64,000 nucleotides of DNA from Persicirhabdus sediminis. GTDB taxonomy: Bacteria; Verrucomicrobiota; Verrucomicrobiia; Verrucomicrobiales; Akkermansiaceae. This document shows, piece after piece, positions 1 through 64,000 of the stretch (position 1 is its first letter; every line of letters begins with the position of its first letter). The DNA is taken from positions 124,001 to 188,000 of the forward strand of contig NZ_JAENIM010000041.1 in NCBI RefSeq assembly GCF_016595495.1, given 5' to 3'. Under the pieces are notes generated by a model, which saw only the letters and a list, made by a program, of their open reading frames with translations, had not been told where the DNA came from and did not search any database. Both the position numbers and the translations under genes were made by a program.

Positions 1-237
1 TTCAGGGTCACCACCCGCACCGAGTCCACGAGTAAGGTCGCGTCCGATCTGGATTTTCTCTTTGGCGACAGAAGTAGACAGCGAGCGCATGTCTGTATTG
101 ATGGTGAGCATGTCGATGCCACCAAAGCCGTCGAGGGCTGCGCGGTCGATGATGTTAGCGCCTGCGCCACCAATGCCTACGAGCTTGATAGCAGATTCGG
201 GGATCGTTTGTTGCGGATCATTTTTGTAACCGATCAT
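1..237 (-). CDS. ftsZ: Cell division protein FtsZ, N-terminal part (cut by window edge)
   Basis: This is the first 79 codons of the tubulin-like GTPase that forms the division ring. The visible part reads through the first nucleotide-binding loop (VGIGGAGANIIDR, around residues 21-33) and the segment with the INTDMRSL stretch, which matches the start of FtsZ where the N-terminal Rossmann fold begins. The rest lies outside the window. The ATG at 235-237 gives a short N-terminal extension before the fold; no clear Shine-Dalgarno sequence is seen upstream. It follows ftsA by 31 bp on the same strand, the usual ftsQ-ftsA-ftsZ order. Confidence 0.95.
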   Translation of the reverse strand, partial: MIGYKNDPQQTIPESAIKLVGIGGAGANIIDRAALDGFGGIDMLTINTDMRSLSTSVAKEKIQIGRDLTRGLGAGGDPE

Positions 238-268
238 AATAAATTTTTAGTGTGGAGTATGTGTTAAA

Positions 269-1495
269 TTAACCGAATGGCCAGATTGCTCGTCCTAATG
301 TTCGAACAAAACGGCTGATTTTGTTGCCGCCGGTGGTTGCTTGTCGTTCGCTATCGATTAGCTGAGCGTAGCGAATGAGACCGATAGCGGTGGCGTATTG
401 GGGAGATCTGAAGTTGGCGTGAACGCCGCTGATGTCTGGCTGATCAGCCTCGTAAACAGGGAGGTCAAAGACGCTGTTTACCAGCTGGGAAAAGCCACGC
501 ATCTGGCTGGCTCCACCAGTGAGGAAGACACCGGTGCCGACGCGGCTGAGTTCTTCTTTTGGTAGATTGTTTTTTACTAACTGGAGTGTTTCTTCCAGTC
601 GGTAGTTGATGATGCCATTGAGTGTTTCGCGCTCGATCTCTGTTTCTGTGAAACCTTTGTCGTCGGTAACGCGGATTTTTCCCACGTTGTGAGCCGGGTT
701 TCCGGAGGCGTCACCTTCTGTTTTTTTGACTTTCTCAGCCTCTGATAGAGGGATGCGAGTGACTAGGTGGATGTCATTGGTGACGTGCTCGCCGCCTACT
801 GGGATGCAGCCAGAAGCCGCGATTGAGCCATTGTGATAGAGAACGTAGTCGGTGGTGCCGCCGCCCATGTCGATGACTAAGGCGCCGGAATCTTTGCCTT
901 CGCGGTCCAGCGCCACGAGGGCTGAAGCGATAGGTGAAAATACAACATCATCCACTTCTAGCGGAATCTCACGCACGCATTTGATACTGTTTTGAATGCG
1001 TGTGCGGATGCCGTGAACGATGTGGTAGTCGACATCTAGTGTGCGCCCGTGAAGACCAACTGGGCTGACATTGTGGTCGTGGCCGTCGAGGCGGTAGTTG
1101 CGGATCAGAGAGTGGAGGTAAACGTTGTCGCTAGGAATGGATACATCTCTAGCAATTTCGGTAGCCTCGGTGACATGGCCGATGTGCACTTCCTCTTCCT
1201 CTTCTGGTAGACGGTAGGTGCCACGGTTGTTGACGCCTTTAATGTGTGATCCTGTGACCGCTAGAAATACGCTGTTAATTTCTACGTCGCTGAGGTCTTC
1301 AGCCTCCAGCAATGCGGATTTCACCCCAGCTCTAGCGAGCGGGTAATCTGAGATTTCTCCACGTCTAACCCCCGCTGAGCCATTTTCACTGACCGCAAGG
1401 ATTTTGAGCGAGTCGTCGGGTTTTACCTCAGCAACGACCATGCAGGTTTTGCTGGTGCCTATTTCAAGGCCGACATGAATTTTAGACTTCGCCAT
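269..1495 (-). CDS. ftsA: Cell division protein FtsA
   Basis: Actin-like ATPase that tethers FtsZ to the inner membrane and recruits the division machinery. At 408 aa it has the usual family length. Visible are the phosphate-1 motif GLEIGTSKTC near residue 9, an SHS2-type insert (about 85-170), the phosphate-2 motif VIDMGGGTTDY near 207 and the adenosine motif LTGGASQMRG near 324. The last 15 residues (FVRTLGRAIWPFG) form a short amphipathic, aromatic and basic helix like the FtsA membrane-targeting tail, so the protein appears complete. It sits between ftsQ and ftsZ and is probably co-transcribed with them. Confidence 0.95.
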   Translation of the reverse strand: MAKSKIHVGLEIGTSKTCMVVAEVKPDDSLKILAVSENGSAGVRRGEISDYPLARAGVKSALLEAEDLSDVEINSVFLAVTGSHIKGVNNRGTYRLPEEEEEVHIGHVTEATEIARDVSIPSDNVYLHSLIRNYRLDGHDHNVSPVGLHGRTLDVDYHIVHGIRTRIQNSIKCVREIPLEVDDVVFSPIASALVALDREGKDSGALVIDMGGGTTDYVLYHNGSIAASGCIPVGGEHVTNDIHLVTRIPLSEAEKVKKTEGDASGNPAHNVGKIRVTDDKGFTETEIERETLNGIINYRLEETLQLVKNNLPKEELSRVGTGVFLTGGASQMRGFSQLVNSVFDLPVYEADQPDISGVHANFRSPQYATAIGLIRYAQLIDSERQATTGGNKISRFVRTLGRAIWPFG

Positions 1496-1546
1496 AGATG
1501 TGGTATTAAAAAAGTTTTAATTATTACGTTTGGTGTGTGGAGAGGT

Positions 1547-2467
1547 TTATTGATTGGAGGGGGTATTCGTCTCAGCAGGTAGTTCAGGTGACTGGACAAA
1601 GCGCACTGGGATGTTCTTATCTGGAATAAGGTTAATGTGTGCGATTTGTCGACCTGTTTTCTTGCAGTGGTTCTGCGCTTGCAGCAAATCAGAGAGTTGA
1701 CGGTCATGGTCGTACAGGCCAAATATTGCCTCCGTGCCATCCATACAACTCGCTTGCATGGAATAAAAATTTAGCACCTCGACTTTGTCAAATCTCCACT
1801 GCTCATTATCCACTTTTTCTTGTGACAGCAGTATTAAATTGAGCGCCCGCTTGATCTCGGTGGAGCCAATCTCTTCGCCTAACTTGATTTTTCTATAATC
1901 TTCATCCGAGCATTTGATTAGCGGCAGGTCTTTGGCGTGTTGCCAATAATCAGCATGGCAGAAAAAGGGCACGCCCGATTTGTCTAGCAAAACGCCAGAA
2001 CCTATCCTGCGCGAGCCGTCATGAGCAACCCAGGCGCGAGCTTCGCGCTCTTCTATCTGCACTTTGATGGTGCCTGGTAGAATGCGCTCAATCTCACAGC
2101 TGATGACTTCTGGTTGATCAAGAATGCGTTGACGCGCGTCAGGGAGATCAATGGTGAGAACGTTCGCTTCTGTGTCGATGTTAGTGAGTTGGAGAAACCT
2201 GCGGTGGCTGAGATAACCATCAGTTTTCAGCTCGAGCTCTTGTAGCTGGTAGGCTTCATTTTCAATAAACATCTCACGTACGCCAATCGCAGCGGCGACA
2301 ATCAGGCCGGCGACGATAGCTAACAATAAGGTGGTTTTCATGGCAGACCTCAGAGCATGCATGGACTGGTGCATGACGATGCGCGGCGAGCTTACCTGCA
2401 AGTATTGCTTGCGGTAATCGCGGTCGCGGCGCGATCGTGGCGCTCTTGAGGTCCTGCGTTTTGCCAT
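1547..2467 (-). CDS. ftsQ: Cell division protein FtsQ
   Basis: Bitopic division protein of 306 aa. An arginine- and lysine-rich cytoplasmic N-terminus (about 1-43) is followed by one transmembrane helix (45-63) and a POTRA-like domain (about 75-145, with the sequence around LTNIDTEANVLTIDL and the EREARAWV segment), then the FtsQ beta domain. FtsQ bridges early and late division proteins in the periplasm. Its ATG lies one base past the ddl stop codon, which points to translational coupling. Sequence identity to FtsQ is weak as usual for this family, so the call leans on architecture and on position between ddl and ftsA. Confidence 0.88.
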   Translation of the reverse strand: MAKRRTSRAPRSRRDRDYRKQYLQVSSPRIVMHQSMHALRSAMKTTLLLAIVAGLIVAAAIGVREMFIENEAYQLQELELKTDGYLSHRRFLQLTNIDTEANVLTIDLPDARQRILDQPEVISCEIERILPGTIKVQIEEREARAWVAHDGSRRIGSGVLLDKSGVPFFCHADYWQHAKDLPLIKCSDEDYRKIKLGEEIGSTEIKRALNLILLSQEKVDNEQWRFDKVEVLNFYSMQASCMDGTEAIFGLYDHDRQLSDLLQAQNHCKKTGRQIAHINLIPDKNIPVRFVQSPELPAETNTPSNQ

Positions 2468-2468
2468 G

Positions 2469-3386
2469 TTACGAGCGTATAGTTAGCGAGAGTTCAGCTA
2501 TTCTAATACAAAGAGCTGGGAAGTCGATGCCAGAAGCGGCTGCTGACTTAGGTAATAGGCTGCTAGCAGTCATACCGGGAATGGTATTTGCTTCCAGTAC
2601 GTAAGGATTATTGTCGCTGTCTAGCAGGACGTCGACGCGTGAATAAACTTCGGTGCCGAGCGAGCGGTGAGCTTCTAACGCTGCCTGTTGGACTTTTTTT
2701 GTAGTCTCTTCATCGAGCTCAGCTGGGCAGAAATAATCGGTGCCTCCTTCGTTATTGAGCCATGGGTATTTATTGCTCATGTCATAGAAGCCACTGCGCG
2801 GGACAATGTGCACGATAGGCAGGGCTGTATCATCTAAGATGCCTACGGTGAGCTCTTTACCTTCAATAAATTGTTCGATTAGAATTTCCTCACCGTACTT
2901 GGCGGCGTCTTGTAGAGCTGGCTGGACGTCGGCTTGTTCTTTGACAATGTGGATGCCTACGCTGGATCCCTCGCGCGGTGGTTTTACCACGTAGGGAATA
3001 GGCATTTCTGGCTGCACGATGCCACGGCTACAGTCTATCATTTCTGATTTAGGTGTTGGCACACCAGCGGCTACAAAGGCTTCTTTGCTAGCTGCTTTAT
3101 CAAAAGCGAGTCGGCTGCTAGATGCGCCAGCACCAGTGTAAGCGATGCCCTTGGCGTCGAGAATATCTTGCAGGGTGCCGTCTTCTCCAAAGGTGCCGTG
3201 AATCGTATTGTAGCAGAGCTCCGTGCCCTCAGGCAGCTCAAGTTCGCTGCTAGTGACGTCTACAGCTACGGCATTATAGCCAGCGGTAGTAAGAGCTTCT
3301 AACACAGCGTTTCCTGATGCGAGTGATACTTGGCGTTCGGATCCAGGTCCGCCCATGAGGACGGCGATGAGAGTGTTCTTATTCAT
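2469..3386 (-). CDS. ddl: D-alanine--D-alanine ligase
   Basis: ATP-grasp ligase that joins two D-alanines for the peptidoglycan pentapeptide. The 305 aa protein has the N-terminal signature MGGPGSERQVSLASG (11-25), the ATP-grasp motif VVKPPREGSSVGI near 133, and the C-terminal metal- and substrate-binding region LEANTIPGMTASSLLP near 265. Length and motifs fit the shorter DdlB-type enzymes. It lies 13 bp after murC/murB and one base before ftsQ in the cell-wall/division cluster. Confidence 0.95.
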   Translation of the reverse strand: MNKNTLIAVLMGGPGSERQVSLASGNAVLEALTTAGYNAVAVDVTSSELELPEGTELCYNTIHGTFGEDGTLQDILDAKGIAYTGAGASSSRLAFDKAASKEAFVAAGVPTPKSEMIDCSRGIVQPEMPIPYVVKPPREGSSVGIHIVKEQADVQPALQDAAKYGEEILIEQFIEGKELTVGILDDTALPIVHIVPRSGFYDMSNKYPWLNNEGGTDYFCPAELDEETTKKVQQAALEAHRSLGTEVYSRVDVLLDSDNNPYVLEANTIPGMTASSLLPKSAAASGIDFPALCIRIAELSLTIRS

Positions 3387-3399
3387 GATGGTTTGTCAG

Positions 3400-5697
3400 T
3401 TAGAAATGGACTTGGTTGTCACCGATGATTTGCACTTCGGTTTCGAGATCGATGTTGCGTTGAGTTTTTGCTTTATCTTGGATGCGAGAAATCAGCTCTA
3501 GCACATCACTTGCAGTGGCTTTGCCGCGGTTGATGATGAAGTTTCCATGAGCCGCGGAAACCTGCGCATTGCCTTGGCTGGCTTCTTTCATACCGAGTTC
3601 GTCTACCAGTTTTCCAGCTGGGATTTCAGCTGGATTTTTAAAGATGCATCCGGCGCTAGCGGCAATGGGCTGCGATTCGCGGCGCTTTTGTTTCGACTCC
3701 GCGATGCGCTGGTGGATAGATGAGGTATCGGCGGGTGATCCGCGGAAGGTCGCTTGCAGAGCAAAGTTGCGGCGAATTTCTGGCACATTGCGGTAGAATG
3801 TTTTGATTTCGTCACGTGTGCGCGTGCGGATTTCTCCATCTTCATCGAGGAAGGTGACACTAACCACATGATCAAATGTCTCCCAGCCCATGGCTCCAGC
3901 ATTCATGCGCAGGCCACCTCCAACATTGCCTGGTACACCTTCCATCCACTCCATGTCGCCAAGTCCGTTAGCTTCGGCTACGCTGGTAATCTTTTTAAAG
4001 CGCACGCCAGAACCAGCGCTGATGAGGTTGCCGTCCACGGTGACTTCGGAGAACTCGCCGCCTTTGGGATGAATAACCGCGCCGCGGATACCACCGTCTC
4101 TAACGAGGAGGTTGGAGCCGCGCCCAATCACGCGCAAGGGAATGCTGCGTTCGCGTAAGTAGTTAGTCAGTTTTTGAAATTGGACGAAAGTTGTTGGTTC
4201 TAGCCAGAACTGAGCTGGGCCACCCACTAACATGGTGGTGTGGCGGCGCATTGGTTCGTAGAGTTTGTGTTTCATTTCCCCGCAGAAACGCATCATTTCT
4301 TCGAGCGTCTGCATGTCGTTGGCAATCTTGGTGCCAGCTTCGTGAACGTTGCCAGCTCCCAGAGTGATGAGCAGGTCTCCTTCCGCTAGTTGGTTGCCGA
4401 GCTGGTGGTGAGCGCTGCTAACAGCACCAATGTACTCAGCTGGTGTATCGCCGTGACGCGCCATGGCGTCTACGATCGTTTGGCCGGTGATGCCTTCTAT
4501 CGGCAGCTCGCTAGCTGGATAGATGTCGGTGATAAATACCCGATCGGCAGCCTGGAGAGCGGCGCCAAATTCATCGGCGAGTTTTTGAGTGCGTGAGAAT
4601 CGATGTGGCTGGAAGAGCACAACCAAGCGCTTTGGTTTTAGTGAACGCGCTGTTTGTAGAGTAGCCGCTAGTTCTGTTGGGTGATGACCGTAGTCATCAA
4701 TGATGCGCAGTGTTGGCGAGAGGTATTTGGTTTCAAATCGGCGCTTGGCTCCAGCAAAGCTAGAAAGCGCGCGGGCAATTTGTTGGTGGCTGACACCAGC
4801 TGTATCAGCAACTGCGATAGCTGCTAGGCTGTTAAGTACATTGTGGCGGCCTGGAATACCCAGCTCAATGCGGCCAAAATACTCGCCATTTTTTACTACG
4901 TCGAAATTCACTGTGCCACCAGTTTCTAGGATGTTAGTCGCTGTGAAATCAGCATTTTCAAAGCCGTAGGAGATGGTGTTTTCTCTATCGGCATTGAGTT
5001 TGCTAGCAACTGGACAGCCGGCAAAGTAGATGATAGGGCCAGATGTTTGGCTCTGCAGCTTGGTGAAGACCTCGCAGATATGATCTAGGCCGCTGTAAAA
5101 ATCGAGGTGTTCTTCCTCGATGTTAAGCATCACGGTTATAGCTGGCTGATAGAGAGCGAGCGTGCCGTCACTTTCATCACCCTCAGCGACCATCAATTCG
5201 CCAGCCGGATCCCAACAAGCATTGGTGCCAAGAACTGGAATTTCGGCTCCAACATAATGGCTAGGTTTGACTTCTCCCTGGCGCAGAATGTGAGCACACA
5301 TCGCAGAGGTGGTTGTTTTGCCGTGGGTGCCGGAGATGATGATACCTTTTTTGGTATGCAAGATGGCTGCTAGGCATTCTGCGCGGCGCATGGTTGGAAT
5401 ACCTAACTCTGTGGCTCGCGCGTAGGCTGGGTTTTCTGGACGGATGGCTGATGAATAGATGACGACTTCGGCGTCATCGACATCTTCGGCGCGATGCGGG
5501 CAGGAGAACATGAGGCCTTTGTTTTGCAGGCGTTCGGTTTCTCCGCTAGTCACTCGGTCGCAGCCACTCACTTTGTGGCCCATTCCCAAGAGCAGTGAAG
5601 CGAGTCCGCTCATTCCTGATCCGGCCACACCTATCAGGTGGACTCGCATCGGCTGGTCAGATTGGGTAAGTTTGCTGCTGAGGTCGGATATTTTCAT
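3400..5697 (-). CDS. murC/murB: Fused UDP-MurNAc--L-alanine ligase / UDP-MurNAc dehydrogenase (MurC-MurB)
   Basis: A single 765 aa reading frame carries two consecutive muropeptide enzymes. Residues 1 to about 455 are MurC: Rossmann motif LIGVAGSGMSGLA (21-33), ATP-binding GTHGKTTT (123-130) and the DDYGHHPTE substrate motif. From about 465 to the end is MurB: FAD-binding VIGRGSNLLVRDGG (522-535), the catalytic-loop region SAGCIFKNP and a C-terminal NIDLETEVQIIG. MurB reduces UDP-GlcNAc-enolpyruvate and MurC then adds L-alanine, so the fusion ties product to next enzyme, in reverse order along the chain. An internal ATG at codon 462 could in principle start MurB alone. The frame is open throughout with no sign of a break. 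Confidence 0.95.
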   Translation of the reverse strand: MKISDLSSKLTQSDQPMRVHLIGVAGSGMSGLASLLLGMGHKVSGCDRVTSGETERLQNKGLMFSCPHRAEDVDDAEVVIYSSAIRPENPAYARATELGIPTMRRAECLAAILHTKKGIIISGTHGKTTTSAMCAHILRQGEVKPSHYVGAEIPVLGTNACWDPAGELMVAEGDESDGTLALYQPAITVMLNIEEEHLDFYSGLDHICEVFTKLQSQTSGPIIYFAGCPVASKLNADRENTISYGFENADFTATNILETGGTVNFDVVKNGEYFGRIELGIPGRHNVLNSLAAIAVADTAGVSHQQIARALSSFAGAKRRFETKYLSPTLRIIDDYGHHPTELAATLQTARSLKPKRLVVLFQPHRFSRTQKLADEFGAALQAADRVFITDIYPASELPIEGITGQTIVDAMARHGDTPAEYIGAVSSAHHQLGNQLAEGDLLITLGAGNVHEAGTKIANDMQTLEEMMRFCGEMKHKLYEPMRRHTTMLVGGPAQFWLEPTTFVQFQKLTNYLRERSIPLRVIGRGSNLLVRDGGIRGAVIHPKGGEFSEVTVDGNLISAGSGVRFKKITSVAEANGLGDMEWMEGVPGNVGGGLRMNAGAMGWETFDHVVSVTFLDEDGEIRTRTRDEIKTFYRNVPEIRRNFALQATFRGSPADTSSIHQRIAESKQKRRESQPIAASAGCIFKNPAEIPAGKLVDELGMKEASQGNAQVSAAHGNFIINRGKATASDVLELISRIQDKAKTQRNIDLETEVQIIGDNQVHF

Positions 5698-5712
5698 GAA
5701 AATTCTGTTTTA

Positions 5713-6795
5713 TTAGGCTGATTCGATGGCGCCACAGATCTGGCTGGCGGCGTCTTTGATGGCAATAGAGGCTGATTTTTCTGCCATTTCAGCGAGCTGG
5801 TTACTTTCAAAAAGGATTTGGGTGAGGTCGGCTAACAATGACCCGCTATCAAGATCTGCTTCCTGGCGCAGTAGTGCTGCTCCAGCATCGGCAAAAACTT
5901 CAGCGTTTTTGGTTTGGTGGTCGTCAGCGGCGTATGGGTAGGGGACTAGTATGGAGGCCATCTCCAAGTAGGAAATTTCACTCAAGCTGGAGGCGCCGGA
6001 TCTGCATATTGTTAGGTCGCTGGCAGCGTAGGCGCTAGGCATGTCGTCGCAGAATGAAACAACGTGGTGGTTAGGGTGAGCGGCTGCAAGCTCGTTGACG
6101 CGATCAAAATCACGGTTTCCAGTTAGGTGGAGGAATTGCACATCAGGCATAGCTGACGCTGTAGTAGCGACTACGGTATTGAGCTGCTTGGCGCCCTGGC
6201 TACCACCCATGACGAGGATGGTTTTGAGCTCAGGATTGAGTTTCCATTTGGCTGCGGCGTCATCTCTGCTAGGGAGTTTGGTTAGCTCGCTGCGCACAGG
6301 AGTGCCGGTGATGACGACTTTGCTGTTGGGGAAGTAGCTGGATGCTTCTTCCAGACCTAGAAAAACGGCATTACACCAGCGGGAGGTTAGTCGATTTGCT
6401 TTTCCCGGTAGAGCGTTGGAGTCGTGGACAAAACTTTTCAGTCCCAATTTATGAGCCGCGTAGACAGGGGCCAGCGAGGTGAAGCCGCCCATGCCAAGCA
6501 CGGCATCAGCATTGAGCTCTTTGAGGATTTTTTTGCACTGACCAATGGTTTGCCACATCTTCGCCATGAAGGGCACCATTTTGATAGAAAATGTAGCTGG
6601 TTTGGCAATCGCAGGAATTGTGCGGAAATCTAGATCGCCGTATTTGCTAGATGCTTGAGCGTCTACTTTTTTCTCAGAAATAAGTAGGGTGACAGTGTGG
6701 CCGCGGCGGCGCATTTCTTCTGCTACGGCGATACCGGGAAATAGGTGGCCGCCTGTTCCTCCGCAGGCGATGACTACATTTAGTGATGATGGCAT
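5713..6795 (-). CDS. murG: UDP-GlcNAc:undecaprenyl-PP-MurNAc-pentapeptide GlcNAc transferase
   Basis: GT-B glycosyltransferase at the inner face of the membrane that converts lipid I to lipid II. Motifs are GGTGGHLFPGIAVAEEM near the N-terminus, MGGSQGAKQLN at mid-chain and the UDP-GlcNAc-binding segment RSGASSLSEISYLEM followed by PYPYAADDHQ, all typical of MurG. I place the start at the ATG at 6,795 (MPSSLNVV), giving 360 aa; the frame could extend to a TTG at 6,819, but this adds only a polar octapeptide. It is the first gene of the visible minus-strand cluster and ends 15 bp before murC/murB. Confidence 0.93.
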   Translation of the reverse strand: MPSSLNVVIACGGTGGHLFPGIAVAEEMRRRGHTVTLLISEKKVDAQASSKYGDLDFRTIPAIAKPATFSIKMVPFMAKMWQTIGQCKKILKELNADAVLGMGGFTSLAPVYAAHKLGLKSFVHDSNALPGKANRLTSRWCNAVFLGLEEASSYFPNSKVVITGTPVRSELTKLPSRDDAAAKWKLNPELKTILVMGGSQGAKQLNTVVATTASAMPDVQFLHLTGNRDFDRVNELAAAHPNHHVVSFCDDMPSAYAASDLTICRSGASSLSEISYLEMASILVPYPYAADDHQTKNAEVFADAGAALLRQEADLDSGSLLADLTQILFESNQLAEMAEKSASIAIKDAASQICGAIESA

Positions 6796-6969
6796 TCTCG
6801 ATGAGTGGTGAATGCGCAAAGTATGAGAAAAATGGATATATTCAGCAACGCTTAAATACTAATTTGCTGGAGGTTCTGCAGAGTGATAGCAATTTCTCAG
6901 ATGGTGAGAGGGAAAAATTCTAAAAGTCATCACGAGTCTATCAGAATTGTTGGTTTTTTGAGCTTGAGA

Positions 6970-7004
6970 AAAATAAAAGAGCGGCAGAAATTCTGCCGCT
7001 CTTT
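6970..7004 (-). terminator. Rho-independent terminator
   Basis: Arms AGAGCGGCAGAA and TTCTGCCGCTCT form a stem of about 12 bp. Read on the minus strand the stem is followed by TTTTATTTTT, so it ends the transcript of the secreted protein gene at 7,031-7,741 and insulates murG. Confidence 0.85.
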
Positions 7005-7030
7005 GTAGGAAAGAATGATGTTGTTATAGT

Positions 7031-7741
7031 TTATTCAAAGGTGACGAGAATCACGGCATCCTGGAGATCGTAGTAACTGTTATTTTCTTCTCCAATGTAT
7101 CCGTAGGCTTCAAAGAAATAGATGACTTCGCGGCGGCCTAAAGTAACGTTTCCATCTTCATCGATGAACTTTTTGATGAAGTCTGCCGCGTCGCCTTGAC
7201 CACTGTGACCAGTTACATCTGGAGCTTCATCTCCATCGATGCAGGCAACAAGAGTTAGGTACTTGCTGTTTTTATCCAAGTTGGTAGCACGCCAGTTAGC
7301 TCGGCTGCCGGTGTAACCATCTTGTTTGATGCGGAAGTCGATGCGGGTATTGCTGTTAACTACCTCACCTGTGCTGTTTGGGCCGTTAAGCACTTTTTCT
7401 GGTTGCACGTCACTACTTACACCTTGGAAGATACGTTGCCATGAGCCATTGGCTCCGACTCTGTACTCTACATAAATGTCACCTCTGGTCATTTCTGCAG
7501 CTTTGACGCGAATCATCATGCGTAGGCCGTCTACAGAGATTTCTATGGAGCCATCTTCTTCATCAATATCAACGATATCTGAGATGTCTGGGTAATCAAT
7601 GTCCCATTCAACTTGTGTTTTACTTCCCCAACCCACTGAGTCAGGTACAATGAGCTTACCCGTAGGAATCTCATCATTAGCGGCGACTGTGAGCGAGAAT
7701 AGAGCGGTCGCTAACAGGGTGATATAGCTTTTAATCTTCAT
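7031..7741 (-). CDS. Secreted protein of unknown function, divergent from pseudopilin cassette
   Basis: A 236 aa protein with a signal peptide (residues 1-21, cleaved about at VAA-NDE). The mature part is acidic and rich in beta-prone segments, with aromatic motifs such as GSWQRIF and SRANWRATN, and no recognised catalytic motif. I do not recognise the family. It is transcribed away from the pseudopilin-like genes that begin at 8,029 across a 287-bp AT-rich spacer, so shared regulation is possible. It resembles the 8,534 product only in general style: secreted, beta-rich and acidic. A structural or surface role is a guess. Confidence 0.75.
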   Translation of the reverse strand: MKIKSYITLLATALFSLTVAANDEIPTGKLIVPDSVGWGSKTQVEWDIDYPDISDIVDIDEEDGSIEISVDGLRMMIRVKAAEMTRGDIYVEYRVGANGSWQRIFQGVSSDVQPEKVLNGPNSTGEVVNSNTRIDFRIKQDGYTGSRANWRATNLDKNSKYLTLVACIDGDEAPDVTGHSGQGDAADFIKKFIDEDGNVTLGRREVIYFFEAYGYIGEENNSYYDLQDAVILVTFE

Positions 7742-7935
7742 ACTTATGTTTTTGTTATGTTAGTATGAGGGCTTTTTTGTTCCTTCCGACAAAATCTAAT
7801 TAGGCCCCTTGGACAGGACATGTTAAGTACTAAAATTAACGATTTAGTTCCAGTCGTTTGTTTCGGTTAATTTCTATCAAGCGATCGTATAAGTCGGTCA
7901 TTTAATTGCGTTTGATAGATTTTATGTTAAATCGA

Positions 7936-7964
7936 TTGACGGGTTGTCTGATAAGTTCATATTT
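7936..7964 (+). promoter_or_regulatory. Possible sigma-70 promoter for the pseudopilin cassette
   Basis: TTGACG, a 17-bp spacer, then ATATTT, about 65 bp before the ATG at 8,029, in an AT-rich divergent intergenic region. The -10 match is weak, so this is only a candidate. Confidence 0.3.
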
Positions 7965-8028
7965 GAGTGAAGGAAAGGGGATGCTAAACTGTTTTAGTTT
8001 GTCTGTCTATTTCTGATAATTTAATATT

Positions 8029-8523
8029 ATGAAGGTTCTAACTATTGTAAAAAGAGCCCCCCATAACTTAGTTGCATTGCTTCTATCACTTTCACTGGCT
8101 GAAAGCGTTGTAGCTCAAGCATCGAAGGTTGAAGTCGTCGAGTTGCAAACTGAGACAGAGCCGCGAAGCAGGCCACAGTCTCAAACTCAATATATAACTG
8201 ACAGCTCTAAACGTTACACCCGCGTGCCTAAGGGGGCAATTGTCTATCTACCGGAGCATATGCAACGGTTTGTGTCGGAACAAATGCCGCAGCGCGGTGT
8301 TGGTTATAAATATGTGAAATGGCAAGAGTTCACTAAGATTAATCGCAACCTTCTGACGACATTTGAGTTACCTGATAGCTTCCTAAGTCGTGACGTGGAG
8401 GAACCCTACACGGAAGATGAGTTAATCCGTTTTACCAGCCATAGCCGGATTGTGGTAACGACTCGAGGAGGCAAACCGACTCGAGCTGGAAATAACCCTC
8501 GGTTGATGAATACTAACAAATAA
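8029..8523 (+). CDS. Secreted protein of unknown function (cassette gene 1)
   Basis: 164 aa. A basic N-terminus plus hydrophobic stretch (about 10-30, ending ESVVAQA) acts as signal peptide. The mature protein is polar, with a Q/R/S/T-rich linker (about 38-55), then a segment containing PKGAIVYLPEHMQRFVSEQ and a threonine- and arginine-rich tail (TTRGGKPTRAGNNP). No known domain or catalytic motif is seen. It is the first of five plus-strand genes spaced by 10 bp or less, so it is very likely part of the same operon as the three pseudopilin-like genes. Confidence 0.75.
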   Translation: MKVLTIVKRAPHNLVALLLSLSLAESVVAQASKVEVVELQTETEPRSRPQSQTQYITDSSKRYTRVPKGAIVYLPEHMQRFVSEQMPQRGVGYKYVKWQEFTKINRNLLTTFELPDSFLSRDVEEPYTEDELIRFTSHSRIVVTTRGGKPTRAGNNPRLMNTNK

Positions 8524-8533
8524 TCGCAGGACA

Positions 8534-9592
8534 ATGAAAAATAAAATATTCACCTCATTTGGAATCACACTGTTAGCTATAAATACCCTACTAGCTAGCG
8601 AACCAAGGTATTATAACTACATGAAGGAATTTTATTTCCTACCTGATGGTACAGGCCCTTGGGAGACCTTACACGACGGCATCGGCGTGAATGGTACTGA
8701 TGTTTCTCAGTATAATATCTATGGGCAAGGAAGTTATTTTGAACTCTGGTGTGATGATACCGAGTTTAGTGTTCCTCATCTGTTGGATACCAAACTTGTG
8801 GGGCCAGCAGTGCCCAAAGCTGACATCGCGATCACTACGGTGGATCCGTATGTTGGAGATTTTAGACGTACCCGTGAAGATAAGGGGTTTAGCTATCAAG
8901 TCACTATGTCAGGCATGGTGGTAGATGGATCTAGCGAAGAAGGTAACCATATTCGTCCAGACGTTGTGCACCTGATTCATGACTTCATCGACTGGGGAAA
9001 TAGCCACACTGTGGACACTAACCATAAGACCCGTGAACTAAAGGGCAATGGATCGACTGCTACCTACAATGAAGGTCAGCTTATCTCCTCTGGTTACGGT
9101 GAAGAAAAAGTCTACGTTAGAGCCGTGCTCGATGATGGAGATGGTGAGTATTCCAATCCGTGGATTGGTGAAGAGTTTCCTGAGTTCCTCGTCTATAAAA
9201 GAGAGACCGTTAGGGTTTTCCCTTACCCTTATGTTGCCTTTATAGGCATTACTAACGGTGAGACATTCACTTATGATATTCCTCAATGTCAGGTAACTGT
9301 GAGAAATGCTTATCCTGACAGTAGGGTCTTGATGAAGGCGTATATGCCAAGCCAGCAGTCGACCACCGAGAAGATTTTGGATCAACGGACTAACGGCAAT
9401 TATGGATCAACGATCAACTACACGCTTTTCTCACCAACTGAGATGAACAAAGCGATAGATAGAAACGGGACTTGGACTATTGAAGTGATAGATTATTCAC
9501 CAATCAGCCCTGAAGGAGAGTTGCGCTCAAAGGTGACCTTCAATGTTGATAGACGAATTTCAGTCAATGCAGATCTCCACACAGCACAATAG
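8534..9592 (+). CDS. Secreted protein of unknown function (cassette gene 2)
   Basis: 352 aa with a signal peptide (1-21, MKNKIFTSF to LLAS). The mature protein is acidic and probably all-beta, with many Tyr, Asp and Gly residues; a C-terminal part (about 230-345) has alternating hydrophobics around GETFTYDIPQCQVTVRN and ends with NGTWTIEVID, like an Ig-like or beta-sandwich module. No catalytic motif is recognised. An AGGA stands just before the ATG. The gene overlaps the next one by 50 bp, arguing for co-translation. A surface or tip-associated structural role is inferred from the neighbours only. Confidence 0.72.
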   Translation: MKNKIFTSFGITLLAINTLLASEPRYYNYMKEFYFLPDGTGPWETLHDGIGVNGTDVSQYNIYGQGSYFELWCDDTEFSVPHLLDTKLVGPAVPKADIAITTVDPYVGDFRRTREDKGFSYQVTMSGMVVDGSSEEGNHIRPDVVHLIHDFIDWGNSHTVDTNHKTRELKGNGSTATYNEGQLISSGYGEEKVYVRAVLDDGDGEYSNPWIGEEFPEFLVYKRETVRVFPYPYVAFIGITNGETFTYDIPQCQVTVRNAYPDSRVLMKAYMPSQQSTTEKILDQRTNGNYGSTINYTLFSPTEMNKAIDRNGTWTIEVIDYSPISPEGELRSKVTFNVDRRISVNADLHTAQ

Positions 9593-10076
9593 TAAGTGTG
9601 CTTCAAACAAGACGGTGCAGCGTGTGCGCCGTCTTGTTAAAGGAAGCGCTTTGGTGGAGCTTGCGGCGTCAATATGTCTGCTTGTTAGCTTCGCAGGCGT
9701 CACCATGAAGACGACTTACTCGAATCTATCAGCTAGAAACTGGGTGGTAACTCAGACGATGGTAGATGCCTATATGAATGTGATTGCTACGGAAGCGCAA
9801 GCAATTGCTTTTGAAGAAATTGATGACTTTGGCAGTCATTGGCCTGAGGCCAGTGAGATGAGAGAGACTGAAGTCGAACTGGGTAAGTTATCTTATGGTA
9901 AGCCGTTTATGGCTAAATTATACCAAGCACGTATGCCTGTTTATTCCTCAGCGGATATGAATGGTGATGGCGGCGATTATCTTAAGATGGACACGTGGCG
10001 GTTGCGCATGGTTATCAAATACGAAATTGATGGCAGGTCGTATGCGAGTTCTCGCACTGTAGTTAGAAATAAATAG
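9543..10076 (+). CDS. Pseudopilin-like protein (cassette gene 3)
   Basis: 177 aa with a class III (prepilin) signal: a basic leader ending RRLVKG, then cleavage after Gly34 and the hydrophobic helix SALVELAASICLLVSFAGV with Glu39 at mature position +5. The C-terminal part is a small globular domain with an acidic calcium-loop-like segment (SADMNGDGGDYLKMD). Pseudopilins assemble into short periplasmic fibres after cleavage by a prepilin peptidase such as PilD. The start at 9,543 is favoured by AGGTGA at 9,531-9,536 (6-bp spacing) although it overlaps the previous gene by 50 bp; ATG 9,567 and GTG 9,615 are alternatives. Confidence 0.72.
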   Translation: MLIDEFQSMQISTQHNSKCASNKTVQRVRRLVKGSALVELAASICLLVSFAGVTMKTTYSNLSARNWVVTQTMVDAYMNVIATEAQAIAFEEIDDFGSHWPEASEMRETEVELGKLSYGKPFMAKLYQARMPVYSSADMNGDGGDYLKMDTWRLRMVIKYEIDGRSYASSRTVVRNK

Positions 10077-10077
10077 T

Positions 10078-10653
10078 ATGAAAAGAATGTCCCCAGCGAA
10101 GTCAAAAAGAAAGCTCAAAGGGTTCACTCTGGTAGAACTAACTGTAGCGATAGGTGTTAATCTAGTTATCATTGGAGCAGCGCTTGCTGTGTTGACCCAA
10201 CAGAGCGCTATTAATAATGAAATCCGTAAGCGGAGTTTCATTCCTGAGCAGGCACCACAGATAAATACTGTGGTGAGCAAAATGATTAAACGAGCAGATC
10301 GTTTTCAAATTTATAAAGATGTGGCGGCCGCTCAATCTGCAAATGCAGCTACCAGTTTAGCCGATTGTTCTGCAATTTTGTTAGTTTATCGAGATTCTAT
10401 AGGAGGAAGGGTTTTTGGGTTAATTGGCGTGGAAGAAGTCGGCGATCAGGTGAACCTTAATTATTATCTGAATTCAGGTTCAGGTTGGGGGGGCGCGCCT
10501 AGCTGGAAAATTGCTAGCTGGGGGAAATCTGATACGATCAAAGATAACAACGATCTACCATTTGATCTTTCGGTAGAGAATGGAGTTCTACGGATGAAGT
10601 TAACAGGACCATTAGATGAGGAGGTTACTTATGCATCATTGTCAGCATATTAA
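10078..10653 (+). CDS. Pseudopilin with canonical GFTLVEL N-terminus (cassette gene 4)
   Basis: 191 aa. The N-terminus KLKG|FTLVELTVAIG is a textbook prepilin cleavage site: Gly15 at -1, Phe16 at +1 and Glu20 at +5, followed by a hydrophobic helix to about residue 36. The remaining 150 residues form a globular domain resembling J-type minor pseudopilins or Verru_Chthon cassette members in size and layout. The ATG follows the previous stop codon by one base. Its 3' end overlaps the next gene. No pilus ATPase, platform protein or prepilin peptidase is encoded nearby, so assembly must rely on genes elsewhere. Confidence 0.85.
   Translation: MKRMSPAKSKRKLKGFTLVELTVAIGVNLVIIGAALAVLTQQSAINNEIRKRSFIPEQAPQINTVVSKMIKRADRFQIYKDVAAAQSANAATSLADCSAILLVYRDSIGGRVFGLIGVEEVGDQVNLNYYLNSGSGWGGAPSWKIASWGKSDTIKDNNDLPFDLSVENGVLRMKLTGPLDEEVTYASLSAY
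10618..10624 (+). promoter_or_regulatory. Ribosome binding site that fixes the start of the large pseudopilin gene
   Basis: GAGGAGG lies inside the end of the preceding gene, 6 bp before ATG 10,631. This favours that start over the ATG at 10,616, which would sit upstream of the strong Shine-Dalgarno sequence. Confidence 0.8.
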
Positions 10654-12643
10654 AAATTCTACTCGTGCTGGATTCTCTTCAGTGCTGAGTATTATCACGA
10701 TTTTCATTATCGTTATGGGGCTGGTTGTTGTGGGTACCAAGCGTGCAATGTTAGGCCTGGATACAAAACGTGATTCATTGCTGCGCTCTGATTACGCGCA
10801 AAAGGAAGAGGCCTTCCAACAAGCGCTGCTGCGGATCTTACCTGAGCGGGCGATGAAAGGCATGGACAGCGGTTCGAAGATTGGCAATGAAGATGACCTT
10901 GTCTCGTGGAGTCGCATTTTCAGAGATGCCATTCGCGATGCCAATGCGGCTAACGATGCTGGAGATTTGAGTGATGATATTCTCAGTAAGATTCTGGAAG
11001 ACGGGGTGATCTCTGGCAATACAGGCTCAACGGAGCTAACTGTAGCCAATTTTAACACCGCGAGTGTGAAAGATCTTCAAGGTGTTAGTGGCCGTGCTAC
11101 TTCGATTCCAATTGCTGGTCATGATTTTCCTCCTGAGTGGTCGGTGCTAGCTTCTGGTCAAACTTTGGATTCATTAGGCCCTGTAGTTAGCTTGAATAAA
11201 ACTTATACAAATGGAGGTTCTAGTGGAGATGCCTTTGGCATGGTTGAATACCCGAATGTACGCTTTGGCTATGCGGAAGCGGGCAGTGAGATTGTAGCAC
11301 GACACAACTGGTGGGCTATCTCTGTTGATTTTTCTGAAGGAGATAGAGAGTCGACAGGGATTGCAGATGGAAAGAAAAAATATCTACTATCACTTTATGA
11401 AATACCATCTCAGTTACCGATTACTGCAGATGCTTTGATGGAATTTGGTAACTGGGATAGGCAGAAGGTCACCATTGATGGTAGAGTTTATGCCTCTTCA
11501 GCAACTCAGGTCGGCAACCAAGTGGGGACTCAAGATATAGCGGGCATAGCTACTCGTGATGGTGTTGATTTCTCAAACATGTCAGTGATAGAAGGCATTG
11601 ATGATAGTATGGTTTCTCGTGACGATTTTGAGGCTCAGCATGCAAACCTATACGAGGATGAGATATTTTTTCCTATTTCACAAGTAGGTGATGGAACCAA
11701 AGTAGCGTTCTTACCAATCAACCCAGGTAGAGACTTTTATACCGACTACTATGTTGATGGCGCTTATGATGATTTGAATTCTCATTCAGATTCAGCTTGG
11801 GATCAATATGCTAGAGGTTCGAAGAAGTGTCAGATTCGTGTGGTTATTGTTGATACTTCTCCAATGACCAGTGAGTATCCAGCGCAGGTCAATACGATTA
11901 AAGTGTTAGCTAGAGGGGCTGACGGTTCTGATGTCGTTAGGTATTATTACCGCTTGGAGTTTCCAGAGGTATTGGACACTAGTCACCCTGGGGCACAACA
12001 TATAACGTGGGAGACATCGAGCCAAACCTTCCCCTTCTCTGTGGACGAAATCGAAAATATTGATGGTAATGGAGGTGCTCAGAGTTCGTTAAATATTGAT
12101 TTTGCTAAGTTAGCTAACTACATCACGAACGACCTGAGCTTATCCTTGGATGATAATCATACTTTGGTAGTGACTCATCAAGCAGCCGCTCGAGATGGAT
12201 ACTATGTGAATAGTGAACGCTTTAGCTTTCCGCCCGATGACGATGATATCGCTCTAGTGATCAACGGCGCGACTGACATGACGGTTTGGGGAAACCAGGG
12301 GTTTTCGTTAGTCAGTAATATGAGGACCTACTTTGATAACGACTTTAACGTCGTCGACCGAAGTTCAGGTGCTGGTAGAGGCAGCCCTCCTCCCGTGAGT
12401 ATTTTTACTCCAGAGCAGCGTTTCAGTACTCTCTATATTATGGATGTTGATATTACTGGCCGCATACATGTGGTTCATACAGAGACTGGCGAGAGTGTTG
12501 ACCCCTTGGAAATACGCGGACGTGATGGCACGGTTAATGATAGTAGTACTTCTAGCTTTAATCTGGGGCAGATCAAACGGGTTGAGGATCTACCGCCGAT
12601 CTTCTTTATGAATTGGCTAGTCGTTATCCGAGAACTACGTTAG
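10631..12643 (+). CDS. Large GspK/PilX-like pseudopilin (cassette gene 5)
   Basis: 670 aa. The N-terminus NSTRAG|FSSVLSIITIFIIVMG has a prepilin-type Gly14 at -1, Phe15 at +1 and a long hydrophobic helix, but Leu19 instead of Glu at +5. Large size and missing Glu5 are the hallmarks of GspK, the capping minor pseudopilin, and of PilX-type proteins; the large A protein of Verru_Chthon cassettes has a similar plan. The big extracytoplasmic part is acidic, beta-rich and has no recognised enzyme motif. It overlaps gene 4 by 23 bp and ends 4 bp from the convergent HAD gene. That it caps a fibre made by the preceding pseudopilins is inference. Confidence 0.75.
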   Translation: MHHCQHIKNSTRAGFSSVLSIITIFIIVMGLVVVGTKRAMLGLDTKRDSLLRSDYAQKEEAFQQALLRILPERAMKGMDSGSKIGNEDDLVSWSRIFRDAIRDANAANDAGDLSDDILSKILEDGVISGNTGSTELTVANFNTASVKDLQGVSGRATSIPIAGHDFPPEWSVLASGQTLDSLGPVVSLNKTYTNGGSSGDAFGMVEYPNVRFGYAEAGSEIVARHNWWAISVDFSEGDRESTGIADGKKKYLLSLYEIPSQLPITADALMEFGNWDRQKVTIDGRVYASSATQVGNQVGTQDIAGIATRDGVDFSNMSVIEGIDDSMVSRDDFEAQHANLYEDEIFFPISQVGDGTKVAFLPINPGRDFYTDYYVDGAYDDLNSHSDSAWDQYARGSKKCQIRVVIVDTSPMTSEYPAQVNTIKVLARGADGSDVVRYYYRLEFPEVLDTSHPGAQHITWETSSQTFPFSVDEIENIDGNGGAQSSLNIDFAKLANYITNDLSLSLDDNHTLVVTHQAAARDGYYVNSERFSFPPDDDDIALVINGATDMTVWGNQGFSLVSNMRTYFDNDFNVVDRSSGAGRGSPPPVSIFTPEQRFSTLYIMDVDITGRIHVVHTETGESVDPLEIRGRDGTVNDSSTSSFNLGQIKRVEDLPPIFFMNWLVVIRELR

Positions 12644-12647
12644 GCAA

Positions 12648-13292
12648 TTAGATAGCATCTATCAGCTGACAGAGATGTTGTGGGCTTTGCGCTATCTGAT
12701 TGGCCTGGCTAGCAGTGAGTTCATCAATGGAACCGTACCCCCAGCTGACACCAATGCTTTTGATATTGTTGTTAGTGGCTCCGATGATGTCGTGTTTGCG
12801 ATCACCAATCATAACAGCTTCGTCAGCTGGGATCTCATGGCGCTGCAGAATGTAGCTGATTAGTTCGGTTTTATCTGCACGGGTGCCGTCGAGCTCGGCG
12901 CCGTGGATGGCAGTGAAAAAATGATCGATTTCAAAATGGGCGAGAATTTTTTCAGCAAAGACACGCGGTTTTGAGGTGGCTATGATGAGCTGGTGACCGT
13001 GTTCTTTTAGCTCTGCTAGAATCTGCGGAATGTGCTGGTAGAGCTCATTTTCAAACATGCCCACAGTGGTAAAATATTCGCGTGAGATGAGCACGGCATT
13101 GCGCGCCTCGTCATCATTGTCTGTGTCTAGCAGCTTCTTAAATGACTCTGGCATGGGCGGGCCAATGCACCATTTCAGCTCAGCTGGATCAGGTAATGGT
13201 TGGCCAAGTTTTTCAAGTGCGTAGATGAAGCTGTTAGCGATGCCGGTAAATGGGTCGCTGAGTGTGCCGTCGAGATCAAAGAGCAGAGTCAT
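12648..13292 (-). CDS. HAD-superfamily hydrolase, phosphoglycolate phosphatase-like
   Basis: 214 aa soluble haloacid dehalogenase-type phosphatase. Motif I is FDLDGTLSDP (5-14) with the nucleophile and acid Asp pair; motif II is the IIATSKPR segment near 100; motif III/IV is VMIGDRKHDIIGA near 160. A helical cap (about 15-80) follows motif I, as in the Gph/PgmB branch. The likely substrate is a small phosphate such as 2-phosphoglycolate, but the exact substrate cannot be read from sequence. It is convergent with the pseudopilin cassette, with only 4 bp between stop codons. Confidence 0.85.
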   Translation of the reverse strand: MTLLFDLDGTLSDPFTGIANSFIYALEKLGQPLPDPAELKWCIGPPMPESFKKLLDTDNDDEARNAVLISREYFTTVGMFENELYQHIPQILAELKEHGHQLIIATSKPRVFAEKILAHFEIDHFFTAIHGAELDGTRADKTELISYILQRHEIPADEAVMIGDRKHDIIGATNNNIKSIGVSWGYGSIDELTASQANQIAQSPQHLCQLIDAI

Positions 13293-13324
13293 AGTAGCAG
13301 GTGTGCCGCGAAATATAGGGGGAA

Positions 13325-13359
13325 ATAAAAACGGTGCAAGCCGAACAAGGCCTGCACCG
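13325..13359 (-). terminator. Rho-independent terminator of the sulfatase at 13,381
   Basis: On the minus strand CGGTGCAGGCC and GGCTTGCACCG form a stem around a 6-nt loop, followed by TTTTTATTT. It separates the sulfatase from the HAD gene downstream. Confidence 0.85.
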
Positions 13360-13380
13360 ATTGAGTTGATAGAATGACTA

Positions 13381-14832
13381 TTATTTAGCCGGCCAGACCT
13401 TGCGATGCTCAGCGGTCATTTGCTCAACCATTTTTTCGTATTCTGGATCAGTTGATAGGTTTTGGTTGCCAGCGGGATCTTCTTGTAGGTCATACAGTTC
13501 GATGCCAACGATTTCCTTGTTTTTATCTTTTTCCCAAATGGTGAATCGATAGCGATCTGAGCGGATCGAACGGCCCATGACAGGACCTTTTTTCAGCTGG
13601 CTGAAGGCAAATTTGCGTGCGGGTAAGGATGGATCTTTGACTAAGGGAACTAAGCTAGATCCTTCACAATGTGCTGGCGTTTTGATGCCGCTGGCCTCGC
13701 AGAGGCTTGGGTACACATCGAGAAATTCTACCAGACCATTGACGCGAACGGCTTTCTTTTGTCCGGCTGTGCGCAGGATGAGAGGGGCGTGGTTAGAGCT
13801 TTCCCAGTTGACGCCTTTAGCCCAAGTATTGTGGTTGCCGAGTTGGTAGCCATGGTCACCCCAAATCACAATGACGGTATTGTCGTAGAGACCAGCTTCT
13901 TTGAGTGCGCTGACTACTTTGCCGAGTTGTGCGTCTACGTAGCTAACACATGCTAGATAGCCATGTATGGACTGGCGCATTTGCGCTTCAGTTAGCGGGT
14001 GCTTTTCTGGAATATCGCTGTAGCCGCCAAGCTCTCCAACAGATTTTTTTAATGCGATCTGTGGAGCATCTTTTGGGTAGTAGTTGTTGTCAGCCAGAGG
14101 AAGCGCATCGCGGTCGTACATGTCCCAGTATTTCTTGGGCGCACACCACGGGAGGTGTGGGTGCCTGAAACCCAGCGCCATAAAGAATGGCTTGTCTGAG
14201 CCAGAGCGCGCGAGAATTTCCTTAACCGCTGCATCGGCAGCTTGGCCGTCGCAGTAAGCATCATCAGCAACATCTTCTAGCTCGATAGAAGGTGGTAGGC
14301 CCTGAGATTTTTTTGGATTGAAAAAGGTAGCTGCTAGTTTCTTGTTTTCAGGACGAATGTGGTCTAACCACTTGGTTTTGAAATACGGCTTTGACCAGCC
14401 ATCATTCGGGCCTTCGCTAGCGTGATAGATTTTGCCGATACCGATGACGTCGAAGCCTTGCTGCATGAAGTATTTATTCATGACCAAGGTGTCAGTTAGT
14501 TCATTGTGAGCTGGCTGGTTATTTCCGTAGACCCCAGAACTATCTGGGCGCAGGCCGCTCATCAAGCTGGTGCGTGAGGCGTTACAGATGGGGTACTGGC
14601 AGTAGGCTCTCTCAAATACAGTGCTTTCTTGTGCCAGTTGGTCAATATGGGGAGTTTTGGCTAGCTCGTCACCGTAACATCCAAGTGCTGGCATCAGGTC
14701 GTCAATGACGACCATCAGCACGTTTTTTTTCTCCTCAGCGGCTATGGAGGCAGCTGAACACAGCAAAATCCCAGCTGTGAGCTTGAGCATTTTTGCCCAA
14801 TGTTTGATTCCGAATTTCGACATATCGTTCAT
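13381..14832 (-). CDS. Secreted sulfatase, iduronate-2-sulfatase-like
   Basis: 483 aa type I sulfatase with an N-terminal signal peptide (about 1-32). Key features are the metal-binding Asp pair VVIDDLMPALGCYG (41-54), the formylglycine site CNASR (Cys83-Arg87, C-x-A-x-R type) in ICNASRTSLMSGLRPD, a second metal site at IVIWGDHGYQLGNHN and the GLYDNTV run before it. The SGLRPDSSGVYGN segment is typical of the iduronate-2-sulfatase branch. The Cys must be converted to formylglycine by a maturase encoded elsewhere. It would desulfate sulfated glycans in the periplasm or outside. It follows the beta-helix enzyme gene on the same strand, suggesting a joint polysaccharide role. Confidence 0.92.
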   Translation of the reverse strand: MNDMSKFGIKHWAKMLKLTAGILLCSAASIAAEEKKNVLMVVIDDLMPALGCYGDELAKTPHIDQLAQESTVFERAYCQYPICNASRTSLMSGLRPDSSGVYGNNQPAHNELTDTLVMNKYFMQQGFDVIGIGKIYHASEGPNDGWSKPYFKTKWLDHIRPENKKLAATFFNPKKSQGLPPSIELEDVADDAYCDGQAADAAVKEILARSGSDKPFFMALGFRHPHLPWCAPKKYWDMYDRDALPLADNNYYPKDAPQIALKKSVGELGGYSDIPEKHPLTEAQMRQSIHGYLACVSYVDAQLGKVVSALKEAGLYDNTVIVIWGDHGYQLGNHNTWAKGVNWESSNHAPLILRTAGQKKAVRVNGLVEFLDVYPSLCEASGIKTPAHCEGSSLVPLVKDPSLPARKFAFSQLKKGPVMGRSIRSDRYRFTIWEKDKNKEIVGIELYDLQEDPAGNQNLSTDPEYEKMVEQMTAEHRKVWPAK

Positions 14833-14956
14833 TAAGTGGTGTTAAATGAACGATAGTATGATGTTTATTGCAGCTGTTAGCGATCCTTTGTTTACTCCTT
14901 ATGTTTCAGCTGGGGATGAGCCAGGAGCCATTCTCTAGCTGGCGCGATGTCTTTAC

Positions 14957-17218
14957 TTAGTTCTTAGCTGGTGAGATCTCAATGAAATCTAGCGGAGCTC
15001 TGGATTCGCCACTAGCTAGAGCCTTGACCATGATGCGGTCGTATTTTTTCAGAGCAACGTTTTTCAGGTGATGGACAGCAGGTTGTGGGAGGTCTTTGAT
15101 CTGGCTGGATGCCCACATCCAGCTTGGGTTAGCCTCGGTGCGGTCGTGGTCACATTCGATTTCAAATCTGTAGTTAGCAGAGTTTTTCTCGCCGCCATCA
15201 AAGAGAACATCACGCAGGTAGCCGACTTCGATATCATAGCTGCCGTCTTCACCGGTAAAGATAAACTCAGCTTCAGCCCATTGTGGGTTGCCTGATAGAT
15301 GATCAGTAATCAGCCCTGCCATGGCGACAGCCATGCCGCTAGAAGCTCTATCAGTAGGCATTTTTCTATAAAGGGAAAGGTGCATGTCCTCTGCTTCAAT
15401 GCGCGAATCCGCAGTAGGCATGGCGAGCTGTTTAGCTCTGAGTTGGCGGAAATCATTTTCTAGGCCAGCTTTGGATTTCACCTCAGCTAGGAGCGGCGAA
15501 TCAGCTGGAATTGGGGTATTGATCATTGGGCAGTATTCGGCGCCTTTGTTCTGAATGTTGATACGTGGGCCAGTGACTGCGTTGTCTTTAAAGATGATGA
15601 ATCGGCTTTGAGTTTCTGATTTAGGTCCACCGTCGGTGTATAAGTTGCCTGTCCATGTACGATCGATTCCGTGGCACCAGTTTTCATAAATATAGCTGTT
15701 TTGGTAATCTGGATTTTGTTCAGGGTTTTCATCTTCTGCACTGATTCCCTGAAGCCCGAATGTATAGATATTGCCGCCGTCATTCATCGTCTGCATGCTG
15801 CGATAGATGTGGTTTCTGCGGACGATGTTGCGGCGCATGCCAGTGTCTCTAACTTTCAGGGTATTGCGTCCTGTTTGGATGCCGATGTATGGCACATCTG
15901 AGATGTCATTGTGTTCAACGATGACGTCTTTATGGAAAGTACCTCCAGCGATTCCCTGGGCGCTAAAGTAGTTTCTACCAACCAGGCGAATGATGTTATT
16001 CTTCACGGTGACAGACTCAGTTTGTACAGCTGGGTCAATGCTCATATTCATGCCTAACTGGATGCCATTACCCATGATAGTATGGAACACATTGCCTGTG
16101 ATTTGGGCATTTTTGAAGGTATCAATGATGAGTAGACCACTGTGGCCAGCAGCTTGTACGGTGTTGTTGCTGAACTCGATGTGATGCGCGTTTCTAGCTT
16201 CTACCATGCCGCGCATTTTTGGGCCGCGACGTAATCCCTGAGTTAGGTCTAAACCCATGTGATCAGGATCTAGCCAGTTGGTGTGCTCTAGGGTTAGGTT
16301 GCTGATTTTGATGTGCTGAGTAATTTTGTCGTCAGCTTGGCCAATTTGAATGAGCGAGACGATTTTTGGCGCAACGATATCTAGCTGGTTAGGATCTACT
16401 CCTGGCTCAGGGATGTAGTAGACCACTTGCTCTTGAGCATCGTGGTACCATTCGTTTTGGTCATCTAGCAGCGCGTAGTGACCTTCGAGAAATGACTCTC
16501 GTTTGGCGTAGTGGTGGGCGCCAGTATGCACGAGGTTTTCGAAGTTAGGCGAGTGTGCAAAAACTTGATCGCCCTCGGCTGTGTACGAGTCAATGCGCAT
16601 GCGGGTATGGTACCATACGCCGTGGATGATAAGCTCGAGCTGTTTGCAGTCAGCTGGATCAATGGCAAATCCTTCGATTTCTTTTTTATCGAACTGGAAG
16701 TGGTGTTGGTTGAAATCGATCTCGCGGTTGAGGAAGTAGGGTTGCTGTGAATAATAGTCTAGCTGGTTTGGGTGGCGAGCGCGCACCGCATCTTTGCCGT
16801 CAACGTAGAGCTGGCGGAAATTGCTGCCGATTGGTTTGCTACTGGCTTTCCAGATGTTTTTCTCAGCATCGTGGATTTCCCAGTTATTAATTTTTCTGCC
16901 GCCGCTGATAGAAACGGTGGCTCCATCTTGGGCGCTCAGCGTTGTGGGTGAGTCTGCTGATCCTGACCAGTTAGAAGTTATGCGAATCGGTTCATTGGCC
17001 TCGTAATGGCCAGCTGTGAAGATGATATTTAGGCTAGCCTCAGGGTCTAGGGTGGCGACTTTGCCATTGAGACCGTCAATGTGGCCGGGGGATTCTTGAG
17101 AGAACGATTGACCTGAGCCGTCTGGAGCTAGATAGATATCGATGGGGCCATCAGCCATTAGTGATGAACTGGTGAGCAGACTAGCTGAAATCGTAGCGAA
17201 AATGAATCTTGCGCGCAT
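14957..17218 (-). CDS. Secreted right-handed beta-helix protein, probable glycan-active enzyme
   Basis: 753 aa with a signal peptide (1-22). An N-terminal segment with DIYLAPDGSG is followed by ISGGRKI, then FRQLYVDGKDAVRARHPN, a signature of beta-helix glycosidase families such as GH141 and related lyases. The middle (about 300-520) holds parallel beta-helix repeats rich in Asn ladders (KISNLTLEHTNW, IEFSNNTVQAAGHSG, ITGNVFHTIMGNG, VKNNIIRLVGRN). The C-terminus (about 600-750) looks like a beta-sandwich module that starts SRIEAEDMHLSLY, like CBM6/35-type domains. Substrate is not deducible; the adjacent sulfatase suggests a sulfated polysaccharide. The GH141 link is from memory of motifs and is tentative. 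Confidence 0.8.
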   Translation of the reverse strand: MRARFIFATISASLLTSSSLMADGPIDIYLAPDGSGQSFSQESPGHIDGLNGKVATLDPEASLNIIFTAGHYEANEPIRITSNWSGSADSPTTLSAQDGATVSISGGRKINNWEIHDAEKNIWKASSKPIGSNFRQLYVDGKDAVRARHPNQLDYYSQQPYFLNREIDFNQHHFQFDKKEIEGFAIDPADCKQLELIIHGVWYHTRMRIDSYTAEGDQVFAHSPNFENLVHTGAHHYAKRESFLEGHYALLDDQNEWYHDAQEQVVYYIPEPGVDPNQLDIVAPKIVSLIQIGQADDKITQHIKISNLTLEHTNWLDPDHMGLDLTQGLRRGPKMRGMVEARNAHHIEFSNNTVQAAGHSGLLIIDTFKNAQITGNVFHTIMGNGIQLGMNMSIDPAVQTESVTVKNNIIRLVGRNYFSAQGIAGGTFHKDVIVEHNDISDVPYIGIQTGRNTLKVRDTGMRRNIVRRNHIYRSMQTMNDGGNIYTFGLQGISAEDENPEQNPDYQNSYIYENWCHGIDRTWTGNLYTDGGPKSETQSRFIIFKDNAVTGPRINIQNKGAEYCPMINTPIPADSPLLAEVKSKAGLENDFRQLRAKQLAMPTADSRIEAEDMHLSLYRKMPTDRASSGMAVAMAGLITDHLSGNPQWAEAEFIFTGEDGSYDIEVGYLRDVLFDGGEKNSANYRFEIECDHDRTEANPSWMWASSQIKDLPQPAVHHLKNVALKKYDRIMVKALASGESRAPLDFIEISPAKN

Positions 17219-17335
17219 GATTGTATAGCATCAGGTTTTTTGTAAAATTCAAGCGCAGGTGAATCTATCAATTTTGTCAGATAGAAACGGATTTGGCTCT
17301 TGACGCATGCTAATGAAATAGAGAGAACACTTTTG

Positions 17336-18298
17336 ATGAAAACGTTTATTAGAGTATTTCTAGCTGGAATTTTTATCGCGGCTAGCAGTTTGATTCCTTC
17401 ATGTGCCCCGGTGAGCACGCAAACTAAACTGCAGCCGGGGCAGTACGAGTGGAATCCTGAGCGGGCGACGAGCGGGCCAGTATTGATGGTTGTTAGTATC
17501 GATGATCAAATGGCTTATGTTTACCGCAACGGCATACAGATTGGTCGTTCAACAGTAAGTACTGGCCGCGAAGGTAAGGAGACGCCAACCGGTGTATTTA
17601 CCATCTTGCAGCGCAAAGTGGAACATGAGTCCAACATTTATAAAGGCGCTCAGATGCCATACATGCAGCGTCTAACTTGGTCAGGCATTGCGATGCACGC
17701 TGGTCAACTTCCCGGCTACCCAGCCTCTGGCGGGTGTATTCGTCTGCCATATGAATTTTCACAAAAGCTCTATAGTGTAACGGCTAACGGCACGACCGTA
17801 GTGATTACCAAGAAGAATACTATTCCTTCGAGCTCATCCACCCCAGCGAGTGTATTGTTAGCTTCCAAATCTAAGACTGGCGAAAAAGTTCATCCAGATC
17901 CAGAAGGTCGCATTGTTTGGAATCCATCGAAGTCTCCATCAGGTCCTGTGAATGCGGTGATCAGCTATGGTGATCGCACGATTTATCTGTTCCGCAATGG
18001 TGTTGAGATTGGTCAAGCTCCAGTTGGCATCCACGGGACAGGATCACTTCCTGAAGGTGTTTTTGTTAAGTTAGAATCTCCTGGAGGTGTGCCATCATGG
18101 TCAGTACTGAGCCTCAAAGGTGGCTCCATCCGTGGTGATGTGGCTAAGGGAATTAAAGATCGCATTACCATCCCAGCGAGCTTCCGTGCTAAAGCGGGTG
18201 ACCTGCTAGCTCCGGGTAGCATCTTACTGATCACCAAAGAATCTAGCAATGCCGGAACTCGTTCAGGTACTGATTTTGACATCATGAAACCTGAATAG
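17336..18298 (+). CDS. L,D-transpeptidase family protein (YkuD), lipoprotein-like
   Basis: 320 aa from ATG 17,336; a frame extension to TTG 17,300 is unlikely because the ATG gives a clean signal sequence. The signal ends SSLIPSC, so Cys23 may be lipidated. The YkuD domain (about 45-155) includes His121 and catalytic Cys134 in the motif SGGCIRLP; the usual SHGC histidine is Gly here. YkuD enzymes cross-link peptidoglycan through diaminopimelate or attach proteins. A second domain (from about 193) repeats the first strand pattern (WNPSKSPSGPV, then YLFRNGVEIGQ) but lacks the His/Cys active site. A paralogue lies at 20,044-20,994. Confidence 0.88.
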   Translation: MKTFIRVFLAGIFIAASSLIPSCAPVSTQTKLQPGQYEWNPERATSGPVLMVVSIDDQMAYVYRNGIQIGRSTVSTGREGKETPTGVFTILQRKVEHESNIYKGAQMPYMQRLTWSGIAMHAGQLPGYPASGGCIRLPYEFSQKLYSVTANGTTVVITKKNTIPSSSSTPASVLLASKSKTGEKVHPDPEGRIVWNPSKSPSGPVNAVISYGDRTIYLFRNGVEIGQAPVGIHGTGSLPEGVFVKLESPGGVPSWSVLSLKGGSIRGDVAKGIKDRITIPASFRAKAGDLLAPGSILLITKESSNAGTRSGTDFDIMKPE

Positions 18299-18346
18299 CT
18301 TTCATTTCACCCTCAGCTTAGGCAATGGCTGAGGGAGGAAATTTCT

Positions 18347-18378
18347 AGCTGGCTACCTCGGTAGCCAGCTTTTTTTTT
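18347..18378 (+). terminator. Rho-independent terminator after the L,D-transpeptidase
   Basis: AGCTGGCTACC and GGTAGCCAGCT pair around a tiny loop and are followed by nine T residues. The stem contains the window's frequent AGCTGG/CCAGCT word on both arms. Confidence 0.93.
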
Positions 18379-18433
18379 GGCTCAGCCAGATGGCTTGCAT
18401 TAATAGAATTTCGTATTACTTTACCCATTAGCT

Positions 18434-19156
18434 ATGAACGAGTTTTCAAAGCCATTTGTGTTTGCTGTGATTGCTGGCGGGCTGGCGACTCCGTGTAGCG
18501 ACGCGGCTATCTTGCGTGATTATCAGAAATCGATCCTCAGCGACCCTGACGTCGTTCTAGCTACAGCGATTCCTGCAGCGGATAAGTCAGGAAAAGCTGA
18601 TGTCGTGCGCACCACCTCAAACAAATACAATAAGACCGGGCAGGTGATTGAGAGTAGTGCGCTGGATGGCGATGAATTTAATATCTCGTCAATGGTGCTG
18701 CAGGCTGGCAGTAGTGGCTCTCTTCCAGATACTGGCATACACCAAATGGAAGTCTGGATAGGCAGCTGGGATGATTCAACAGATTCGCCTGGAGCCGTAA
18801 TTCACAGTGAAGTCTTTGATCTAACTGGATTTGATTACCAAGACGGCGAATTTTATGAATTTGTCTTCAGCTCGACATTCGATCTAGCTGCGGGAAGTGA
18901 ATACACCTTTCAGACATGGTGGACGAGTGATGATGCCAGCCACTCACTCAGCTGGGAGCGAGCCAATGGTCAAGGCATCATCGCAGGCGGATTGATTAAT
19001 GATAGCTCCTCATCAACTTCATTTCCATTTTCTGATACCCCTGAGCCAACACAGGATCTTGTTTTTGCATTTATTCAAGTGCCAGAGCCGTCGAGTGCAT
19101 TGCTCAGTCTAGCGGGCATGAGCTTGTTGTTATTTAGACGTGGGCGCAAACATTGA
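18434..19156 (+). CDS. PEP-CTERM sorting-signal protein
   Basis: 240 aa exported protein. An N-terminal signal (about 1-26, ending PCSDAA) precedes a beta-rich domain (about 60-205) with HQMEVWIGSWDD and a choice-of-anchor-like pattern. The C-terminus carries VPEPSSALLSLAGM, a hydrophobic helix and the basic tail FRRGRKH, the tripartite PEP-CTERM signal recognised by exosortase. Such proteins are exported with exopolysaccharide systems in Verrucomicrobiota and other Gram-negatives. No exosortase gene is in the window. The gene stands alone behind a terminator. Confidence 0.88.
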   Translation: MNEFSKPFVFAVIAGGLATPCSDAAILRDYQKSILSDPDVVLATAIPAADKSGKADVVRTTSNKYNKTGQVIESSALDGDEFNISSMVLQAGSSGSLPDTGIHQMEVWIGSWDDSTDSPGAVIHSEVFDLTGFDYQDGEFYEFVFSSTFDLAAGSEYTFQTWWTSDDASHSLSWERANGQGIIAGGLINDSSSSTSFPFSDTPEPTQDLVFAFIQVPEPSSALLSLAGMSLLLFRRGRKH

Positions 19157-19194
19157 GCCTTGAATAGGAGGGTTTTGTTAGCTAGTTAGCTTCT

Positions 19195-19389
19195 ATGAAG
19201 TTATGTTTGATGGTTGTAAGCTGTGGTTCTTTTCTTGTTCTATTCTTATCTAGCTGCGTCACTGAGCGCACGGTGACTAACGAATCTGGTGATGTCTTAT
19301 TGAAAGAGACAGTGGTTAATAAGCCATTTGAGAGTGAGGCAGAAAAACAAGCAGAGGTGCAAGAAGAGCTTCGCCAGCATGGATGGTAG
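19195..19389 (+). CDS. Small lipoprotein
   Basis: 64 aa. The signal peptide ends in the lipobox LSSC (Cys21), so the product is probably a lipid-anchored small protein. The mature part (about 44 residues) is charged and helical at its end (EAEKQAEVQEELRQ). No family is recognised. Its stop codon is one base from the convergent NlpC/P60 gene stop, a tight arrangement that makes both boundaries plausible. Confidence 0.7.
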   Translation: MKLCLMVVSCGSFLVLFLSSCVTERTVTNESGDVLLKETVVNKPFESEAEKQAEVQEELRQHGW

Positions 19390-19390
19390 C

Positions 19391-20038
19391 TTAGCTGCTA
19401 GGTGGCGACCCGTAACCAACAAATTTTGATTTCGACTTTGAGCTAGGAAGTTTGAAGTCGAAAACACCAAACCCGCAGCGCGCTTTTCCTTGATAGCTGC
19501 GACCGTCGCTAGAGCCTATCATGATGGCTTTGCCCCTTGCTTTTTCTACTCCCAAGTACATCTGGACATGAGTGATTTTATTAGCGCGTTTGTCTTTAGG
19601 GGAATAGGTTCCAGACCAAAATAACAAATCGCCTGGCTGGAGATCGGCGAAGGCAGGGTCATCTAGCGAGCTCGTTCCAGCTGGCACGGAATGAATTTCG
19701 CCAGCTGATTTGAGCCATTCGTATTGTGCCGATGAGCTACGTGGTGGCTGGTAGCCACATTGCTTTAACAGATAGAAGATCGAACCTGAGCAGTCGAAGC
19801 CACCTTTGCTAGGGTCGGCGCTGGCGTAAACGTAGCTGTTGAGTTTTAATTCCTTAGCTTCGCTTAGCGAGGTGTCTACCAGCTTTTTCTGAGCTGCCGA
19901 GAATTGTTTATAGTCAGCAATATCTTGGCTGGCGACGAGGCCGGGTAGTGGTCTGTTGGATGGATTTTCTGCGTGACTGCAAGCAGCCAGTAACCAAGCG
20001 CCCAGTAGACCTGAGACTAGATAGTGGGGAAGTTTCAT
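19391..20038 (-). CDS. NlpC/P60-family peptidase lipoprotein
   Basis: 215 aa with lipoprotein signal (LLAAC, Cys20). The NlpC/P60 catalytic residues are visible: Cys83 in FDCSGSIFYLL, His157 in ITHVQMYLG, and the LQPGDLLFW motif between them. These papain-like enzymes usually cut between D-Glu and diaminopimelate in peptidoglycan peptides. The start lies 5 bp after the stop of the L,D-transpeptidase gene at 20,044-20,994, so the two form an operon of peptidoglycan cross-linking and cutting enzymes. Confidence 0.9.
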   Translation of the reverse strand: MKLPHYLVSGLLGAWLLAACSHAENPSNRPLPGLVASQDIADYKQFSAAQKKLVDTSLSEAKELKLNSYVYASADPSKGGFDCSGSIFYLLKQCGYQPPRSSSAQYEWLKSAGEIHSVPAGTSSLDDPAFADLQPGDLLFWSGTYSPKDKRANKITHVQMYLGVEKARGKAIMIGSSDGRSYQGKARCGFGVFDFKLPSSKSKSKFVGYGSPPSS

Positions 20039-20043
20039 GGTAT

Positions 20044-20994
20044 CTACTCGGCTTTTTCTTCCTTGTGGCCAATCAGAATACTAAAGTCGTTTTGGCTGCG
20101 TTTGTTAGCGCCTGAGCTTTCGTTAGTAACAATCAAGTTAGTTCCTGGCCCAACGACTTCTGTGAGGTGTTTCTGGAAGGCGGCTGGCATCTTGAACCAC
20201 TCGTTGAGTTGGTTTTCGTGGTTGCTTTCGTGTCCACCTACTTGTGTCCAGCTAGCGGTTTTCGTACCATCGCGGCCATTGTTTTGCCATTCATGGAAAA
20301 CAAACGCGCTGGTGCCTTTTGGCCTTTTATCAAACCAGCCTGTGTGCACGGCGCATTCACCAATGGCATGGCCATTGCGAATGACGTAGAGTTTTTTATC
20401 TGCCTGACTATATAACAATGACACTGGCCCAGCTGGAGATGCCTGTGGGTTCCAGCTGAATTCACCATCCGTACCTGAGTGGAAGCTCAAGCTATGGCTG
20501 CTCGTCACTGGCACACTTGGCGTATCATTAGAAACGACCACTGTGGTTCCTTTGTGAGTCAGGGTGAAAAGCTTTTTAGCAAATTCATAGGGCAGGTGGA
20601 TGCAGCCGTGTGAGGATGGATAGCCAGGTAGGCCACCGGCATGTAGCGCTACGCCATCCCAGGTCAACCTTTCAGAGTAGGGCATGGATGCATTGCCGTA
20701 GGTTTTAGAGTGGTGGTCAGCGTCTTTATTGAGAATTTGAAATACTCCAGTTGGGGTTTCGTGCCCCGGTTTGCCTGAGCTCACTTCACAGTGGCCAATG
20801 CGGATACCGTTTCGATAGACCGCAGCGACTTGGCTTTTTAGGCTAACAGAGATAATGATGGGACCTTCTTTTGAGAGCTCAGGGTGCCATGAATAACTGT
20901 CTTCGCTGTACTGGCGATCTTTGTGTTGGGCTAGGACGGAGGCGGCTGAGAGTCCAGCTAGGGTTAGGGTGAGTAGGAGATGTTTAGCTTTCAC
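20044..20994 (-). CDS. L,D-transpeptidase family protein (YkuD)
   Basis: 316 aa, GTG start at 20,994, signal peptide 1-22 (SAASVLAQ). The YkuD domain (about 45-150) has His118 (ALHAGG), His129 and catalytic Cys131 in SSHGCIHLP, the complete canonical motif. A second half (from about 175) repeats the N-terminal strand pattern (WNPQASPAGPV, then YVIRNGHAIGE) but has no catalytic Cys/His and ends with NLIVTNESSG, close to the end of the paralogue at 17,336-18,298. The pair therefore derives from one duplication and each protein also from an internal duplication. It is co-transcribed with the NlpC/P60 gene. Confidence 0.9.
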   Translation of the reverse strand: MKAKHLLLTLTLAGLSAASVLAQHKDRQYSEDSYSWHPELSKEGPIIISVSLKSQVAAVYRNGIRIGHCEVSSGKPGHETPTGVFQILNKDADHHSKTYGNASMPYSERLTWDGVALHAGGLPGYPSSHGCIHLPYEFAKKLFTLTHKGTTVVVSNDTPSVPVTSSHSLSFHSGTDGEFSWNPQASPAGPVSLLYSQADKKLYVIRNGHAIGECAVHTGWFDKRPKGTSAFVFHEWQNNGRDGTKTASWTQVGGHESNHENQLNEWFKMPAAFQKHLTEVVGPGTNLIVTNESSGANKRSQNDFSILIGHKEEKAE

Positions 20995-21300
20995 AATAAA
21001 CTTTTTAGAGTTCAGCTAATATGATGACAAGAGGATTTTCGTTAGCTGGGGTGTTTGAATTGTTTACGGTGATGCAAAATCAGCTGGAATTTGCGAATTC
21101 TCTATGGAGGCTAATTATCGTGTATGCACGATTTTACAGCCGCTCTAGCTGCCGTAGCTAGGAGCGCAGCAATGCACTCGTAATTAATGGAGTGGCGGTT
21201 CATGTCTGTCTGGCTGCGCCGTTTTTTTGTGACGAATAGTACGCTTGAGATGGATTTTTTCACGGCGCGCTGGGTGGTTCTTTTTTCTGATCCAGCTTAC

Positions 21301-21351
21301 GTTTCTATCATATCTAATGCATGAGAGCTGATGCATCAGGTTTGATAGAAC
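21301..21351. repeat. Two-tier inverted repeat beside the sulfatase terminator
   Basis: Outer arms GTTTCTATCA and TGATAGAAC enclose inner arms ATGCAT and ATGCAT, separated by matching 6-nt gaps on both sides and an 8-nt loop. It would form a long interrupted hairpin in RNA or a protein-binding dyad in DNA. Function unknown. Confidence 0.5.
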
Positions 21352-21388
21352 AAAAAAAACGCGCTGGAGGTGACCTCCAGCGCGTTTT
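21352..21388 (-). terminator. Rho-independent terminator of the sulfatase at 21,407
   Basis: AAAACGCGCTGGAGG and CCTCCAGCGCGTTTT pair around TGA. On the minus strand the arm runs into a T tract of eight. Confidence 0.92.
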
Positions 21389-21406
21389 ATTTGTTAGCGA
21401 AATGTG

Positions 21407-23050
21407 TTATTTCTTTTTCTTGCCTCTGTTGGCAATAGCATCGTCCATTTCTTTTCTGTAAGCGGCAGAGATTTCGATGGCTTCAGCGCGGTTCTCTTCT
21501 GTGTAGTCCCAGAATTTATTGATCACCTCGTTGAATGGGAATTTTGGATCGTCGTACTTGTAGTCTGAGCGCAATTGTTTGAGATCAGCTTTGAGCTTTT
21601 CGACGATCTCTTTGTACTCAGGGTTGTCGTAGACGTTGTTCATCTCGTTAGGATCTTTATTGAGATCGTAGAGTTCCCATGACGGTGGGGTTTGTGGAGT
21701 AGATTCATTCATGCCTGTACCGTAGAACATGATGAGTTTGTGGTTCTTTGTGCGGATGGCCAGGTGAGCTGGGTTTTGGTGGTGAGCCATGTGCAGCCAG
21801 TATTGGTAGTATGCCGCTTGTTTCCAGTCAGCTGGCTCTTTGCCAGTTTCGAGGATGGATTTGAAGTTTTTCCCCTGCATGTATTCAGGAGTTTTCTCGA
21901 GGCCAGCGAAGGCTAACATTGTAGGAGCAAAGTCGACGTTTTCAGTGATCGCATCTGAGCGGCTACCAGCTGGAATGGATTTAGGATAGCGCACGATGAA
22001 TGGCATACGCATGCTTTGTTCGTAGGCCCAGCGTTTGTCGATGTAGTCGTGCTCGCCGAGGTAGAAACCTTGATCACCAGTGTAGATGACGACGGTATTG
22101 TCGAGGATGTCTTCGCTTTTCATGTAGTCGATGACACGCTTGAGGTTATCGTCGACACCTTTGACGCAGCGCAGGTAGGCTTTGAGGTATCCCTGATAGG
22201 CTGCTTTCTGAGCTTCTTCTGGGCTCATGTTAGTGAAGTCGATTTGCTTTGCCCAAGCACCTTGGCGGGTGTAGTTGCGGCGCAGTGAACGTGGGCCAAT
22301 TGATGAGCCGATGTAACGCACCAGTTCGTCGTTATGACCGCGTGTGCCGATAGAGCCGTGATTGCCTCTAACGGCTAGGTTTTCTGGCTCAGGGATGTGA
22401 GTATCTTCGAGGTAGGACTCATAACGAGGCGCGTACTGGAACATATCGTGAGGAGCCTTGAAATGAAGCTTGAGGAAAAATGGTTTGTCCTTGGTGCGGA
22501 TTTCTTTGAACCAATGGAGTGCTGAGTCTGCCACACAATCTGAGGAATGGCCTTCCATAGTCACTTTGGTACCTTTGATATCGCCTTTGGTTCCCTCCAT
22601 GAAGTGAGGGTTAAAATATTCACCTTGGCGGATGAGTACTTTGTAGTAATCAAATGCAGCTGGGCGTTTGCTGAGGTGCCACTTGCCGATAACAGCCGTT
22701 TGATAACCAGCCTCGCCCATTTCGATGGCAAGGTATTGGTTTTCTGGGTCAAGCGGATCGTTGAGTTTTGGACAGCCATTTACTGAGCTGTACTGGCCGG
22801 TCATGATGCTGGCGCGGCTAGGCGTACAGATGGCGTTGTTGCAGAAGGTGTTTTCCATGACGATACCTTCTTTGGCTAAGGAATCGATGGTTGGTGTCGG
22901 GTTGAGCTTAGCTAGTCGACTACCGTAGGCACCAATTGCTTGGGATGTGTGGTCGTCGCTCATCACAAACATGATGTTGGGCTTGGCTTCTGCGTATAGA
23001 GCCGCTGGCATGACTAGGGCGGCTAGTGTTGAGGTGATTATCTGTTTCAT
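21407..23050 (-). CDS. Secreted sulfatase (type I, C-T-P-S-R)
   Basis: 547 aa with signal peptide (1-20, ALYA-EAK). The metal-binding pair is in MFVMSDDHTSQAIGAYG (27-43), the formylglycine site is CTPSR (Cys75-Arg79) within ICTPSRASIMTGQ, then GKWHLSKRP with the conserved Lys/His, and VVIYTGDQGFYLGEHD as the second metal site. The domain plan fits the N-acetylglucosamine-6-sulfatase-like group common in Verrucomicrobiota and Planctomycetes. The C-terminus ends in RGKKKK. Substrate specificity is not readable. It has its own terminator and a long upstream gap, so it is probably monocistronic. Confidence 0.93.
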   Translation of the reverse strand: MKQIITSTLAALVMPAALYAEAKPNIMFVMSDDHTSQAIGAYGSRLAKLNPTPTIDSLAKEGIVMENTFCNNAICTPSRASIMTGQYSSVNGCPKLNDPLDPENQYLAIEMGEAGYQTAVIGKWHLSKRPAAFDYYKVLIRQGEYFNPHFMEGTKGDIKGTKVTMEGHSSDCVADSALHWFKEIRTKDKPFFLKLHFKAPHDMFQYAPRYESYLEDTHIPEPENLAVRGNHGSIGTRGHNDELVRYIGSSIGPRSLRRNYTRQGAWAKQIDFTNMSPEEAQKAAYQGYLKAYLRCVKGVDDNLKRVIDYMKSEDILDNTVVIYTGDQGFYLGEHDYIDKRWAYEQSMRMPFIVRYPKSIPAGSRSDAITENVDFAPTMLAFAGLEKTPEYMQGKNFKSILETGKEPADWKQAAYYQYWLHMAHHQNPAHLAIRTKNHKLIMFYGTGMNESTPQTPPSWELYDLNKDPNEMNNVYDNPEYKEIVEKLKADLKQLRSDYKYDDPKFPFNEVINKFWDYTEENRAEAIEISAAYRKEMDDAIANRGKKKK

Positions 23051-23803
23051 TGTAGCTATATAGAAATCTGGCTAGTACGCGACTGTCTGCGTATGTTATT
23101 TCGAGTATATATACCTTGTGAAGTGGATGAATGTTTACATGAAAAAGTAATTTTTTTACCTGTCGGTTCAATTTGATGAATCTTTGGGCATAGAATAACG
23201 TGCTGAATCGTTCCAGCGCATTGGAGTTTGATTCGTCAGAGGGGGGGGATAGCTTTGTTCCTTTTGCCCGCTTTAATGAGTTTTTTGGAGGCGGTGGAGA
23301 TTTCGTTAGCAGTAGCGCGGATTTCATCAGAGTGGTGTCAGCACGGATTGATGAGCTCATGGTAGTCAGTGGAGTCGCCGACCTTGTTGATTATTTGCTG
23401 AATAAATATTTTTTTGTTTCCGGCAGTGGCCTCGCGTCTGGTTTATAAATCTCTGGCTGATCTAGCGGTTTTCTTAGCTGCTTAGTTTTAGTCATTTTGT
23501 AAAATACTGAGCGGGTAAATGATTTGGCTATTTTGCTAGGGGGCACTGGCTAAGGGCATTTTTGCATGCCTGCAGAAGGCGCAATTGTTCACTACTTATA
23601 TGGAACAGTAGTTTTTATTTTTTTGAAGAAAGCCGCTGAAGGGCAGTAGTTGACAGGTTTTTGATTGCTAGCGGGCAGTATTATTCAGATGTCTGTTTCG
23701 TCGCCAGCAAGTACTGGGCACGATTTGGCGAATTTGGTGTTGCGCAATTTTTTTTGCGTGGCATGGTGCGCACGTAAACGTAAGTAAGTTGATCTAAGAA
23801 CTA
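23051..23803. other. 753-bp intergenic region upstream of cysJ
   Basis: Low coding likelihood overall. Open frames on either strand do not match any family I know. It contains a run of eight G at 23,241-23,248, a possible gene remnant on the minus strand (23,236-23,442) and AT-rich tracts near 23,590-23,630. The cysJIH promoter must lie here, but no convincing -35/-10 pair or riboswitch was found. Confidence 0.5.
23236..23442 (-). pseudogene. Possible degraded coding fragment
   Basis: One minus-strand frame reads 34 codons, a TGA (23,338-23,340), then 33 more codons to a TGA at 23,236. Both halves look protein-like: NKVGDSTDYHELINP and, after the stop, DEIRATANEISTASKKLI. No start codon opens the frame. 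It could be a relic of a gene with a nonsense change, or chance. The opposite strand is also open here, which weakens the case. Confidence 0.25.
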
Positions 23804-25567
23804 ATGATTGAATTTCCCACACACGCTCCATTTAACGATGGGCAGAAGAATTTGTTGTCACAAGCGCTGACTGGATTAGACGCCAACCAGACTTCGTGGC
23901 TGAGTGGATATTTGGCAGCGTGGCAGGGTGTTTCTGCTGGAGCCGCAGCTGTAGATACTTCCCTAACGGTACTCTTTGGTACAGAATCTGGTAACTCAGA
24001 AGGTCTAGCTGACCTGACGGTGAAGCGCGCTAAGAAAGCGGGCTTTAAGGCGACCATGCTGAACATGTCTGACGCCGAGCCTAAAGATCTCGAGAAAGTA
24101 ACTAACTTGCTCGTGATCGTTAGTACTTGGGGTGACGGCGAACCACCAGAAGCCGCTGAAAATTTCTACAATACGCTACTCACTGAGAGTGTAAAACTCG
24201 ACGACCTGAATTTCTCCGTCTGCGCACTGGGTGATACCAGCTACGATCAATTCTGCCAGACTGGTAAAGAAATCGACGAGCGACTTGCTGAGTTAGGCGC
24301 GAAGCGTTTGGTTGACCGTGCCGACTGTGATGTCGACTTCGACGACAGCTACGCAGCGTGGGCTGATAGTGTGTTTGATAAACTTGGATCTGCCGCATCG
24401 GCTGCTCCTGCAGCTGCTAGTTTTGCTGCAGCACCAGCGATCGAGTACGGCAAGAAAAACCCATTCCCAGCTGAAGTTCTCGACAGCGTGGTCCTCAATG
24501 GCGACTACTCGAAGAAAGAAACATTGCACCTTGAGTTCTCACTTGAGGGATCTGGCTTCAGCTATGAGCCGGGTGATGTGCTCTGCGTGGTTCCACAAAA
24601 TGCCGACGACGTCATTGCTGACTTGCTAGAAGCAGCTGGCCTCAGCGGTGAGGAAGAAGTTGAACTCAAAGGTGGCGAGAAAAAAGCGCTCAAAGTTGCT
24701 CTCAAACAAGATCTCGATATCACCAGCCTCAGCCGCAAAGTCGTCAAAGCATGGCAGGAAATCTCTGGCTCATTGAAGCTAGCTGACCTGCTCGCTGACG
24801 ATGCTAAAGCACAACTGAAAGAATGGATCAATGGCCGTCAGATCGTTGACCTTTTGGTAGAATTTCCAGCTAAAGAGCTCAGCGCAGCTCAGCTTGTTAG
24901 CTTGATGCGCAAACTGCCACCGCGTTTGTATTCTATCGCATCTAGCCCGAAGGCCCATGAAGGTGAAGTTCACCTAACTGTGGCTGCCGTGCGCTATAAC
25001 AGCAATGGCAAAGACCGTAAGGGCGTCGCTTCTACTTTCCTCGCTGACGATGCGAAGAAAGGCGACAAAGTGCTCTGCTACATGCACCATAACAAAAACT
25101 TCCGTCTGCCAGAAAATGATGAAACTCCAATCATCATGGTGGGCCCAGGTACTGGGGTGGCACCATTCCGCGCATTTGTGGAAGAGCGCGCCGAGCGTGG
25201 TGCAAAAGGTGAGTCATGGTTATTCTTTGGCGACCAGCACTACAACGAGGATTTCCTCTACCAGCTAGAGTGGCAAGACCATCTCAAGAACGGCGATCTG
25301 ACCAAGATCGATGTCGCCTTCTCACGTGACATGCCTGAGAAAGTGTACGTCCAACACAAGATGCTAGAGCGCGCTGAAGAGCTCTATCAGTGGCTGGAAA
25401 AAGGTGCTCATTTCTACGTTTGTGGTGATGCTTCCCGCATGGCTAGCGACGTCAATGACGCCCTGATCGAAGTGATCTCAAGCCAAGGTGGAAAATCAAA
25501 AGAAGATGCTGAAGCCTACATTGCCCAGCTCAAGAAAGACAAGCGTTACCAGCGTGATGTGTACTAA
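23804..25567 (+). CDS. cysJ: Sulfite reductase (NADPH) flavoprotein subunit
   Basis: 587 aa diflavin reductase that passes electrons from NADPH through FAD and FMN to the sulfite reductase hemoprotein. The flavodoxin domain (about 52-195) begins VLFGTESGNSEGLADL; an Ala-rich linker follows (SAASAAPAAASFAAAP); the FAD domain carries RLYSIASSP and GVASTFLAD; the NADPH domain carries MVGPGTGVAPFRAFVEER and FYVCGDASRMASDV and ends RYQRDVY, all standard for CysJ. The length is close to E. coli CysJ (599). It is the first gene of cysJ-cysI, with cysI 45 bp downstream. Confidence 0.95.
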   Translation: MIEFPTHAPFNDGQKNLLSQALTGLDANQTSWLSGYLAAWQGVSAGAAAVDTSLTVLFGTESGNSEGLADLTVKRAKKAGFKATMLNMSDAEPKDLEKVTNLLVIVSTWGDGEPPEAAENFYNTLLTESVKLDDLNFSVCALGDTSYDQFCQTGKEIDERLAELGAKRLVDRADCDVDFDDSYAAWADSVFDKLGSAASAAPAAASFAAAPAIEYGKKNPFPAEVLDSVVLNGDYSKKETLHLEFSLEGSGFSYEPGDVLCVVPQNADDVIADLLEAAGLSGEEEVELKGGEKKALKVALKQDLDITSLSRKVVKAWQEISGSLKLADLLADDAKAQLKEWINGRQIVDLLVEFPAKELSAAQLVSLMRKLPPRLYSIASSPKAHEGEVHLTVAAVRYNSNGKDRKGVASTFLADDAKKGDKVLCYMHHNKNFRLPENDETPIIMVGPGTGVAPFRAFVEERAERGAKGESWLFFGDQHYNEDFLYQLEWQDHLKNGDLTKIDVAFSRDMPEKVYVQHKMLERAEELYQWLEKGAHFYVCGDASRMASDVNDALIEVISSQGGKSKEDAEAYIAQLKKDKRYQRDVY

Positions 25568-25612
25568 GCTAGCTGAATAAACCAACGCACTAACCATTTA
25601 AAAAAGAAAATC

Positions 25613-27331
25613 ATGAGTAAGAAACTTTCTGCTAACGAGCCTCTCAAGGTGAACAGCAACTACCTGCGTGGTAATCTCGCCAATGAGATTGCCGACGTTT
25701 CTACCGGTGGTATTACTGAAGATAGCATCCAGCTGATCAAGTTCCACGGCGCCTACGTTCAGGATGACCGCGATGTTCGCGCTGGACGTCGCAAGAAGAA
25801 GTTAGAAAAATCCTACAGCTTCCTGATCCGCGTTCGCGTACCGGGTGGTGTAGCTACTTCTGACCAATGGCTGCAGATGGACCGCATCGCTGATGAGCTG
25901 GCTAACGGCACGCTCAAACTAACTACACGTCAGGCATTCCAGCTGCACGGTGTGATCAAGCGTAACCTCAAGCGTTCTATCCAGGAAATCAACCAAGCGG
26001 CGATGGACACCATCGCAGCCTGTGGTGATGTGAACCGCAACGTCATGGCTAACCCAAATCCAGATTTGAGTTTTGCCCACGCTGACGCGCTCAAGCTGGC
26101 TGAAGATATTTCAGCTCACCTCACACCACAGACTCGCGCTTACCACGAGATCTGGCTGGACGAGGAAAAAGTAATTTCTAGCGAAGAAGAGCAGGAACCG
26201 ATCTACGGCAAGACCTATCTTCCGCGTAAGTTCAAGATCACCGTGGCTGTACCACCATCTAACGATGTGGACATCTACGCTCACTGTTTGTCATTTGTAG
26301 CTATCATTGATGGCGACAAAGTGGTTGGTTACAACATCGCCGTAGGCGGTGGCATGGGCATGACTCATGGCCAAACAGCGACATTCCCACGTACTGCAGA
26401 CATCATCGGTTTCTGTACTCCAGAGCAGGCGGTTGATGTAGCTGAGAAGGTTGTGTTAGTACAGCGTGACTTTGGTGACCGTACTGACCGCAAGCATTCT
26501 CGCCTCAAGTACACTGTGGAAGACATGGGTGCTGATGGATTCCTCGCCAAGCTCAACGAGTACCTCGGCTACGATCTCGAGCCAGCTCGTCCATTTGAGT
26601 TCACTCACAATGGTGACCGCTTTGGTTGGGTAGAAGATACTAACGGCAACAGCCACCTCACTCTGTTTGTACAGGGTGGACGTGTGATTGATAAACCTGG
26701 TAGCCAGATGAAAACTGGCCTGCGTGAGATTGCTAAAATCCACAAAGGTGATTTCCGCCTGACCGCTAACCAGAATGTCATGCTGGCTAACATTACGCCA
26801 GAAACTCGCCCGCAGATTGAAGCATTGCTTGAGAAATATCAAATTTCTGAGAGCCACGTAGCCTCAGCGCTGCGCCTGAACTCAATCGCCTGTGTGTCTC
26901 TACCAACATGTGGACTCGCGCTGGCTGAAGCTGAGCGATTCCTACCTGACGTGATCACCGAGCTGGAAGAAGTCATCGAAGAAGCGGGTCTGCGTCACGA
27001 CGCAATCACCATCCGCATGACTGGCTGTCCTAACGGCTGCGGTCGTCCGTTCCTCGGCGAGATTGGTTTTGTTGGACGTGCCCCAGGCAAGTACAACGTT
27101 TACCTTGGTGCTGGCTTCCACGGCGAGCGCCTCAACAAACTCTACCGTGAGTCATTCCCAGCTGAGAAAATCAAAGATCTTCTCAAGCCTATCATCAAGC
27201 AGTACGCCACCGAGCGTGAAGACGGCGAGCACTTCGGTGATTTCTGTGTACGCAAAGGGTTTGTTGCTGCGACTACTGCGGGAAATAACTTCCACGCTAA
27301 CATCGACACGGAGAACCTCTCCAAAGTCTAA
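25613..27331 (+). CDS. cysI: Sulfite reductase hemoprotein subunit
   Basis: 572 aa enzyme that reduces sulfite to sulfide using siroheme coupled to a [4Fe-4S] cluster. The four cluster cysteines are present as CVSLPTC (Cys427, Cys433) and CPNGC (Cys472, Cys476). N-terminal features include QLIKFHGAYVQDDRD, the siroheme/sulfite-binding arginines around TTRQAFQLHG and the GGGMGMTHG loop. Length matches E. coli CysI (570). It lies downstream of cysJ and before a terminator-like hairpin and cysH, forming an assimilatory sulfur reduction set. Confidence 0.96.
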   Translation: MSKKLSANEPLKVNSNYLRGNLANEIADVSTGGITEDSIQLIKFHGAYVQDDRDVRAGRRKKKLEKSYSFLIRVRVPGGVATSDQWLQMDRIADELANGTLKLTTRQAFQLHGVIKRNLKRSIQEINQAAMDTIAACGDVNRNVMANPNPDLSFAHADALKLAEDISAHLTPQTRAYHEIWLDEEKVISSEEEQEPIYGKTYLPRKFKITVAVPPSNDVDIYAHCLSFVAIIDGDKVVGYNIAVGGGMGMTHGQTATFPRTADIIGFCTPEQAVDVAEKVVLVQRDFGDRTDRKHSRLKYTVEDMGADGFLAKLNEYLGYDLEPARPFEFTHNGDRFGWVEDTNGNSHLTLFVQGGRVIDKPGSQMKTGLREIAKIHKGDFRLTANQNVMLANITPETRPQIEALLEKYQISESHVASALRLNSIACVSLPTCGLALAEAERFLPDVITELEEVIEEAGLRHDAITIRMTGCPNGCGRPFLGEIGFVGRAPGKYNVYLGAGFHGERLNKLYRESFPAEKIKDLLKPIIKQYATEREDGEHFGDFCVRKGFVAATTAGNNFHANIDTENLSKV

Positions 27332-27353
27332 TTTATTAACTTACTAACTGGTT

Positions 27354-27386
27354 AACGGCGGTGGTCTCCGCCGCCGTTATTATTTA
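27354..27386 (+). terminator. Terminator-like hairpin between cysI and cysH
   Basis: AACGGCGG and CCGCCGTT arms with a short G/C-rich extension, followed by ATTATTTAT. The T tract is imperfect, so read-through into cysH is plausible. Confidence 0.6.
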
Positions 27387-27427
27387 TCTGGCGAGCTCAG
27401 CACTCCTGGGCTCGACCATACAAATCA

Positions 27428-28165
27428 TTGAGAATTGTGTCTGAATCTATCGAACTTTTATCAGAGGCACAGGAAGTGTCTGCTGCATTTGAACACCTTA
27501 AAGCTGGCGAGAGAATCGCTTGGCTTTACGAGAAATACGGCTCTAGAGTCGTGCTGAGTAGTAGCTTTGGCCTGCAGGCTGCAGTGATGCTCAGCTTGGT
27601 CAAAGAGCATGCGCCTGAGATGCCGATCGTGTGGTTAGATACAGGTTATCTTTTCCCCGAGACATACCGGTATGCTGAGCAGCTCATCGACAAGTTAGAC
27701 CTCAACGTCACTGTCTATCAGCCGCAGATCACACCAGCGCGCCAAGAAGCGTTGTACGGAAAACTCTGGGAGCAGGGTGAAAAAGGCCACAGCAAATACG
27801 GCCTGATCAACAAAGTGGAGCCAATGGCTCGCGCGCTCAAGGAACTGCAGGCTGACGTCTGGGTGAGTGGGGTGAGACGTTCGCAGTCCAGCACCCGTAA
27901 AGGGCGCAACTTTGCTGAGCAGCAGAAAAAGACACTCAAAGTATACCCAATCCTTGATTGGGCGGATCCACAGGTGTCTGCTTATTTCTACGACAAAAAG
28001 CTACCTAAGCACCCGCTGGAAGCCGAAGGTTACCAAACCATGGGTGACTGGCATTCTACCAATCCTGTGGTCGAAGGCCAAGATGCGGAGTCATCTCGCT
28101 TTGGCGGACAGAAGTACGAGTGCGGCCTGCACTTGGACAGCGGCAATGCCGATTTCCAAATTTAA
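27428..28165 (+). CDS. cysH: Phosphoadenylyl-sulfate (PAPS) reductase
   Basis: 245 aa thioredoxin-dependent enzyme that reduces PAPS to sulfite, feeding CysJI. The PP-loop region is SSSFGLQAAVMLSLVK (about 41-56); SGVRRSQSSTR contributes to nucleotide binding; the catalytic Cys232 lies in ECGLH. The paired cysteines (CC and CxxC) that bind the Fe-S cluster of APS reductases are absent, so this is the PAPS type. No ATG opens the frame: start is TTG at 27,428 or GTG at 27,437, and no Shine-Dalgarno sequence decides between them. PAPS-forming genes (sulfurylase, APS kinase) are not in the window. Confidence 0.93.
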   Translation: MRIVSESIELLSEAQEVSAAFEHLKAGERIAWLYEKYGSRVVLSSSFGLQAAVMLSLVKEHAPEMPIVWLDTGYLFPETYRYAEQLIDKLDLNVTVYQPQITPARQEALYGKLWEQGEKGHSKYGLINKVEPMARALKELQADVWVSGVRRSQSSTRKGRNFAEQQKKTLKVYPILDWADPQVSAYFYDKKLPKHPLEAEGYQTMGDWHSTNPVVEGQDAESSRFGGQKYECGLHLDSGNADFQI

Positions 28166-28229
28166 CCATTGCCCAATTTCATCATCTATCACCAGCTGGC
28201 TGGAAATTCATCCCGCCAGCTGGATGCAC

Positions 28230-28263
28230 AAAAAAGCGCGACTCATCAGAGCCGCGCTTTTTT
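28230..28263. terminator. Bidirectional terminator between cysH and trpC
   Basis: AAAAAAGCGCG and CGCGCTTTTTT arms around a 12-nt loop give T tracts on both strands. It serves the convergent cysH and trpC transcripts. A weaker CCAGCTGG dyad precedes it (about 28,191-28,223). Confidence 0.85.
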
Positions 28264-28316
28264 AGTAAATAAAATCAGACTGGCTATATAGACCAGTCTA
28301 GTGACAGGCGAGGGGA

Positions 28317-29114
28317 TTAGCTAGCTGGCTGGGTGCGGGTGAGCTGCGCCCACTCAGCGAGCGTGACCGCTGGATCATTCTCCTTCATCAGCGTTTCGCC
28401 AACGAGGATGGCATTGGCTCCAGCATCCAGCACACGCTGTACATCTGCGGTAGTTTTCAGGCCAGACTCGCTGACCAGCAGGCAATCATCCGGCGCCATT
28501 GCGGCGAGCTCTTCAGTCACCGCCAGGTCCGTGACAAATGTCTTCAGGTTGCGGTTATTAATACCAATCAGATCTGAGCCCAGATCGATGGCGCGGTACA
28601 TTTCTTCTTTATTGTGCACCTCCACCAGCACATCCAGTTGGAAGTCGAGCGCTGTTTCGTACAGGTGGTTGAGCGTTTTGTCATCCAGCGCCGCCACAAT
28701 GAGCAAGATCGCATCTGCTCCAGAAATGATCGCTTCATAAATCTGCGCTTCATGCACCATGAAATCTTTACGCAGCAGCGGGATGTCTGAAAAACGGGAA
28801 ATCTGTGTGAGGTAGGAGAGTGAACCTTGGAAGTACTTTTCATCCGTCAGGATAGACATGCAGCTGGCGCCACCGTCTAAATACATTCTAGCCTGTTTCT
28901 CGGCGTCAAAGTTGGGATCAATGATGCCAGCACTCGGTGAGGCCTTTTTTACCTCAGCAATGATGCCGAGCTGATTTGGCCCACGATCCAGCGCTGAGCG
29001 GAACCCACCAAAGTCGTTTCGGTTCAGGGCTGCAGCGCGCAGCATGTCGATTCGTGGCATCAGCAGTTCCACTTCTTTATGTTTTTGGGCAATGATTTCG
29101 TCCAAGATGCTCAT
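28317..29114 (-). CDS. trpC: Indole-3-glycerol-phosphate synthase
   Basis: 265 aa (beta/alpha)8 enzyme that cyclises CdRP to indole-3-glycerol phosphate in tryptophan synthesis. Visible motifs are the N-terminal helix ILDEIIAQKHKEVE, catalytic Lys in IIAEVKKASPSAG, LLRKDFMVHE with a further catalytic Lys, ADAILLIVAALDD, IGINNRNLKTF and the phosphate-binding VSESGL and NAILVGETLMK. Length and motif order are standard. It stands alone on the minus strand with no other trp genes around. Confidence 0.96.
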   Translation of the reverse strand: MSILDEIIAQKHKEVELLMPRIDMLRAAALNRNDFGGFRSALDRGPNQLGIIAEVKKASPSAGIIDPNFDAEKQARMYLDGGASCMSILTDEKYFQGSLSYLTQISRFSDIPLLRKDFMVHEAQIYEAIISGADAILLIVAALDDKTLNHLYETALDFQLDVLVEVHNKEEMYRAIDLGSDLIGINNRNLKTFVTDLAVTEELAAMAPDDCLLVSESGLKTTADVQRVLDAGANAILVGETLMKENDPAVTLAEWAQLTRTQPAS

Positions 29115-29271
29115 GGCGCAGATACTAATGCCAGAATGCCAAATGCCAACGGCGAAATGTGGCCAAAATGTTTCTTTTTGGTGTTTTGGTGTAGTTATTT
29201 GAAAATCAAATACTCAGAGCTATATTCTAATCAGAGAGGTAAAAAAAATACAAAATTCGTGCAGAAAAGTA

Positions 29272-29299
29272 TTGTCATTTTTCTGAAATCGTGTAAATA
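29272..29299 (+). promoter_or_regulatory. Sigma-70-type promoter of the tRNA-Gly pair
   Basis: TTGTCA, 16-bp spacer, TAAATA, ending 37 bp before the first tRNA. No ORF intervenes. A GC-rich stretch with dyad character (CCCTCCCGAGGG) lies between -10 box and tRNA. Confidence 0.6.
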
Positions 29300-29336
29300 C
29301 CTCCCCGCCCTCCCGAGGGTAAACGAGAAAGTCAAA

Positions 29337-29411
29337 GCGGGTGTAGCTCAGGGGTAGAGCGCAACCTTGCCAAGGTCGAAGTCGAGAGTTCGAATCTCTT
29401 CACCCGCTCCA
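29337..29411 (+). tRNA. tRNA-Gly (GCC), copy 1
   Basis: 75 nt with encoded CCA. Acceptor arms GCGGGTG/CACCCGC pair fully, the D arm is GCTC/GAGC, the anticodon loop TTGCCAA carries GCC at 29,369-29,371, and the T loop is TTCGAAT. The anticodon stem has an A28-C42 mismatch. Copy 2 is identical. Confidence 0.97.
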
Positions 29412-29441
29412 TTTTCTCAACAACAAATCATTTGCATAAAA

Positions 29442-29516
29442 GCGGGTGTAGCTCAGGGGTAGAGCGCAACCTTGCCAAGGTCGAAGTCGAGAGTTCGAAT
29501 CTCTTCACCCGCTCCA
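29442..29516 (+). tRNA. tRNA-Gly (GCC), copy 2
   Basis: Base-for-base identical to the copy 30 bp upstream, including the encoded CCA and the A28-C42 anticodon-stem mismatch. The two are probably one transcript ended by the hairpin at 29,526-29,555. Confidence 0.97.
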
Positions 29517-29525
29517 TGCAAAACC

Positions 29526-29555
29526 AAAAAAGCCAACCAATCGGTTGGCTTTTTT
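29526..29555 (+). terminator. Rho-independent terminator of the tRNA-Gly operon
   Basis: AAAAAAGCCAACC and GGTTGGCTTTTTT pair perfectly around AATC. Confidence 0.95.
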
Positions 29556-29599
29556 GTTGCCCGCAAACCAGCAAATCCACCCACCGCTATCTCCCCGCG

Positions 29600-29718
29600 G
29601 AAATGCCTGCTGAAGGGAAATTCCAGCTGAGAGGAAATGCCAGCTGAGAGGAAATGCCAGCTGAGAGGAAATGCCAGCTGAGAGGAAATGCCAGCTGAAG
29701 GAAAATGCCAGCTTGAGC
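29600..29718. repeat. 17-bp tandem repeat, seven units
   Basis: Consensus GAAATGCCAGCTGAGAG. Units start at 29,600, 29,617, 29,634, 29,651, 29,668, 29,685 and 29,702; three central units are identical and the outer ones diverge. No spacers separate them. The last unit merges into the 159-bp element. One further unit stands alone at 29,894-29,910 directly before element copy 2. Each unit carries CCAGCT. Confidence 0.93.
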
Positions 29719-29860
29719 CATTAAATATCTAGCTAGATGGAGGAGCAAATGCCGAAGGCATACAACAGTCTAGCCTAGGGTAAGGTCGCGCCGAAGGTGC
29801 AACGCAACCCTAGGAAAAGGATCGAAAAATAAAAGAGGGCTGAAGGCCCGAGACAGCTCG
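29702..29860. repeat. 159-bp triple-hairpin repeat element, copy 1
   Basis: Three stem-loops with GAA triloops follow one another: ATGCC-GAA-GGCAT (29,749-29,761); CCTAGGGT...ACCCTAGG (29,774-29,814) enclosing GCGCC-GAA-GGTGC; and GGGCT-GAA-GGCCC (29,837-29,849). No credible protein is encoded. Copy 2 starts 209 bp later. The element begins with a diverged 17-bp unit. Confidence 0.9.
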
Positions 29861-29910
29861 ATGCAGCTACTAATTACCCAGCAGGATATTTGGGAAATGC
29901 CAGCTGAGAG

Positions 29911-30069
29911 AAAATGCCAGCTTGAGCCATTAAATATCCAGCTAGGTCTACGAGCAAATGCCGATGGCATGCAACAGTCTAGCCTAGGGTAAGGTCGCGC
30001 CGAAGGTGCAACGCAACCCTAGGAAAAGGATCGAAAAATAAAAGAGGGCTGAAGGCCCGAGACAGCTCG
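29911..30069. repeat. 159-bp triple-hairpin repeat element, copy 2
   Basis: Same length and the same three hairpins as copy 1; the last 95 or so bases are identical and differences cluster in the first 70. In hairpin 1 the loop changes from GAA to GAT while the stem is unchanged. The insert between copies is about 33 bp plus one 17-bp unit. Confidence 0.9.
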
Positions 30070-30190
30070 TCGCCGCACCATCAGAGATAGATGCCATCTT
30101 TACCGGCTTCATTAGATCTTCTTGATTATTTAAAAATATTATTTACCTGTAAACTGGGCACGGCTTTTGCTATGGGGTGAGGCCGCAATC

Positions 30191-32116
30191 ATGGCTGAAC
30201 TCATACATAGCATTTTATCTCAAGATTTCCCTAATACCGAGCAAGCTAGCTACGAAATAGCAGCGCTAAAATCTCAGCTAGAAATCCCCAAAGGAGTGAT
30301 TCATGTGATCTCAGACATTCACGGTGAGGCACGCAAACTCAAGCACGTGATCAATAACGCCTCGGGTCGACTTCGCCCGCTAGTTGATAGCTTGTTTTCC
30401 CACCGCCTAACGCCATCGCAGAAGCAAGAGCTGCTGAATGTGCTTTATTATCCGACGGAACTTCTCAGCAGCAAATCAAAAGCACTTTCCGAAAAAGAAC
30501 GGCTGGCGTGGGTGATGGAGACACTACAGAACCAATTCTCTATCATCCGGGAAATCGTCAAAAACAAACGCCGCAATACCATCTGGAATTACACGCCTGT
30601 GGTCTATCGCGAGCTGTTTGATCTGCTGCTCAATTACCCAGCTGGCGGGCATAATCCCGTATTTCTCGAAGTCCAGCTGCAGGAGCTCGTCGCCCGAGAG
30701 ATGGATTTTCTAGCCATCCAGGCGGCTTCTCGTTTGATCCGCAACCTCGCAGTCGAAGAGCTAATCGTGGCTGGTGATCTCGGCGACCGCGGGTCGCGAA
30801 TCGATTGGGTCATTGATTACCTGAAACGCCAATCTTCAGTAAGTGTCGTCTGGGGCAACCACGATGTCAGCTGGATGGGCGCGTGCCTAGGAAACCAAGC
30901 GTTGATTGCCATCGTGCTGCGCATTTCTCTGCGCTACCGTCGATTATTTCAGCTCGAGGAAGGGTACGGAATTTTAACAAAAGCATTAGAAATATTGGTT
31001 GAGCACGTTTATCAAGACGATCCAGCGGCTGATTTTTACCCGAAGCGAGGTGGCGAGCGAGATAGCTTGCTGATTGCTCGTATGCAAAAGGCCATCTCGG
31101 TGATTCAGTTTAAGCTCGAGGGGCAGCTGATGGAGCGTCACCCAGAATGGAATATGGATGACCGCAATGTGATGAGCCGTATTGATTATGCCGCGGGCAC
31201 GATCGAGATCTCAGGAAAAACCTATCAACTCAAAGACAGCTATTTTCCCACCGTTTCTCCAGATGATCCGAACAAACTATCCGCTGAGGAGCAACAGTGT
31301 ATCGATAGATTGACGGAATCCTTCACCAGCTCAGCTAAACTTTGGCAGCACATGTCGTGGGTTGCTCAGTCTGGGTCGATGTGCCTAGTTAGAGATAAGG
31401 CGGTGATCTTCCATGCCTGTTTGGCGCTGGATGAAAACGAGCAATACGAAGCGCTAGAAATCGATGGTCAGACGCATGTAGGGCCGGAGTTATTTCCAGC
31501 ATTTGATTCAGTGGTAAAGCGCGCCTTTCGGGCTGGAACCAACGCAACTGATGATGATAAAGATTGGTTTTATTACCTCTGGGCTGGGCCAAAATCTCCG
31601 CTGTTTGGTAAAGATAAAATGGCTAGTTTTGAAAGCTACTTCATTGCGGAAAAAGAAACTCATCAGGAGCAAAGAAATCCGTATTTTGAGAAACTTCATG
31701 ATAGGGAGTTTTGTGACCAACTGTGCCGCGAAATCGGCGTGGCTGAAGATGGTCTCATCGTCAACGGCCACGTTCCCGTGAAGGTGGAAAAAGGGGAGAA
31801 CCCAGTGAAGCGTGGTGGCAATGCCGTGACTATTGACGGTGCTTTTTCCGAGGCCTACGGTGATCGTGGTTACACACTCATCCTCTCGCCAGAAGGCGAT
31901 GAATTGGCCGAACACCATGGCTTCCGCGACCCCGTTTCCATTGTGCGTTCAGGGGAAGATATCATCCCCAAAATGCAGAATATCCGTCGCCATTTCCCAC
32001 CACGGCTGACCAAGGACACCGAGCAAGGTGCCGTCATCCGCGAGAAAATCAATGCGCTCGAAGGACTCGTTCAAGCCTACGCCAGCGGCGCCTTGACCGA
32101 ACGATCCAGACCCTAG
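30191..32116 (+). CDS. fbp: Fructose-1,6-bisphosphatase, class III
   Basis: 641 aa from ATG 30,191, which follows GGGGTGAGG at good spacing; an upstream TTG (30,167) is less likely. Class III FBPases have a calcineurin-like metallophosphatase core, seen here as VISDIHGEARKL, AGDLGDRGSRIDW, VWGNHDVSWMG and IVNGHVPVK, with a split arrangement and a long N-terminal region (LEIPKGVIHVI). The enzyme hydrolyses fructose-1,6-bisphosphate in gluconeogenesis. Length is typical for the class (about 640-670). The gene is isolated between the repeat elements and the export operon. Confidence 0.93.
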   Translation: MAELIHSILSQDFPNTEQASYEIAALKSQLEIPKGVIHVISDIHGEARKLKHVINNASGRLRPLVDSLFSHRLTPSQKQELLNVLYYPTELLSSKSKALSEKERLAWVMETLQNQFSIIREIVKNKRRNTIWNYTPVVYRELFDLLLNYPAGGHNPVFLEVQLQELVAREMDFLAIQAASRLIRNLAVEELIVAGDLGDRGSRIDWVIDYLKRQSSVSVVWGNHDVSWMGACLGNQALIAIVLRISLRYRRLFQLEEGYGILTKALEILVEHVYQDDPAADFYPKRGGERDSLLIARMQKAISVIQFKLEGQLMERHPEWNMDDRNVMSRIDYAAGTIEISGKTYQLKDSYFPTVSPDDPNKLSAEEQQCIDRLTESFTSSAKLWQHMSWVAQSGSMCLVRDKAVIFHACLALDENEQYEALEIDGQTHVGPELFPAFDSVVKRAFRAGTNATDDDKDWFYYLWAGPKSPLFGKDKMASFESYFIAEKETHQEQRNPYFEKLHDREFCDQLCREIGVAEDGLIVNGHVPVKVEKGENPVKRGGNAVTIDGAFSEAYGDRGYTLILSPEGDELAEHHGFRDPVSIVRSGEDIIPKMQNIRRHFPPRLTKDTEQGAVIREKINALEGLVQAYASGALTERSRP

Positions 32117-32355
32117 CTAGAATGATGGGCTGCAAGTCCGAGACTTCCCTCGGCAAGTGCTGAAAATGCGACGGACGATAGCTGGAAAAGACATATCAAA
32201 ATGGGCACCGCTGGCGGAGGAAATCTACCAGCAATTGATTTAGCTAGAACCAATATCGTGGCTAAATAGATTGTCTGCAGCTGACTTTACCTGTCCACGT
32301 GAGGTCATTTTCCTTGATTTGTGGGGAATAATTTGCCAGCTAGTGTATCGTATTG

Positions 32356-32835
32356 ATGTCTATGTTACACAAAATCACAGCTGCGATCATGCTCTGGATA
32401 ATGGCCCTTATGGTGACCGTTGCCCAGCCTGGCGTATCTTATTGTTTGTGTGCGGAGGCATTAATTATCGGCGAATGTGATTGCCGCGAGCCCGCGGCAG
32501 CTCCATCCAGCTGCGAGAGCGGCTGCCATGACTGTAGCGCTCCGGCCCAGCTAGATGAGTTTAAATCCAGCCAGCCATCTCCTTGCAAGGATGACGATTG
32601 CATTCTCGAGCTAGAAATGGATGTCGGTCTGTACCCTGCTGCCTATGGGGCTAACGATTGGGGAAAAAATCCGCTGACTCATTTGGCTATTATCGGACAG
32701 TCAGCTGAAGCTGATTGGTCGATTCAAGCGCCTCATATCTTGGTTGACGCCCAAAGGACTCGCGGAAGCCCGCTAGACGAACTGGCATGCAATCCAGTGC
32801 CCATATTTATTTGGAATTCTGTTTATCGACTTTGA
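32356..32835 (+). CDS. Cys-rich secreted protein of unknown function
   Basis: 159 aa from ATG 32,356 (TTG 32,353 and ATG 32,362 also possible). A hydrophobic N-terminal segment (about 8-24) is a signal peptide or anchor. Nine cysteines follow within 53 residues: CLC (30, 32), CDC (41, 43), Cys53, Cys57, Cys60, Cys77 and Cys82. The spacing suggests metal binding or several disulfides. The C-terminal half has one more Cys and no known motif. It precedes the HlyD-ABC operon on the same strand by 153 bp with a weak terminator-like hairpin between, so membership in that system is likely but not proven. Confidence 0.68.
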   Translation: MSMLHKITAAIMLWIMALMVTVAQPGVSYCLCAEALIIGECDCREPAAAPSSCESGCHDCSAPAQLDEFKSSQPSPCKDDDCILELEMDVGLYPAAYGANDWGKNPLTHLAIIGQSAEADWSIQAPHILVDAQRTRGSPLDELACNPVPIFIWNSVYRL

Positions 32836-32849
32836 TTCTACGCAATTAA

Positions 32850-32888
32850 TGTCAGTTCTATCTGTTTGAGCTGACAGCGTTTTCTTTT
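32850..32888 (+). terminator. Weak terminator-like hairpin
   Basis: TGTCAG and CTGACA arms 15 bp apart, followed by a T-rich run (GTTTTCTTTT). Probably attenuates rather than stops transcription from the Cys-rich gene. Confidence 0.4.
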
Positions 32889-32917
32889 GCCCGCTTGTGG
32901 GGCATTTCGCGGCTCTA

Positions 32918-32933
32918 TCACACATTTATGTGA
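32918..32933. promoter_or_regulatory. Inverted repeat upstream of the export operon (possible operator)
   Basis: TCACA-N6-TGTGA, 56 bp before the adaptor start codon. The placement suits a repressor or activator site; no regulator gene is adjacent. Confidence 0.35.
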
Positions 32934-32988
32934 GGAGCGTGCATCAATCTATCAAAGTTATATTTAAACCAATTTCCATTTATCAATC

Positions 32989-34404
32989 ATGTCATTAGAC
33001 GTACTTAGAAACGCGCCAGCGGAACGGGGGGATCAACCTTCTCGCCGACGGCCAAAGTCATTAGCGTGGCTACTACCAGTGGCCTTGCTGCTAGGTTTTG
33101 CCCTCATTTTTGCCTTATTGTTTGGCGATCGCTTATTGCCAGCTCATGAAGTCCAAACCTCTGCAGTCGTTACCATTAGAACGGCTGCTCAAGTAACAGA
33201 GGCAGTTGGCAAGAAGGCTCAGCCAGCTGGAACTAGCAAGGGGGAGCTCGCTTTCCAAGCATCTGGCTGGGTGGAGCCAGATCCATACACAATCTATGTG
33301 CCGACTCTGCGAGATGGCGTGATAGATAGCGTTCACGTGCTAGAGGGGCAAGCGGTAAAGCAGGGGGATTTGTTAGCTGAGCTAGTTGATGATGACGAAG
33401 TTCTCAATCTCCAGCTAGCTGAGAATATGGTTGTTAGCATGCAGCAGACGATTAAGGCCCATTGTGTTGGTCTAGATATTATCGATGCTGAGGAGCACGC
33501 TGTAGAACGGCGGATTGAGTCATTGGAGGCTGAGTTAGAGGAGGCCAATGATTCATTTGAAAGGCTCGAACGCATTGGTTCTCGTGCTATTTCTGAACAA
33601 CAAAAAGTACAGGCAAGGATAGCAGTGAAGCGCCGTGTGGCCTTACTTGATGAAGCCCGTGCCGAGTTGCCTCAGCTGGAGGCGAAGCGCTTGCAGATAA
33701 ATGCTGAGAAGCTGGCGATGGAGGCAAAACTAGCTGAGCTGAAAACGGCTCGAGCTCAGGCACAGCTCCAGCTAGATCGCACAAGGATTAGCGCGCCAGT
33801 GGATGGAGTGGTGCTTCACCTTCACGCCGCGCCAGGTAAAAAGCGTATGTTAGGAATGGATGATCCTAAGTCGGCAGTGATTGTTGAGCTTTATCAGCCA
33901 GACAAATTACAAGCTAGGATTGATGTGCCGCTCAATGAAGCTGCGGCCCTACACGAAGGTCAATGGGTGGAACTCACTTGTGACCTTCTAGCTGAAAAAA
34001 CTTTCAGCGGCATAGTGACACGCATCAATGGCGAGGCCGACATGCAACGCAATACGCTGCAAGCTAAAGTGGCGATCCAAGACCCAGATCCTAGATTGAG
34101 GCCTGAGATGCTCATGCGTGCTAGGTTTTTTGCTAGCTCGACTAGTACTGAGGCCAGTTCCGATCAAAGTACCGGACGTCTATCACTCTATGTCGATGAA
34201 CAGGCTATTTTTGACGACAGTTTCGTCTGGGTAGTTTCTCCTGATGGAAAAGCTGAGCGACGCAGTGTGAAGTTAGGCCGTGAGCAACGTGATGGTTTTC
34301 GTCATGTTGAAGACGGTTTGTACTCTGGCGAGCATGTTATTTTACCGCCATTTAACGACCTCCAGCCAGCTAGTAGAGTTCGTGTAATTACTTCTAAACC
34401 ATAA
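32989..34404 (+). CDS. HlyD/MacA-type periplasmic adaptor subunit
   Basis: 471 aa. A cytoplasmic head of about 25 residues is followed by a membrane helix (about 26-45), a split lipoyl/biotinyl-like domain (GVIDSVHVLEGQAVKQGDLLAEL, here near 110-132), a long helical hairpin coiled coil (about 140-270), the second lipoyl half (RISAPVDGVVLHLH) and beta-barrel and membrane-proximal domains. Adaptors of this type connect an inner membrane ABC transporter to the outer membrane or release substrates from it. It heads a four-gene block with ATPase and two permeases. Confidence 0.88.
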   Translation: MSLDVLRNAPAERGDQPSRRRPKSLAWLLPVALLLGFALIFALLFGDRLLPAHEVQTSAVVTIRTAAQVTEAVGKKAQPAGTSKGELAFQASGWVEPDPYTIYVPTLRDGVIDSVHVLEGQAVKQGDLLAELVDDDEVLNLQLAENMVVSMQQTIKAHCVGLDIIDAEEHAVERRIESLEAELEEANDSFERLERIGSRAISEQQKVQARIAVKRRVALLDEARAELPQLEAKRLQINAEKLAMEAKLAELKTARAQAQLQLDRTRISAPVDGVVLHLHAAPGKKRMLGMDDPKSAVIVELYQPDKLQARIDVPLNEAAALHEGQWVELTCDLLAEKTFSGIVTRINGEADMQRNTLQAKVAIQDPDPRLRPEMLMRARFFASSTSTEASSDQSTGRLSLYVDEQAIFDDSFVWVVSPDGKAERRSVKLGREQRDGFRHVEDGLYSGEHVILPPFNDLQPASRVRVITSKP

Positions 34405-34416
34405 ATTGTAACGATT

Positions 34417-35127
34417 ATGAGTTCATTAATTTCTATCCAATCCGTGAGTAAATCTTTCACTAAGGGCAAGACGGTAATCACGCCATTAGACCAGCTGACA
34501 CTTGAAGTTGCTAGAGGTGAATTCCTTTCTTTGATGGGGCCGTCGGGTTCAGGGAAAACGACTTTGCTTAACTTGATTGCAGGCATCGATACTCCCACAT
34601 CTGGCGAGATTATTATTAACGGCGAGAACATCGCGGCGCTATCACGCGCGCAGTTGACCAAGTGGCGGTCCGTTCATGTTGGTTATATCTTCCAGCTCTA
34701 TCACCTTGTGCCAATTTTATCTGCCTACGAGAATGTTGAGCTGCCATTATTACTGTCAAAGATGAGCAGAGCTGAGCGCAGAGAAAAAGTGCTCGCTGCG
34801 CTTGATCTGGTTGGCCTCGCTGATAGGGCTGACCATAGACCTAGCGAGCTTTCAGGGGGGCAAGAACAACGCGTTGCTATTGCTAGAGCGATTGTGCATG
34901 ACCCTGATCTGTTAGTAGCTGACGAGCCCACTGGTGATCTTGATCGTGAGTCAGCGGATTCTATCTTGCAGCTGCTCAATGAGCTGACTGAGAAGTTTGG
35001 CAAAACCGTCATTATGGTGACGCATGATCCCAAGGCTTCAGCTGCGGCGCATCGTTCACTGCAGTTAGAAAAAGGCAAGTTCATCGAAGATGGACATTTG
35101 CTTAACAAACAACCCGCAGAGCAATGA
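34417..35127 (+). CDS. ABC transporter ATPase, LolD/MacB family
   Basis: 236 aa. Walker A GPSGSGKTT (41-49), Q-loop YIFQLYHLVP, signature LSGGQEQRVAIARA, Walker B LLVADEPTGDLD and switch His in VMVTHDPKA are all present. The signature has Glu where LolD/MacB usually have Gln (LSGGQQQR). These ATPases drive mechanotransmission through FtsX-type permeases rather than classical channel transport. Its last four bases overlap the first permease start (ATGA), so both are translationally coupled. Confidence 0.95.
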   Translation: MSSLISIQSVSKSFTKGKTVITPLDQLTLEVARGEFLSLMGPSGSGKTTLLNLIAGIDTPTSGEIIINGENIAALSRAQLTKWRSVHVGYIFQLYHLVPILSAYENVELPLLLSKMSRAERREKVLAALDLVGLADRADHRPSELSGGQEQRVAIARAIVHDPDLLVADEPTGDLDRESADSILQLLNELTEKFGKTVIMVTHDPKASAAAHRSLQLEKGKFIEDGHLLNKQPAEQ

Positions 35128-36263
35128 GCCCATTACTTACATTAGCGATAAAAAACCTCTGGCGTAACAAGCTGCGCACGGTGCTAACTGTCCTTGGCGT
35201 TTCAGCGGGCATGTTCCTTTATGCAGCCGTGCAGACGATGCAACATTCGCTGTCATCTGCCACAGAAATGAATGCTAACGATACGACCTTAGTTGTCTAT
35301 CGTGAGAACCGTTTTTGTCCGTCGACGTCTCGATTACCTGAGCATTATCTGCCTACGATTGAACGCATCGACGGCGTGCGCGAGGTGATCCCTATTCAGA
35401 TAGCTGTCAATAACTGTGGGGCGTCGTTAGACGTGATTACTTTTCGAGGTGTACCGGCGGACTCTCTGCAAAAATATAACCCAGCCATCAATGTGATCGC
35501 AGGATCTTATGACGATTTCCTTAATCGTAGTGACGCGGCACTGGTTGGTAGAAACTTTGCCCAACGGCGAGGTCTATCACCTGGGGATAAGTTTGAAGCT
35601 GTGGGGGTGAATGTTTCCGTAGCTGGAATCATTAGCTCGGATTCCGCTACCGATGAAAATGTTGCCTACGTGCATCTAGCATTTCTCCAACAAGCTTCCC
35701 GAGTCGGCCTCGGTGTGGTCACTCAGTTTAACGTCAAAGTTGATTCTGCTGGCCAGCTAGATCGCGTGGCGAGTGAGATTGACGAGACATTCAGCTCAGA
35801 CCAACAGCCTACCAATACACGTCCTGAGAAGGCCTTTTTTGCAGAAACTGCCAGACAGATGATAGAGTTAATTAGCTTTACCCGCTGGCTTGGTTTGGGC
35901 GCTGTTGTCGCTGTTCTAGGTCTTGTGGCTAATGCCGTGTTGTTGATCGTGCGCGGGCGAGTAAAAGAGACTGCCATTCTCCAAACCATCGGATTTTCTC
36001 GTCTAGCGATTGCGACGATTGTCCTTTTTGAAGGTCTGCTGCTAGGTCTAGCGGGAGGTTTCATTGGTGTCTTTGGTGCCGCGATCTTTTTCAAGATGCA
36101 GTCATTCACTTTAGGAAATGAAGGGCAAACTTTGGCCCTGATTCCATCCGCTAATGTGGTGGTTTCTGGCTTGCTCGTAGCCATCGTTCTCGGATTGTTA
36201 GCATCTGTCTACCCAGCGTGGAAAGCCACGTCTAAACCCTTAGTTCATTCATTAAACGCCTAA
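35124..36263 (+). CDS. ABC transporter permease, FtsX/MacB type (1)
   Basis: 379 aa. One N-terminal membrane helix (about 18-36, after LAIKNLWRNKLRTVLTVLG), a periplasmic domain of some 220 residues, then three C-terminal helices (about 253-370), the FtsX/MacB/LolC plan. It begins inside the ATPase stop codon. With the second permease it would form a heterodimer on the ATPase dimer. The substrate is unknown; the neighbouring lipoprotein and Cys-rich proteins suggest handling of periplasmic proteins or metals. Confidence 0.9.
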   Translation: MSPLLTLAIKNLWRNKLRTVLTVLGVSAGMFLYAAVQTMQHSLSSATEMNANDTTLVVYRENRFCPSTSRLPEHYLPTIERIDGVREVIPIQIAVNNCGASLDVITFRGVPADSLQKYNPAINVIAGSYDDFLNRSDAALVGRNFAQRRGLSPGDKFEAVGVNVSVAGIISSDSATDENVAYVHLAFLQQASRVGLGVVTQFNVKVDSAGQLDRVASEIDETFSSDQQPTNTRPEKAFFAETARQMIELISFTRWLGLGAVVAVLGLVANAVLLIVRGRVKETAILQTIGFSRLAIATIVLFEGLLLGLAGGFIGVFGAAIFFKMQSFTLGNEGQTLALIPSANVVVSGLLVAIVLGLLASVYPAWKATSKPLVHSLNA

Positions 36264-36269
36264 TAGATC

Positions 36270-37418
36270 ATGTTGCCATTTACTTATGCATTGAGAAATT
36301 TATTTCGTGATCCTAGCCGCTTGTTGCAAACTGTTGGCGGCTCGGCGCTAGTGGTATTTTTGCTTATCGCAGCCGTTGCGCTGACTCGTGGCATGGATGA
36401 AGTCCTATCAGCGTCGGGTTCCACTCAGAACGTACTCCTTGTGGGGAAAGGATCTGAGGAGTCGATAGAAAGGTCCGAGGTCCCTGTAGCTGCAGAGTCA
36501 GCTACTGCCACTTCAGTGGTTGGTATTGCTGAAAAGTTAGGTGTCACTGCAGTGTCAGGCGAGATTTTTTACCAAGCCCCTGTGCTCACGGAAGATGGTA
36601 CGAAAGGGCCAGCATTGTTGCGCGGTGTGTTTGAAAGTGCTTTGTTAGTTCACGTGCAAGTTCGCTTGATAGATGGGCATTTTCCTTCACCTGGTGAAGT
36701 CATGGTTGGTCACCTAGCTCATCGTAAGTTGGGTGTGCCAGCCAGCCAGCTAGAAGTGGGGAAATCGATCTTCTGGGGTAATGAAGAGCTTAAAATTTCG
36801 GGTATCTTTGTGGCTCCCGGAACGGTGTTGGAGTCAGAGATTTGGTTTGATCGTAATGATCTAGCTAGCCTAACTCAGCGTGATTCGCTTTCTTCCGTCA
36901 CCCTAAGAATGGACACCGCTGAGCTGGAAGATATCGAGCTCTTCACCTTTCAGCGCAACGATCTGGAACTCTCAGCGATTCGCGAAGATAGATATTATGC
37001 TAAGCTCAGCGAGTTCTATGAGCCAATCAAGTTGATGACTTGGGTGACCGCAATTCTCGTGGCTGCTGGCGCGGTATTTGGTGGCTTGAATACCTTGTAT
37101 GCTGCATTTGCTGCTAGAATCAAAGAGATGGCCACCTTGCAGTCTATAGGATTTGGTCGCGTAGCTTTATTCATCTCGCTGATTCAGGAAAGTTTGTTAG
37201 CTACGATGACGGGCACACTACTAGCCTTTCTAGCAGCTTACTTTCTGCTGGATGGCCGCACCGTGCCATTTTCTACTGGGACATTTACCTTGGTTTTATC
37301 ACCCGCGGTGATTCTCGCTGGATTGTCAGCTGGGCTGCTGCTCGGCTTGATTGGTACCATACCGCCAGCGGCTCGTTGTTTGTTGCCCAAATTACCGAGC
37401 GCGCTGAGATCGAACTAA
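36270..37418 (+). CDS. ABC transporter permease, FtsX/MacB type (2)
   Basis: 382 aa with the same four-helix plan as the preceding gene: N-terminal helix after FTYALRNLFRDPSRLLQ, periplasmic domain, and three C-terminal helices starting near residue 253 with the FGGLNTLYAAFAARIKEMATLQSIG coupling region split across helix and loop. It starts 6 bp after permease 1. Having two different permeases with one ATPase resembles LolCE more than homodimeric MacB. Confidence 0.9.
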   Translation: MLPFTYALRNLFRDPSRLLQTVGGSALVVFLLIAAVALTRGMDEVLSASGSTQNVLLVGKGSEESIERSEVPVAAESATATSVVGIAEKLGVTAVSGEIFYQAPVLTEDGTKGPALLRGVFESALLVHVQVRLIDGHFPSPGEVMVGHLAHRKLGVPASQLEVGKSIFWGNEELKISGIFVAPGTVLESEIWFDRNDLASLTQRDSLSSVTLRMDTAELEDIELFTFQRNDLELSAIREDRYYAKLSEFYEPIKLMTWVTAILVAAGAVFGGLNTLYAAFAARIKEMATLQSIGFGRVALFISLIQESLLATMTGTLLAFLAAYFLLDGRTVPFSTGTFTLVLSPAVILAGLSAGLLLGLIGTIPPAARCLLPKLPSALRSN

Positions 37419-37463
37419 CTTTTTTACATACTGAATGAATTAATAACAAAACCAAAAACGATT

Positions 37464-38000
37464 ATGAAAACAAAACTGATGATAGGAATTGGGGCTGCTC
37501 TGGCCATTGGCTTGAGCGCCTGTAGTAAAGACGAAGGTCAAGGAGTGGTTGAAAACTCCGCTGAGCAAGCAGCTCTAGCTGGACTGGTTATTTCCGAAAA
37601 ACCAGCTGATGCGGTTAGCATCGTTCAGCTGCGCAAACAGGCTAAAGCTGGGGATACAGTTACTTTTACTGGCCATGCGCTAGGCAGCCGTTCTGTATTT
37701 GTCGACGGGCGAGCGGTGATGATTATGGGGGATCCAGAAGTGCTCATTTCATGTAGCCTGATAGAAGGGGATAACTGCAGCACGCCATGGGACGTATGCT
37801 GTGAAGATCCTGATGAAATCAAAGCCTCTATCGTTACCGTTCAGGTGCTTGATGGTGAGGGGAAAATCATCAAAGCTGGCTTGAAAGGTGTCGCTGGAAT
37901 TACAGAACTTAGCGATCTAACGATTGTAGGTGAGGTTGCTGAAAAATCGACTGATGACAATATGCTCATCAATGCGACAGCGATCTACCTGAACCAGTAG
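37464..38000 (+). CDS. Lipoprotein with CSLIEGDNC...PWDVCC cysteine cluster, unknown function
   Basis: 178 aa. The signal ends GLSAC, so Cys20 is probably lipidated. The mature part from about 50 looks like an OB-fold: VSIVQLRKQAKAGDTVTFTG, then a motif with Cys97, Cys105, Cys112 and Cys113 around TPWDVCCEDPDEI, then VTVQVLDGEGK and LTIVGEV. I recall similar PWD-CC proteins beside FtsX-type permeases in Planctomycetes and Verrucomicrobiota, but they have no assigned function as far as I know. It is the last gene of the export block, 45 bp after permease 2. Confidence 0.78.
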   Translation: MKTKLMIGIGAALAIGLSACSKDEGQGVVENSAEQAALAGLVISEKPADAVSIVQLRKQAKAGDTVTFTGHALGSRSVFVDGRAVMIMGDPEVLISCSLIEGDNCSTPWDVCCEDPDEIKASIVTVQVLDGEGKIIKAGLKGVAGITELSDLTIVGEVAEKSTDDNMLINATAIYLNQ

Positions 38001-38013
38001 AGGTGATAGTTTG

Positions 38014-38052
38014 AGAAAAAAAATCCGCAGCTGGAATTTCCAGCTGCGGATG
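38014..38052 (-). terminator. Rho-independent terminator between convergent genes
   Basis: ATCCGCAGCTGG and CCAGCTGCGGAT pair around AATTT. On the minus strand a run of T follows, ending the repeat-protein gene; the plus strand has a weaker tract. AGCTGG/CCAGCT form the stem core. Confidence 0.9.
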
Positions 38053-38072
38053 AAAATAATGGCTAGCTAAGT

Positions 38073-39452
38073 CTAACGACCTCCGCGACCTCTGCCTCCA
38101 CCCGGGCCGCCGCGACCGCCAGTACTGGTAGCTCTGCGTAGTACGCGCTCGCGCTCATCGTCGCTGATGTATTCGCTGGTATTGATGTATTCTTTAGCCG
38201 CTTCTGGATCATCTTTCATCCAAGTGGAAACCGCAGAGCTGATAGAGCGTGCTCTGGTGCCTTCATCACTGATAGTTTCGGCCACCTGCAGAGAGATATC
38301 ATATTCCTTGCTGTTATTGTTTCTGACAAATGCGGTAGCTGCGGTATCGCGAACGTCGCCAGCTTCTTGGTTATTGAGCCAATCGATAGCGCCGTCGTTG
38401 TCGAGCCTAGCCCATGATGACATCACTTCGGACATGGCTGAGCCTTGGGCATCTGTTGATTCCTGCTCCATGACCCACAGCGCAGTAGCAGCTGGATCTT
38501 CACGCGCCCATTGCTGGCTGATGTTGCGGATGGTGCTATTTTTTTCATCACCATCTGGTAGAAGGGAAACATTTTCCGCTGCCAGCTTTGGATTGTCAGC
38601 AGCTAGACCGCGTAATGCTTGGGCATTAGCTTCATCTCTAGCGTCAGCTGGTAGAGTATTGATCCAAGCTTGAGCTTCGCCCCAATCTTGCGCTCCCCAT
38701 TCTCTAGCAATGCTTTGGTAGGCCTGGCTACGTGCGTCTTCGTTAGTAATGGTTGCGGCTTGTAGTGCTGCTTCAGACGGATCTACCTTAGCTGTCTGGC
38801 TGAAGATACCACGCATGGCACCTGCTTGATCACCATCAGGCAGTGAGTTCGCCCATGTCAGTGCACCTTTTGGATCGATGCGCGCCCACTCGGAGGCAAT
38901 CGTGCCAGCTGGGCTTGGGCCTCTGCCGTTAGTGTCGAAGCTAGAGCTGTTGGCTAGGTAGTACTGAGAAGCATTCACTGGATCTGTAGACGCCCAACTT
39001 TTCAGCACGGTGCCGTTCACAAATCTTCCCATCATGCCCATGCTATCGGTGTAGCTCATTGCCGTGATAGGGTCTTTTTCACCCCACTGCGAGAAGAGCA
39101 ACTGCATGGCTATCATGCGTTCGCCAAAGGGCAGACGTTCTAGGCTGCGCGCTTCTGATTCAAATAAGCTAGGATCTAATTGAGCGTAATAATCTAGCAT
39201 CGCCTGGATGCGATCATTCTGCCCCGGAGTGCTAAGCACATCTTGTAGTGATTCCGGTCGACTACTTGCGCGACGGTCTGAAGTGGAGGCAGGACCTGAT
39301 AGAGATGTTGCAATACTTCTTTTGCTAGAAGTAGGAAGCTCACTCAGAGAATTCGAGCTAGCTTCAGAAGAGCTGTTGGATTGGCCAATGATAAAGCCGC
39401 CAGCGGCTCCGACTGCGAGGGTGGCAGCGGGAATGATGATATTAAGCTTCAT
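38073..39452 (-). CDS. Exported helical-repeat protein with W/DP repeats and Gly/Arg tail
   Basis: 459 aa. The N-terminus has a signal or anchor (about 3-22), then a Ser-rich linker (about 25-70). Residues 75-435 are a chain of about ten helical repeats of 30-36 aa with pattern W-A-x-x-D-P-x-x-A followed by W-x-x-x-L-P (SEWARIDPKGALTWANSLP, QQWAREDPAATALWVMEQE, STWMKDDPEAAKEYI). This is a TPR-like solenoid that I associate with secreted or envelope proteins of Verrucomicrobiota. The tail GGRGGPGGGRGRGGR is Gly/Arg-rich. Function unknown; protein binding is likely from the fold. Confidence 0.82.
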   Translation of the reverse strand: MKLNIIIPAATLAVGAAGGFIIGQSNSSSEASSNSLSELPTSSKRSIATSLSGPASTSDRRASSRPESLQDVLSTPGQNDRIQAMLDYYAQLDPSLFESEARSLERLPFGERMIAMQLLFSQWGEKDPITAMSYTDSMGMMGRFVNGTVLKSWASTDPVNASQYYLANSSSFDTNGRGPSPAGTIASEWARIDPKGALTWANSLPDGDQAGAMRGIFSQTAKVDPSEAALQAATITNEDARSQAYQSIAREWGAQDWGEAQAWINTLPADARDEANAQALRGLAADNPKLAAENVSLLPDGDEKNSTIRNISQQWAREDPAATALWVMEQESTDAQGSAMSEVMSSWARLDNDGAIDWLNNQEAGDVRDTAATAFVRNNNSKEYDISLQVAETISDEGTRARSISSAVSTWMKDDPEAAKEYINTSEYISDDERERVLRRATSTGGRGGPGGGRGRGGR

Positions 39453-39522
39453 GGTTAAATTTTTATAATATGTAGATTAAAGAGATTCAACTCAGATATT
39501 ATCCAACAGTTGCGGAGAGTTT

Positions 39523-41301
39523 TTATTGTTTTAGCATTTCGGGTGTAATATCGACCTTTTTCTCGCCTAGACGTTTGATCTCAATGAATGGTGCACCGAG
39601 TAATTTGTCGGCGCCGAGTTGGTGAGTGAAAACACATTCTAGATGGAATATGCCGGGGTCTAGGTCCATCTGAGATGTAATTCGGCTGGCTCCCTCGTGA
39701 ATTATTAGATTCATTCTACGGCTACCAATCTGCACGGTCATCTGGCCAGCTCGTAGTCCTGCTAGTCTTTGAAAATCTGCATGACCCGAAAGTGATTGAG
39801 GTAGTAAATAGGTTGTTAGCTCGTAATTGCCAGCTTGTTTGACATCGATACTCCAACCGCCTGATGTGGAAGGTATATGACGCCTATGCCGTTCCAGCTG
39901 GATGCTTCTGAGTAGCTCTACCAGCTGCTGTTGGGTTTGTAGACCTTGATGTTCTGGTGAATTTTTTTGACCGTCTTTGAAAACTGACTCACTCCACTGG
40001 TCGGCAGTTAGTGTGGTGGTTTTTTCATTGTCTGCGCCGACGGTAAATGGTCGTGGATTGTGGATTGCTTGGCGAGCAGCCGCCCACCAAGCTGACTGTT
40101 GGGTAATCAAATATTGGAACTCGGCTGGGTGGTCGGTCATAGCGAGCGGGGATGATTTTTCATCAAACCATGATTCCGGCTGGTCCGCTGGATAGAGGTC
40201 GATGCCATTGATTAAGGCGAGTTGCTTATTGCTAACGACTGAACCGCGAAAGCGTTCTTGCTCAACTTGCGCATCTTCTGGCCAGTTGGCTAGGTGGCTG
40301 TAGGCGAGTGAGCGATCCCATTGCACCGCGCTTGCTTGGGTGGACGATTGGCTTATTTTTAAAAGATAGGCATAGAGTTGGTGATCTGTGAGATTATCTT
40401 GCTTAGGAAATGGCTGTGCATATTCAGTCTGGCCAAAGATGGTCAGTTTTCCAGGGAAGTAGGTTAGGGTTTTTGTGAACCCACGATGAACGAGCTGAGC
40501 GGTGGGGTTAACTTGAGCGACTACGAGAATCTGTGCGCGCTGTGATTGTCTCTTAGCTAGGGTGTTAGCTAGCTGGACGGTAGCGTTTTCTAGCTGGCTA
40601 GTGTTTTGTTTACGTAGGCCAGCAGTCTGCTGCCTAGTGGAGTTCGCAATCATTGGTTTGATGAGGGTGAACAGAGGGGAACGATTAGCTGGGTGTTTAT
40701 CTATCAGTCTGCTGGCGTTAGCCATGAAGTTTGCTGCTGAAATGGATGAGGGCTCTGACCATTGGTTAGAGATATTCAGTAGCGAGCTTGTCTCAGCTTC
40801 GCGCTTGCTTGCGTCGTCCAGCTGGCTTTCATGCCACCAGTTGGCGATACTGTTTGGGTTTTCGTCTGGCTGATAGCTAGCACTAGCAAAGCCAAAGTCT
40901 GCTGGCGAAAATGGCGCACATTTACCAAATGGCCAAATGCCGTAAAACTGGCTGTGATAAGCATTGAGCGAGCTGGCAAGTGGGTGAGTTACTAGCGCTG
41001 GACGCCGCCGCCAGTCAGCATCAGAGATGACTCCGTGAATCAGTGATTCGTTACCAGTTAGTAGGGCACAGAGGCTGGCGGAAGCGCCCGGTGAGAAATA
41101 GATATCTCCACTGTAGATTTGTGGTAAATGAGCGGCTAACTTTTCGCTATCGACTGCTGTCGCTGAATTGTTTGCGGCAGCTGATCCGTCTATCCAAATG
41201 ATTGTGATGTCGGGCTGTTGGTTTTCACTATGCACAGCTAGGGAGCTGCCCATATATGTCATGAAAATAGAAATGATGAACCAAGCTTGTCTTGCCAGCA
41301 T
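39523..41301 (-). CDS. Degenerate sulfatase homologue lacking the active site (pseudoenzyme)
   Basis: 592 aa from ATG 41,301, which gives a clean signal peptide (MLARQAWFIISIF to SSLA); an upstream frame extension would overlap the divergent phosphatase gene. The order of segments follows arylsulfatases: DITIIWIDGSA for the usual DD metal site, SPGASASLCALLTG for the C-x-P-S-R-A-x-L-L-T-G motif, FYGIWPFGK for GKWH, and a C-terminal SGGWSIDVKQAGNYEL module. The catalytic Cys is Ala73, the Arg is Leu77, and the second metal Asp and the Lys/His pair are replaced. The reading frame is intact, so it is a retained pseudoenzyme, not a decayed gene. Confidence 0.7.
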   Translation of the reverse strand: MLARQAWFIISIFMTYMGSSLAVHSENQQPDITIIWIDGSAAANNSATAVDSEKLAAHLPQIYSGDIYFSPGASASLCALLTGNESLIHGVISDADWRRRPALVTHPLASSLNAYHSQFYGIWPFGKCAPFSPADFGFASASYQPDENPNSIANWWHESQLDDASKREAETSSLLNISNQWSEPSSISAANFMANASRLIDKHPANRSPLFTLIKPMIANSTRQQTAGLRKQNTSQLENATVQLANTLAKRQSQRAQILVVAQVNPTAQLVHRGFTKTLTYFPGKLTIFGQTEYAQPFPKQDNLTDHQLYAYLLKISQSSTQASAVQWDRSLAYSHLANWPEDAQVEQERFRGSVVSNKQLALINGIDLYPADQPESWFDEKSSPLAMTDHPAEFQYLITQQSAWWAAARQAIHNPRPFTVGADNEKTTTLTADQWSESVFKDGQKNSPEHQGLQTQQQLVELLRSIQLERHRRHIPSTSGGWSIDVKQAGNYELTTYLLPQSLSGHADFQRLAGLRAGQMTVQIGSRRMNLIIHEGASRITSQMDLDPGIFHLECVFTHQLGADKLLGAPFIEIKRLGEKKVDITPEMLKQ

Positions 41302-41329
41302 GAGATAATCCTTACAGGATACACAGAGT

Positions 41330-41812
41330 ATGCCAAGAACGCCTTTTAGAGTATTGTTTGTTTGCATGGGAAATATTTGTAGATCCCCAGCAGGAGAAAA
41401 TGTGTTTCGCCATTTTGTGGAATCAAAGGGCTTGCAAGATGTGATAGAAATTGATTCAGCTGGAACGATTGGCTTTCACACTGGAAAACTGCCGGACGCA
41501 AGAATGCGCAAGGCGCTCGCGCGCCGAAACTATCCAACTGGAGGTGCTGCGCGTCAGGTTGTTCGAGCCGATATTCAGAATTTTGATCTCATTCTAACCA
41601 TGGATGATGACAATCTGCGCAACGTGCGGGAATACGTGAAGGATGATAGTGAATCAGCCAAGGTGAAGCGTTTTGTCGACTATTGTGAGCGCTTTGAGGA
41701 TAAGGAAGTTCCTGACCCATATTACGGTGGTAATGGTGGATTTGAACACGTTCTCGATCTACTAGAAGACGGTTGTGAGAGTCTGTTGGAGGAGATCCAA
41801 CAAAAGCTCTAG
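41330..41812 (+). CDS. Low-molecular-weight protein-tyrosine phosphatase
   Basis: 160 aa cytosolic phosphatase. P-loop VCMGNICRSP (Cys12, Arg18, Ser19) opens the protein and the general-acid loop DPYYGG stands near 126, both in the usual places; total length is typical. It removes phosphate from tyrosines or from arginine in some bacteria. An AGGA lies about 9 bp before the ATG. It begins only 28 bp from the start of the divergent pseudo-sulfatase and precedes tamB by 90 bp, perhaps as the first gene of that transcript. Confidence 0.93.
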   Translation: MPRTPFRVLFVCMGNICRSPAGENVFRHFVESKGLQDVIEIDSAGTIGFHTGKLPDARMRKALARRNYPTGGAARQVVRADIQNFDLILTMDDDNLRNVREYVKDDSESAKVKRFVDYCERFEDKEVPDPYYGGNGGFEHVLDLLEDGCESLLEEIQQKL

Positions 41813-41902
41813 TCTATTTCTGCACAGACAAATTTATCAAGTATTAGAAAAATACTTGTTACGAGGGGAGTACGCAGTACAAAGTAATCAAATGTTTTTT
41901 CC

Positions 41903-44900
41903 ATGACTGAGGCTAAGGAGACAAAAGAAAAGAAAGTGAAGCCAGCGAGAAGGCACCGCTGGAAGCGGTTGTTCTTCTTGCTTACTTTACTGCTGGCGGC
42001 ACTTTTTTTGTTAATTAATGGTCCAGTCACTCGTGGTGTTGCTAGATGGGCTGTGAGGGAAGGTCTCAAAAAGGCTGAGATCGATGGAAGTTTTCATCTA
42101 GATGGCACATTGATTGGTGGTTTTCAGCTGACTAAGGTTGATTTGTATAGTGAGAAGGCGGGGATTCGCGGGCTAAGCGCTTCTTTGCTAGAAATTGATT
42201 ACAGCTTGCGCAGCTTGATGAATAAAGAGATCGAGCTGGTGAAAGCTCGCGACCTTTATTGTTGGATTGATGTGGCTGCCTTTGAGTCTAGCGATGAGGT
42301 AAAAGAGCCTAGCGAATCGACTCCAGAGGAGATTGTGGAAATGGTGCGTCCCTACGTGTTGCCTATCGAGTTAGATATTCAGAATACGACGATCATCATT
42401 GATAAAGACGAAAAAACTTTGTGGCGGGCTGAGGGTATGAGCCTCACGCATCAGCAAGGAGCTTCAGAGATTTTACTTCATATCAGTCAATTTACTGACA
42501 TTGAGGAAAAGGTGTTAGTTCAGCAGTCGGCTAAATTAGTGTGGCAAGAGAAGTCGATTGAGTTTGGCGGTTTCCCCGTGACTCACGATGTGATCTTCAG
42601 TCATCTCGAGTGGGATTTTGAAGATGCGGAGTCGATTGATTTCATCGCCGACATCCAATTGGGTACTTCTAACCTGAATGCCAAGATGCTTGCCTATACC
42701 TCGTTAGAGGTGAAACTAAATGAGGGCCCGCTGCTTCTTACCCTAGCTAACGAGTGGCTGCCTGAAGAGCATCATATTCAGGGGCAAGTTGATCAACTGG
42801 CTTTAAAAATAGCTGATCTGAAAGAGGTTCGAGCCCCTAGTGATGCTGAATTCTCGCTGGCGGTATCAGGGCTGAAATATCAAAAATACGCCTTAGATGC
42901 AATCCGTATAAGCACTGAGGCTAGCGATTCAGCACTCAACTTAAATTACTTTGTTAAAGATAGATCGACAGTCATTGACGGTACGCTTGGACTAAAACTC
43001 AATGATACTGAGAAACAAGAGTGGCAGCATTTTGCCTCTGATGTGGATGTCGCCTTGCAGCTGAAAATTGATCAATATCAAGATTACTTAGACGAGTTAG
43101 AGATCGAGGCCCCCATAGGTGGCTGGCCGAAGTTAGGGTTGCACGTGTCAGGTACTACAGCACTGGTGGCTGGGGCGCTACAAGATGCCCATGCTGATCT
43201 TGGAGTCACTGATTTTACTTGGGCTGGTTTGGATTATCAGGCTATCGATATCTCAGCTAACTGGCTGGCCTCTGAGCAAGTAGCTAAGGCAGCAGTGACG
43301 CTGAAGAAGGACGGACGTGAGGATATTGAGCTGGCAGGAAGCTATGGGATAGAGAGTCAAAATTATTCAGGTCAGTTAGCTTTGCAGTCATTTGTGTTGG
43401 ATGATTTGCAACCATTGCTAGAAGTTTTCGAAGTCGATTACCCGCTGGCTGGTCAGCTAGATTTGAGTTGGCAAGGTGAGGGGAATGTGGCCGATGTGCT
43501 TAAGAGTGCAGGATCACTTCAGCTAACTGGGTCTGAAATATTTGTGGCTGATGAACAGCCAACGATTCAAGCGAAGTTAGATGCGAGTTACGGTGGCGTG
43601 AAGGTCGTGACACTCAAAGAGTTTGAAGTGGTTCGCGATAAGCTAGCTCTGACTAGTCGCGGTGCCTGGGCTGACGGCAAACTCGTGCTAGAGACATTGC
43701 AGCTTACTGATGACGGCGATACGATTTTTGCTGCTGAGATGGAGATTCCTGCGTCCGAAGAGATACGCGACCTGCAAGGGTTCCTAGAGCAAGAAGATGA
43801 GCTAAAGCTGCACATTCAAGCTGATAAATTGCCGCTGGCGAAAATCTATGAGCTTCTACCAATGCTTCCTAACGAGCCATTGGATGGTCTGCTGGATATA
43901 GATATCACAGCAAATGGTCAGCTGTCTGATCCGCAGATTGATAGTAAAATTAAGCTGAGTCAGGTGAGCGTAGATGGATATGATTTCTTTGATGGCGCCT
44001 CGCTCGAGTTGGATTTGTTGACTGCGGATAAACAAGTGGATCTGAAAGGGATCTGGACGATAACAAATCAGAAGCCATTTTTGGTAAATGCCAAGATGCC
44101 ATTTGAGTTGATGAAATGGGTTGATAACCCTGACTCTTTGCTAGAGGAGGAATTTCATGTGGATCTAGATTCGCGCGATATCAATCTTAACCGCTACGCC
44201 GAATTATTCCCTAAGATCACGGAGGTTGCAGGTAGTCTAACGATTGAACTTGAGGGCTTTGGTAAAATCAAAGAGCCTAAGATTCGTGGCGATATTTTGC
44301 TAGATGTAGATCGTTTTGCGATGAAGAAGCGGGCGGTGCCTGAATTTAAGGACATCGATATTAGAATCCGCTTTGATGAAGATCAGGTAGAGATCAAACC
44401 ATCGAAGATGAGAGCAGCTGGCGGCGCCTTTGAGTTTTCAGGTCTGATAGGCATCGCTGATTATAAAAATCCGGAATTCGATATTACTCTAAAGGCAGAC
44501 AAGGCCTTGGTTTGGCGTGATGATTCAGTGATTGTTCGTTCAGATGGGCTGATTCAGGTCAAAGGGCCATTATCGGGAGCTGAAATCAGTGGCGAGGTAG
44601 CAATTGTAGAGAGCCTATTTTATAAAGATATTGAGATCATTCCGGTTGGTATTCCAGTTTCTCAGCCGGAGAGCGCTGAGTTGCCTAGCTTTACCACAGT
44701 TGATACTAGCGAAGGGTTTGGTTTGCCAGAGCCCTTCGATAAATGGACGGTCAATATGTTGGTGCGGACCAAAGATGACTTTTTGGTACGTGGCAATGTA
44801 GCTGAGGGGAATATTGCGGCGAATATCAAGGTAACGGGATCGTTGAATGACCCTCTGCCGGATGGCTTTGTGGTATTGAAAGAGGGCAAAGCGAATCTAC

Positions 44901-45448
44901 CATTTAGTCGCTTAGAGGTGAATGAGAGCCGAGTCACCTTCACCCATAAGACAAAATTTGATCCAGAGTTGGAGATTGTTGGGCGGTCGAAAGTTGGTAG
45001 TTATACCGTAGAGATGCGAGTATTTGGTCGGGCGAGTGCCCCTAAGACATTGATGACATCTAACCCTCCTTTGCCTGAATCCGAGGTTCTATTATTGCTG
45101 CTTACAGGAACCACTTCTTCTGAATTGGAAGACCCTGCGGTAGCCAAGGCCAAAGCCTATCAGTTTTTGCTAGATAGTGTGCGCCGTCAGGCATCTGGCG
45201 GGAAACCTAATTTCCTCACGCGGGTACTGAACTTGTCGGAAAAAATAGACATCAACATTGGCGGTGTAGATCCATTTACAGGACGGAAATTTAACTCAGC
45301 AACGGTCGACCTTGAAGACTTTAGCTTACCGCGACCTCGTCTTTTTGGTCGTTCATCTCTGGCGGATAACCCGTGGTTTGCCTCGTTTTCTATTGATGAC
45401 AAAAACAACACTCGTGGGTTGATCCTCTACGTGATCCGATTCAAATAA
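41903..45448 (+). CDS. tamB: Translocation and assembly module protein TamB
   Basis: 1,181 aa inner-membrane-anchored, beta-groove protein that bridges the periplasm. A basic N-terminus and one helix (about 20-42, FFLLTLLLAALFLLING) precede a long repetitive beta region with AsmA/DUF748-like pattern and the C-terminal TamB (DUF490) domain, where LPFSRLEVNESRVTFTHK, ELEIVGRSKVGSYTVEMRVFG and PLPESEVLLLLLTG are characteristic. It works with TamA in outer membrane protein or lipid traffic. Its stop TAA shares a base with the tamA ATG (TAATG), a translational coupling signal. Confidence 0.9.
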   Translation: MTEAKETKEKKVKPARRHRWKRLFFLLTLLLAALFLLINGPVTRGVARWAVREGLKKAEIDGSFHLDGTLIGGFQLTKVDLYSEKAGIRGLSASLLEIDYSLRSLMNKEIELVKARDLYCWIDVAAFESSDEVKEPSESTPEEIVEMVRPYVLPIELDIQNTTIIIDKDEKTLWRAEGMSLTHQQGASEILLHISQFTDIEEKVLVQQSAKLVWQEKSIEFGGFPVTHDVIFSHLEWDFEDAESIDFIADIQLGTSNLNAKMLAYTSLEVKLNEGPLLLTLANEWLPEEHHIQGQVDQLALKIADLKEVRAPSDAEFSLAVSGLKYQKYALDAIRISTEASDSALNLNYFVKDRSTVIDGTLGLKLNDTEKQEWQHFASDVDVALQLKIDQYQDYLDELEIEAPIGGWPKLGLHVSGTTALVAGALQDAHADLGVTDFTWAGLDYQAIDISANWLASEQVAKAAVTLKKDGREDIELAGSYGIESQNYSGQLALQSFVLDDLQPLLEVFEVDYPLAGQLDLSWQGEGNVADVLKSAGSLQLTGSEIFVADEQPTIQAKLDASYGGVKVVTLKEFEVVRDKLALTSRGAWADGKLVLETLQLTDDGDTIFAAEMEIPASEEIRDLQGFLEQEDELKLHIQADKLPLAKIYELLPMLPNEPLDGLLDIDITANGQLSDPQIDSKIKLSQVSVDGYDFFDGASLELDLLTADKQVDLKGIWTITNQKPFLVNAKMPFELMKWVDNPDSLLEEEFHVDLDSRDINLNRYAELFPKITEVAGSLTIELEGFGKIKEPKIRGDILLDVDRFAMKKRAVPEFKDIDIRIRFDEDQVEIKPSKMRAAGGAFEFSGLIGIADYKNPEFDITLKADKALVWRDDSVIVRSDGLIQVKGPLSGAEISGEVAIVESLFYKDIEIIPVGIPVSQPESAELPSFTTVDTSEGFGLPEPFDKWTVNMLVRTKDDFLVRGNVAEGNIAANIKVTGSLNDPLPDGFVVLKEGKANLPFSRLEVNESRVTFTHKTKFDPELEIVGRSKVGSYTVEMRVFGRASAPKTLMTSNPPLPESEVLLLLLTGTTSSELEDPAVAKAKAYQFLLDSVRRQASGGKPNFLTRVLNLSEKIDINIGGVDPFTGRKFNSATVDLEDFSLPRPRLFGRSSLADNPWFASFSIDDKNNTRGLILYVIRFK

Positions 45449-47484
45449 TGAGCATGCAGCTAGACAACGATAAGAGGCATTGGTTAGTGATCTGCTATCT
45501 AATGATATCGCTGTGCCTGTTTGTCTCATCGGAGGCAAAAACCAAAGTTACTATCAGAGGGCTGGTAGAAATGAGTGAATCTGAGGCGCTGAACTTATTA
45601 GGCGGACGTTTTGAGCACGTGCTCAGTGGCTCGCCGAGTGCTTCACGCGCTGATGATGCGGCCTACCTGCTGCAACGTGAGTTGAGAAAAGCTGGCTACC
45701 CGCGCTGTAAGGTAAGCTGGAGTTTGCCTCCAGCTGGCAATGTGATTCTTTTGAGTGTTGATCAAGGACAACCTAGATATGTAGGTGAGGTAACGGTCGT
45801 TGGCGTTGATGAAGATTTAGCCGATGAAGTGCAAGCCTACTTCAAGCGAGCACCTATTGGGAGCTCACAAGTGAAGCGGTCTAAAGTTCCGCTGCTAGGA
45901 TCTAGCATGAAGGCGGCTAGGGAAGATGCTAGTGCTTTGCTAGAGTCGCGTGGATTTTGGTCAGCGGAAGTGAAATCTGAGCGGGACAAGTCACGCGACG
46001 ACAACCCGAGGGAAGATTATACACAGGATATTACAGTCACGGTGTCTGAGGGGCCATTGTTTACACTGGGCCGCCCGGTAGTGAGTGGTGCTAACGAAAA
46101 GGATACTAATATCGTCTACCAGTTGCTCGGTGATTATACCGGAGCTCCAGCAACAACGCAGAATATTAAGGCCTGTTATGACGCGGTACAGCACTATTTC
46201 AGGGACGACGGTTACCCTTTTTCTAAGGTTGATTGGGATAAAGAGCTAGGTGAGAAACAGATGACTTTGATCTTCCAAGTTGATCCTGGGGAGAAGTACA
46301 TTTTGGGTAACGTCTCCGTAGAGGGCACTGAAAAAACGAGGCCGCGTAACGTTTCGCGTCCGTTTAAGCGCTATCAAGGAGCTGCCTATGATGACTCTGT
46401 TATGGATAAACAGCGGAAAGAGTTGTTAGCGCGTGGGGCTTTTGATTCCGTGCTTTTTGAACTCTATCCACAGGACGATGGAACCATAGATGTGACTCTT
46501 CGAGTTAGGGAAGGGCGCGCCCGAGGCGTATCATTTTTTGCTGGAGCTGGTAGTTTTGAAGGCGCGATTTTTGGTATGGCGTACTATGACCGTAACTTCC
46601 TAGGTCGCTTGTGGAACCTGACGATTGCGGGTGAGTATTCAGGTCTCGGTCTGTTTGGCCAAGCGAGTGTGACAGACCCTTGGTTCTTAGGCTCAGACAT
46701 GGATTTCACGGGGAGCATGATATTGATTTCTCATGACTTTGAAGGATATAGCAAAGTTGAAGCAGGCGTGGGTATTCAGCTAGAGTGGGATATTACCGAG
46801 AATTATTCTTGGCGAGCATACTCTGATCTAACGTATACGGATTTGTCTTCTACTGGCCTGCCTAGCCAAGCTCTAGGTTATCAAAGCTATGTAGTGAATA
46901 AGATCGGTTTGAGCCAGAGGTTAGATTTCCGTGATAACGCAATCAACCCCAAGAAGGGTTTCAATGGCGAGGTCATTACCGAGTTTGGTGCCATTGATGG
47001 GAAAACTATCATTCCTTATTTCAAGGCTGAGTTACGCAGTTCGTATCGTCAGGTGATTAATAAGAAGAGTCTCATCATGTTAGGAGCGCGCGTTGGCTCT
47101 ATTTGGAACAATGACTCACAGAATTTTCCTATTGATCAACGCTATTTTGTTGGTGGTTCAGACAGTGTACGCTCATTTCCAGATCGTGAGTTAGGCCCGC
47201 AAGCTAATGGTTACCCAACTGGTGGCGAAAGCTTCTGGGTGGCTAATATTGAATACATTCGTCAGGCCAAAGGGCCGATCTATGTGGTGGCCTTTGCTGA
47301 TGCTGGGGCTCTAGCGCTAGGTTTAGAGGATCTAGATAATACGGATCCTAAATATGCGCTGGGCTTAGGTCTTCGATTAGATCTACCCGTTGGACCAGTT
47401 AGGATGGAGTATGGTTATAACTTGAACCGTGAGGAAGGTGAGCCACGAGGAACGTTGCATTTTGCTGTTGGTGTGACTTTCTAA
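45448..47484 (+). CDS. tamA: Outer membrane protein TamA (Omp85/BamA superfamily)
   Basis: 678 aa with signal sequence (about 10-31). Three POTRA-like domains are visible (about 33-110, 115-215, 218-350, the last with ILGNVSVEGTEKTRP), then a 16-strand beta-barrel that ends in LHFAVGVTF with a C-terminal Phe, as BAM substrates do. The RSFPDRELGPQ segment is the conserved VRGF/RGF-type loop element in Omp85 barrels. Together with the coupled upstream tamB this makes TamA more likely than BamA. It ends 3 bp from the convergent DUF481 gene. Confidence 0.9.
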   Translation: MSMQLDNDKRHWLVICYLMISLCLFVSSEAKTKVTIRGLVEMSESEALNLLGGRFEHVLSGSPSASRADDAAYLLQRELRKAGYPRCKVSWSLPPAGNVILLSVDQGQPRYVGEVTVVGVDEDLADEVQAYFKRAPIGSSQVKRSKVPLLGSSMKAAREDASALLESRGFWSAEVKSERDKSRDDNPREDYTQDITVTVSEGPLFTLGRPVVSGANEKDTNIVYQLLGDYTGAPATTQNIKACYDAVQHYFRDDGYPFSKVDWDKELGEKQMTLIFQVDPGEKYILGNVSVEGTEKTRPRNVSRPFKRYQGAAYDDSVMDKQRKELLARGAFDSVLFELYPQDDGTIDVTLRVREGRARGVSFFAGAGSFEGAIFGMAYYDRNFLGRLWNLTIAGEYSGLGLFGQASVTDPWFLGSDMDFTGSMILISHDFEGYSKVEAGVGIQLEWDITENYSWRAYSDLTYTDLSSTGLPSQALGYQSYVVNKIGLSQRLDFRDNAINPKKGFNGEVITEFGAIDGKTIIPYFKAELRSSYRQVINKKSLIMLGARVGSIWNNDSQNFPIDQRYFVGGSDSVRSFPDRELGPQANGYPTGGESFWVANIEYIRQAKGPIYVVAFADAGALALGLEDLDNTDPKYALGLGLRLDLPVGPVRMEYGYNLNREEGEPRGTLHFAVGVTF

Positions 47485-47487
47485 TGA

Positions 47488-48537
47488 TTACCATTCGTAG
47501 CCTAGTTTGAGGCGAAATGTTGTATCGGTCGTCTCATTTTCTAGGGTGCGTTGGCTGTCGTAGTCGATTTGGTATTCGGTACTAGCGACGATTTTCCATA
47601 CCAAAGGCATGCGTAGGCCAGTCCACGAGTGCCAGAGTACACGACCACTCGTTTCCCCGCCGATGATGATATAGTGGCGGTGATAGAAGCTGATACGGTC
47701 CTTCCAAAGTTCGTGTTCGTAGTCGAGTGACCACGTTGGCCCAACGAAAAATTTATCTGGGTATTCAACAAAATCTTCTGAGACGAGGAATAGTCCAAGG
47801 GCAGATTCTAGCTTCACCGGTGAGCCATTAAAGAACTGGTAACCAATTGATGGACCTGTCCATTGGCGTAGGTTAAGGCCGTCAAACTTTTCTTGTTTGG
47901 CGGCGTAGTCATATGCAAGGTACCATGGTTCAGCGAAATAATTTTTATAATTCACGTTTATAAGCCAGTCTTGTTTGGTATTGGCACCTGATTTCTGATC
48001 GTACTCAGCCTGTCCTGATGATGCGATCTCGTGATTGGCAAATTTGTAGCTGAGTGTGTAGTCGAAATCGACCTCACGTTTATCTGAGTTGCCGGTTTCA
48101 GTTTTCACAGCTAGACCGAGTCGGCCTTTGAATAGTCCTTTTTGGTGCAGGTCGAAATCGGTCGGCTTGATTTTACTAACATCTTCTAGCTTGATGGTAG
48201 ATTTGTTGGTTTTTGGGAGGGAGGTCTTTATTGGTGGTTTGGCATCGGGGTCAGCTAGAACCTTAGCGTTCACTAGAGATTCATCATAAAGCTGAATGCG
48301 TTGTACTTCGTCCATTTCTAGATTGGCGACGTCAGCCCAATTCACTTGAATCGTGCCCGCGTAGCTGGTTTTAAACCGCAAGGTATTGGCCTCTTTTTTC
48401 AAGGTTTCACCAGTGATGCGATCACCATTTTTCATAATCAGCGTGTCGGCTGATAAAGAGCTCGTGAGGGCTGTATAGATGCTCAGGCAGGCTATGACTG
48501 GCTTACCTAGCAGGTGTTGATAGGGTGATGTGGGCAT
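47488..48537 (-). CDS. DUF481 outer membrane protein
   Basis: 349 aa with signal peptide (about 1-30). The N-terminal part (TLIMKNGDRITGETLKKE, then IQVNWADVANLEMDE) is a small beta module often found before DUF481; the C-terminal 230 residues (FKGRLGLAVKTETGNSDKREV to FRLKLGYEW) form the YdiY-like DUF481 barrel with alternating aromatic strands and a terminal Trp. Members are outer membrane proteins, in some species induced by salt or acid. Function here is unknown. Confidence 0.88.
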   Translation of the reverse strand: MPTSPYQHLLGKPVIACLSIYTALTSSLSADTLIMKNGDRITGETLKKEANTLRFKTSYAGTIQVNWADVANLEMDEVQRIQLYDESLVNAKVLADPDAKPPIKTSLPKTNKSTIKLEDVSKIKPTDFDLHQKGLFKGRLGLAVKTETGNSDKREVDFDYTLSYKFANHEIASSGQAEYDQKSGANTKQDWLINVNYKNYFAEPWYLAYDYAAKQEKFDGLNLRQWTGPSIGYQFFNGSPVKLESALGLFLVSEDFVEYPDKFFVGPTWSLDYEHELWKDRISFYHRHYIIIGGETSGRVLWHSWTGLRMPLVWKIVASTEYQIDYDSQRTLENETTDTTFRLKLGYEW

Positions 48538-48614
48538 AGCAGTGGTCCCTATATATGAGCATGTTGGCTAAATTTCGAGCCTAATTGTTATGCGCAGTAC
48601 GAAATCCGCACGGC

Positions 48615-49361
48615 TTAGTAGAAGCACATGCGCAGGCCAGCAAAGAGGGCAAAGGCGATGATGAGTTTTTCGAACAGCGATTGCGGTACTTTGTGAAGTA
48701 GGGCTTTACCGCCAAAGACGCCCACGGCGATGAATGGAAGAACGTATAGGTTGGCCGTTAGCGTTTGTTGGCTAATCAAATCCAGCTGGCTATTAAGTGG
48801 CAGTTTGAGCAGGTTGATGAACAGGAAAAATCTAGCACCTGTGCCTATCAACTCCATCTTGGGCATTTTGCGGGATAGCAGGTAGAGCTGCATGACGGGG
48901 CCAGCTGCATTGGCTAACACGGTGGCTAGGCCTCCTGAGATGGCGGCAAAGGTGCCGAAGCTGCGCGACATGGCTAGCTCGTCCATGTGTACTGGGCTGA
49001 GTTTTCTAGCGAGCTGGAGGACAACCATGAGCAAGATGATGATACCAATGAGCACACGCATGGTGTCGTTGTCTGCGCGCTGCAGGATGAGATAGGCGGC
49101 GGCCATGCCGATGAGTGCTGGCCATGTTAGTTTCCAGACGTTTTTCCACGATGAGTATTTGCGGAATGCCGGATAGACCATGAGGTCGGCGGCGATGAGC
49201 AGCGGGAGCGCCAGACCAACTGATTCACGGGCGCCAACGAGATTGGCTAACAAGAAGACGGAAATCAAAGAGACGCCAGAAAATCCAGCCTTGGAAATGC
49301 CGATACAGAGGGCGGCACAGGCGAGGGTGATCCAGTAGGTATAGGCGTCAGGCATGGCCAT
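48615..49361 (-). CDS. TSUP-family permease (TauE/SafE-like)
   Basis: 248 aa with about eight hydrophobic helices. The N-terminal GISKAGFSGVSLISV and the internal second repeat (FAAISGGLATVLANAAGPVMQLYLLS) show the TSUP half-domains with their Gly/Pro-rich loops. Relatives export sulfite or sulfonates, or import other organic anions. With sulfatases and cysJIH in the same window, a sulfur oxyanion is a reasonable but unproven substrate. It is not adjacent to these genes. Confidence 0.88.
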   Translation of the reverse strand: MAMPDAYTYWITLACAALCIGISKAGFSGVSLISVFLLANLVGARESVGLALPLLIAADLMVYPAFRKYSSWKNVWKLTWPALIGMAAAYLILQRADNDTMRVLIGIIILLMVVLQLARKLSPVHMDELAMSRSFGTFAAISGGLATVLANAAGPVMQLYLLSRKMPKMELIGTGARFFLFINLLKLPLNSQLDLISQQTLTANLYVLPFIAVGVFGGKALLHKVPQSLFEKLIIAFALFAGLRMCFY

Positions 49362-49418
49362 TGATTGCGGCTAGCTAGCTGAAATTCAAGATTATTAACT
49401 AGCGGTTGATTATGGCTG

Positions 49419-49976
49419 TTAGTTTCTCCTGGTTAGATACCTCACTGCGTAGATGCCGTCTGGGTATTCGTGCATGGAATCGTGTGGGGTGCCGATGCCG
49501 AGAGGATCGTGGATGAGGTAGTCATTTCCTTGTTTGCCGGTGATGAGCACCCAGTGGAAAATTCTCTTCTGATAGAAGACTTTGGCGATGACTGGATTGC
49601 CGCGTTTGAGTTCTTGGTCGATGAGCTGGTGGCTGGGAGCATCATCGACGGTTACGGAGAGATTGCCATTAGAGATGGTGGAAATGGCTTTCCATATGAG
49701 CAGGGCTGATTTGGTGAAGCCGTCATTTTCTATCAGCTGGGTATTTAGCTGAGCTGGGTTTAATGCATAGCCATTGGCGCTGAGAGCCATGGCGGTGGCA
49801 CACACAGTGCAGCCGTGAGAGGCTATGGTTTCTTCTGTGCCAGCTAGCTGACAGGATGCCCAGCGCGCGTCGTGTTGTCGGTAGAGTTGATCCAGCTGGA
49901 TTCTCACCTGCATGGGTTCACCTCCTGTGCTGGGCAGGCCAGCTGGCAGGGGGGATGGGAAGAAGTTCTTTTTCAC
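49419..49976 (-). CDS. C39-like cysteine peptidase, start region uncertain
   Basis: 185 aa from GTG 49,976. The papain-like C39 family 2 core has SHGCTVCATAMAL with catalytic Cys56, FHWVLITG with the His and IHDPLGIG with the Asp. Such enzymes are usually secreted, yet this frame lacks a signal peptide. A separate frame directly upstream (49,973-50,068) encodes an excellent one and ends with a TGA overlapping this GTG by two bases. Either a frameshift parts the two, or they are translationally coupled. Substrate unknown. Confidence 0.8.
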   Translation of the reverse strand: MKKNFFPSPLPAGLPSTGGEPMQVRIQLDQLYRQHDARWASCQLAGTEETIASHGCTVCATAMALSANGYALNPAQLNTQLIENDGFTKSALLIWKAISTISNGNLSVTVDDAPSHQLIDQELKRGNPVIAKVFYQKRIFHWVLITGKQGNDYLIHDPLGIGTPHDSMHEYPDGIYAVRYLTRRN

Positions 49977-50068
49977 AGCGATGGATCAGCGATAGATGTG
50001 CATACCGCCAGCACAGCTAGCAGCATGGCTAGACGGCAGTTTTTCTGCAGGGCTGCGGAGGATTTCAT
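49973..50068 (-). CDS. 31-aa ORF that is a signal peptide, out of frame with the C39 peptidase
   Basis: MKSSAALQKNC, then the hydrophobic run LAMLLAVLAVC, then TSIADPSL and TGA. Charge, hydrophobic core and A-D cleavage point match a Sec signal peptide. The stop overlaps the GTG start of the peptidase (GTGA). It could be the true N-terminus of that enzyme shifted by an indel, or a real tiny coupled ORF. Confidence 0.5.
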   Translation of the reverse strand: MKSSAALQKNCRLAMLLAVLAVCTSIADPSL

Positions 50069-50105
50069 TTATTAAAGCTAGAAATCAAGCAGCTGGAATT
50101 AAAGA

Positions 50106-50141
50106 CAAAAAAAGGCCGCCTCATAAAATGAGGTGGCCTTT
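50106..50141 (-). terminator. Rho-independent terminator after rpsP
   Basis: On the minus strand AAAGGCCACCTCA and TGAGGCGGCCTTT pair around TTTTA and run into a T tract. Confidence 0.92.
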
Positions 50142-50174
50142 GGAAATTTTTTGAATCGATGAAGATCGGGTCGC

Positions 50175-50426
50175 TTAAGCTTCGAGAGCTTGACGACGAG
50201 CCTTCTTGATGATGTCACCAACAGTGTCGGATGGCTGAGCGCCGTTGCCGATCCACTTGTCAGTTTTTTCAAGGTCGATGGTCCAGTTCACACCTTCAAC
50301 CATTGGGTTGTAAGTGCCGAGCTGCTCGATGTAACGGCCGTCGCGACGTGCGCGGCTGTCTACAGCAACGATCTTGTAGTAAGGACGGTCTTTAGAACCT
50401 TGGCGGTTGAGTCGAAGTGATACCAT
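50175..50426 (-). CDS. rpsP: 30S ribosomal protein S16
   Basis: 83 aa small-subunit protein. [24 protein letters not shown] and [14 protein letters not shown] (given here as two separate motifs) are the family signature, and length is typical. It lies 150 bp downstream of ffh on the same strand, a common ffh-rpsP arrangement, and is followed by a strong terminator. The rimM and trmD genes that often follow are absent here. Confidence 0.97.
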
Positions 50427-50576
50427 AACGTAAAAATGTTGTGTCTATTGAGACGGGGCGGGAAGTTGGACGAAGATTGGCGATTTGCCAAGCGAAAAAT
50501 GAATCAATTCGCAAAGTTTCTTTAGAATTATTGAAACGAGCTGGCTGAAGCGTGTGAATAGTTTGCTTTGAAGTGG

Positions 50577-52004
50577 TTAAAATGGCAGTTTGCCGCCGCC
50601 TTTTCCGCCGAGTAATCCGCCGAGACCACCTGGGAGTTTTCCACCGCCGCCACCTAGGCCGCCGAGTCCACCCATGTCGTCCATGCCGCCGAGTTGTTTC
50701 ATCATGTCGCGCATTTTTCCTTTGGACTTCATCATTTTGCGCATTTGGCCAAATTGTTTGAGGAACTGGTTTACCTGAATGACGGTATTGCCAGATCCTT
50801 CAGCAATGCGCTTACGGCGTCTGCCTTTGATGAGCTCTGGGCGTGAGCGCTCGGTAGGAGTCATGGAGAGCACGATGGCTTCCATGCGCTTCATACGCTT
50901 AGGATCGAGTGCGCCAGCTGGGATTTGCTTTTTGATTTTATTGAATCCAGGAAGCATGCCCATGAGTCCGTCAAGCGGTCCCAGTTTGTTGAGCATCTTC
51001 ATTTGGTCGAGGAAATCATTGAAGTCGAATTTGCCATCCTGCATGCGCTTGGCTGACTTCATGACGGATTCTTCGTCGATCTTATCAGCGGCATGTTCTA
51101 CCATGCTGACGATATCGCCCATGCCGAGGATGCGGCTGGCCATACGGTCTGGATAGAATTCGGTAAATTGGTCCATTTTCTCACCTTCACCGATGTATTT
51201 GATCGGCTTGCCAGTGACGGCACGCATTGACAGAGCGGCACCACCGCGGGCGTCACCGTCAAGTTTGGTAAGAACGATACCAGTGAGGCCAACTGCGGCG
51301 TCGAATGACTGGGCAACAGAAACGGCTTGTTGACCCGTGGCTGAGTCAGCTACCAGCAGAGTTTCTTTTGGCTCGATGAGTTTGTTGAGCTGCTTGAGCT
51401 CTTCGATGAGCGTTTCGTCTACTTCTTGGCGGCCAGCGGTATCGAAGATCAAAACGGTACCGTTTTGCTCTTTGGCCCAGCTGAGTGCTTGTTTGGCTAC
51501 TTTGAGAACGTCAGTCTCGCCAGCTTCAGGGGCAAAACATGGCACTTCTACTTGCTCGGCTAGCGTTTTCAGCTGGTCGATGGCTGCTGGACGGTAAAGG
51601 TCACAGGCAATGAGAAGTGGGCGGCGACCGTCTTTTTTCAGGCGCAGCGCGAGTTTGGCTGAGGTAGTAGTTTTACCAGCACCGTTGAGACCACAGATGA
51701 GGATGTGCGCTGGAGGATTGAGATCCATGGGCGCTTGGTCACCACCGAGCAGTTTGGTCAGCTCGTCGTTGAAGATTTTAACAATCTGCTCGCCAGGTTT
51801 GATGGATTTCATCACCTTTTCACCCATCGCCTGTTCCTTGACGGTGGCGATGAAGGCCTTGGCTACGGAGAATTCAACATCAGCTTCTAAGAGCGAGAGT
51901 CGCACTTCGCGCAGTGCGTCGGTGATGTTTTTCTCAGAAATTTTCCCTACGCCACGCAGGTTGCGGAAGGTATTGTCGAGGCTTTCAGAAAGTGCATTAA
52001 ACAT
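50577..52004 (-). CDS. ffh: Signal recognition particle protein Ffh (SRP54)
   Basis: 475 aa from the ATG at 52,004 (MFNALSESLDN); the frame continues upstream but with no family similarity. The NG domain GTPase has G1 CGLNGAGKTTTSAKLA, G3 DTAGRQEVDE and G4 TKLDGDARGG; the M domain (about 300-440) with SMTPTERSRPELI and RRKRIAEGSG binds signal peptides and 4.5S RNA. The tail is Gly-rich with runs of G/L/K. It directs nascent membrane proteins to FtsY and the Sec translocon. It precedes rpsP in the same direction. Confidence 0.96.
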   Translation of the reverse strand: MFNALSESLDNTFRNLRGVGKISEKNITDALREVRLSLLEADVEFSVAKAFIATVKEQAMGEKVMKSIKPGEQIVKIFNDELTKLLGGDQAPMDLNPPAHILICGLNGAGKTTTSAKLALRLKKDGRRPLLIACDLYRPAAIDQLKTLAEQVEVPCFAPEAGETDVLKVAKQALSWAKEQNGTVLIFDTAGRQEVDETLIEELKQLNKLIEPKETLLVADSATGQQAVSVAQSFDAAVGLTGIVLTKLDGDARGGAALSMRAVTGKPIKYIGEGEKMDQFTEFYPDRMASRILGMGDIVSMVEHAADKIDEESVMKSAKRMQDGKFDFNDFLDQMKMLNKLGPLDGLMGMLPGFNKIKKQIPAGALDPKRMKRMEAIVLSMTPTERSRPELIKGRRRKRIAEGSGNTVIQVNQFLKQFGQMRKMMKSKGKMRDMMKQLGGMDDMGGLGGLGGGGGKLPGGLGGLLGGKGGGKLPF

Positions 52005-52716
52005 GGTGACAGAATCTCTAAATATAGACGATGGCGCAAAAGTGGTTCTTTCGCGCGCGCATTGATAAGCACTCAAATACAGGAAGATTGAGGAAAAGCA
52101 AGGATGGATGCGCCTACTCATGCAGCAGAGCGCTGCCATTGTACCTAGCGATGGAGTGGAAATGGGGGTGGATAATTATCTAACCTAGCGAACTGATTTG
52201 CCGTCGATTTGACAAAAATTGTGAATGATACCGATATCTTTTTCGCTCAGGTGAACTTTTTTACCGGTAAATCTAGCTGATTTTGAAAATGATTTCAGCT
52301 GAATGTGATGGGCTGGACCATTTACTAGATGGAAAATTGTTTGTGACTGTTGATTTCGCTAGAATATAAATGCTGAATACTAGCTGATGTGAAAATCTAT
52401 TGTTTCTACCAACAATCTCGTTAACTAATGCTTGTTGGGAAATCGTTATATTGAGCGGTTAATTAGTCGTGTTTGTTTATTTTGTTAATAATAAGTAGGT
52501 TAAACACAGTTTTATTTGTTGGGTTTCTGTTTGATTTTAATGCAAGTGTTTTACATTTTGCTACTGCAAGAATGATAAAAACAAGTTACCATTGTTAGTT
52601 TCTGTGTTAGTTTCTTCGTAAGTCAATGAGTTGGAGTTAGAAGCGGGGAAGATGATCTGCTTCATAAGCTCGTTGTTCAACCCACTGGGCATGCGCTCAT
52701 ACCCCTAATAAAAAAT
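52005..52716. other. 712-bp AT-rich intergenic region
   Basis: Between ffh and the small AP2-like gene. No family-like protein is encoded. The word CCTAGCGA occurs twice (about 52,144 and 52,184). The right half is strongly AT-rich and holds a good sigma-70 promoter (52,550-52,578). A GAAGC...GCTTC hairpin lies in the inferred leader near 52,640-52,668. Confidence 0.6.
52550..52578 (+). promoter_or_regulatory. Sigma-70-type promoter of the AP2-like gene
   Basis: TTTACA, 17-bp spacer, TGATAA. It would give an untranslated leader of roughly 130 nt before ATG 52,717. Confidence 0.5.
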
Positions 52717-52977
52717 ATGAAATCGAAAAAGAACCTGACTCGTTTCACATACGAAACTACTGCATTCCAAGGCTGGCGTCTAAATATTAGCCGCGCAGGC
52801 ACGAGCTTCACTAAGTACTATTCAGACAAGAAGTACGGCAGTGGAGCGAAATCCTTGAAAGCAGCTGAAACTGCTCTGAAAGACCTCAAAAATCTTTTGG
52901 ATAACTCAAGAAGGGTAAAAAACAAGCTAAGCAAAACGACGATCACTAAAGCTGAGAAGATTCTCAAAGGATCTTAA
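52717..52977 (+). CDS. Small AP2-like protein
   Basis: 86 aa, basic. The core GWRLNISRAGTSF followed by TKYYSDKKYGSGAKSLKAAETAL resembles the three-strand plus helix pattern of AP2/integrase-type DNA-binding domains, including the YFSD-KYGG-like turn and the Ala/Leu helix that follows. The C-terminal 30 residues are helical and Lys-rich. It has its own promoter candidate and terminator and no partners, so it may be a free-standing nucleic-acid-binding protein. The family assignment is from pattern memory. Confidence 0.65.
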   Translation: MKSKKNLTRFTYETTAFQGWRLNISRAGTSFTKYYSDKKYGSGAKSLKAAETALKDLKNLLDNSRRVKNKLSKTTITKAEKILKGS

Positions 52978-53002
52978 GCTGGAGTGGAAACTACTTCAAA
53001 AG

Positions 53003-53033
53003 AGCTACTAGCCGCGAGGTTAGTAGCTTTTTT
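53003..53033 (+). terminator. Rho-independent terminator of the AP2-like gene
   Basis: AGCTACTA and TAGTAGCT arms around a 10-nt loop, followed by six T. Confidence 0.88.
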
Positions 53034-53061
53034 GCGTCTAGCGGAATAACAGCGAGCCGCC

Positions 53062-55413
53062 TTACTGCTGGATGACTTTGATAGTGGCTCTTTTTTGCTC
53101 ACCGCGGTCGTTGGTGAGTGTGATCTGATGGGTGCCGGGGCTGAGTAGGAGTTGGTATTTTTGTTGTTCTTGGGCAATGGTTAGGCTTTTGCATTGCCAG
53201 TTGATTTCCCCTAGGTAGTTGGTCTCAAGGGTTAGTTTTCGCCCTGATGATGGCAGATCAGGGTCGAGCAGATAGGTGGCCTGATCTGCAGGTGAGAGAA
53301 TTTTCAGCGATGAATTCAGCTGGCGTTGTTGTTGATCACCAGCGGTGCCGTGGATGGCAAATTGCTTATTTTCATCTGCACTGGCTAACCACTCGGAGTA
53401 GATAGGGGCGAGCAAGATTTTGCCATCGGCGGAAAAATCGCTAGCTGAGGTGAAGGGCGGAAGTTTGTCTTCTGGTAGAGCTAGCTGGAAGGCGGTGGCT
53501 AGCGAGTCATCGTCTGCGATGCGCTTGCCGGTGTATGGGTGGATTTGGCAAGGCACAAAACTAGCTGGAATTTCTGGCCAGCTAGCGGCTGGAGTATCGA
53601 GAAATGCGAGGTCTTGGCGGCGGCTGAGCGCGAGCATGATTTGGCGAATGACTGGTCCAGCACTCTGTAAGCCGGTGATTTGTTTGCTGGCTTTGTGGTC
53701 GAGGTTGCCGGTCCACACGCCGAGTGTGTAGCGTTGATTGTAGGCGAGGCACCATTGATCGCGGAAATCTGTGGAGGTGCCAGTTTTGGCGGCGATGGCA
53801 AATGGCAAGTTGAGCGGTGAGTCGCTGGCGAGCTGGCTGGCGCGCGCTTGTTTGCTGCTCAGCGTTTGGGTAATCATGTTGGCGGCGCTGGCTGAACAAA
53901 GCCGTTGGCTAGCTGGCTGGCTGGAATTTTTCAGCAGACTTGGCTGCAGTGATAATCCGCCGCGCGCCAGGCTGGCGTAGCTGGTGCTGAGCTCGAGCAG
54001 GTTTACTTCACCGCTGCCTAGTGTGAGTCCCAGCCCGTAATGTTTGGCCGGTTTATTGAGTGTGGTGATGGAGGATTTTTTTAGCCAGTCGAGCAATGTT
54101 TGCGGGCCACCGAGTTGGTTGAGAGTATGCACAGCGGGCGTATTGAGCGAGCGTCCGAGCGCAGCGTGTAGAGTGACAGGACCATGGTGAGTGCGGCTGA
54201 AATTGACGACCTCATCGGCGCCTAAGTCGCTGGCAAAATGGGTGGGGATGTCAGCCAAAATAGTGGCTGGCGTATATCCGAGCTCGTCGATGGCGAGCAG
54301 GTAGGTGAATGGCTTGAGCGCGGAGCCAGGCGAGCGTGCTTGTAGAGCGGCATTAAATTGGCCGCCATTTGGTTGGTTTGGGTCCGCGCTACCGACTAGC
54401 GCGAGGATTTCTCCCGAGTGGTGGTCGATGATAATGGCGGCGCCGTGTTGCACCATTTTGGGCGCTAGTTTGTCGAGCTGGGCACGCAGAATCTGTTGCA
54501 CATTTTCCTGCAGCTGGGCGTCGATGGTAGTGTGAACATCACGCCCGCTGGCGGATTCATTTTTCAACATCTGCGCGAGCTGTGGATGGTGAGCTGGCTG
54601 GTAGTCGACCATCTCTAGCGGCTCGGCTTTGGCGCGCGCGATGATTTCAGCATCCATCTGGTAAACGATCTGCATGCGATCGAGAATCCAGTCGCGGCGT
54701 TTCAGCGCACGTTCAGGATGGCGGCGCGGGTTGAGCCGAGAAGGAGCCTGTGGTAGGCCCGCTAGCAATGCAGATTCAGCTAGCGAGAGCTGATCGAGTG
54801 ATTTGTCAAAATAATGTCGAGCCGCTTGCTTTGGCCCGAGGCTGAGGTTGCCGTAGTCGAGGTGGTTAAAATAACAGCTTAGGATTTCTCCCTTCGGCCA
54901 AGACATTTCTAGCCGGCGCGCCACCAATGCTTCGTGGGCTTTGGTGAGTAAATTGCGTTGTGCGCGCGGAGATGTGAGTTTTACCGTTTGCTGGGTGACG
55001 GTAGAGGCGCCTGAGACAAACCGTCCGGCGTCTAGCGAGTCGTAGATGGCGCGGAAGTTAGCCAGCGGATCAAACCCGCCGTGGTCAAAAAATCGCTTAT
55101 CTTCAGCTGCCAGCGTGGCCTGAATCAGCGGCTCTGGAATTTCTAATAACCCGACTGGCCGGTGGCGGTAGAAATCTGCCCGCGGAGTGTGGTGAAGAAT
55201 TTTCCCATCGCGGTCGTAAATCACGCTCGAGCTAGCTGGAGCGGGGGATAGATTGACAGGTAGTGGATAGCAAAATGGTAGCGCATACCAGCCGATGAAA
55301 AACACCAGCGCAGCAAGCAAGCTGGCTGTGCCCAGGTGGCTCAGCGGCTTTCGCCAATTTGTGAATTTTGCGCGCACGAGACATAATAAACAATACAGTG
55401 GGGATCTTGGCAA
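53062..55413 (-). CDS. pbpC: Penicillin-binding protein 1C
   Basis: 783 aa bifunctional class A PBP. A cytoplasmic head and membrane helix (about 25-45) precede the GT51 glycosyltransferase domain (catalytic Glu in AAEDKRFFDHGG, GASTVTQQTVKL, and the YFNHLDYGNLSLG motif), then the transpeptidase domain with SALK (in SPGSALKPF), SLN and KTGTS (AAKTGTSTDFRDQWC), and a C-terminal BiPBP_C beta domain (about 690-783). These match PbpC. In some bacteria pbpC pairs with an alpha-2-macroglobulin gene; none is seen here. It is divergent from the photolyase gene across 164 bp. Confidence 0.94.
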   Translation of the reverse strand: MPRSPLYCLLCLVRAKFTNWRKPLSHLGTASLLAALVFFIGWYALPFCYPLPVNLSPAPASSSVIYDRDGKILHHTPRADFYRHRPVGLLEIPEPLIQATLAAEDKRFFDHGGFDPLANFRAIYDSLDAGRFVSGASTVTQQTVKLTSPRAQRNLLTKAHEALVARRLEMSWPKGEILSCYFNHLDYGNLSLGPKQAARHYFDKSLDQLSLAESALLAGLPQAPSRLNPRRHPERALKRRDWILDRMQIVYQMDAEIIARAKAEPLEMVDYQPAHHPQLAQMLKNESASGRDVHTTIDAQLQENVQQILRAQLDKLAPKMVQHGAAIIIDHHSGEILALVGSADPNQPNGGQFNAALQARSPGSALKPFTYLLAIDELGYTPATILADIPTHFASDLGADEVVNFSRTHHGPVTLHAALGRSLNTPAVHTLNQLGGPQTLLDWLKKSSITTLNKPAKHYGLGLTLGSGEVNLLELSTSYASLARGGLSLQPSLLKNSSQPASQRLCSASAANMITQTLSSKQARASQLASDSPLNLPFAIAAKTGTSTDFRDQWCLAYNQRYTLGVWTGNLDHKASKQITGLQSAGPVIRQIMLALSRRQDLAFLDTPAASWPEIPASFVPCQIHPYTGKRIADDDSLATAFQLALPEDKLPPFTSASDFSADGKILLAPIYSEWLASADENKQFAIHGTAGDQQQRQLNSSLKILSPADQATYLLDPDLPSSGRKLTLETNYLGEINWQCKSLTIAQEQQKYQLLLSPGTHQITLTNDRGEQKRATIKVIQQ

Positions 55414-55577
55414 GAGGCTAGCCAGTCAATTGTTGGGCCGCTTGTTAGCGCGAATGGTTGTGGCTGTGGAATATATAGAGTACCTTTGTCGTCTATATCT
55501 CGTCAAATCGGCATAAATCCACCACATTCTAGCGTTTTGGCGAGCGTCCATACGAATCCCCCCCGTAAATTGAGTCC

Positions 55578-57065
55578 ATGGAAGTTAGCCTCGTTTTTCC
55601 CCACCAACTGTACGCCCACTCGCCGGCTTTGTCTCATCAAAGACCGGTCTATCTGCTTGAGGAAAAACATTATTTTGGCGAATACAACGGAGAGGGGAGC
55701 CATTTTCACAAACAAAAGCTCGTGCTGCATCGTGCGTCGATGAAAGCCTACGAGCGCTTGCTAAAAAAACACGGTTTTGTGGTCCACTACCTTGAGCATC
55801 GTCACGGCCAATCATTTGGCCAGACTATGGAGGATTTATTTCACGGAGAATCTATCGTCGCGCATTGTTGCGATCCAACGGATCATTTTTTGCTAGACGA
55901 ACTGGAAGCCTGGGGGAAGTCGACCGCATCAGAAATCCATTATTATGAGACACCTAACTTTGTCTGCCAACAACCGTGGCTGAGTGAATTTTTCGAACAC
56001 GGGCATGACTTGCAGATGTCGTCATTTTATAAAGCTCAGCGCCGGCGACTCGGTGTGATGGTGCACCGTGATGGAAAACCATACGGCGGCAAGTGGAGTT
56101 TTGATGAGAGTTTCGAATCCCAACAACTCACACATGAAGTGGAGCTAGCTGAGCCGTGTGCCAGCGAAGCCGATGAAGTCGCTGAGGCCACTGCCTACGT
56201 GGAGAAAAAATTCCCTCACGCCCGTGGCCAGCTAGATGGAGGGTTTCATTACCCACACTCACGCCGCGGTGCCTTGTTGTGGCTCAAACAGTTTTTTGAG
56301 GAACGTCTGCTAGATGGAGGCGATGAACTAGCTAGCAAAAACAGAAATAAGCAGATCGTCTATCACTCGGTGCTAACGCCAATGCTGAATATTGGCTTAC
56401 TGCAGCCAGAAGAAGTGCTGCACGTGCTCATGCGTTTTTCTAAGTTGCACAAAGTTCCCGTTCATTACGTGGAGAGTTTTGTGCGCCAAATCATCGGCTG
56501 GCGCGAGTTTGTGCGCGGCGTGTACCTGTACCACGGACGCAGTGAGCGGATGGGGAATTTTTGGAAGTTAGAGCGGCGCATGCCGGATTGTTTTTACACC
56601 GCTGAAACTGGCGTCGACCCAGTAGATGAATCGATTAGAAAAGTGCTGGCTACTGGCTATTGTCACCAGATGGAGCGCATGATGGTGCAGGGGAGTTTCA
56701 TGTTGCTCTGCCGCATTCACCCTGACGAAGTACACAAGTGGTTTATGGAAATGATGGTGGATGGCTTTGACTGGGTGGTGGTACCTAACGTCTATGGCAT
56801 CAGCCAGTTCGCCGATGGTGGATTATTTGTGAACCGTCCCTATCTAGTGAGCTCGCGCACCATTCAAGAACAACTCGGCGTCGCCCACGGCAAGTGGAGC
56901 CAACTGTGGGACGCCTTGCTCTGGGCATTTATTGACGACTATCACGATGAATTTATGGACAACCCGCAGCTCAGTTCGATGGCTGAGATGCTGACCCATA
57001 TGCCTGATAGAATTAAAAAACCGCAGCTGAAAATGGCTAGAAACTTTCTCGCTCAGCTGAGCTGA
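55578..57065 (+). CDS. Photolyase/cryptochrome-like protein of the FeS-BCP (PhrB) family without cluster cysteines
   Basis: 495 aa. N-terminal alpha/beta part (VFPHQLYAHSPAL, RPVYLLEEKHYF, HKQKLVLHRASMKAY) and C-terminal FAD-binding helices (VRQIIGWREFVRGVY, MERMMVQGSFMLL, WVVVPNVYGISQFADGG) match the prokaryotic (6-4) photolyase PhrB group. In that group a CxxC and a further Cys after the FADGG segment, plus one earlier Cys, bind a [4Fe-4S] cluster. Here that stretch (about 56,840-56,960) reads SSRTIQEQLGVAHGK and onward with no Cys. Flavin binding is likely; cluster loss is what the sequence shows; activity is unknown. Confidence 0.85.
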   Translation: MEVSLVFPHQLYAHSPALSHQRPVYLLEEKHYFGEYNGEGSHFHKQKLVLHRASMKAYERLLKKHGFVVHYLEHRHGQSFGQTMEDLFHGESIVAHCCDPTDHFLLDELEAWGKSTASEIHYYETPNFVCQQPWLSEFFEHGHDLQMSSFYKAQRRRLGVMVHRDGKPYGGKWSFDESFESQQLTHEVELAEPCASEADEVAEATAYVEKKFPHARGQLDGGFHYPHSRRGALLWLKQFFEERLLDGGDELASKNRNKQIVYHSVLTPMLNIGLLQPEEVLHVLMRFSKLHKVPVHYVESFVRQIIGWREFVRGVYLYHGRSERMGNFWKLERRMPDCFYTAETGVDPVDESIRKVLATGYCHQMERMMVQGSFMLLCRIHPDEVHKWFMEMMVDGFDWVVVPNVYGISQFADGGLFVNRPYLVSSRTIQEQLGVAHGKWSQLWDALLWAFIDDYHDEFMDNPQLSSMAEMLTHMPDRIKKPQLKMARNFLAQLS

Positions 57066-57126
57066 TAGGTATAAAAATTCACGATGCGTAGTTGCATCTC
57101 CAGCTAGAGAAAATACCTTGGCGTGC

Positions 57127-57948
57127 ATGAATACTGAAAAACCTAGCACACGCACCGTGCTTATTGCCGGTCGTGGTTATCTCGGCAGCGCCGTGGAAAA
57201 TCAATTCCAGCTAGCTGGCTGGAAAACGATCGCGGTCACGCGCAGCGGGCGTGAGCAAAGTATCGCCTGTGATCTAGCCAATGCAGATGCGGTGAAAAAA
57301 CTATCGACTCAGCTGGATGAGATAGATTTGATCATTCTCTGCGCCAGTGCTGGTGGTGGCGGGCTTGAATCCTATCAATCAGCTTACCTCGATGCGGCAA
57401 AAAACCTCATCGCATGCTTTCCTAACTGCCGCATTATTTTCACCTCTAGCACCTCGGTGTATGCACAAGGTGACGGTCAGCTGGTAGATGAAACATGCCC
57501 GACTGAGCCAAGCCGTGAGACTGGTCAGATATTGGTAGCGGCGGAAAAGGCGATTCTATCAGCTGGAGGCATGGTTGCTAGACTTTCTGGCATTTACGGA
57601 CCTGAGCGCAATTTTAGCTTACGCAAATTTTTAGCGGGCGATGCACTGATGGAGCCAGCGCGCACCATGAATTTCATCCACCGCGATGATGCGGCAGCGG
57701 CGATGTTATTGCTGGCTGATATGGGAGAAGGTGGAAATGCCTACAATGTTAGTGAAGCTCACTCACCGACCCAGCTGGAATTTTACACCGGGCTGGCTGA
57801 GCATTTTGCTAAACCACTACCACCAGAAGGCAAAACCATGAGTAAACGTGGCTGGAGCCATAAGCGTGTTAGCAGTAAAAAACTTCAAGCATTAGGCTGG
57901 AAACCGAGAAACATTCTCAGCCAGCTAGACGACTGGACAAACCAGTAA
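57127..57948 (+). CDS. NAD(P)-dependent epimerase/dehydratase family protein
   Basis: 273 aa from ATG 57,127. The N-terminal Rossmann motif VLIAGRGYLGSAV, a DLAN segment where Asp binds adenine in SDRs, and an extended-SDR order (FTSSTSVYAQGDG, GMVARLSGIYGPER, NFIHRDDAAAAM) fit the YeeZ-like branch; the active-site Tyr-x3-Lys is not clear. It follows the photolyase gene by 61 bp in the same direction, so the two are probably co-transcribed. Substrate unknown. Confidence 0.85.
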   Translation: MNTEKPSTRTVLIAGRGYLGSAVENQFQLAGWKTIAVTRSGREQSIACDLANADAVKKLSTQLDEIDLIILCASAGGGGLESYQSAYLDAAKNLIACFPNCRIIFTSSTSVYAQGDGQLVDETCPTEPSRETGQILVAAEKAILSAGGMVARLSGIYGPERNFSLRKFLAGDALMEPARTMNFIHRDDAAAAMLLLADMGEGGNAYNVSEAHSPTQLEFYTGLAEHFAKPLPPEGKTMSKRGWSHKRVSSKKLQALGWKPRNILSQLDDWTNQ

Positions 57949-57956
57949 AAGATGGT

Positions 57957-57991
57957 AGCCGCCGTGATCCTTTTGTCAGGATCAGGCGGCT
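57957..57991. terminator. Hairpin between the convergent epimerase and RND genes
   Basis: AGCCGCC plus TGATCC pair with GGATCA plus GGCGGCT, with one bulged G and an 8-nt loop. T tracts on both sides are poor, so it may act as a weak or factor-assisted terminator. Confidence 0.6.
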
Positions 57992-58000
57992 TGCTAGTTT

Positions 58001-61000
58001 CTAGCTGGATTTTTTCTGCATCAGCGATTTGATGTCGAGCCACGAGTTCTGGTAGAGCACGCGGATGTCGCGGCCAATGAGTAGAAGCATTGGCAGCAGG
58101 TACAGCGTGATCAGGGTGGCAAACAGTACCCCAAATCCTAACGATACCGCCATTGGCTTGAGGAACTGAGCTTGCACAGCTGTTTCTAGCAAGAGTGGCG
58201 CTAAGCCTACAAAGGTGGTGATAGAAGTGAGCATGATGGCGCGGAATCGCTCGCCACCAGCTTGCACTATGCTGTCTTCTTCCTTATCGTAATCACCTGC
58301 TAGATCGTCAATGCGGTGGATGAAAACCAGTGAGTCATTGACCACCACACCGCTCAGAGCAAGGATACCAAACATGGATAGAATACTCACTGGGATGCCG
58401 ACGATATAGTGGCCTAGCAGCGCACCAATGATACCAAATGGAATCACGCTCATGATGGCTAGCGGTTTGACGTAGGCTTTCAGCGGAATCGCTAACAAAA
58501 TGTAAATGAGAACCAATGAGACGATGAAGCCAATCTGCAAGGAGCGCATGGATTTTTCACGTTGTTCAGCCTCACCACTGAGGTTGATGCTAACCAGCGG
58601 GTGAGTGCTGAGGAATTCATCAAAGTATTCGTCTTGCAGACGCTTGAGGATGACTTCATCAGAGGTGACGGCTTTGTCGATTTCACCTTTCACGGAAACA
58701 ATGCGCTGGTTATCGTAACGTTCGATTTCAGCTAGACCTTCACCGTATTCCGTTGAGGCAATTAGGCCAAAGGGCATGGCCCTGCCGTCAGCTGAACGCA
58801 CTCGCATGTCGCGCATGGTTTCGATGTTTTCCCTATCTTCAATGGGGTAACGAACCATCACTTTAACTTCGTCGCGGCCACGCTGAATGCGCTGAGCTTC
58901 GCGGCCAAAAAAGCCATCGCGGATGTTAGTTGTTAGGTCTCGCTGGGCAAATCCAGCAGCTTCACCCTCAGGGGTCACGTCGATAGTGATTTCAGGTTTT
59001 CCAGCTGAAAAAGTATCCTGCACATCTTCTACGCCTGGGTAGGTTTTGATGACTTCCTTTAGGTCGTTAGCGGCAACCTGCAGCGCATCTAGATCATCAC
59101 TGCGCAGCTGGATCACCAGTGAGTCACCTGGAGGACCTGCTTTGCCGGAGAATGTTAGCCCTTTTGCGCCAGCGATGCCCTTCACCTTACTGCGCCAAGC
59201 ATTGACGATTTCATCAGTACCAGTGGTACGCATCTCAGATGGCGAGAGTTCAACCGCAACGGATGATTTGGTATCTGAGCTAGCTGATATCTGCACGCCG
59301 GTGACTGGGTTGTGACCGGTTGATTTTTCAAAATCTTCGCCGACTTCGAGAATCGCCTTGCCGATCGCCTCGGATTGCTCGTGCAAGTAACTAACTGGTA
59401 ATCCTTCCTCTAACTCTAAGTTAGCTGACATGTTGTCGCGCAGAATATCTGGGAAGAATACAAAACGTAGTTGGCCAGATGGTAGCAGCGAGGCGACTAG
59501 AATGAAGACGGCTATGAATGCGGCTGTGACCATGTATCGGCCCTTCATCAAGAACCTCAGCGTTGGCTGGTAGATTTTTCTAATGACCCATGCCAGTCCT
59601 CCTGCGATCTTTTTCTGAAACCTAACCCAGAGTTTGGAAATGAAGTTAGTTGGTTTTTTATGAACATCAATGTGGGCAAGGTGAGCTGGTAGAATGAGCT
59701 TTGACTCAACCACTGAGAAGATGAGGCAAAAGATAACCGCTGTGGCAATGGTGCCAAAGACGTTACCCATACGGCCAGAAACAGTGGTTAGAGGGAGGAA
59801 GGCTGCGATGGTTGTGAGTACGCCAAAGATAGCGGGCACGATGACTTTGTTAACTCCTCTAACGGTGCCGCGCAGTGGCGCGAGTCCTTTGTTGCAGTCT
59901 TTTTGTTTTTCCTTTTCTGAGTACACACTCTCGCCGATGACGATGGCGTCATCGACCACAATACCTAGCACGATGATGAAGGCAAAGGAGGTGAGTTGGT
60001 TGAGAGAGAGGTCAAACATGTCCAGCGGGAATAATGCTAGAGCTCCAGCTAAGGAGATTGGAATTCCTAAAGCCACCCAGAAGGCCAAGCGGAAGTTGAG
60101 GAATAACATCAAGACCACGAGAACTAGCAAAATGCCGAGAATGCCGTTGTTAGCTAGTAGGCTAAGGCGCCCTTTAATGGTGCGTGATTCGTCACTCCAT
60201 GCAGTGATTTGCACACCTTCAGGAAGTGAAGCGGTTTTGCGATATTCTTCTAGCAGCGCCTTGGCTTGGTCGCTGGCGACAATGATATCGTCATTGCCCT
60301 CAGTGATGATTTGCAGGCTTGCGGTAGGATCGCCATTAAAGCGTGATAGCGCCTCTTGGTCGACAAAGCCGTCGCGGATGTCAGCTACATCTCGCAGGTA
60401 GATGCGGGTGCCATCGTTGTTAGTCCTCAGCGGGATGGTAGCGAAATCATTGGTATTGTATGCCTGTGAGCGCGTGCGCAGGGAGATTTCACCACGTTTG
60501 CTGCGAATCACCCCAGCGCCGAGGTCAAAGGAATTCTGGCTGACTGCGTCGGCAACTTCGTCAAAGGTTAGATTGTAAGCTCGTAGTTTGTCCTCGCTGG
60601 GTTCGATAGAGATTTCATAGTCGCGAGTACCCGAGGTGTCGACGCGGCTGATGCCGTCTTGCATGAGCAGTTGGTCGCGCAGGTTGCGGGCGATTTCTTT
60701 GAGCTCGGCTTCTCCAGCTGGCCCGTGAATTTCTACCCACATCACTGAGTGATCGCGCTTGCGCTCGGCAATGATGGGCTTTTCCGCTTGTTCGGGAAAG
60801 CTGGAGATGGCGTCGACTTGGATTTTAACATCATCTAGCAATGTCTTGAGTGGGTAGTTCTCCAGAGCGTCGATGGTGACGGTGGAGCCGGACTCAGTTG
60901 ATTTGCTAGAAATATGGTCGATGCCTTGAACTGACTCTAATGATTCTTCAATCTTGATAGAGACACCTTTTTCTACATCTTCAGGTGTACCGCCTTGGAA

Positions 61001-61174
61001 GGGGACTTCAACGGTCACTGTTTCAGCAACGAATGAAGGGAAAACTTCCTTCCTAACGGTGGCTAATGTGAATCCGCCCCATGCGAGAATAGCTAACATC
61101 AGGATGTTGGCTACCACTGAGTTTTGGGCAAACCATGCTGTGAATCCTTTGAGTTCGGGATCGTTATTCTTCAT
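58001..61174 (-). CDS. RND efflux pump inner membrane permease (AcrB/MexB-like)
   Basis: 1,057 aa with 12 expected membrane helices and two large periplasmic loops. Motifs are WFAQNSVVANILMLAILAWGG at the N-terminus, VPFQGGTPEDVEKGV, GIVVDDAIVIGESVYSE in TM4 with the proton-relay Asp pair and SGVVVNDSLVFIHRID in the second half. Substrate class (drug or other hydrophobe) is not clear. Its start overlaps the adaptor gene by 11 bp. It is the last gene of the regulator-OMF-adaptor-pump operon. Confidence 0.95.
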   Translation of the reverse strand: MKNNDPELKGFTAWFAQNSVVANILMLAILAWGGFTLATVRKEVFPSFVAETVTVEVPFQGGTPEDVEKGVSIKIEESLESVQGIDHISSKSTESGSTVTIDALENYPLKTLLDDVKIQVDAISSFPEQAEKPIIAERKRDHSVMWVEIHGPAGEAELKEIARNLRDQLLMQDGISRVDTSGTRDYEISIEPSEDKLRAYNLTFDEVADAVSQNSFDLGAGVIRSKRGEISLRTRSQAYNTNDFATIPLRTNNDGTRIYLRDVADIRDGFVDQEALSRFNGDPTASLQIITEGNDDIIVASDQAKALLEEYRKTASLPEGVQITAWSDESRTIKGRLSLLANNGILGILLVLVVLMLFLNFRLAFWVALGIPISLAGALALFPLDMFDLSLNQLTSFAFIIVLGIVVDDAIVIGESVYSEKEKQKDCNKGLAPLRGTVRGVNKVIVPAIFGVLTTIAAFLPLTTVSGRMGNVFGTIATAVIFCLIFSVVESKLILPAHLAHIDVHKKPTNFISKLWVRFQKKIAGGLAWVIRKIYQPTLRFLMKGRYMVTAAFIAVFILVASLLPSGQLRFVFFPDILRDNMSANLELEEGLPVSYLHEQSEAIGKAILEVGEDFEKSTGHNPVTGVQISASSDTKSSVAVELSPSEMRTTGTDEIVNAWRSKVKGIAGAKGLTFSGKAGPPGDSLVIQLRSDDLDALQVAANDLKEVIKTYPGVEDVQDTFSAGKPEITIDVTPEGEAAGFAQRDLTTNIRDGFFGREAQRIQRGRDEVKVMVRYPIEDRENIETMRDMRVRSADGRAMPFGLIASTEYGEGLAEIERYDNQRIVSVKGEIDKAVTSDEVILKRLQDEYFDEFLSTHPLVSINLSGEAEQREKSMRSLQIGFIVSLVLIYILLAIPLKAYVKPLAIMSVIPFGIIGALLGHYIVGIPVSILSMFGILALSGVVVNDSLVFIHRIDDLAGDYDKEEDSIVQAGGERFRAIMLTSITTFVGLAPLLLETAVQAQFLKPMAVSLGFGVLFATLITLYLLPMLLLIGRDIRVLYQNSWLDIKSLMQKKSS

Positions 61175-62354
61175 GGCTTGCTGGTTTTTCGTTTTTGATT
61201 GGCATCACTTTTTGACCATTGTTGAAGCTAACTAATGGGCGGGCGGATAGGCGGATTTGCTTTTGCTCCGTATCTGCTGTGGCGATGATCTGATCGTCGT
61301 TAGCGTGAATGCGGGTGATGGTTAGGCGGCGCAGCTGGTTGTTGTCATCCAGCTGCCAAACGTATTTGTCGTCTAAGATAGATGACTCTGGGATGAGGAT
61401 GGCATTGTCTATCACTTTCGCCTGCGCGGTAGCTTTGACAAAGGTGCCGATAGGCAGTGGGACGTTTTGTTGGTCGAATGGTCTATCAATTTCAGCGACG
61501 ACGTAGATGACGCGGTTGTTGGCATCCACGCTGGCTTCTGTGCGGGTGATCTGAGCTTTCCAGCTGACGCCTGGGTAGGAAGGCGCTGTGAGGGTAGTTT
61601 CTATCGACTCGTTAGTTGCCTGTTCACGAAAAGCAAATGGCAGGTCAATGAGGTTTACTTCATCTGGTGTGAGAGGCAGTCGCACTTCGGCTTTATTGCG
61701 AGCAATCAGTTTGCCCAGCTGGGTGCCGGTGGTGACAATGCTACCTGGGCTGGCTGTTCTCTCGGAAACAACCGCATCAAATGGCGCACGAATCTGTGTG
61801 CGTTCGAGGTCGAGCTGAGCTCTAGCTAGTGCGGCTTCAGCCGATTCTAACTCAGCGGATGCTGCGATTTGTTGGGGAATACGTAATGTGTATTCTGGTG
61901 CGTCTTCGATTTTTCTGCCTGAGGCTAACCAATCGAGTTTGGCTTGTTTGCCGCGGGCGACTTCTTCAGCTAGATCTCTTTTTGCCGTGGAGATGGCTGA
62001 CTTCCGCTCAGCGACGGCAGATGTGTAGTCGGCTTGGTTTAACGAGACGAGGATTTCACCTTTGTTCACTGATTTACCAGCTTCGAAGTTAGCTGAAACG
62101 TCAATGATTTCACCGGTCACCAGGCTAGATAGCTGGGTATCGTAGTAGCTGGCGACAGTGCCAAAGCTAGCTAGCGTGACCGGGTGGGGACCAACTTCCA
62201 CTTCGATGACTTCGGTGCGCGCGACGATTTCTTTTGGGGCCTTTTTCTTTCGTTCAGGTTTACTGGCTATCATTTTGTTAGCGATGAAAGCAGCCAGAGC
62301 GAGAATGGTGATAGGGATGAGGAGGATGGAGAAAAGTTTCTTCAAAATGTCCAT
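61164..62354 (-). CDS. RND periplasmic adaptor subunit
   Basis: 396 aa. An N-terminal membrane helix (about 8-26) and Lys-rich stretch (ASKPERKKKAP) lead into the lipoyl half (SANFEAGKSVNKGEILVSLNQAD), a coiled-coil hairpin (about 110-175), RTQIRAPFDAVVSERTASPGS and the beta-barrel and membrane-proximal domains. It joins the RND pump to the TolC-like channel encoded 16 bp upstream. The anchor is a helix, not a lipid. Confidence 0.94.
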   Translation of the reverse strand: MDILKKLFSILLIPITILALAAFIANKMIASKPERKKKAPKEIVARTEVIEVEVGPHPVTLASFGTVASYYDTQLSSLVTGEIIDVSANFEAGKSVNKGEILVSLNQADYTSAVAERKSAISTAKRDLAEEVARGKQAKLDWLASGRKIEDAPEYTLRIPQQIAASAELESAEAALARAQLDLERTQIRAPFDAVVSERTASPGSIVTTGTQLGKLIARNKAEVRLPLTPDEVNLIDLPFAFREQATNESIETTLTAPSYPGVSWKAQITRTEASVDANNRVIYVVAEIDRPFDQQNVPLPIGTFVKATAQAKVIDNAILIPESSILDDKYVWQLDDNNQLRRLTITRIHANDDQIIATADTEQKQIRLSARPLVSFNNGQKVMPIKNEKPASHEE

Positions 62355-62370
62355 GGGTAGGAAAGGTTAG

Positions 62371-63726
62371 TTAGTAGGCTTTGCCCAGTGCTAGGGCTAG
62401 TGAAACACGATTTTTTGCGCGTGCTGCGCGCAGTTGGATGACTTGTTCTTCGGTATTGAAAACTGTGCGCTGGGTGATGAGCAGTTGGAGGATGTCCACC
62501 AGTCCGTCTTCGTATTCGCGCATGGTTTTTTCTTCAGCTCGTTTGGCGGCGGTGAGTGCCTGCTCGGTGGCGCTTAGCTGGCTGGCGAGGTAGCGTTCGC
62601 TGCCGAGTGCGTTTTCCACTTCGCGAAAGGCTGATAATACAGTGCTTTGGTAGCTGAAGTAGGCCTGCTCAGCACGGGCTGCGGAGGCGCCTAACTCAGC
62701 GCGTCGTTGGCCAGCATCAAACAGTGGCGCGGCAAAATTTCCAGCTACTGACCAAACGCTGAATCCTGATTTTGCTAGATCGCTCAGGCTGTTGCTATTT
62801 TGCCCTCCGCTGGCAGTTAGTGTGAAGCTAGGAAAGAGGTCGGCATAGGCTACATTGACACGCTCGTCGGTGGCGACAATGGCCTGATAGGCGGCTACAA
62901 TATCTGGGCGGTTGAGCATGACGTCTGAGGGAATGCCTGCTTTGACACTGCGTCTGAGAGAGGGCAGCTTTGCTTTGGCTGTGAGACTTGCGTCTGGGTA
63001 GCTGCCGGTGAGAACACGTACGTTTCTAGCGGCTTGATCGCGCAGGTTTCGCTGGCTTTCTAGTGATGACTTGGAGCTCAGGGTTTCGGTTTTTGCTAGG
63101 TCGACGTCAGCGAGCCCACCGGTGCCGTGAACAAATCGGTTGTCGACGAGCTTCTCGGTGGTTTGAAAACTTTGATAGCGACGTGTTGCTAGATCGACGC
63201 TTTGTTCAGCTGATGCGAGGTCAAACCACGCCTGCATGGTTTGAGCGGCGATGGATTGTTTGGCTGCTTCGTAGCTGGCGGCTGTGCTGTAATAATCTGC
63301 AGCGCTGGCACGTGAGCCGGAGCGGATTTTCCCCCAGATGTCTACTTCCCAGCTGGCATCTAACGTGGCATTGAGTTGATTGTTAGTTCCAAGGCCCATG
63401 TCTTGTCGGGCTCCTCCCACATTAGCGCTGAGGCTGGGGAGAAGTGGCGCGTTTGCCTTGGTCATATTAAATGATGACTCATCTAACCTAGCAAGGCTGG
63501 TGCGCAGGTCTGGGTTATTTTTCACCGCTTGCTGGACGATGCTATCGAGCGTGGAATCGCGAAATACCTTGCTGAGTGAGTCTACCAGCTCGGGTGTTGG
63601 AGGTTGTTTGGCATCAAATTTTCCAGCTGTGATTGATTGCTGGCTGGCTGGTGCGAGTGCGTCTGGTTTGGTAACGCAGCCAGAGATGATGAATGCTGAG
63701 CTTAAAGTTAGGGTTAGGATTCTCAT
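62371..63726 (-). CDS. TolC/NodT-family outer membrane factor
   Basis: 451 aa. Signal peptide ends SGC (Cys17), so the mature protein is probably a lipoprotein as in the NodT/OprM branch. Two OEP repeats are visible (about 60-240 and 260-445) with the pairs NPDLRTSLARLDESS and RPDIVAAYQAIVATDERVNVAY, giving the alpha-barrel trunk. It forms the outer channel for the pump encoded downstream and starts 4 bp after the regulator stop codon. Confidence 0.94.
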   Translation of the reverse strand: MRILTLTLSSAFIISGCVTKPDALAPASQQSITAGKFDAKQPPTPELVDSLSKVFRDSTLDSIVQQAVKNNPDLRTSLARLDESSFNMTKANAPLLPSLSANVGGARQDMGLGTNNQLNATLDASWEVDIWGKIRSGSRASAADYYSTAASYEAAKQSIAAQTMQAWFDLASAEQSVDLATRRYQSFQTTEKLVDNRFVHGTGGLADVDLAKTETLSSKSSLESQRNLRDQAARNVRVLTGSYPDASLTAKAKLPSLRRSVKAGIPSDVMLNRPDIVAAYQAIVATDERVNVAYADLFPSFTLTASGGQNSNSLSDLAKSGFSVWSVAGNFAAPLFDAGQRRAELGASAARAEQAYFSYQSTVLSAFREVENALGSERYLASQLSATEQALTAAKRAEEKTMREYEDGLVDILQLLITQRTVFNTEEQVIQLRAARAKNRVSLALALGKAY

Positions 63727-63730
63727 GCGA

Positions 63731-64000
63731 CTAGTTGGATTTTGCGATGCTTGCTATCTGGTTGATGCCAGCTAGGGCAAATTGGTATTGCTGCTCTATC
63801 ATGTCGTCGATGTCTTGAGTGCTTGGGGTGTCTGGGAAAACATTTTTAAGCATGCGAGCTTTGTGAAGTGGGAATAGGCAGAGGCCCACGGTGCTCATTT
63901 TAGTTAGCTGGATTTGCACTTCAGATGCGTGGGTCATTTCAGTAATGATTTGATGAAGCAGATCACCTTCGGCTTGTTGGATTTCTTCAAAAATCACTGC
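63731..64000 (-). CDS. Probable TetR-family regulator, C-terminal part (cut by window edge)
   Basis: The last 89 codons of a protein that continues past the right edge. The segment is helical (GDLLHQIITEMTHASEVQIQ, IDDMIEQQYQFALAGINQI) like the ligand-binding half of TetR regulators, which usually lead RND operons. No helix-turn-helix is in view, so the call rests on position and helical character. The OMF gene follows by 4 bp. Confidence 0.6.
   Translation of the reverse strand, partial: AVIFEEIQQAEGDLLHQIITEMTHASEVQIQLTKMSTVGLCLFPLHKARMLKNVFPDTPSTQDIDDMIEQQYQFALAGINQIASIAKSN

Follow-up and report, generated by a model that had tools for sequence, protein, structure and literature searches.

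In Myxococcus xanthus, three paralogous minor-pilin/PilY1 gene clusters (clusters 1-3) provide type IVa pilus tips for one machine, with a non-pilin secreted partner and a top pilin, PilX, that lacks Glu5 (PMC7541494). Absence of Glu5 is the rule in the tip pilins PilX and GspK (PMC7541494). In the ComZ/PilA2 system of Thermus thermophilus, the large pilin ComZ has a big head rich in beta structure, binds DNA, and is encoded adjacent to smaller minor pilins (6qvi; PMC6561018). Type II secretion systems carry a GspI-GspJ-GspK tip. In Verrucomicrobiota, the Verru_Chthon cassettes consist of multi-copy tandem prepilin-like genes, and a type IV pilus with an Amuc_1098 family secretin (NF042912) is present in Akkermansia, which belongs to the same bacterial family as the organism analyzed here. 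Verrucomicrobia do not appear in the main text of a survey of type IV filaments, and few new families were expected there in the sampled phyla (PMC6668835).

The window was a 64,000-nucleotide stretch of the Persicirhabdus sediminis genome. Six intact genes, here called A to F, were found at 7,031-12,643, and five of them (8,029-12,643) were on the plus strand, as an earlier sequence-only reading of this DNA had described. Gene A (7031..7741, minus strand) encodes a secreted protein of ~236 aa with no Pfam or NCBIfam family. The alignment of its homologs showed the motif PTGxLxV...xLxWxIxYP and, at the C-terminus, YDLQDxVxLVTF. Gene A had been taken for a divergent secreted gene. It is secreted and inverted in the window, but it is not separate: the cassette starts with it, and in the other four cassette copies of this genome it is co-directional with the rest. 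Gene B (8029..8523, plus strand) encodes a secreted protein of ~164 aa, whose homologs share the core TxVPKGAILHxP...FLxxNRxW...VVA, and gene C (8534..9592, plus strand) encodes a secreted protein of 352 aa with three predicted tandem fibronectin/Ig-like beta domains. The Sec-type signal sequences of A, B, and C were judged by eye and hydropathy. The intergenic region that separates A from the divergently oriented B-F (7742..8028) is the presumed site of both promoters. Promoter and terminator scans returned matches no more often than in shuffled sequence, so no promoter site is claimed there.

The remaining three plus-strand genes have prepilin-type N-termini. Gene D (9543..10076) is a minor pilin at a GspI/PilV-like position, with the cleavage site VKG|SALVE (Gly codon at 9642). 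Gene E (10078..10653) is a minor pilin at a GspJ/PilW-like position, with the site LKG|FTLVE (Gly codon at 10120). Gene F (10631..12643) encodes a large tip-type pilin of ~660 aa resembling GspK, PilX, and ComZ, with the site RAG|FSSVL (Gly codon at 10670). The longest open reading frame of F begins at 10616, but 10631 is the most likely start because AGGAGG lies directly upstream. Glu5 was found in 30/30 D and 29/29 E homologs having the column and in none of the 33 F homologs. The three prepilin-like genes were adjacent at 30 of the 31 cassette loci. Three adjacent prepilin-like genes, the top one without Glu5, constitute a minor pilin tip set of the GspI-J-K or PilV-W-X type. The likeness to GspI-GspJ-GspK extends to the gene order, the sizes of D and E, and the presence of Glu5 in two of three pilins. 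F is, however, twice the size of a typical GspK, and none of the 33 F proteins matched a pilin model of Pfam or NCBIfam, including GspK (T2SSK) and PilX, at E<=1.

None of the six proteins passed a curated Pfam or NCBIfam cut-off. Searches of A-F against Pfam, NCBIfam, and PDB sequences returned matches to the prepilin N-terminus only, with weak N_methyl and GspJ/GspH/ComG matches for gene E and neither a known family nor a solved relative for gene B. The AlphaFold2 model of F (pLDDT 74, pTM 0.78) showed a long N-terminal helix (18-82) and a beta-rich head. ComZ was its sole standout in the PDB (Z 6.2 over 251 residues, rmsd 4.7; next 3.2), a modest match, as a Z of 6.2 is not at a level that is safe by itself. 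Foldseek with the F model found no PDB match with E < 0.9. F showed no sequence match to ComZ. The model of C (pLDDT 74, pTM 0.64) formed a row of fibronectin/Ig-like domains. It matched an RbmA domain (Z 8.7, 97 residues) and otherwise generic beta domains, and Foldseek returned many generic Ig/FnIII matches from which no family could be assigned. No Pfam match, to the PilY1 domain or any other, was obtained for A, B, or C of the window or for the A and C families. In contrast to the Myxococcus clusters, the cassette contains no recognised PilY1 or FimU equivalent and carries the unrelated A, B, and C instead, and no sequence similarity to those clusters was detected with Pfam/NCBIfam. The function of A-B-C could still be analogous to that of a PilY1-type tip adhesin.

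The distribution of the cassette was then compared. Scored by gene F, it was present in 29 of 58 Verrucomicrobiales genomes. Homologs of A were found at 16/31 cassette loci and those of B and C at 23/31, and gene C occurred somewhere in every F-positive genome, so the secreted genes are conserved beside the pilins; a lack of such conservation, which would have refuted the sequence-only reading, is not what these genomes show. Because homologs of all six genes recur jointly with their order kept, the six-gene set exceeds chance. The P. sediminis genome contains five copies of F and at least six of C, one of the latter in an orphan A-B-C set. Between copies, A, B, and C (31-36% identity) are more divergent than D, E, and F (42-46%). 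Eight F loci had no adjoining A-B-C and some A-B-C sets were solitary, indicating that pairing is partly in trans.

The absence of assembly machinery, noted from the sequence, is true for the window but not for the genome. On a different contig (C16), a single-copy operon was found beside a paralogous cassette in which D and E are absent. It encodes PilB-like and PilT-like ATPases, a secretin, a PilC/GspF platform protein, and two prepilins, recognised from the sequence of their N-termini and from weak N_methyl/GspG matches. The operon order was identical in 16/16. Scores of 273 bits to PF00437, 125 to PF00482, and 115 to PF00263, all above cut-off, place it in the type IV filament superfamily. 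The closest families of the two ATPases were PilT and PilB, but the type IVa pilus equivalogs were not reached (PilB-like 316/676 bits, TIGR02538; PilT-like 236/319 bits, TIGR01420). The type II secretion cut-offs were not reached either (GspE 281/630, GspD 126/351, GspF 142/424 bits), and the secretin scored 60 bits against the cut-off of 750 for the Amuc_1098-type secretin, which was found in 58/58 genomes. A further protein of the machine, M (~583 aa, one internal membrane stretch), encoded by a single-copy gene, gave no match in a PDB profile search, so its putative GspL/PilM identity is judged only from position and topology. Pfam matched none of the accessory genes (x142-x195, lp, and the ABC-type permease). 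No description of such a machine was found in the open-access literature. The machine looks like a divergent pilus system of a single bacterial order, for which no matching described type was found.

The machine and the cassette co-occurred almost perfectly. M was present in 28/29 F-positive and 0/29 F-negative genomes (Fisher p 2e-15; 6e-8 when collapsed by genus; three genera had both states), and the sole mismatch was an assembly 82% complete. Two genomes, G019 and G020, contained C without F and M; both C matches were on short contigs of fragmented assemblies. In 10 genomes the machine and a cassette were <=15 kb apart. As controls, ComEC was found in 54/58 genomes and TIGR02600 in 52/58. 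The presence of the Akkermansia-type pilus secretin in all 58 genomes indicates that the link between F and the machine is specific. These results support the proposal that the minor pilins form a tip set like GspH-K, have secreted proteins as partners, and depend on type II/IV machinery located elsewhere in the genome.

Taken together, genes A to F probably form a tip cassette, one among five that serve a divergent and dedicated type IV filament machine, with A-B-C as exchangeable ligand-binding proteins; we put the probability of this reading at about 0.55. The following scheme is an inference. Prepilin peptidase would process D, E, and F. F, without Glu5, would occupy the uppermost position, above E and D, and this trio would prime a pilus assembled from the pilins that the operon encodes. 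A, B, and C would reach the periplasm via Sec, be mounted on F, and be displayed outside upon filament extension. The Ig/fibronectin-like domains may then bind a ligand or surface, and PilT-type retraction would pull either the bound object or the cell itself. Each cassette would supply the single machine with a tip of distinct specificity, for which the three clusters and one machine of Myxococcus are a precedent (PMC7541494). The operon encodes a PilT-like ATPase, which favours a retractable pilus over the short fibre suggested by the sequence-only reading.

A type II-like secretion system that releases A, B, and C as its substrates (matrix or binding proteins), loaded by D-E-F as the pseudopilus tip, would agree with the GspI-J-K order of D-E-F, the top score of the platform protein to GspF, and the substrate-like solitary A-B-C sets; M, with its size and single internal membrane stretch, could also fill a GspL-like role, judging by its position. 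It is nevertheless unlikely: a PilT-like retraction ATPase is absent from type II systems, the main ATPase scored higher to PilB than to GspE, and A-B-C is a single fixed trio, not a varied enzyme set. Kinship with Verru_Chthon, which the sequence-only reading had raised, was rejected, as the window proteins had no match to TIGR02596, 02598, 02599, or 02600. Both cassettes occur in the same phylum, and in both a large protein without Glu5 accompanies prepilin-like genes in tandem. However, TIGR02600 was matched by 0/33 F proteins, its genes lie at other loci of the same genomes, and TIGR02596 was touched by only 3/32 E proteins (best E 0.076). The Verru_Chthon A protein has 1,200-1,800 aa, compared with ~660 aa for F. 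In hhalign profile comparison, F gave 15% against TIGR02600 members and 1% against the Verru_Chthon-like proteins of its own genome, and these two sets gave 95.5% against each other. A divergent branch of that family is therefore highly improbable.

Two other readings concern the ligand. Cassettes acting as DNA receptors of an uptake pilus, like ComZ with PilA2 of Thermus, would account for ComZ being the standout structural match of F. However, that match is modest and a common fold proves no function, and a uniform ligand ill fits five diverged cassettes. ComEC does not follow the distribution of the machine, and in P. sediminis it and the other PilB pair, on contig C34, are ~11 kb apart; competence was rejected as the function on this distribution, and the DNA receptor reading has very little probability. 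A filament that captures polysaccharide, with one cassette per glycan, is slightly less improbable. The beta domains of RbmA and GbpA are among the adhesin-like ones that C resembles. Judged by eye, genes for two sulfatases and for a beta-helix protein lie <=11 kb from the cassette in the window, and one for a DUF1080-like protein adjoins the orphan A-B-C set. On the other hand, the neighbours of the other cassettes share no carbohydrate theme, generic beta-domain matches imply no function, and carbohydrate-binding families were not detected. Polysaccharide as the ligand is a guess.

Returning to the dedicated filament machine with exchangeable tips, we tentatively suggest that it may represent a new type IV filament family, restricted to Verrucomicrobiales among the sampled genomes, in which the conserved A-B-C trio is the business end of the tip and specificity evolves by cassette duplication and swapping. 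If true, unnamed genes of a widespread order would resolve into a defined machine whose output can be tested, and cultured hosts exist in Haloferula, Luteolibacter, Roseibacillus, and Verrucomicrobium. The type IV filament superfamily would gain an additional branch, and a natural system of one motor and several tips would bear on the origin of pilus tip specificity.

All six genes placed at 7,031-12,643 by the sequence-only reading are intact ORFs. A (7031-7741, minus strand), B (8029-8523, plus) and C (8534-9592, plus) have signal-sequence-like starts by hydropathy; D (9543-10076), E (10078-10653) and F (10631-12643), all on the plus strand, have prepilin-type N-termini. The F start was put at 10631 rather than 10616 (longest ORF) because AGGAGG lies immediately upstream of 10631. 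No protein among A-F passed a curated cut-off in Pfam or NCBIfam, and E alone gave weak matches, to the prepilin methylation motif and GspJ, GspH and ComG models.

Elsewhere in the window, a 765 aa ORF (3400-5697) reads as a MurC-MurB fusion adjoining MurG, and 29337-29516 holds a tandem pair of tRNA-Gly (gcc) genes. Judged by eye, an NlpC/P60-like gene lies between two L,D-transpeptidase-like genes whose domains are duplicated (17300-20994), and two sulfatase-like genes and a beta-helix protein lie close to the cassette (13381-17218 and 21407-23050), suggesting use of sulfated polysaccharide.

F was searched for in the window's own genome (G000; 4.17 Mb at 97% completeness) and in 57 relatives. 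Five copies were found in G000, and at least one in 29/58 genomes. Iterated profiles were used to seek homologs of A-E near 33 F copies, which occupy 31 loci: D and E were found at 30, A at 16, and B and C at 23, indicating that the secreted genes are indeed kept beside the pilins in relatives. The commonest order is A-B-C-D-E-F, all on the same strand. A is inverted in the window and co-directional in the other four G000 copies, so the gene at 7,031, divergent here, is itself a cassette member. For all six proteins it is the window copy that stands apart from the other four (e.g. 27.5% vs 34.2% for C and 36.6% vs 46.5% for F), which fits a cassette inherited as one block. Mean identity between copies is lower for A, B and C (31-36%) than for D, E and F (42-46%). 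Where D-E-F loci lack adjacent A-B-C, C is still encoded elsewhere in the same genome, and A-B-C sets without pilins also exist (e.g. L178 in G000 and a tandem pair in L187). Across 288 genomes sampled from the phylum, F was confined to Verrucomicrobiales (13 genomes); among the hosts with names are Haloferula rosea, H. luteola, Luteolibacter pohnpeiensis, Roseibacillus persicicus, and Prosthecobacter and Verrucomicrobium strains. The proposed kinship to the Verru_Chthon cassettes (TIGR02596, TIGR02598-02600) was rejected: no window protein and none of the 33 F proteins matches these models, TIGR02600 genes lie at other places in the same genomes (matches in 52/58), and profile comparison gives 15% or less.

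In the alignments, D (30/30) and E (29/29) always carry Glu in the column five residues past the predicted cleavage site, and F never does (0/33). GspI-J-K and PilV-W-X share this pattern, a pair of pilins with Glu5 and then a large one that lacks it; PilX and GspK, both lacking Glu5, are placed at the tip (PMC7541494). The F model (pLDDT 74, pTM 0.78) combines an N-terminal helix of 65 residues with a head rich in beta structure, and gave no significant Foldseek match. In a VIA comparison ComZ of Thermus thermophilus stood out (Z 6.2, 251 residues, rmsd 4.7; next row 3.2), a likeness that is suggestive only, since Z below 8 is common between unrelated folds. ComZ is a pseudopilin-like tip protein, with GspK nearest to its pilin domain (PMC6561018). 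The C model (pLDDT 74, pTM 0.64) shows three tandem beta domains, the last resembling an RbmA domain (Z 8.7, 97 residues). They are of fibronectin/Ig type, which is frequent in adhesins and proves no function.

Machinery was located by T2SSE and secretin searches. The window has none, as the sequence-only reading stated, but the genome does: contig C16 carries, at 55-58 kb, an ATPase of a divergent class together with a secretin, adjoining a paralogous cassette (L021), so the expected machinery encoded elsewhere was borne out. This machine locus (L083) reads ABC-type permease, lp (unknown), PilT-like ATPase T, prepilin g1, M (583 aa), two small membrane/periplasmic proteins, secretin Q, x192, a PilB-like ATPase, PilC/GspF, x142, prepilin g2, x144, x264, x216, x158, x195 and a converging cassette, which has A, B, C and F and lacks D and E. 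The gene order was identical in 16/16 genomes examined, contig ends and accessory genes apart. T is nearest PilT (TIGR01420, 236 bits, cut-off 319), with PilT chains ranking first in the PDB; the other ATPase is nearest PilB (TIGR02538, 316 bits, cut-off 676); Q scores far under every curated cut-off. Because of these affinities and sub-cut-off scores, the C16 locus is taken as a type IV filament machine that departs from every curated type. G000 has a single prepilin peptidase match.

Synteny of the permease and lp (L083:8-1453) with the machine holds across most genomes. x195 (L083:14951-15538), a secreted protein of ~190 aa, ends the machine operon in G000; elsewhere it usually lies within the cassette, on the opposite strand between C and D, and it also occurs in L027, L029, L031, L032, L034-L038, L041, L042, L045 and L047-L049. 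Separately, contigs C9 and C41 of G000 encode five GspK-like proteins of 1,181-1,285 aa ('GFALIATIAVMALMAVTALAML'; L188:8934-18310, L190:3212-11587, L191:6368-9949), with an N-terminus related to Verru_Chthon A and, for four of the five, an adjoining secreted partner of ~245 aa. C9 additionally encodes GspE and GspF (L189:7363-10413), and together these genes look like another type of cassette, served by a machine of its own.

M is single copy wherever present, except that G024 has an additional fragment of 40 residues at the end of a contig. It occurs in 28/58 genomes: of those with F only G047 (82% complete, in 410 contigs) lacks it, and it is found in 0/29 F-negative genomes (Fisher p 2e-15; 6e-8 once collapsed to genera). 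Genera g6, g10 and g12 each hold both states, and within them M and F change together. Among the same 58 genomes, the control genes were found in 58 (Amuc_1098-type secretin), 54 (ComEC) and 52 (TIGR02600). The machine lies within 15 kb of a cassette in 10 genomes (G000, G012, G014, G015, G036, G042, G046, G048, G049, G053). Distribution and synteny thus indicate that machine and cassette belong together.

The machine and cassette parts fall within the known type IV filament superfamily. No description of this system was found in the open-access literature, and Verrucomicrobiota go unmentioned in the body of the principal survey of filament systems (PMC6668835). The main rival explanation is that A-B-C are secreted through a type II-like action. 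As to purpose, DNA uptake and polysaccharide capture are both candidates of low probability. Conservation, copy number, the Glu5 pattern, co-occurrence, synteny and the PilT- and PilB-like ATPases are established; a filament with the cassette's products at its tip is the most likely way of working. In such a filament, D, E and F would make up the complex that primes assembly and forms the tip. A, B and C would sit on F and travel outside with the filament, and PilT-type retraction would tug on the bound object. The five cassettes of G000 would then provide five tip specificities. The nearest known parallel is found in Myxococcus xanthus, in which a single machine draws on three minor-pilin/PilY1 clusters (PMC7541494).

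Follow-up and report, generated by a model that had tools for sequence, protein, structure and literature searches.

More than one evolutionary change between photolyase and cryptochrome, in either direction, is believed to have taken place. PhrB of Agrobacterium (4DJA) belongs to the FeS-BCP family, in which four Cys residues bind a [4Fe-4S] cluster. PMC4619345 places the H366 residue of PhrB on the floor of the lesion cavity, with L370 and M410 packing against it. According to that paper, the H366N enzyme showed 0% repair compared with 18.2% for the wild type in the same assay, the Y430F enzyme had about 30% of the wild-type activity, and the equivalent histidine is essential in eukaryotic enzymes too. 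It also states that the Cys residues are missing in 7% of 464 family members (2015). The name "subgroup M" was given in 2022 to a Cys-less group of prokaryotic 6-4 photolyases that includes PromaPL of Prochlorococcus marinus (PMC9178010). Cys-less Phr2 proteins were predicted to be CPD photolyases in PMC9426592, whereas PromaPL is described as a 6-4 photolyase in PMC9178010. As for the flavin, the residues R368, D396, and N405 of the Caulobacter enzyme contact the isoalloxazine ring, as given in PMC12082625. Another family member, CryB of Rhodobacter sphaeroides (3ZXS), has been reported to affect gene expression (PMC3320616).

Here we describe a homologue from Persicirhabdus sediminis that has lost the residues serving 6-4 repair in PhrB and has kept the flavin contacts and one Trp of the electron relay. 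Its gene lies in the window, that is, the 64,000-nucleotide stretch of contig NZ_JAENIM010000041.1 that we analyzed; coordinates are those of the window unless another locus is named.

Gene, domains, and predicted structure

The coding sequence occupies positions 55578..57065 of the plus strand and runs from ATG to TGA, encoding 495 amino acids with no internal stop codon. The product matched the Pfam families DPRP (139.3 bits; cut-off 22.1) and FAD_binding_7 (32.6 bits; cut-off 27). The nearest solved structures by sequence were CryB, which was the top match in the PDB with an E value of 9.5e-56, the 6-4 photolyases of Caulobacter, Vibrio, and Synechococcus, and PhrB. We class the product of 55578..57065 (plus strand) as a Cys-less prokaryotic 6-4 photolyase homologue of which the repair site is lost.

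The AlphaFold2 model of the protein, made with 44 sequences, had a pLDDT of 85.5 and a pTM of 0.89 and kept the photolyase fold, and the DPRP and FAD-binding domains within this fold are the architecture of subgroup M. The best structural matches of the model were PhrB entries, with Z scores of 40.3 and 39.9; 475 and 484 residues, respectively, were superposed at 2.5 A. With the same sequences, the relative L002 gave a pLDDT of 92.4 and a pTM of 0.92. The stretches 181-200, 241-260, and 401-420 were among those with the largest drops in confidence relative to L002, and they contain or adjoin the lost residues described below; the pLDDT was 53 versus 86 at residues 181-190, 54 versus 84 at 251-260, and 59 versus 77 at 401-410. 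The overall charge gave no support to a loss of DNA binding: at -13, the whole protein ranked 10th from the lowest among 143, the values of nine close relatives lay between -14 and +5, and the catalytic part had -2 compared with a mean of -4.4.

Iron-sulfur ligands and the Cys-less clade

The positions of the cluster ligands were read from an alignment with the PhrB-type protein of Agrobacterium (L114), the four Cys residues of which correspond to PhrB 350, 438, 441, and 454. The P. sediminis protein has P348 at the first of these positions, gaps at the second and third, and Q442 at the fourth, and none of the four ligands is present. The first one, PhrB C350, is replaced by Pro at codon 348 (56619..56621, plus strand). 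The other three of PhrB lie in a loop that in the P. sediminis protein begins with T428 in place of Y430 and comprises 22 residues rather than 32 (codons 428-449; 56859..56924, plus strand). The initial annotation had stated that the stretch following the FeS-BCP signature holds no Cys and that the earlier Cys position differs. Both points were borne out, the former as a ten-residue deletion that removes two ligand positions and leaves Gln at the last. A shift of the ligands to other Cys residues, those in YCHQ or LLCRI, was rejected: C362 corresponds to PhrB 364 and C378 to PhrB 380, and neither is a ligand position. These two positions are Cys in 112 and 137, respectively, of the 144 Cys-less sequences described next.

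We aligned 167 homologues, each having an open frame of 300 amino acids and a match at 1e-25; three copies of the query and five duplicates (L084 being counted as a duplicate) were dropped. The ligands were either all absent (144 sequences, including the query) or all present (23 sequences), with no intermediates. In a tree of 107 rows, from which rows at least 72% identical to a kept row had been left out, a single branch with an SH-aLRT of 100 separated 90 Cys-less rows from 17 FeS rows, corresponding to a single change. The query stood within the Cys-less clade together with the Prochlorococcus protein L081, as expected for a member of subgroup M, although the placement of long rows such as the query is unsure according to a warning of the tree tool. 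The loop has 22 residues in 141 of the 144 Cys-less sequences and 32 in all 23 FeS-type sequences. W440, W444, and D445 are invariant in the Cys-less group (144/144), and other residues occupy these positions in the FeS type. These three residues may plausibly have taken over a stabilizing role in the clade, as far as their conservation suggests.

Thus, the absence of the cluster ligands is an ordinary trait of an already described clade and is not private to this protein. The claim of the initial annotation that the family cofactor is lost holds in so far as all four ligands are gone, but the loss is clade-wide (144/167), and a private loss of the Cys residues was rejected. The protein resembles PromaPL and its relatives (PMC9178010) in having no cluster Cys and a short loop and in its clade with L081. 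It also has the antenna-domain residues of the clade, K47, E28, M55, and H51; the deviations in this domain are Glu for R108 (Arg in 136/144) and His for L31 (Leu in 139/144).

Several other members of the clade are worth recording. The Prochlorococcus gene L081:5038-6516 sits within a mostly verrucomicrobial clade, and this placement suggests transfer between phyla. A Cys-less photolyase of Psychrobacter (L066:6001-7500) has a longer loop at the ligand site, and a loop of 28 residues is found in 2 of the 144 Cys-less rows.

Residues of the repair site and of the flavin pocket

The columns that are near-invariant, namely shared by 98.5% or more of the remaining 166 sequences, were compared in a leave-one-out manner. 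The query deviated at 14 of 48 such columns, while the next highest sequence deviated at 2 and the median was 0. Within the Cys-less group alone (144 sequences), the corresponding values were 19 of 81, 3, and 0. In PhrB numbering, the 14 lost residues are L165, N182, R183, F249, D254, G302, H366, I367, L370, M410, K422, Y430, M434, and R476. Six of them, H366, L370, M410, Y430, R183, and D254, occur in 166 of the 167 sequences, the sole exception being the query. The replacements include H366Q, L370M, M410I, Y430T, R183E, N182F, and D254A, and several of the changed residues have no known role.

The replacements are located as follows, all on the plus strand. Gln stands for the repair histidine at codon 364 (56667..56669). 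The two residues that pack against this histidine in PhrB, according to PMC4619345, are changed from Leu to Met at codon 368 (56679..56681) and from Met to Ile at codon 408 (56799..56801). Codons 179-180 (56112..56117) encode Phe and Glu in place of N182 and R183, and codon 252 (56331..56333) encodes Ala in place of D254. We take D254 to be one of the two Mg2+-linked Asp residues and D179, which is present in 167/167, to be the other.

The flavin side is largely different in this respect. The Arg and Asp of the flavin salt bridge are kept at codon 367 (56676..56678; Caulobacter R368, PhrB R369) and codon 395 (56760..56762; D396, D397), and the Asn contacting the isoalloxazine is kept at codon 404 (56787..56789; N405, N406), the roles being those given in PMC12082625. 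The proximal Trp, an electron transmitter in PhrB (W390) according to PMC4619345, is kept at codon 388 (56739..56741). All four lie on the plus strand, and the examination of the FAD pocket thus found R367, D395, and N404 intact. Two changes are found on the flavin side, M401V (PhrB 403) and Y397F (PhrB 399). The outer Trp342 is Tyr, as it is in 129 of the 144 Cys-less members. Among the other residues, Y422 (PhrB Y424, lesion binding), H365, and D179 are retained, as is Q304, which is common to 167/167 homologues.

Comparison with the described proteins can be summarized from these data. PhrB is matched in fold, FAD contacts, and W390, but the query differs from it in having no cluster ligands, in the replacement of H366, L370, M410, Y430, R183, and D254, and in having Tyr for W342. 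CryB, the closest by sequence in the PDB, keeps the cluster cysteines and the His-His pair in the alignment, both of which are gone in the query. Subgroup M differs in that H366 and its packing residues are present in all 143 other Cys-less members sampled.

The query has a phylogenetic position within the subgroup and keeps Y424, H365, and D179, and one might consider it an ordinary 6-4 photolyase that uses a different proton donor. The 6-4 photolyases are recognized by the repair histidine, where the query has Q364. That histidine is essential in PhrB (H366N, 0%) and in eukaryotic enzymes as reported in PMC4619345, and both packing residues and Y430 were lost along with it. We regard such an enzyme as very improbable.

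The changes H366Q and L370M also shift the site towards the CPD-type state, in which PMC4619345 gives Asn and Met as the counterparts of H366 and L370. In the aligned motif, the other photolyase of the genome reads H-N-R-V-R-M, the query H-Q-M-E-R-M, and the relative L002 H-H-I-E-R-L. These data could speak for a photolyase retargeted to a different kind of damage, for example the cyclobutane dimer. However, class I and III CPD photolyases have Asn at the H366 position, as does the other photolyase of the genome, and the residue in the query is Gln; Q304 is kept, N182, R183, and Y430 are lost, and the genome already has a class III-like photolyase. Retargeting is therefore, in our opinion, an unlikely explanation, if less so than a substituted proton donor.

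Relatives and partner genes

No closer relative sharing these losses was found in searches of the genus (1 genome), family (260 genomes), order (288 genomes), and class (384 genomes), nor were the same losses found among the 80 loci, of 590, that were listed in one GTDB-species scan. The residue-by-residue comparison covered the best 30 loci per genome search and 20 further stretches. Among the matches listed, including those from the 260 family genomes, none was closer than 49% identity, and the nearest named relatives were assemblies of Verrucomicrobiales and Akkermansiaceae. The genus is a singleton, with one genome among those searched. The repair histidine is present in each of the 166 further sequences sampled from the prokaryotic 6-4 branch. 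Plasmids gave 88 records, of which the best among the matches listed had 37% identity, and phage records gave no match to the protein. A viral contig of IMG/VR (L177:810-2174) carries a photolyase relative with 31% identity, a single distant match. In the open-licence literature, judged by titles and the beginnings of abstracts, we found nothing on point concerning either a member from Verrucomicrobia or Akkermansiaceae or the loss of the catalytic histidine.

A small DUF2256-like gene, recognized by motif, lies about 100 bases upstream of many Cys-less photolyase genes (L011, L015, L022, L028, L081, and others), and a TIGR03643-like gene, also recognized by motif, is often close to them. Neither family was found in the genome of P. 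sediminis. Both are absent from 36 of the 111 genomes with a Cys-less photolyase, P. sediminis included, in a count that combines slightly different draws (260 and 254 genomes), and the absence of the partner genes is therefore weak evidence.

Rate of change and selection

The end branch of the query has 1.63 changes per column, compared with a median of 0.38, and is the longest of the 90 Cys-less rows. FeS-type rows of comparable length exist (L119, 1.81; L117, 1.57), both of which retain the repair residues, so that branch length alone is not unique to the query. Against its 29 nearest relatives, the query deviated at 33 of 136 invariant columns and the others at up to 4. The sole other FAD_binding_7 protein of the genome, which has its closest matches in the class III photolyase 4u63 (the class being that of the entry title) and in plant cryptochromes, deviated at 2 of 106 invariant columns and its 29 relatives at up to 3. 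The genome as a whole therefore does not look fast-evolving, and fast evolution of the genome was not supported as an explanation.

That other photolyase (L112:628-2118, contig C9), which is class III-like, has Gln within RQL(Y/F/I)WR, as have all 29 relatives. In 4u63, the class III enzyme aligned with it, the residue is Glu. Glu at this position is conserved in CPD photolyases.

A gene for which 6-4 repair is no longer needed might be in slow decay under relaxed selection with its frame still unbroken. Several parts of the protein are affected by the losses, some of which (G300S, L161M, and F247G) concern residues of no known repair role; the branch is four times the median length; and DUF2256 and TIGR03643, the companions of many relatives, were not found, although this last point is not telling for the reason given above. 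Other data point the other way. The columns that are slow in the other sequences changed far less than the fast ones: the query changed at 78% of fast columns (mean of 74% in the others) and at 23% of slow columns (0.4%). When random substitutions were introduced into the coding sequence by simulation, 200 substitutions changed 26% of the residues, a level similar to the 23-29% loss at invariant columns of the query, and left 0.3% of 300 copies free of stop codons; the stop-free copies were 0/300 at 150 substitutions and 2% at 100. That is, neutral copies equally changed almost always gain a stop, and the gene has neither a stop nor a frameshift. The G+C contents of its codon positions, 0.60/0.34/0.56, are similar to those of neighbouring genes, and 6 of the 14 replacements require two or three base changes. 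The open frame, the codon G+C, and the multi-base replacements argue against an old unconstrained pseudogene, and not against a weakly selected gene. We consider slow decay a somewhat unlikely account that deserves more weight than retargeting.

Possible role of the protein

The initial annotation reasoned that either the fold is stabilized in another way or the function has changed. The former is plausible for the clade as a whole, and the latter is probable for this protein, but the reason is the loss of the 6-4 repair residues and not of the cluster. Among the homologues compared, this protein alone has lost these residues. The account we prefer, to which we give a chance close to even, is that of a solitary former photolyase that would no longer repair 6-4 photoproducts and would have been retained for another flavin-dependent role, perhaps a cryptochrome-like one. 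The protein would bind FAD and be photoreduced by blue light, and repair of the 6-4 photoproduct would be impossible. The redox state of FAD might then alter the loops that surround the vacated lesion pocket, and thereby a contact with a partner or DNA. Signalling as the end use is the least certain step of this scheme. A more far-reaching and more tentative form of it, which we hold as a possibility and no likelier than that, is that an undescribed lineage of bacterial cryptochrome may have arisen independently from Cys-less 6-4 photolyases, shedding the repair site wholesale and keeping the flavin photochemistry.

Some findings do not fit a former photolyase with a flavin-dependent role well. 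No regulator gene adjoins it; Y424, H365, and D179 are kept, which would not be required after a full departure from DNA repair; and the changes reach beyond the repair residues to M401V, Y397F, and residues of no known role. If selection does keep the protein, flavin photochemistry and repair chemistry would be naturally separated in it, and it could serve to examine the use to which a photolyase is put after it has ceased to repair DNA. The absence of the cluster has no such significance, being ordinary for the clade; what is unusual is the loss of the repair site.

Neighbouring genes

The neighbours of the gene are those of a penicillin-binding protein and, downstream, an NAD-epimerase-like protein. 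The epimerase gene had no match near the photolyase gene in any fetched relative locus, and the order of these two genes was not conserved among those loci. Farther along the window, one block on the minus strand (58001-63726) holds the genes of a large transporter, an HlyD-like adaptor, and an outer-membrane efflux protein, the latter two being assigned by Pfam and the transporter by reading of the sequence alone. Adjacent TamB-like and Omp85-like genes lie at 41903-47484.
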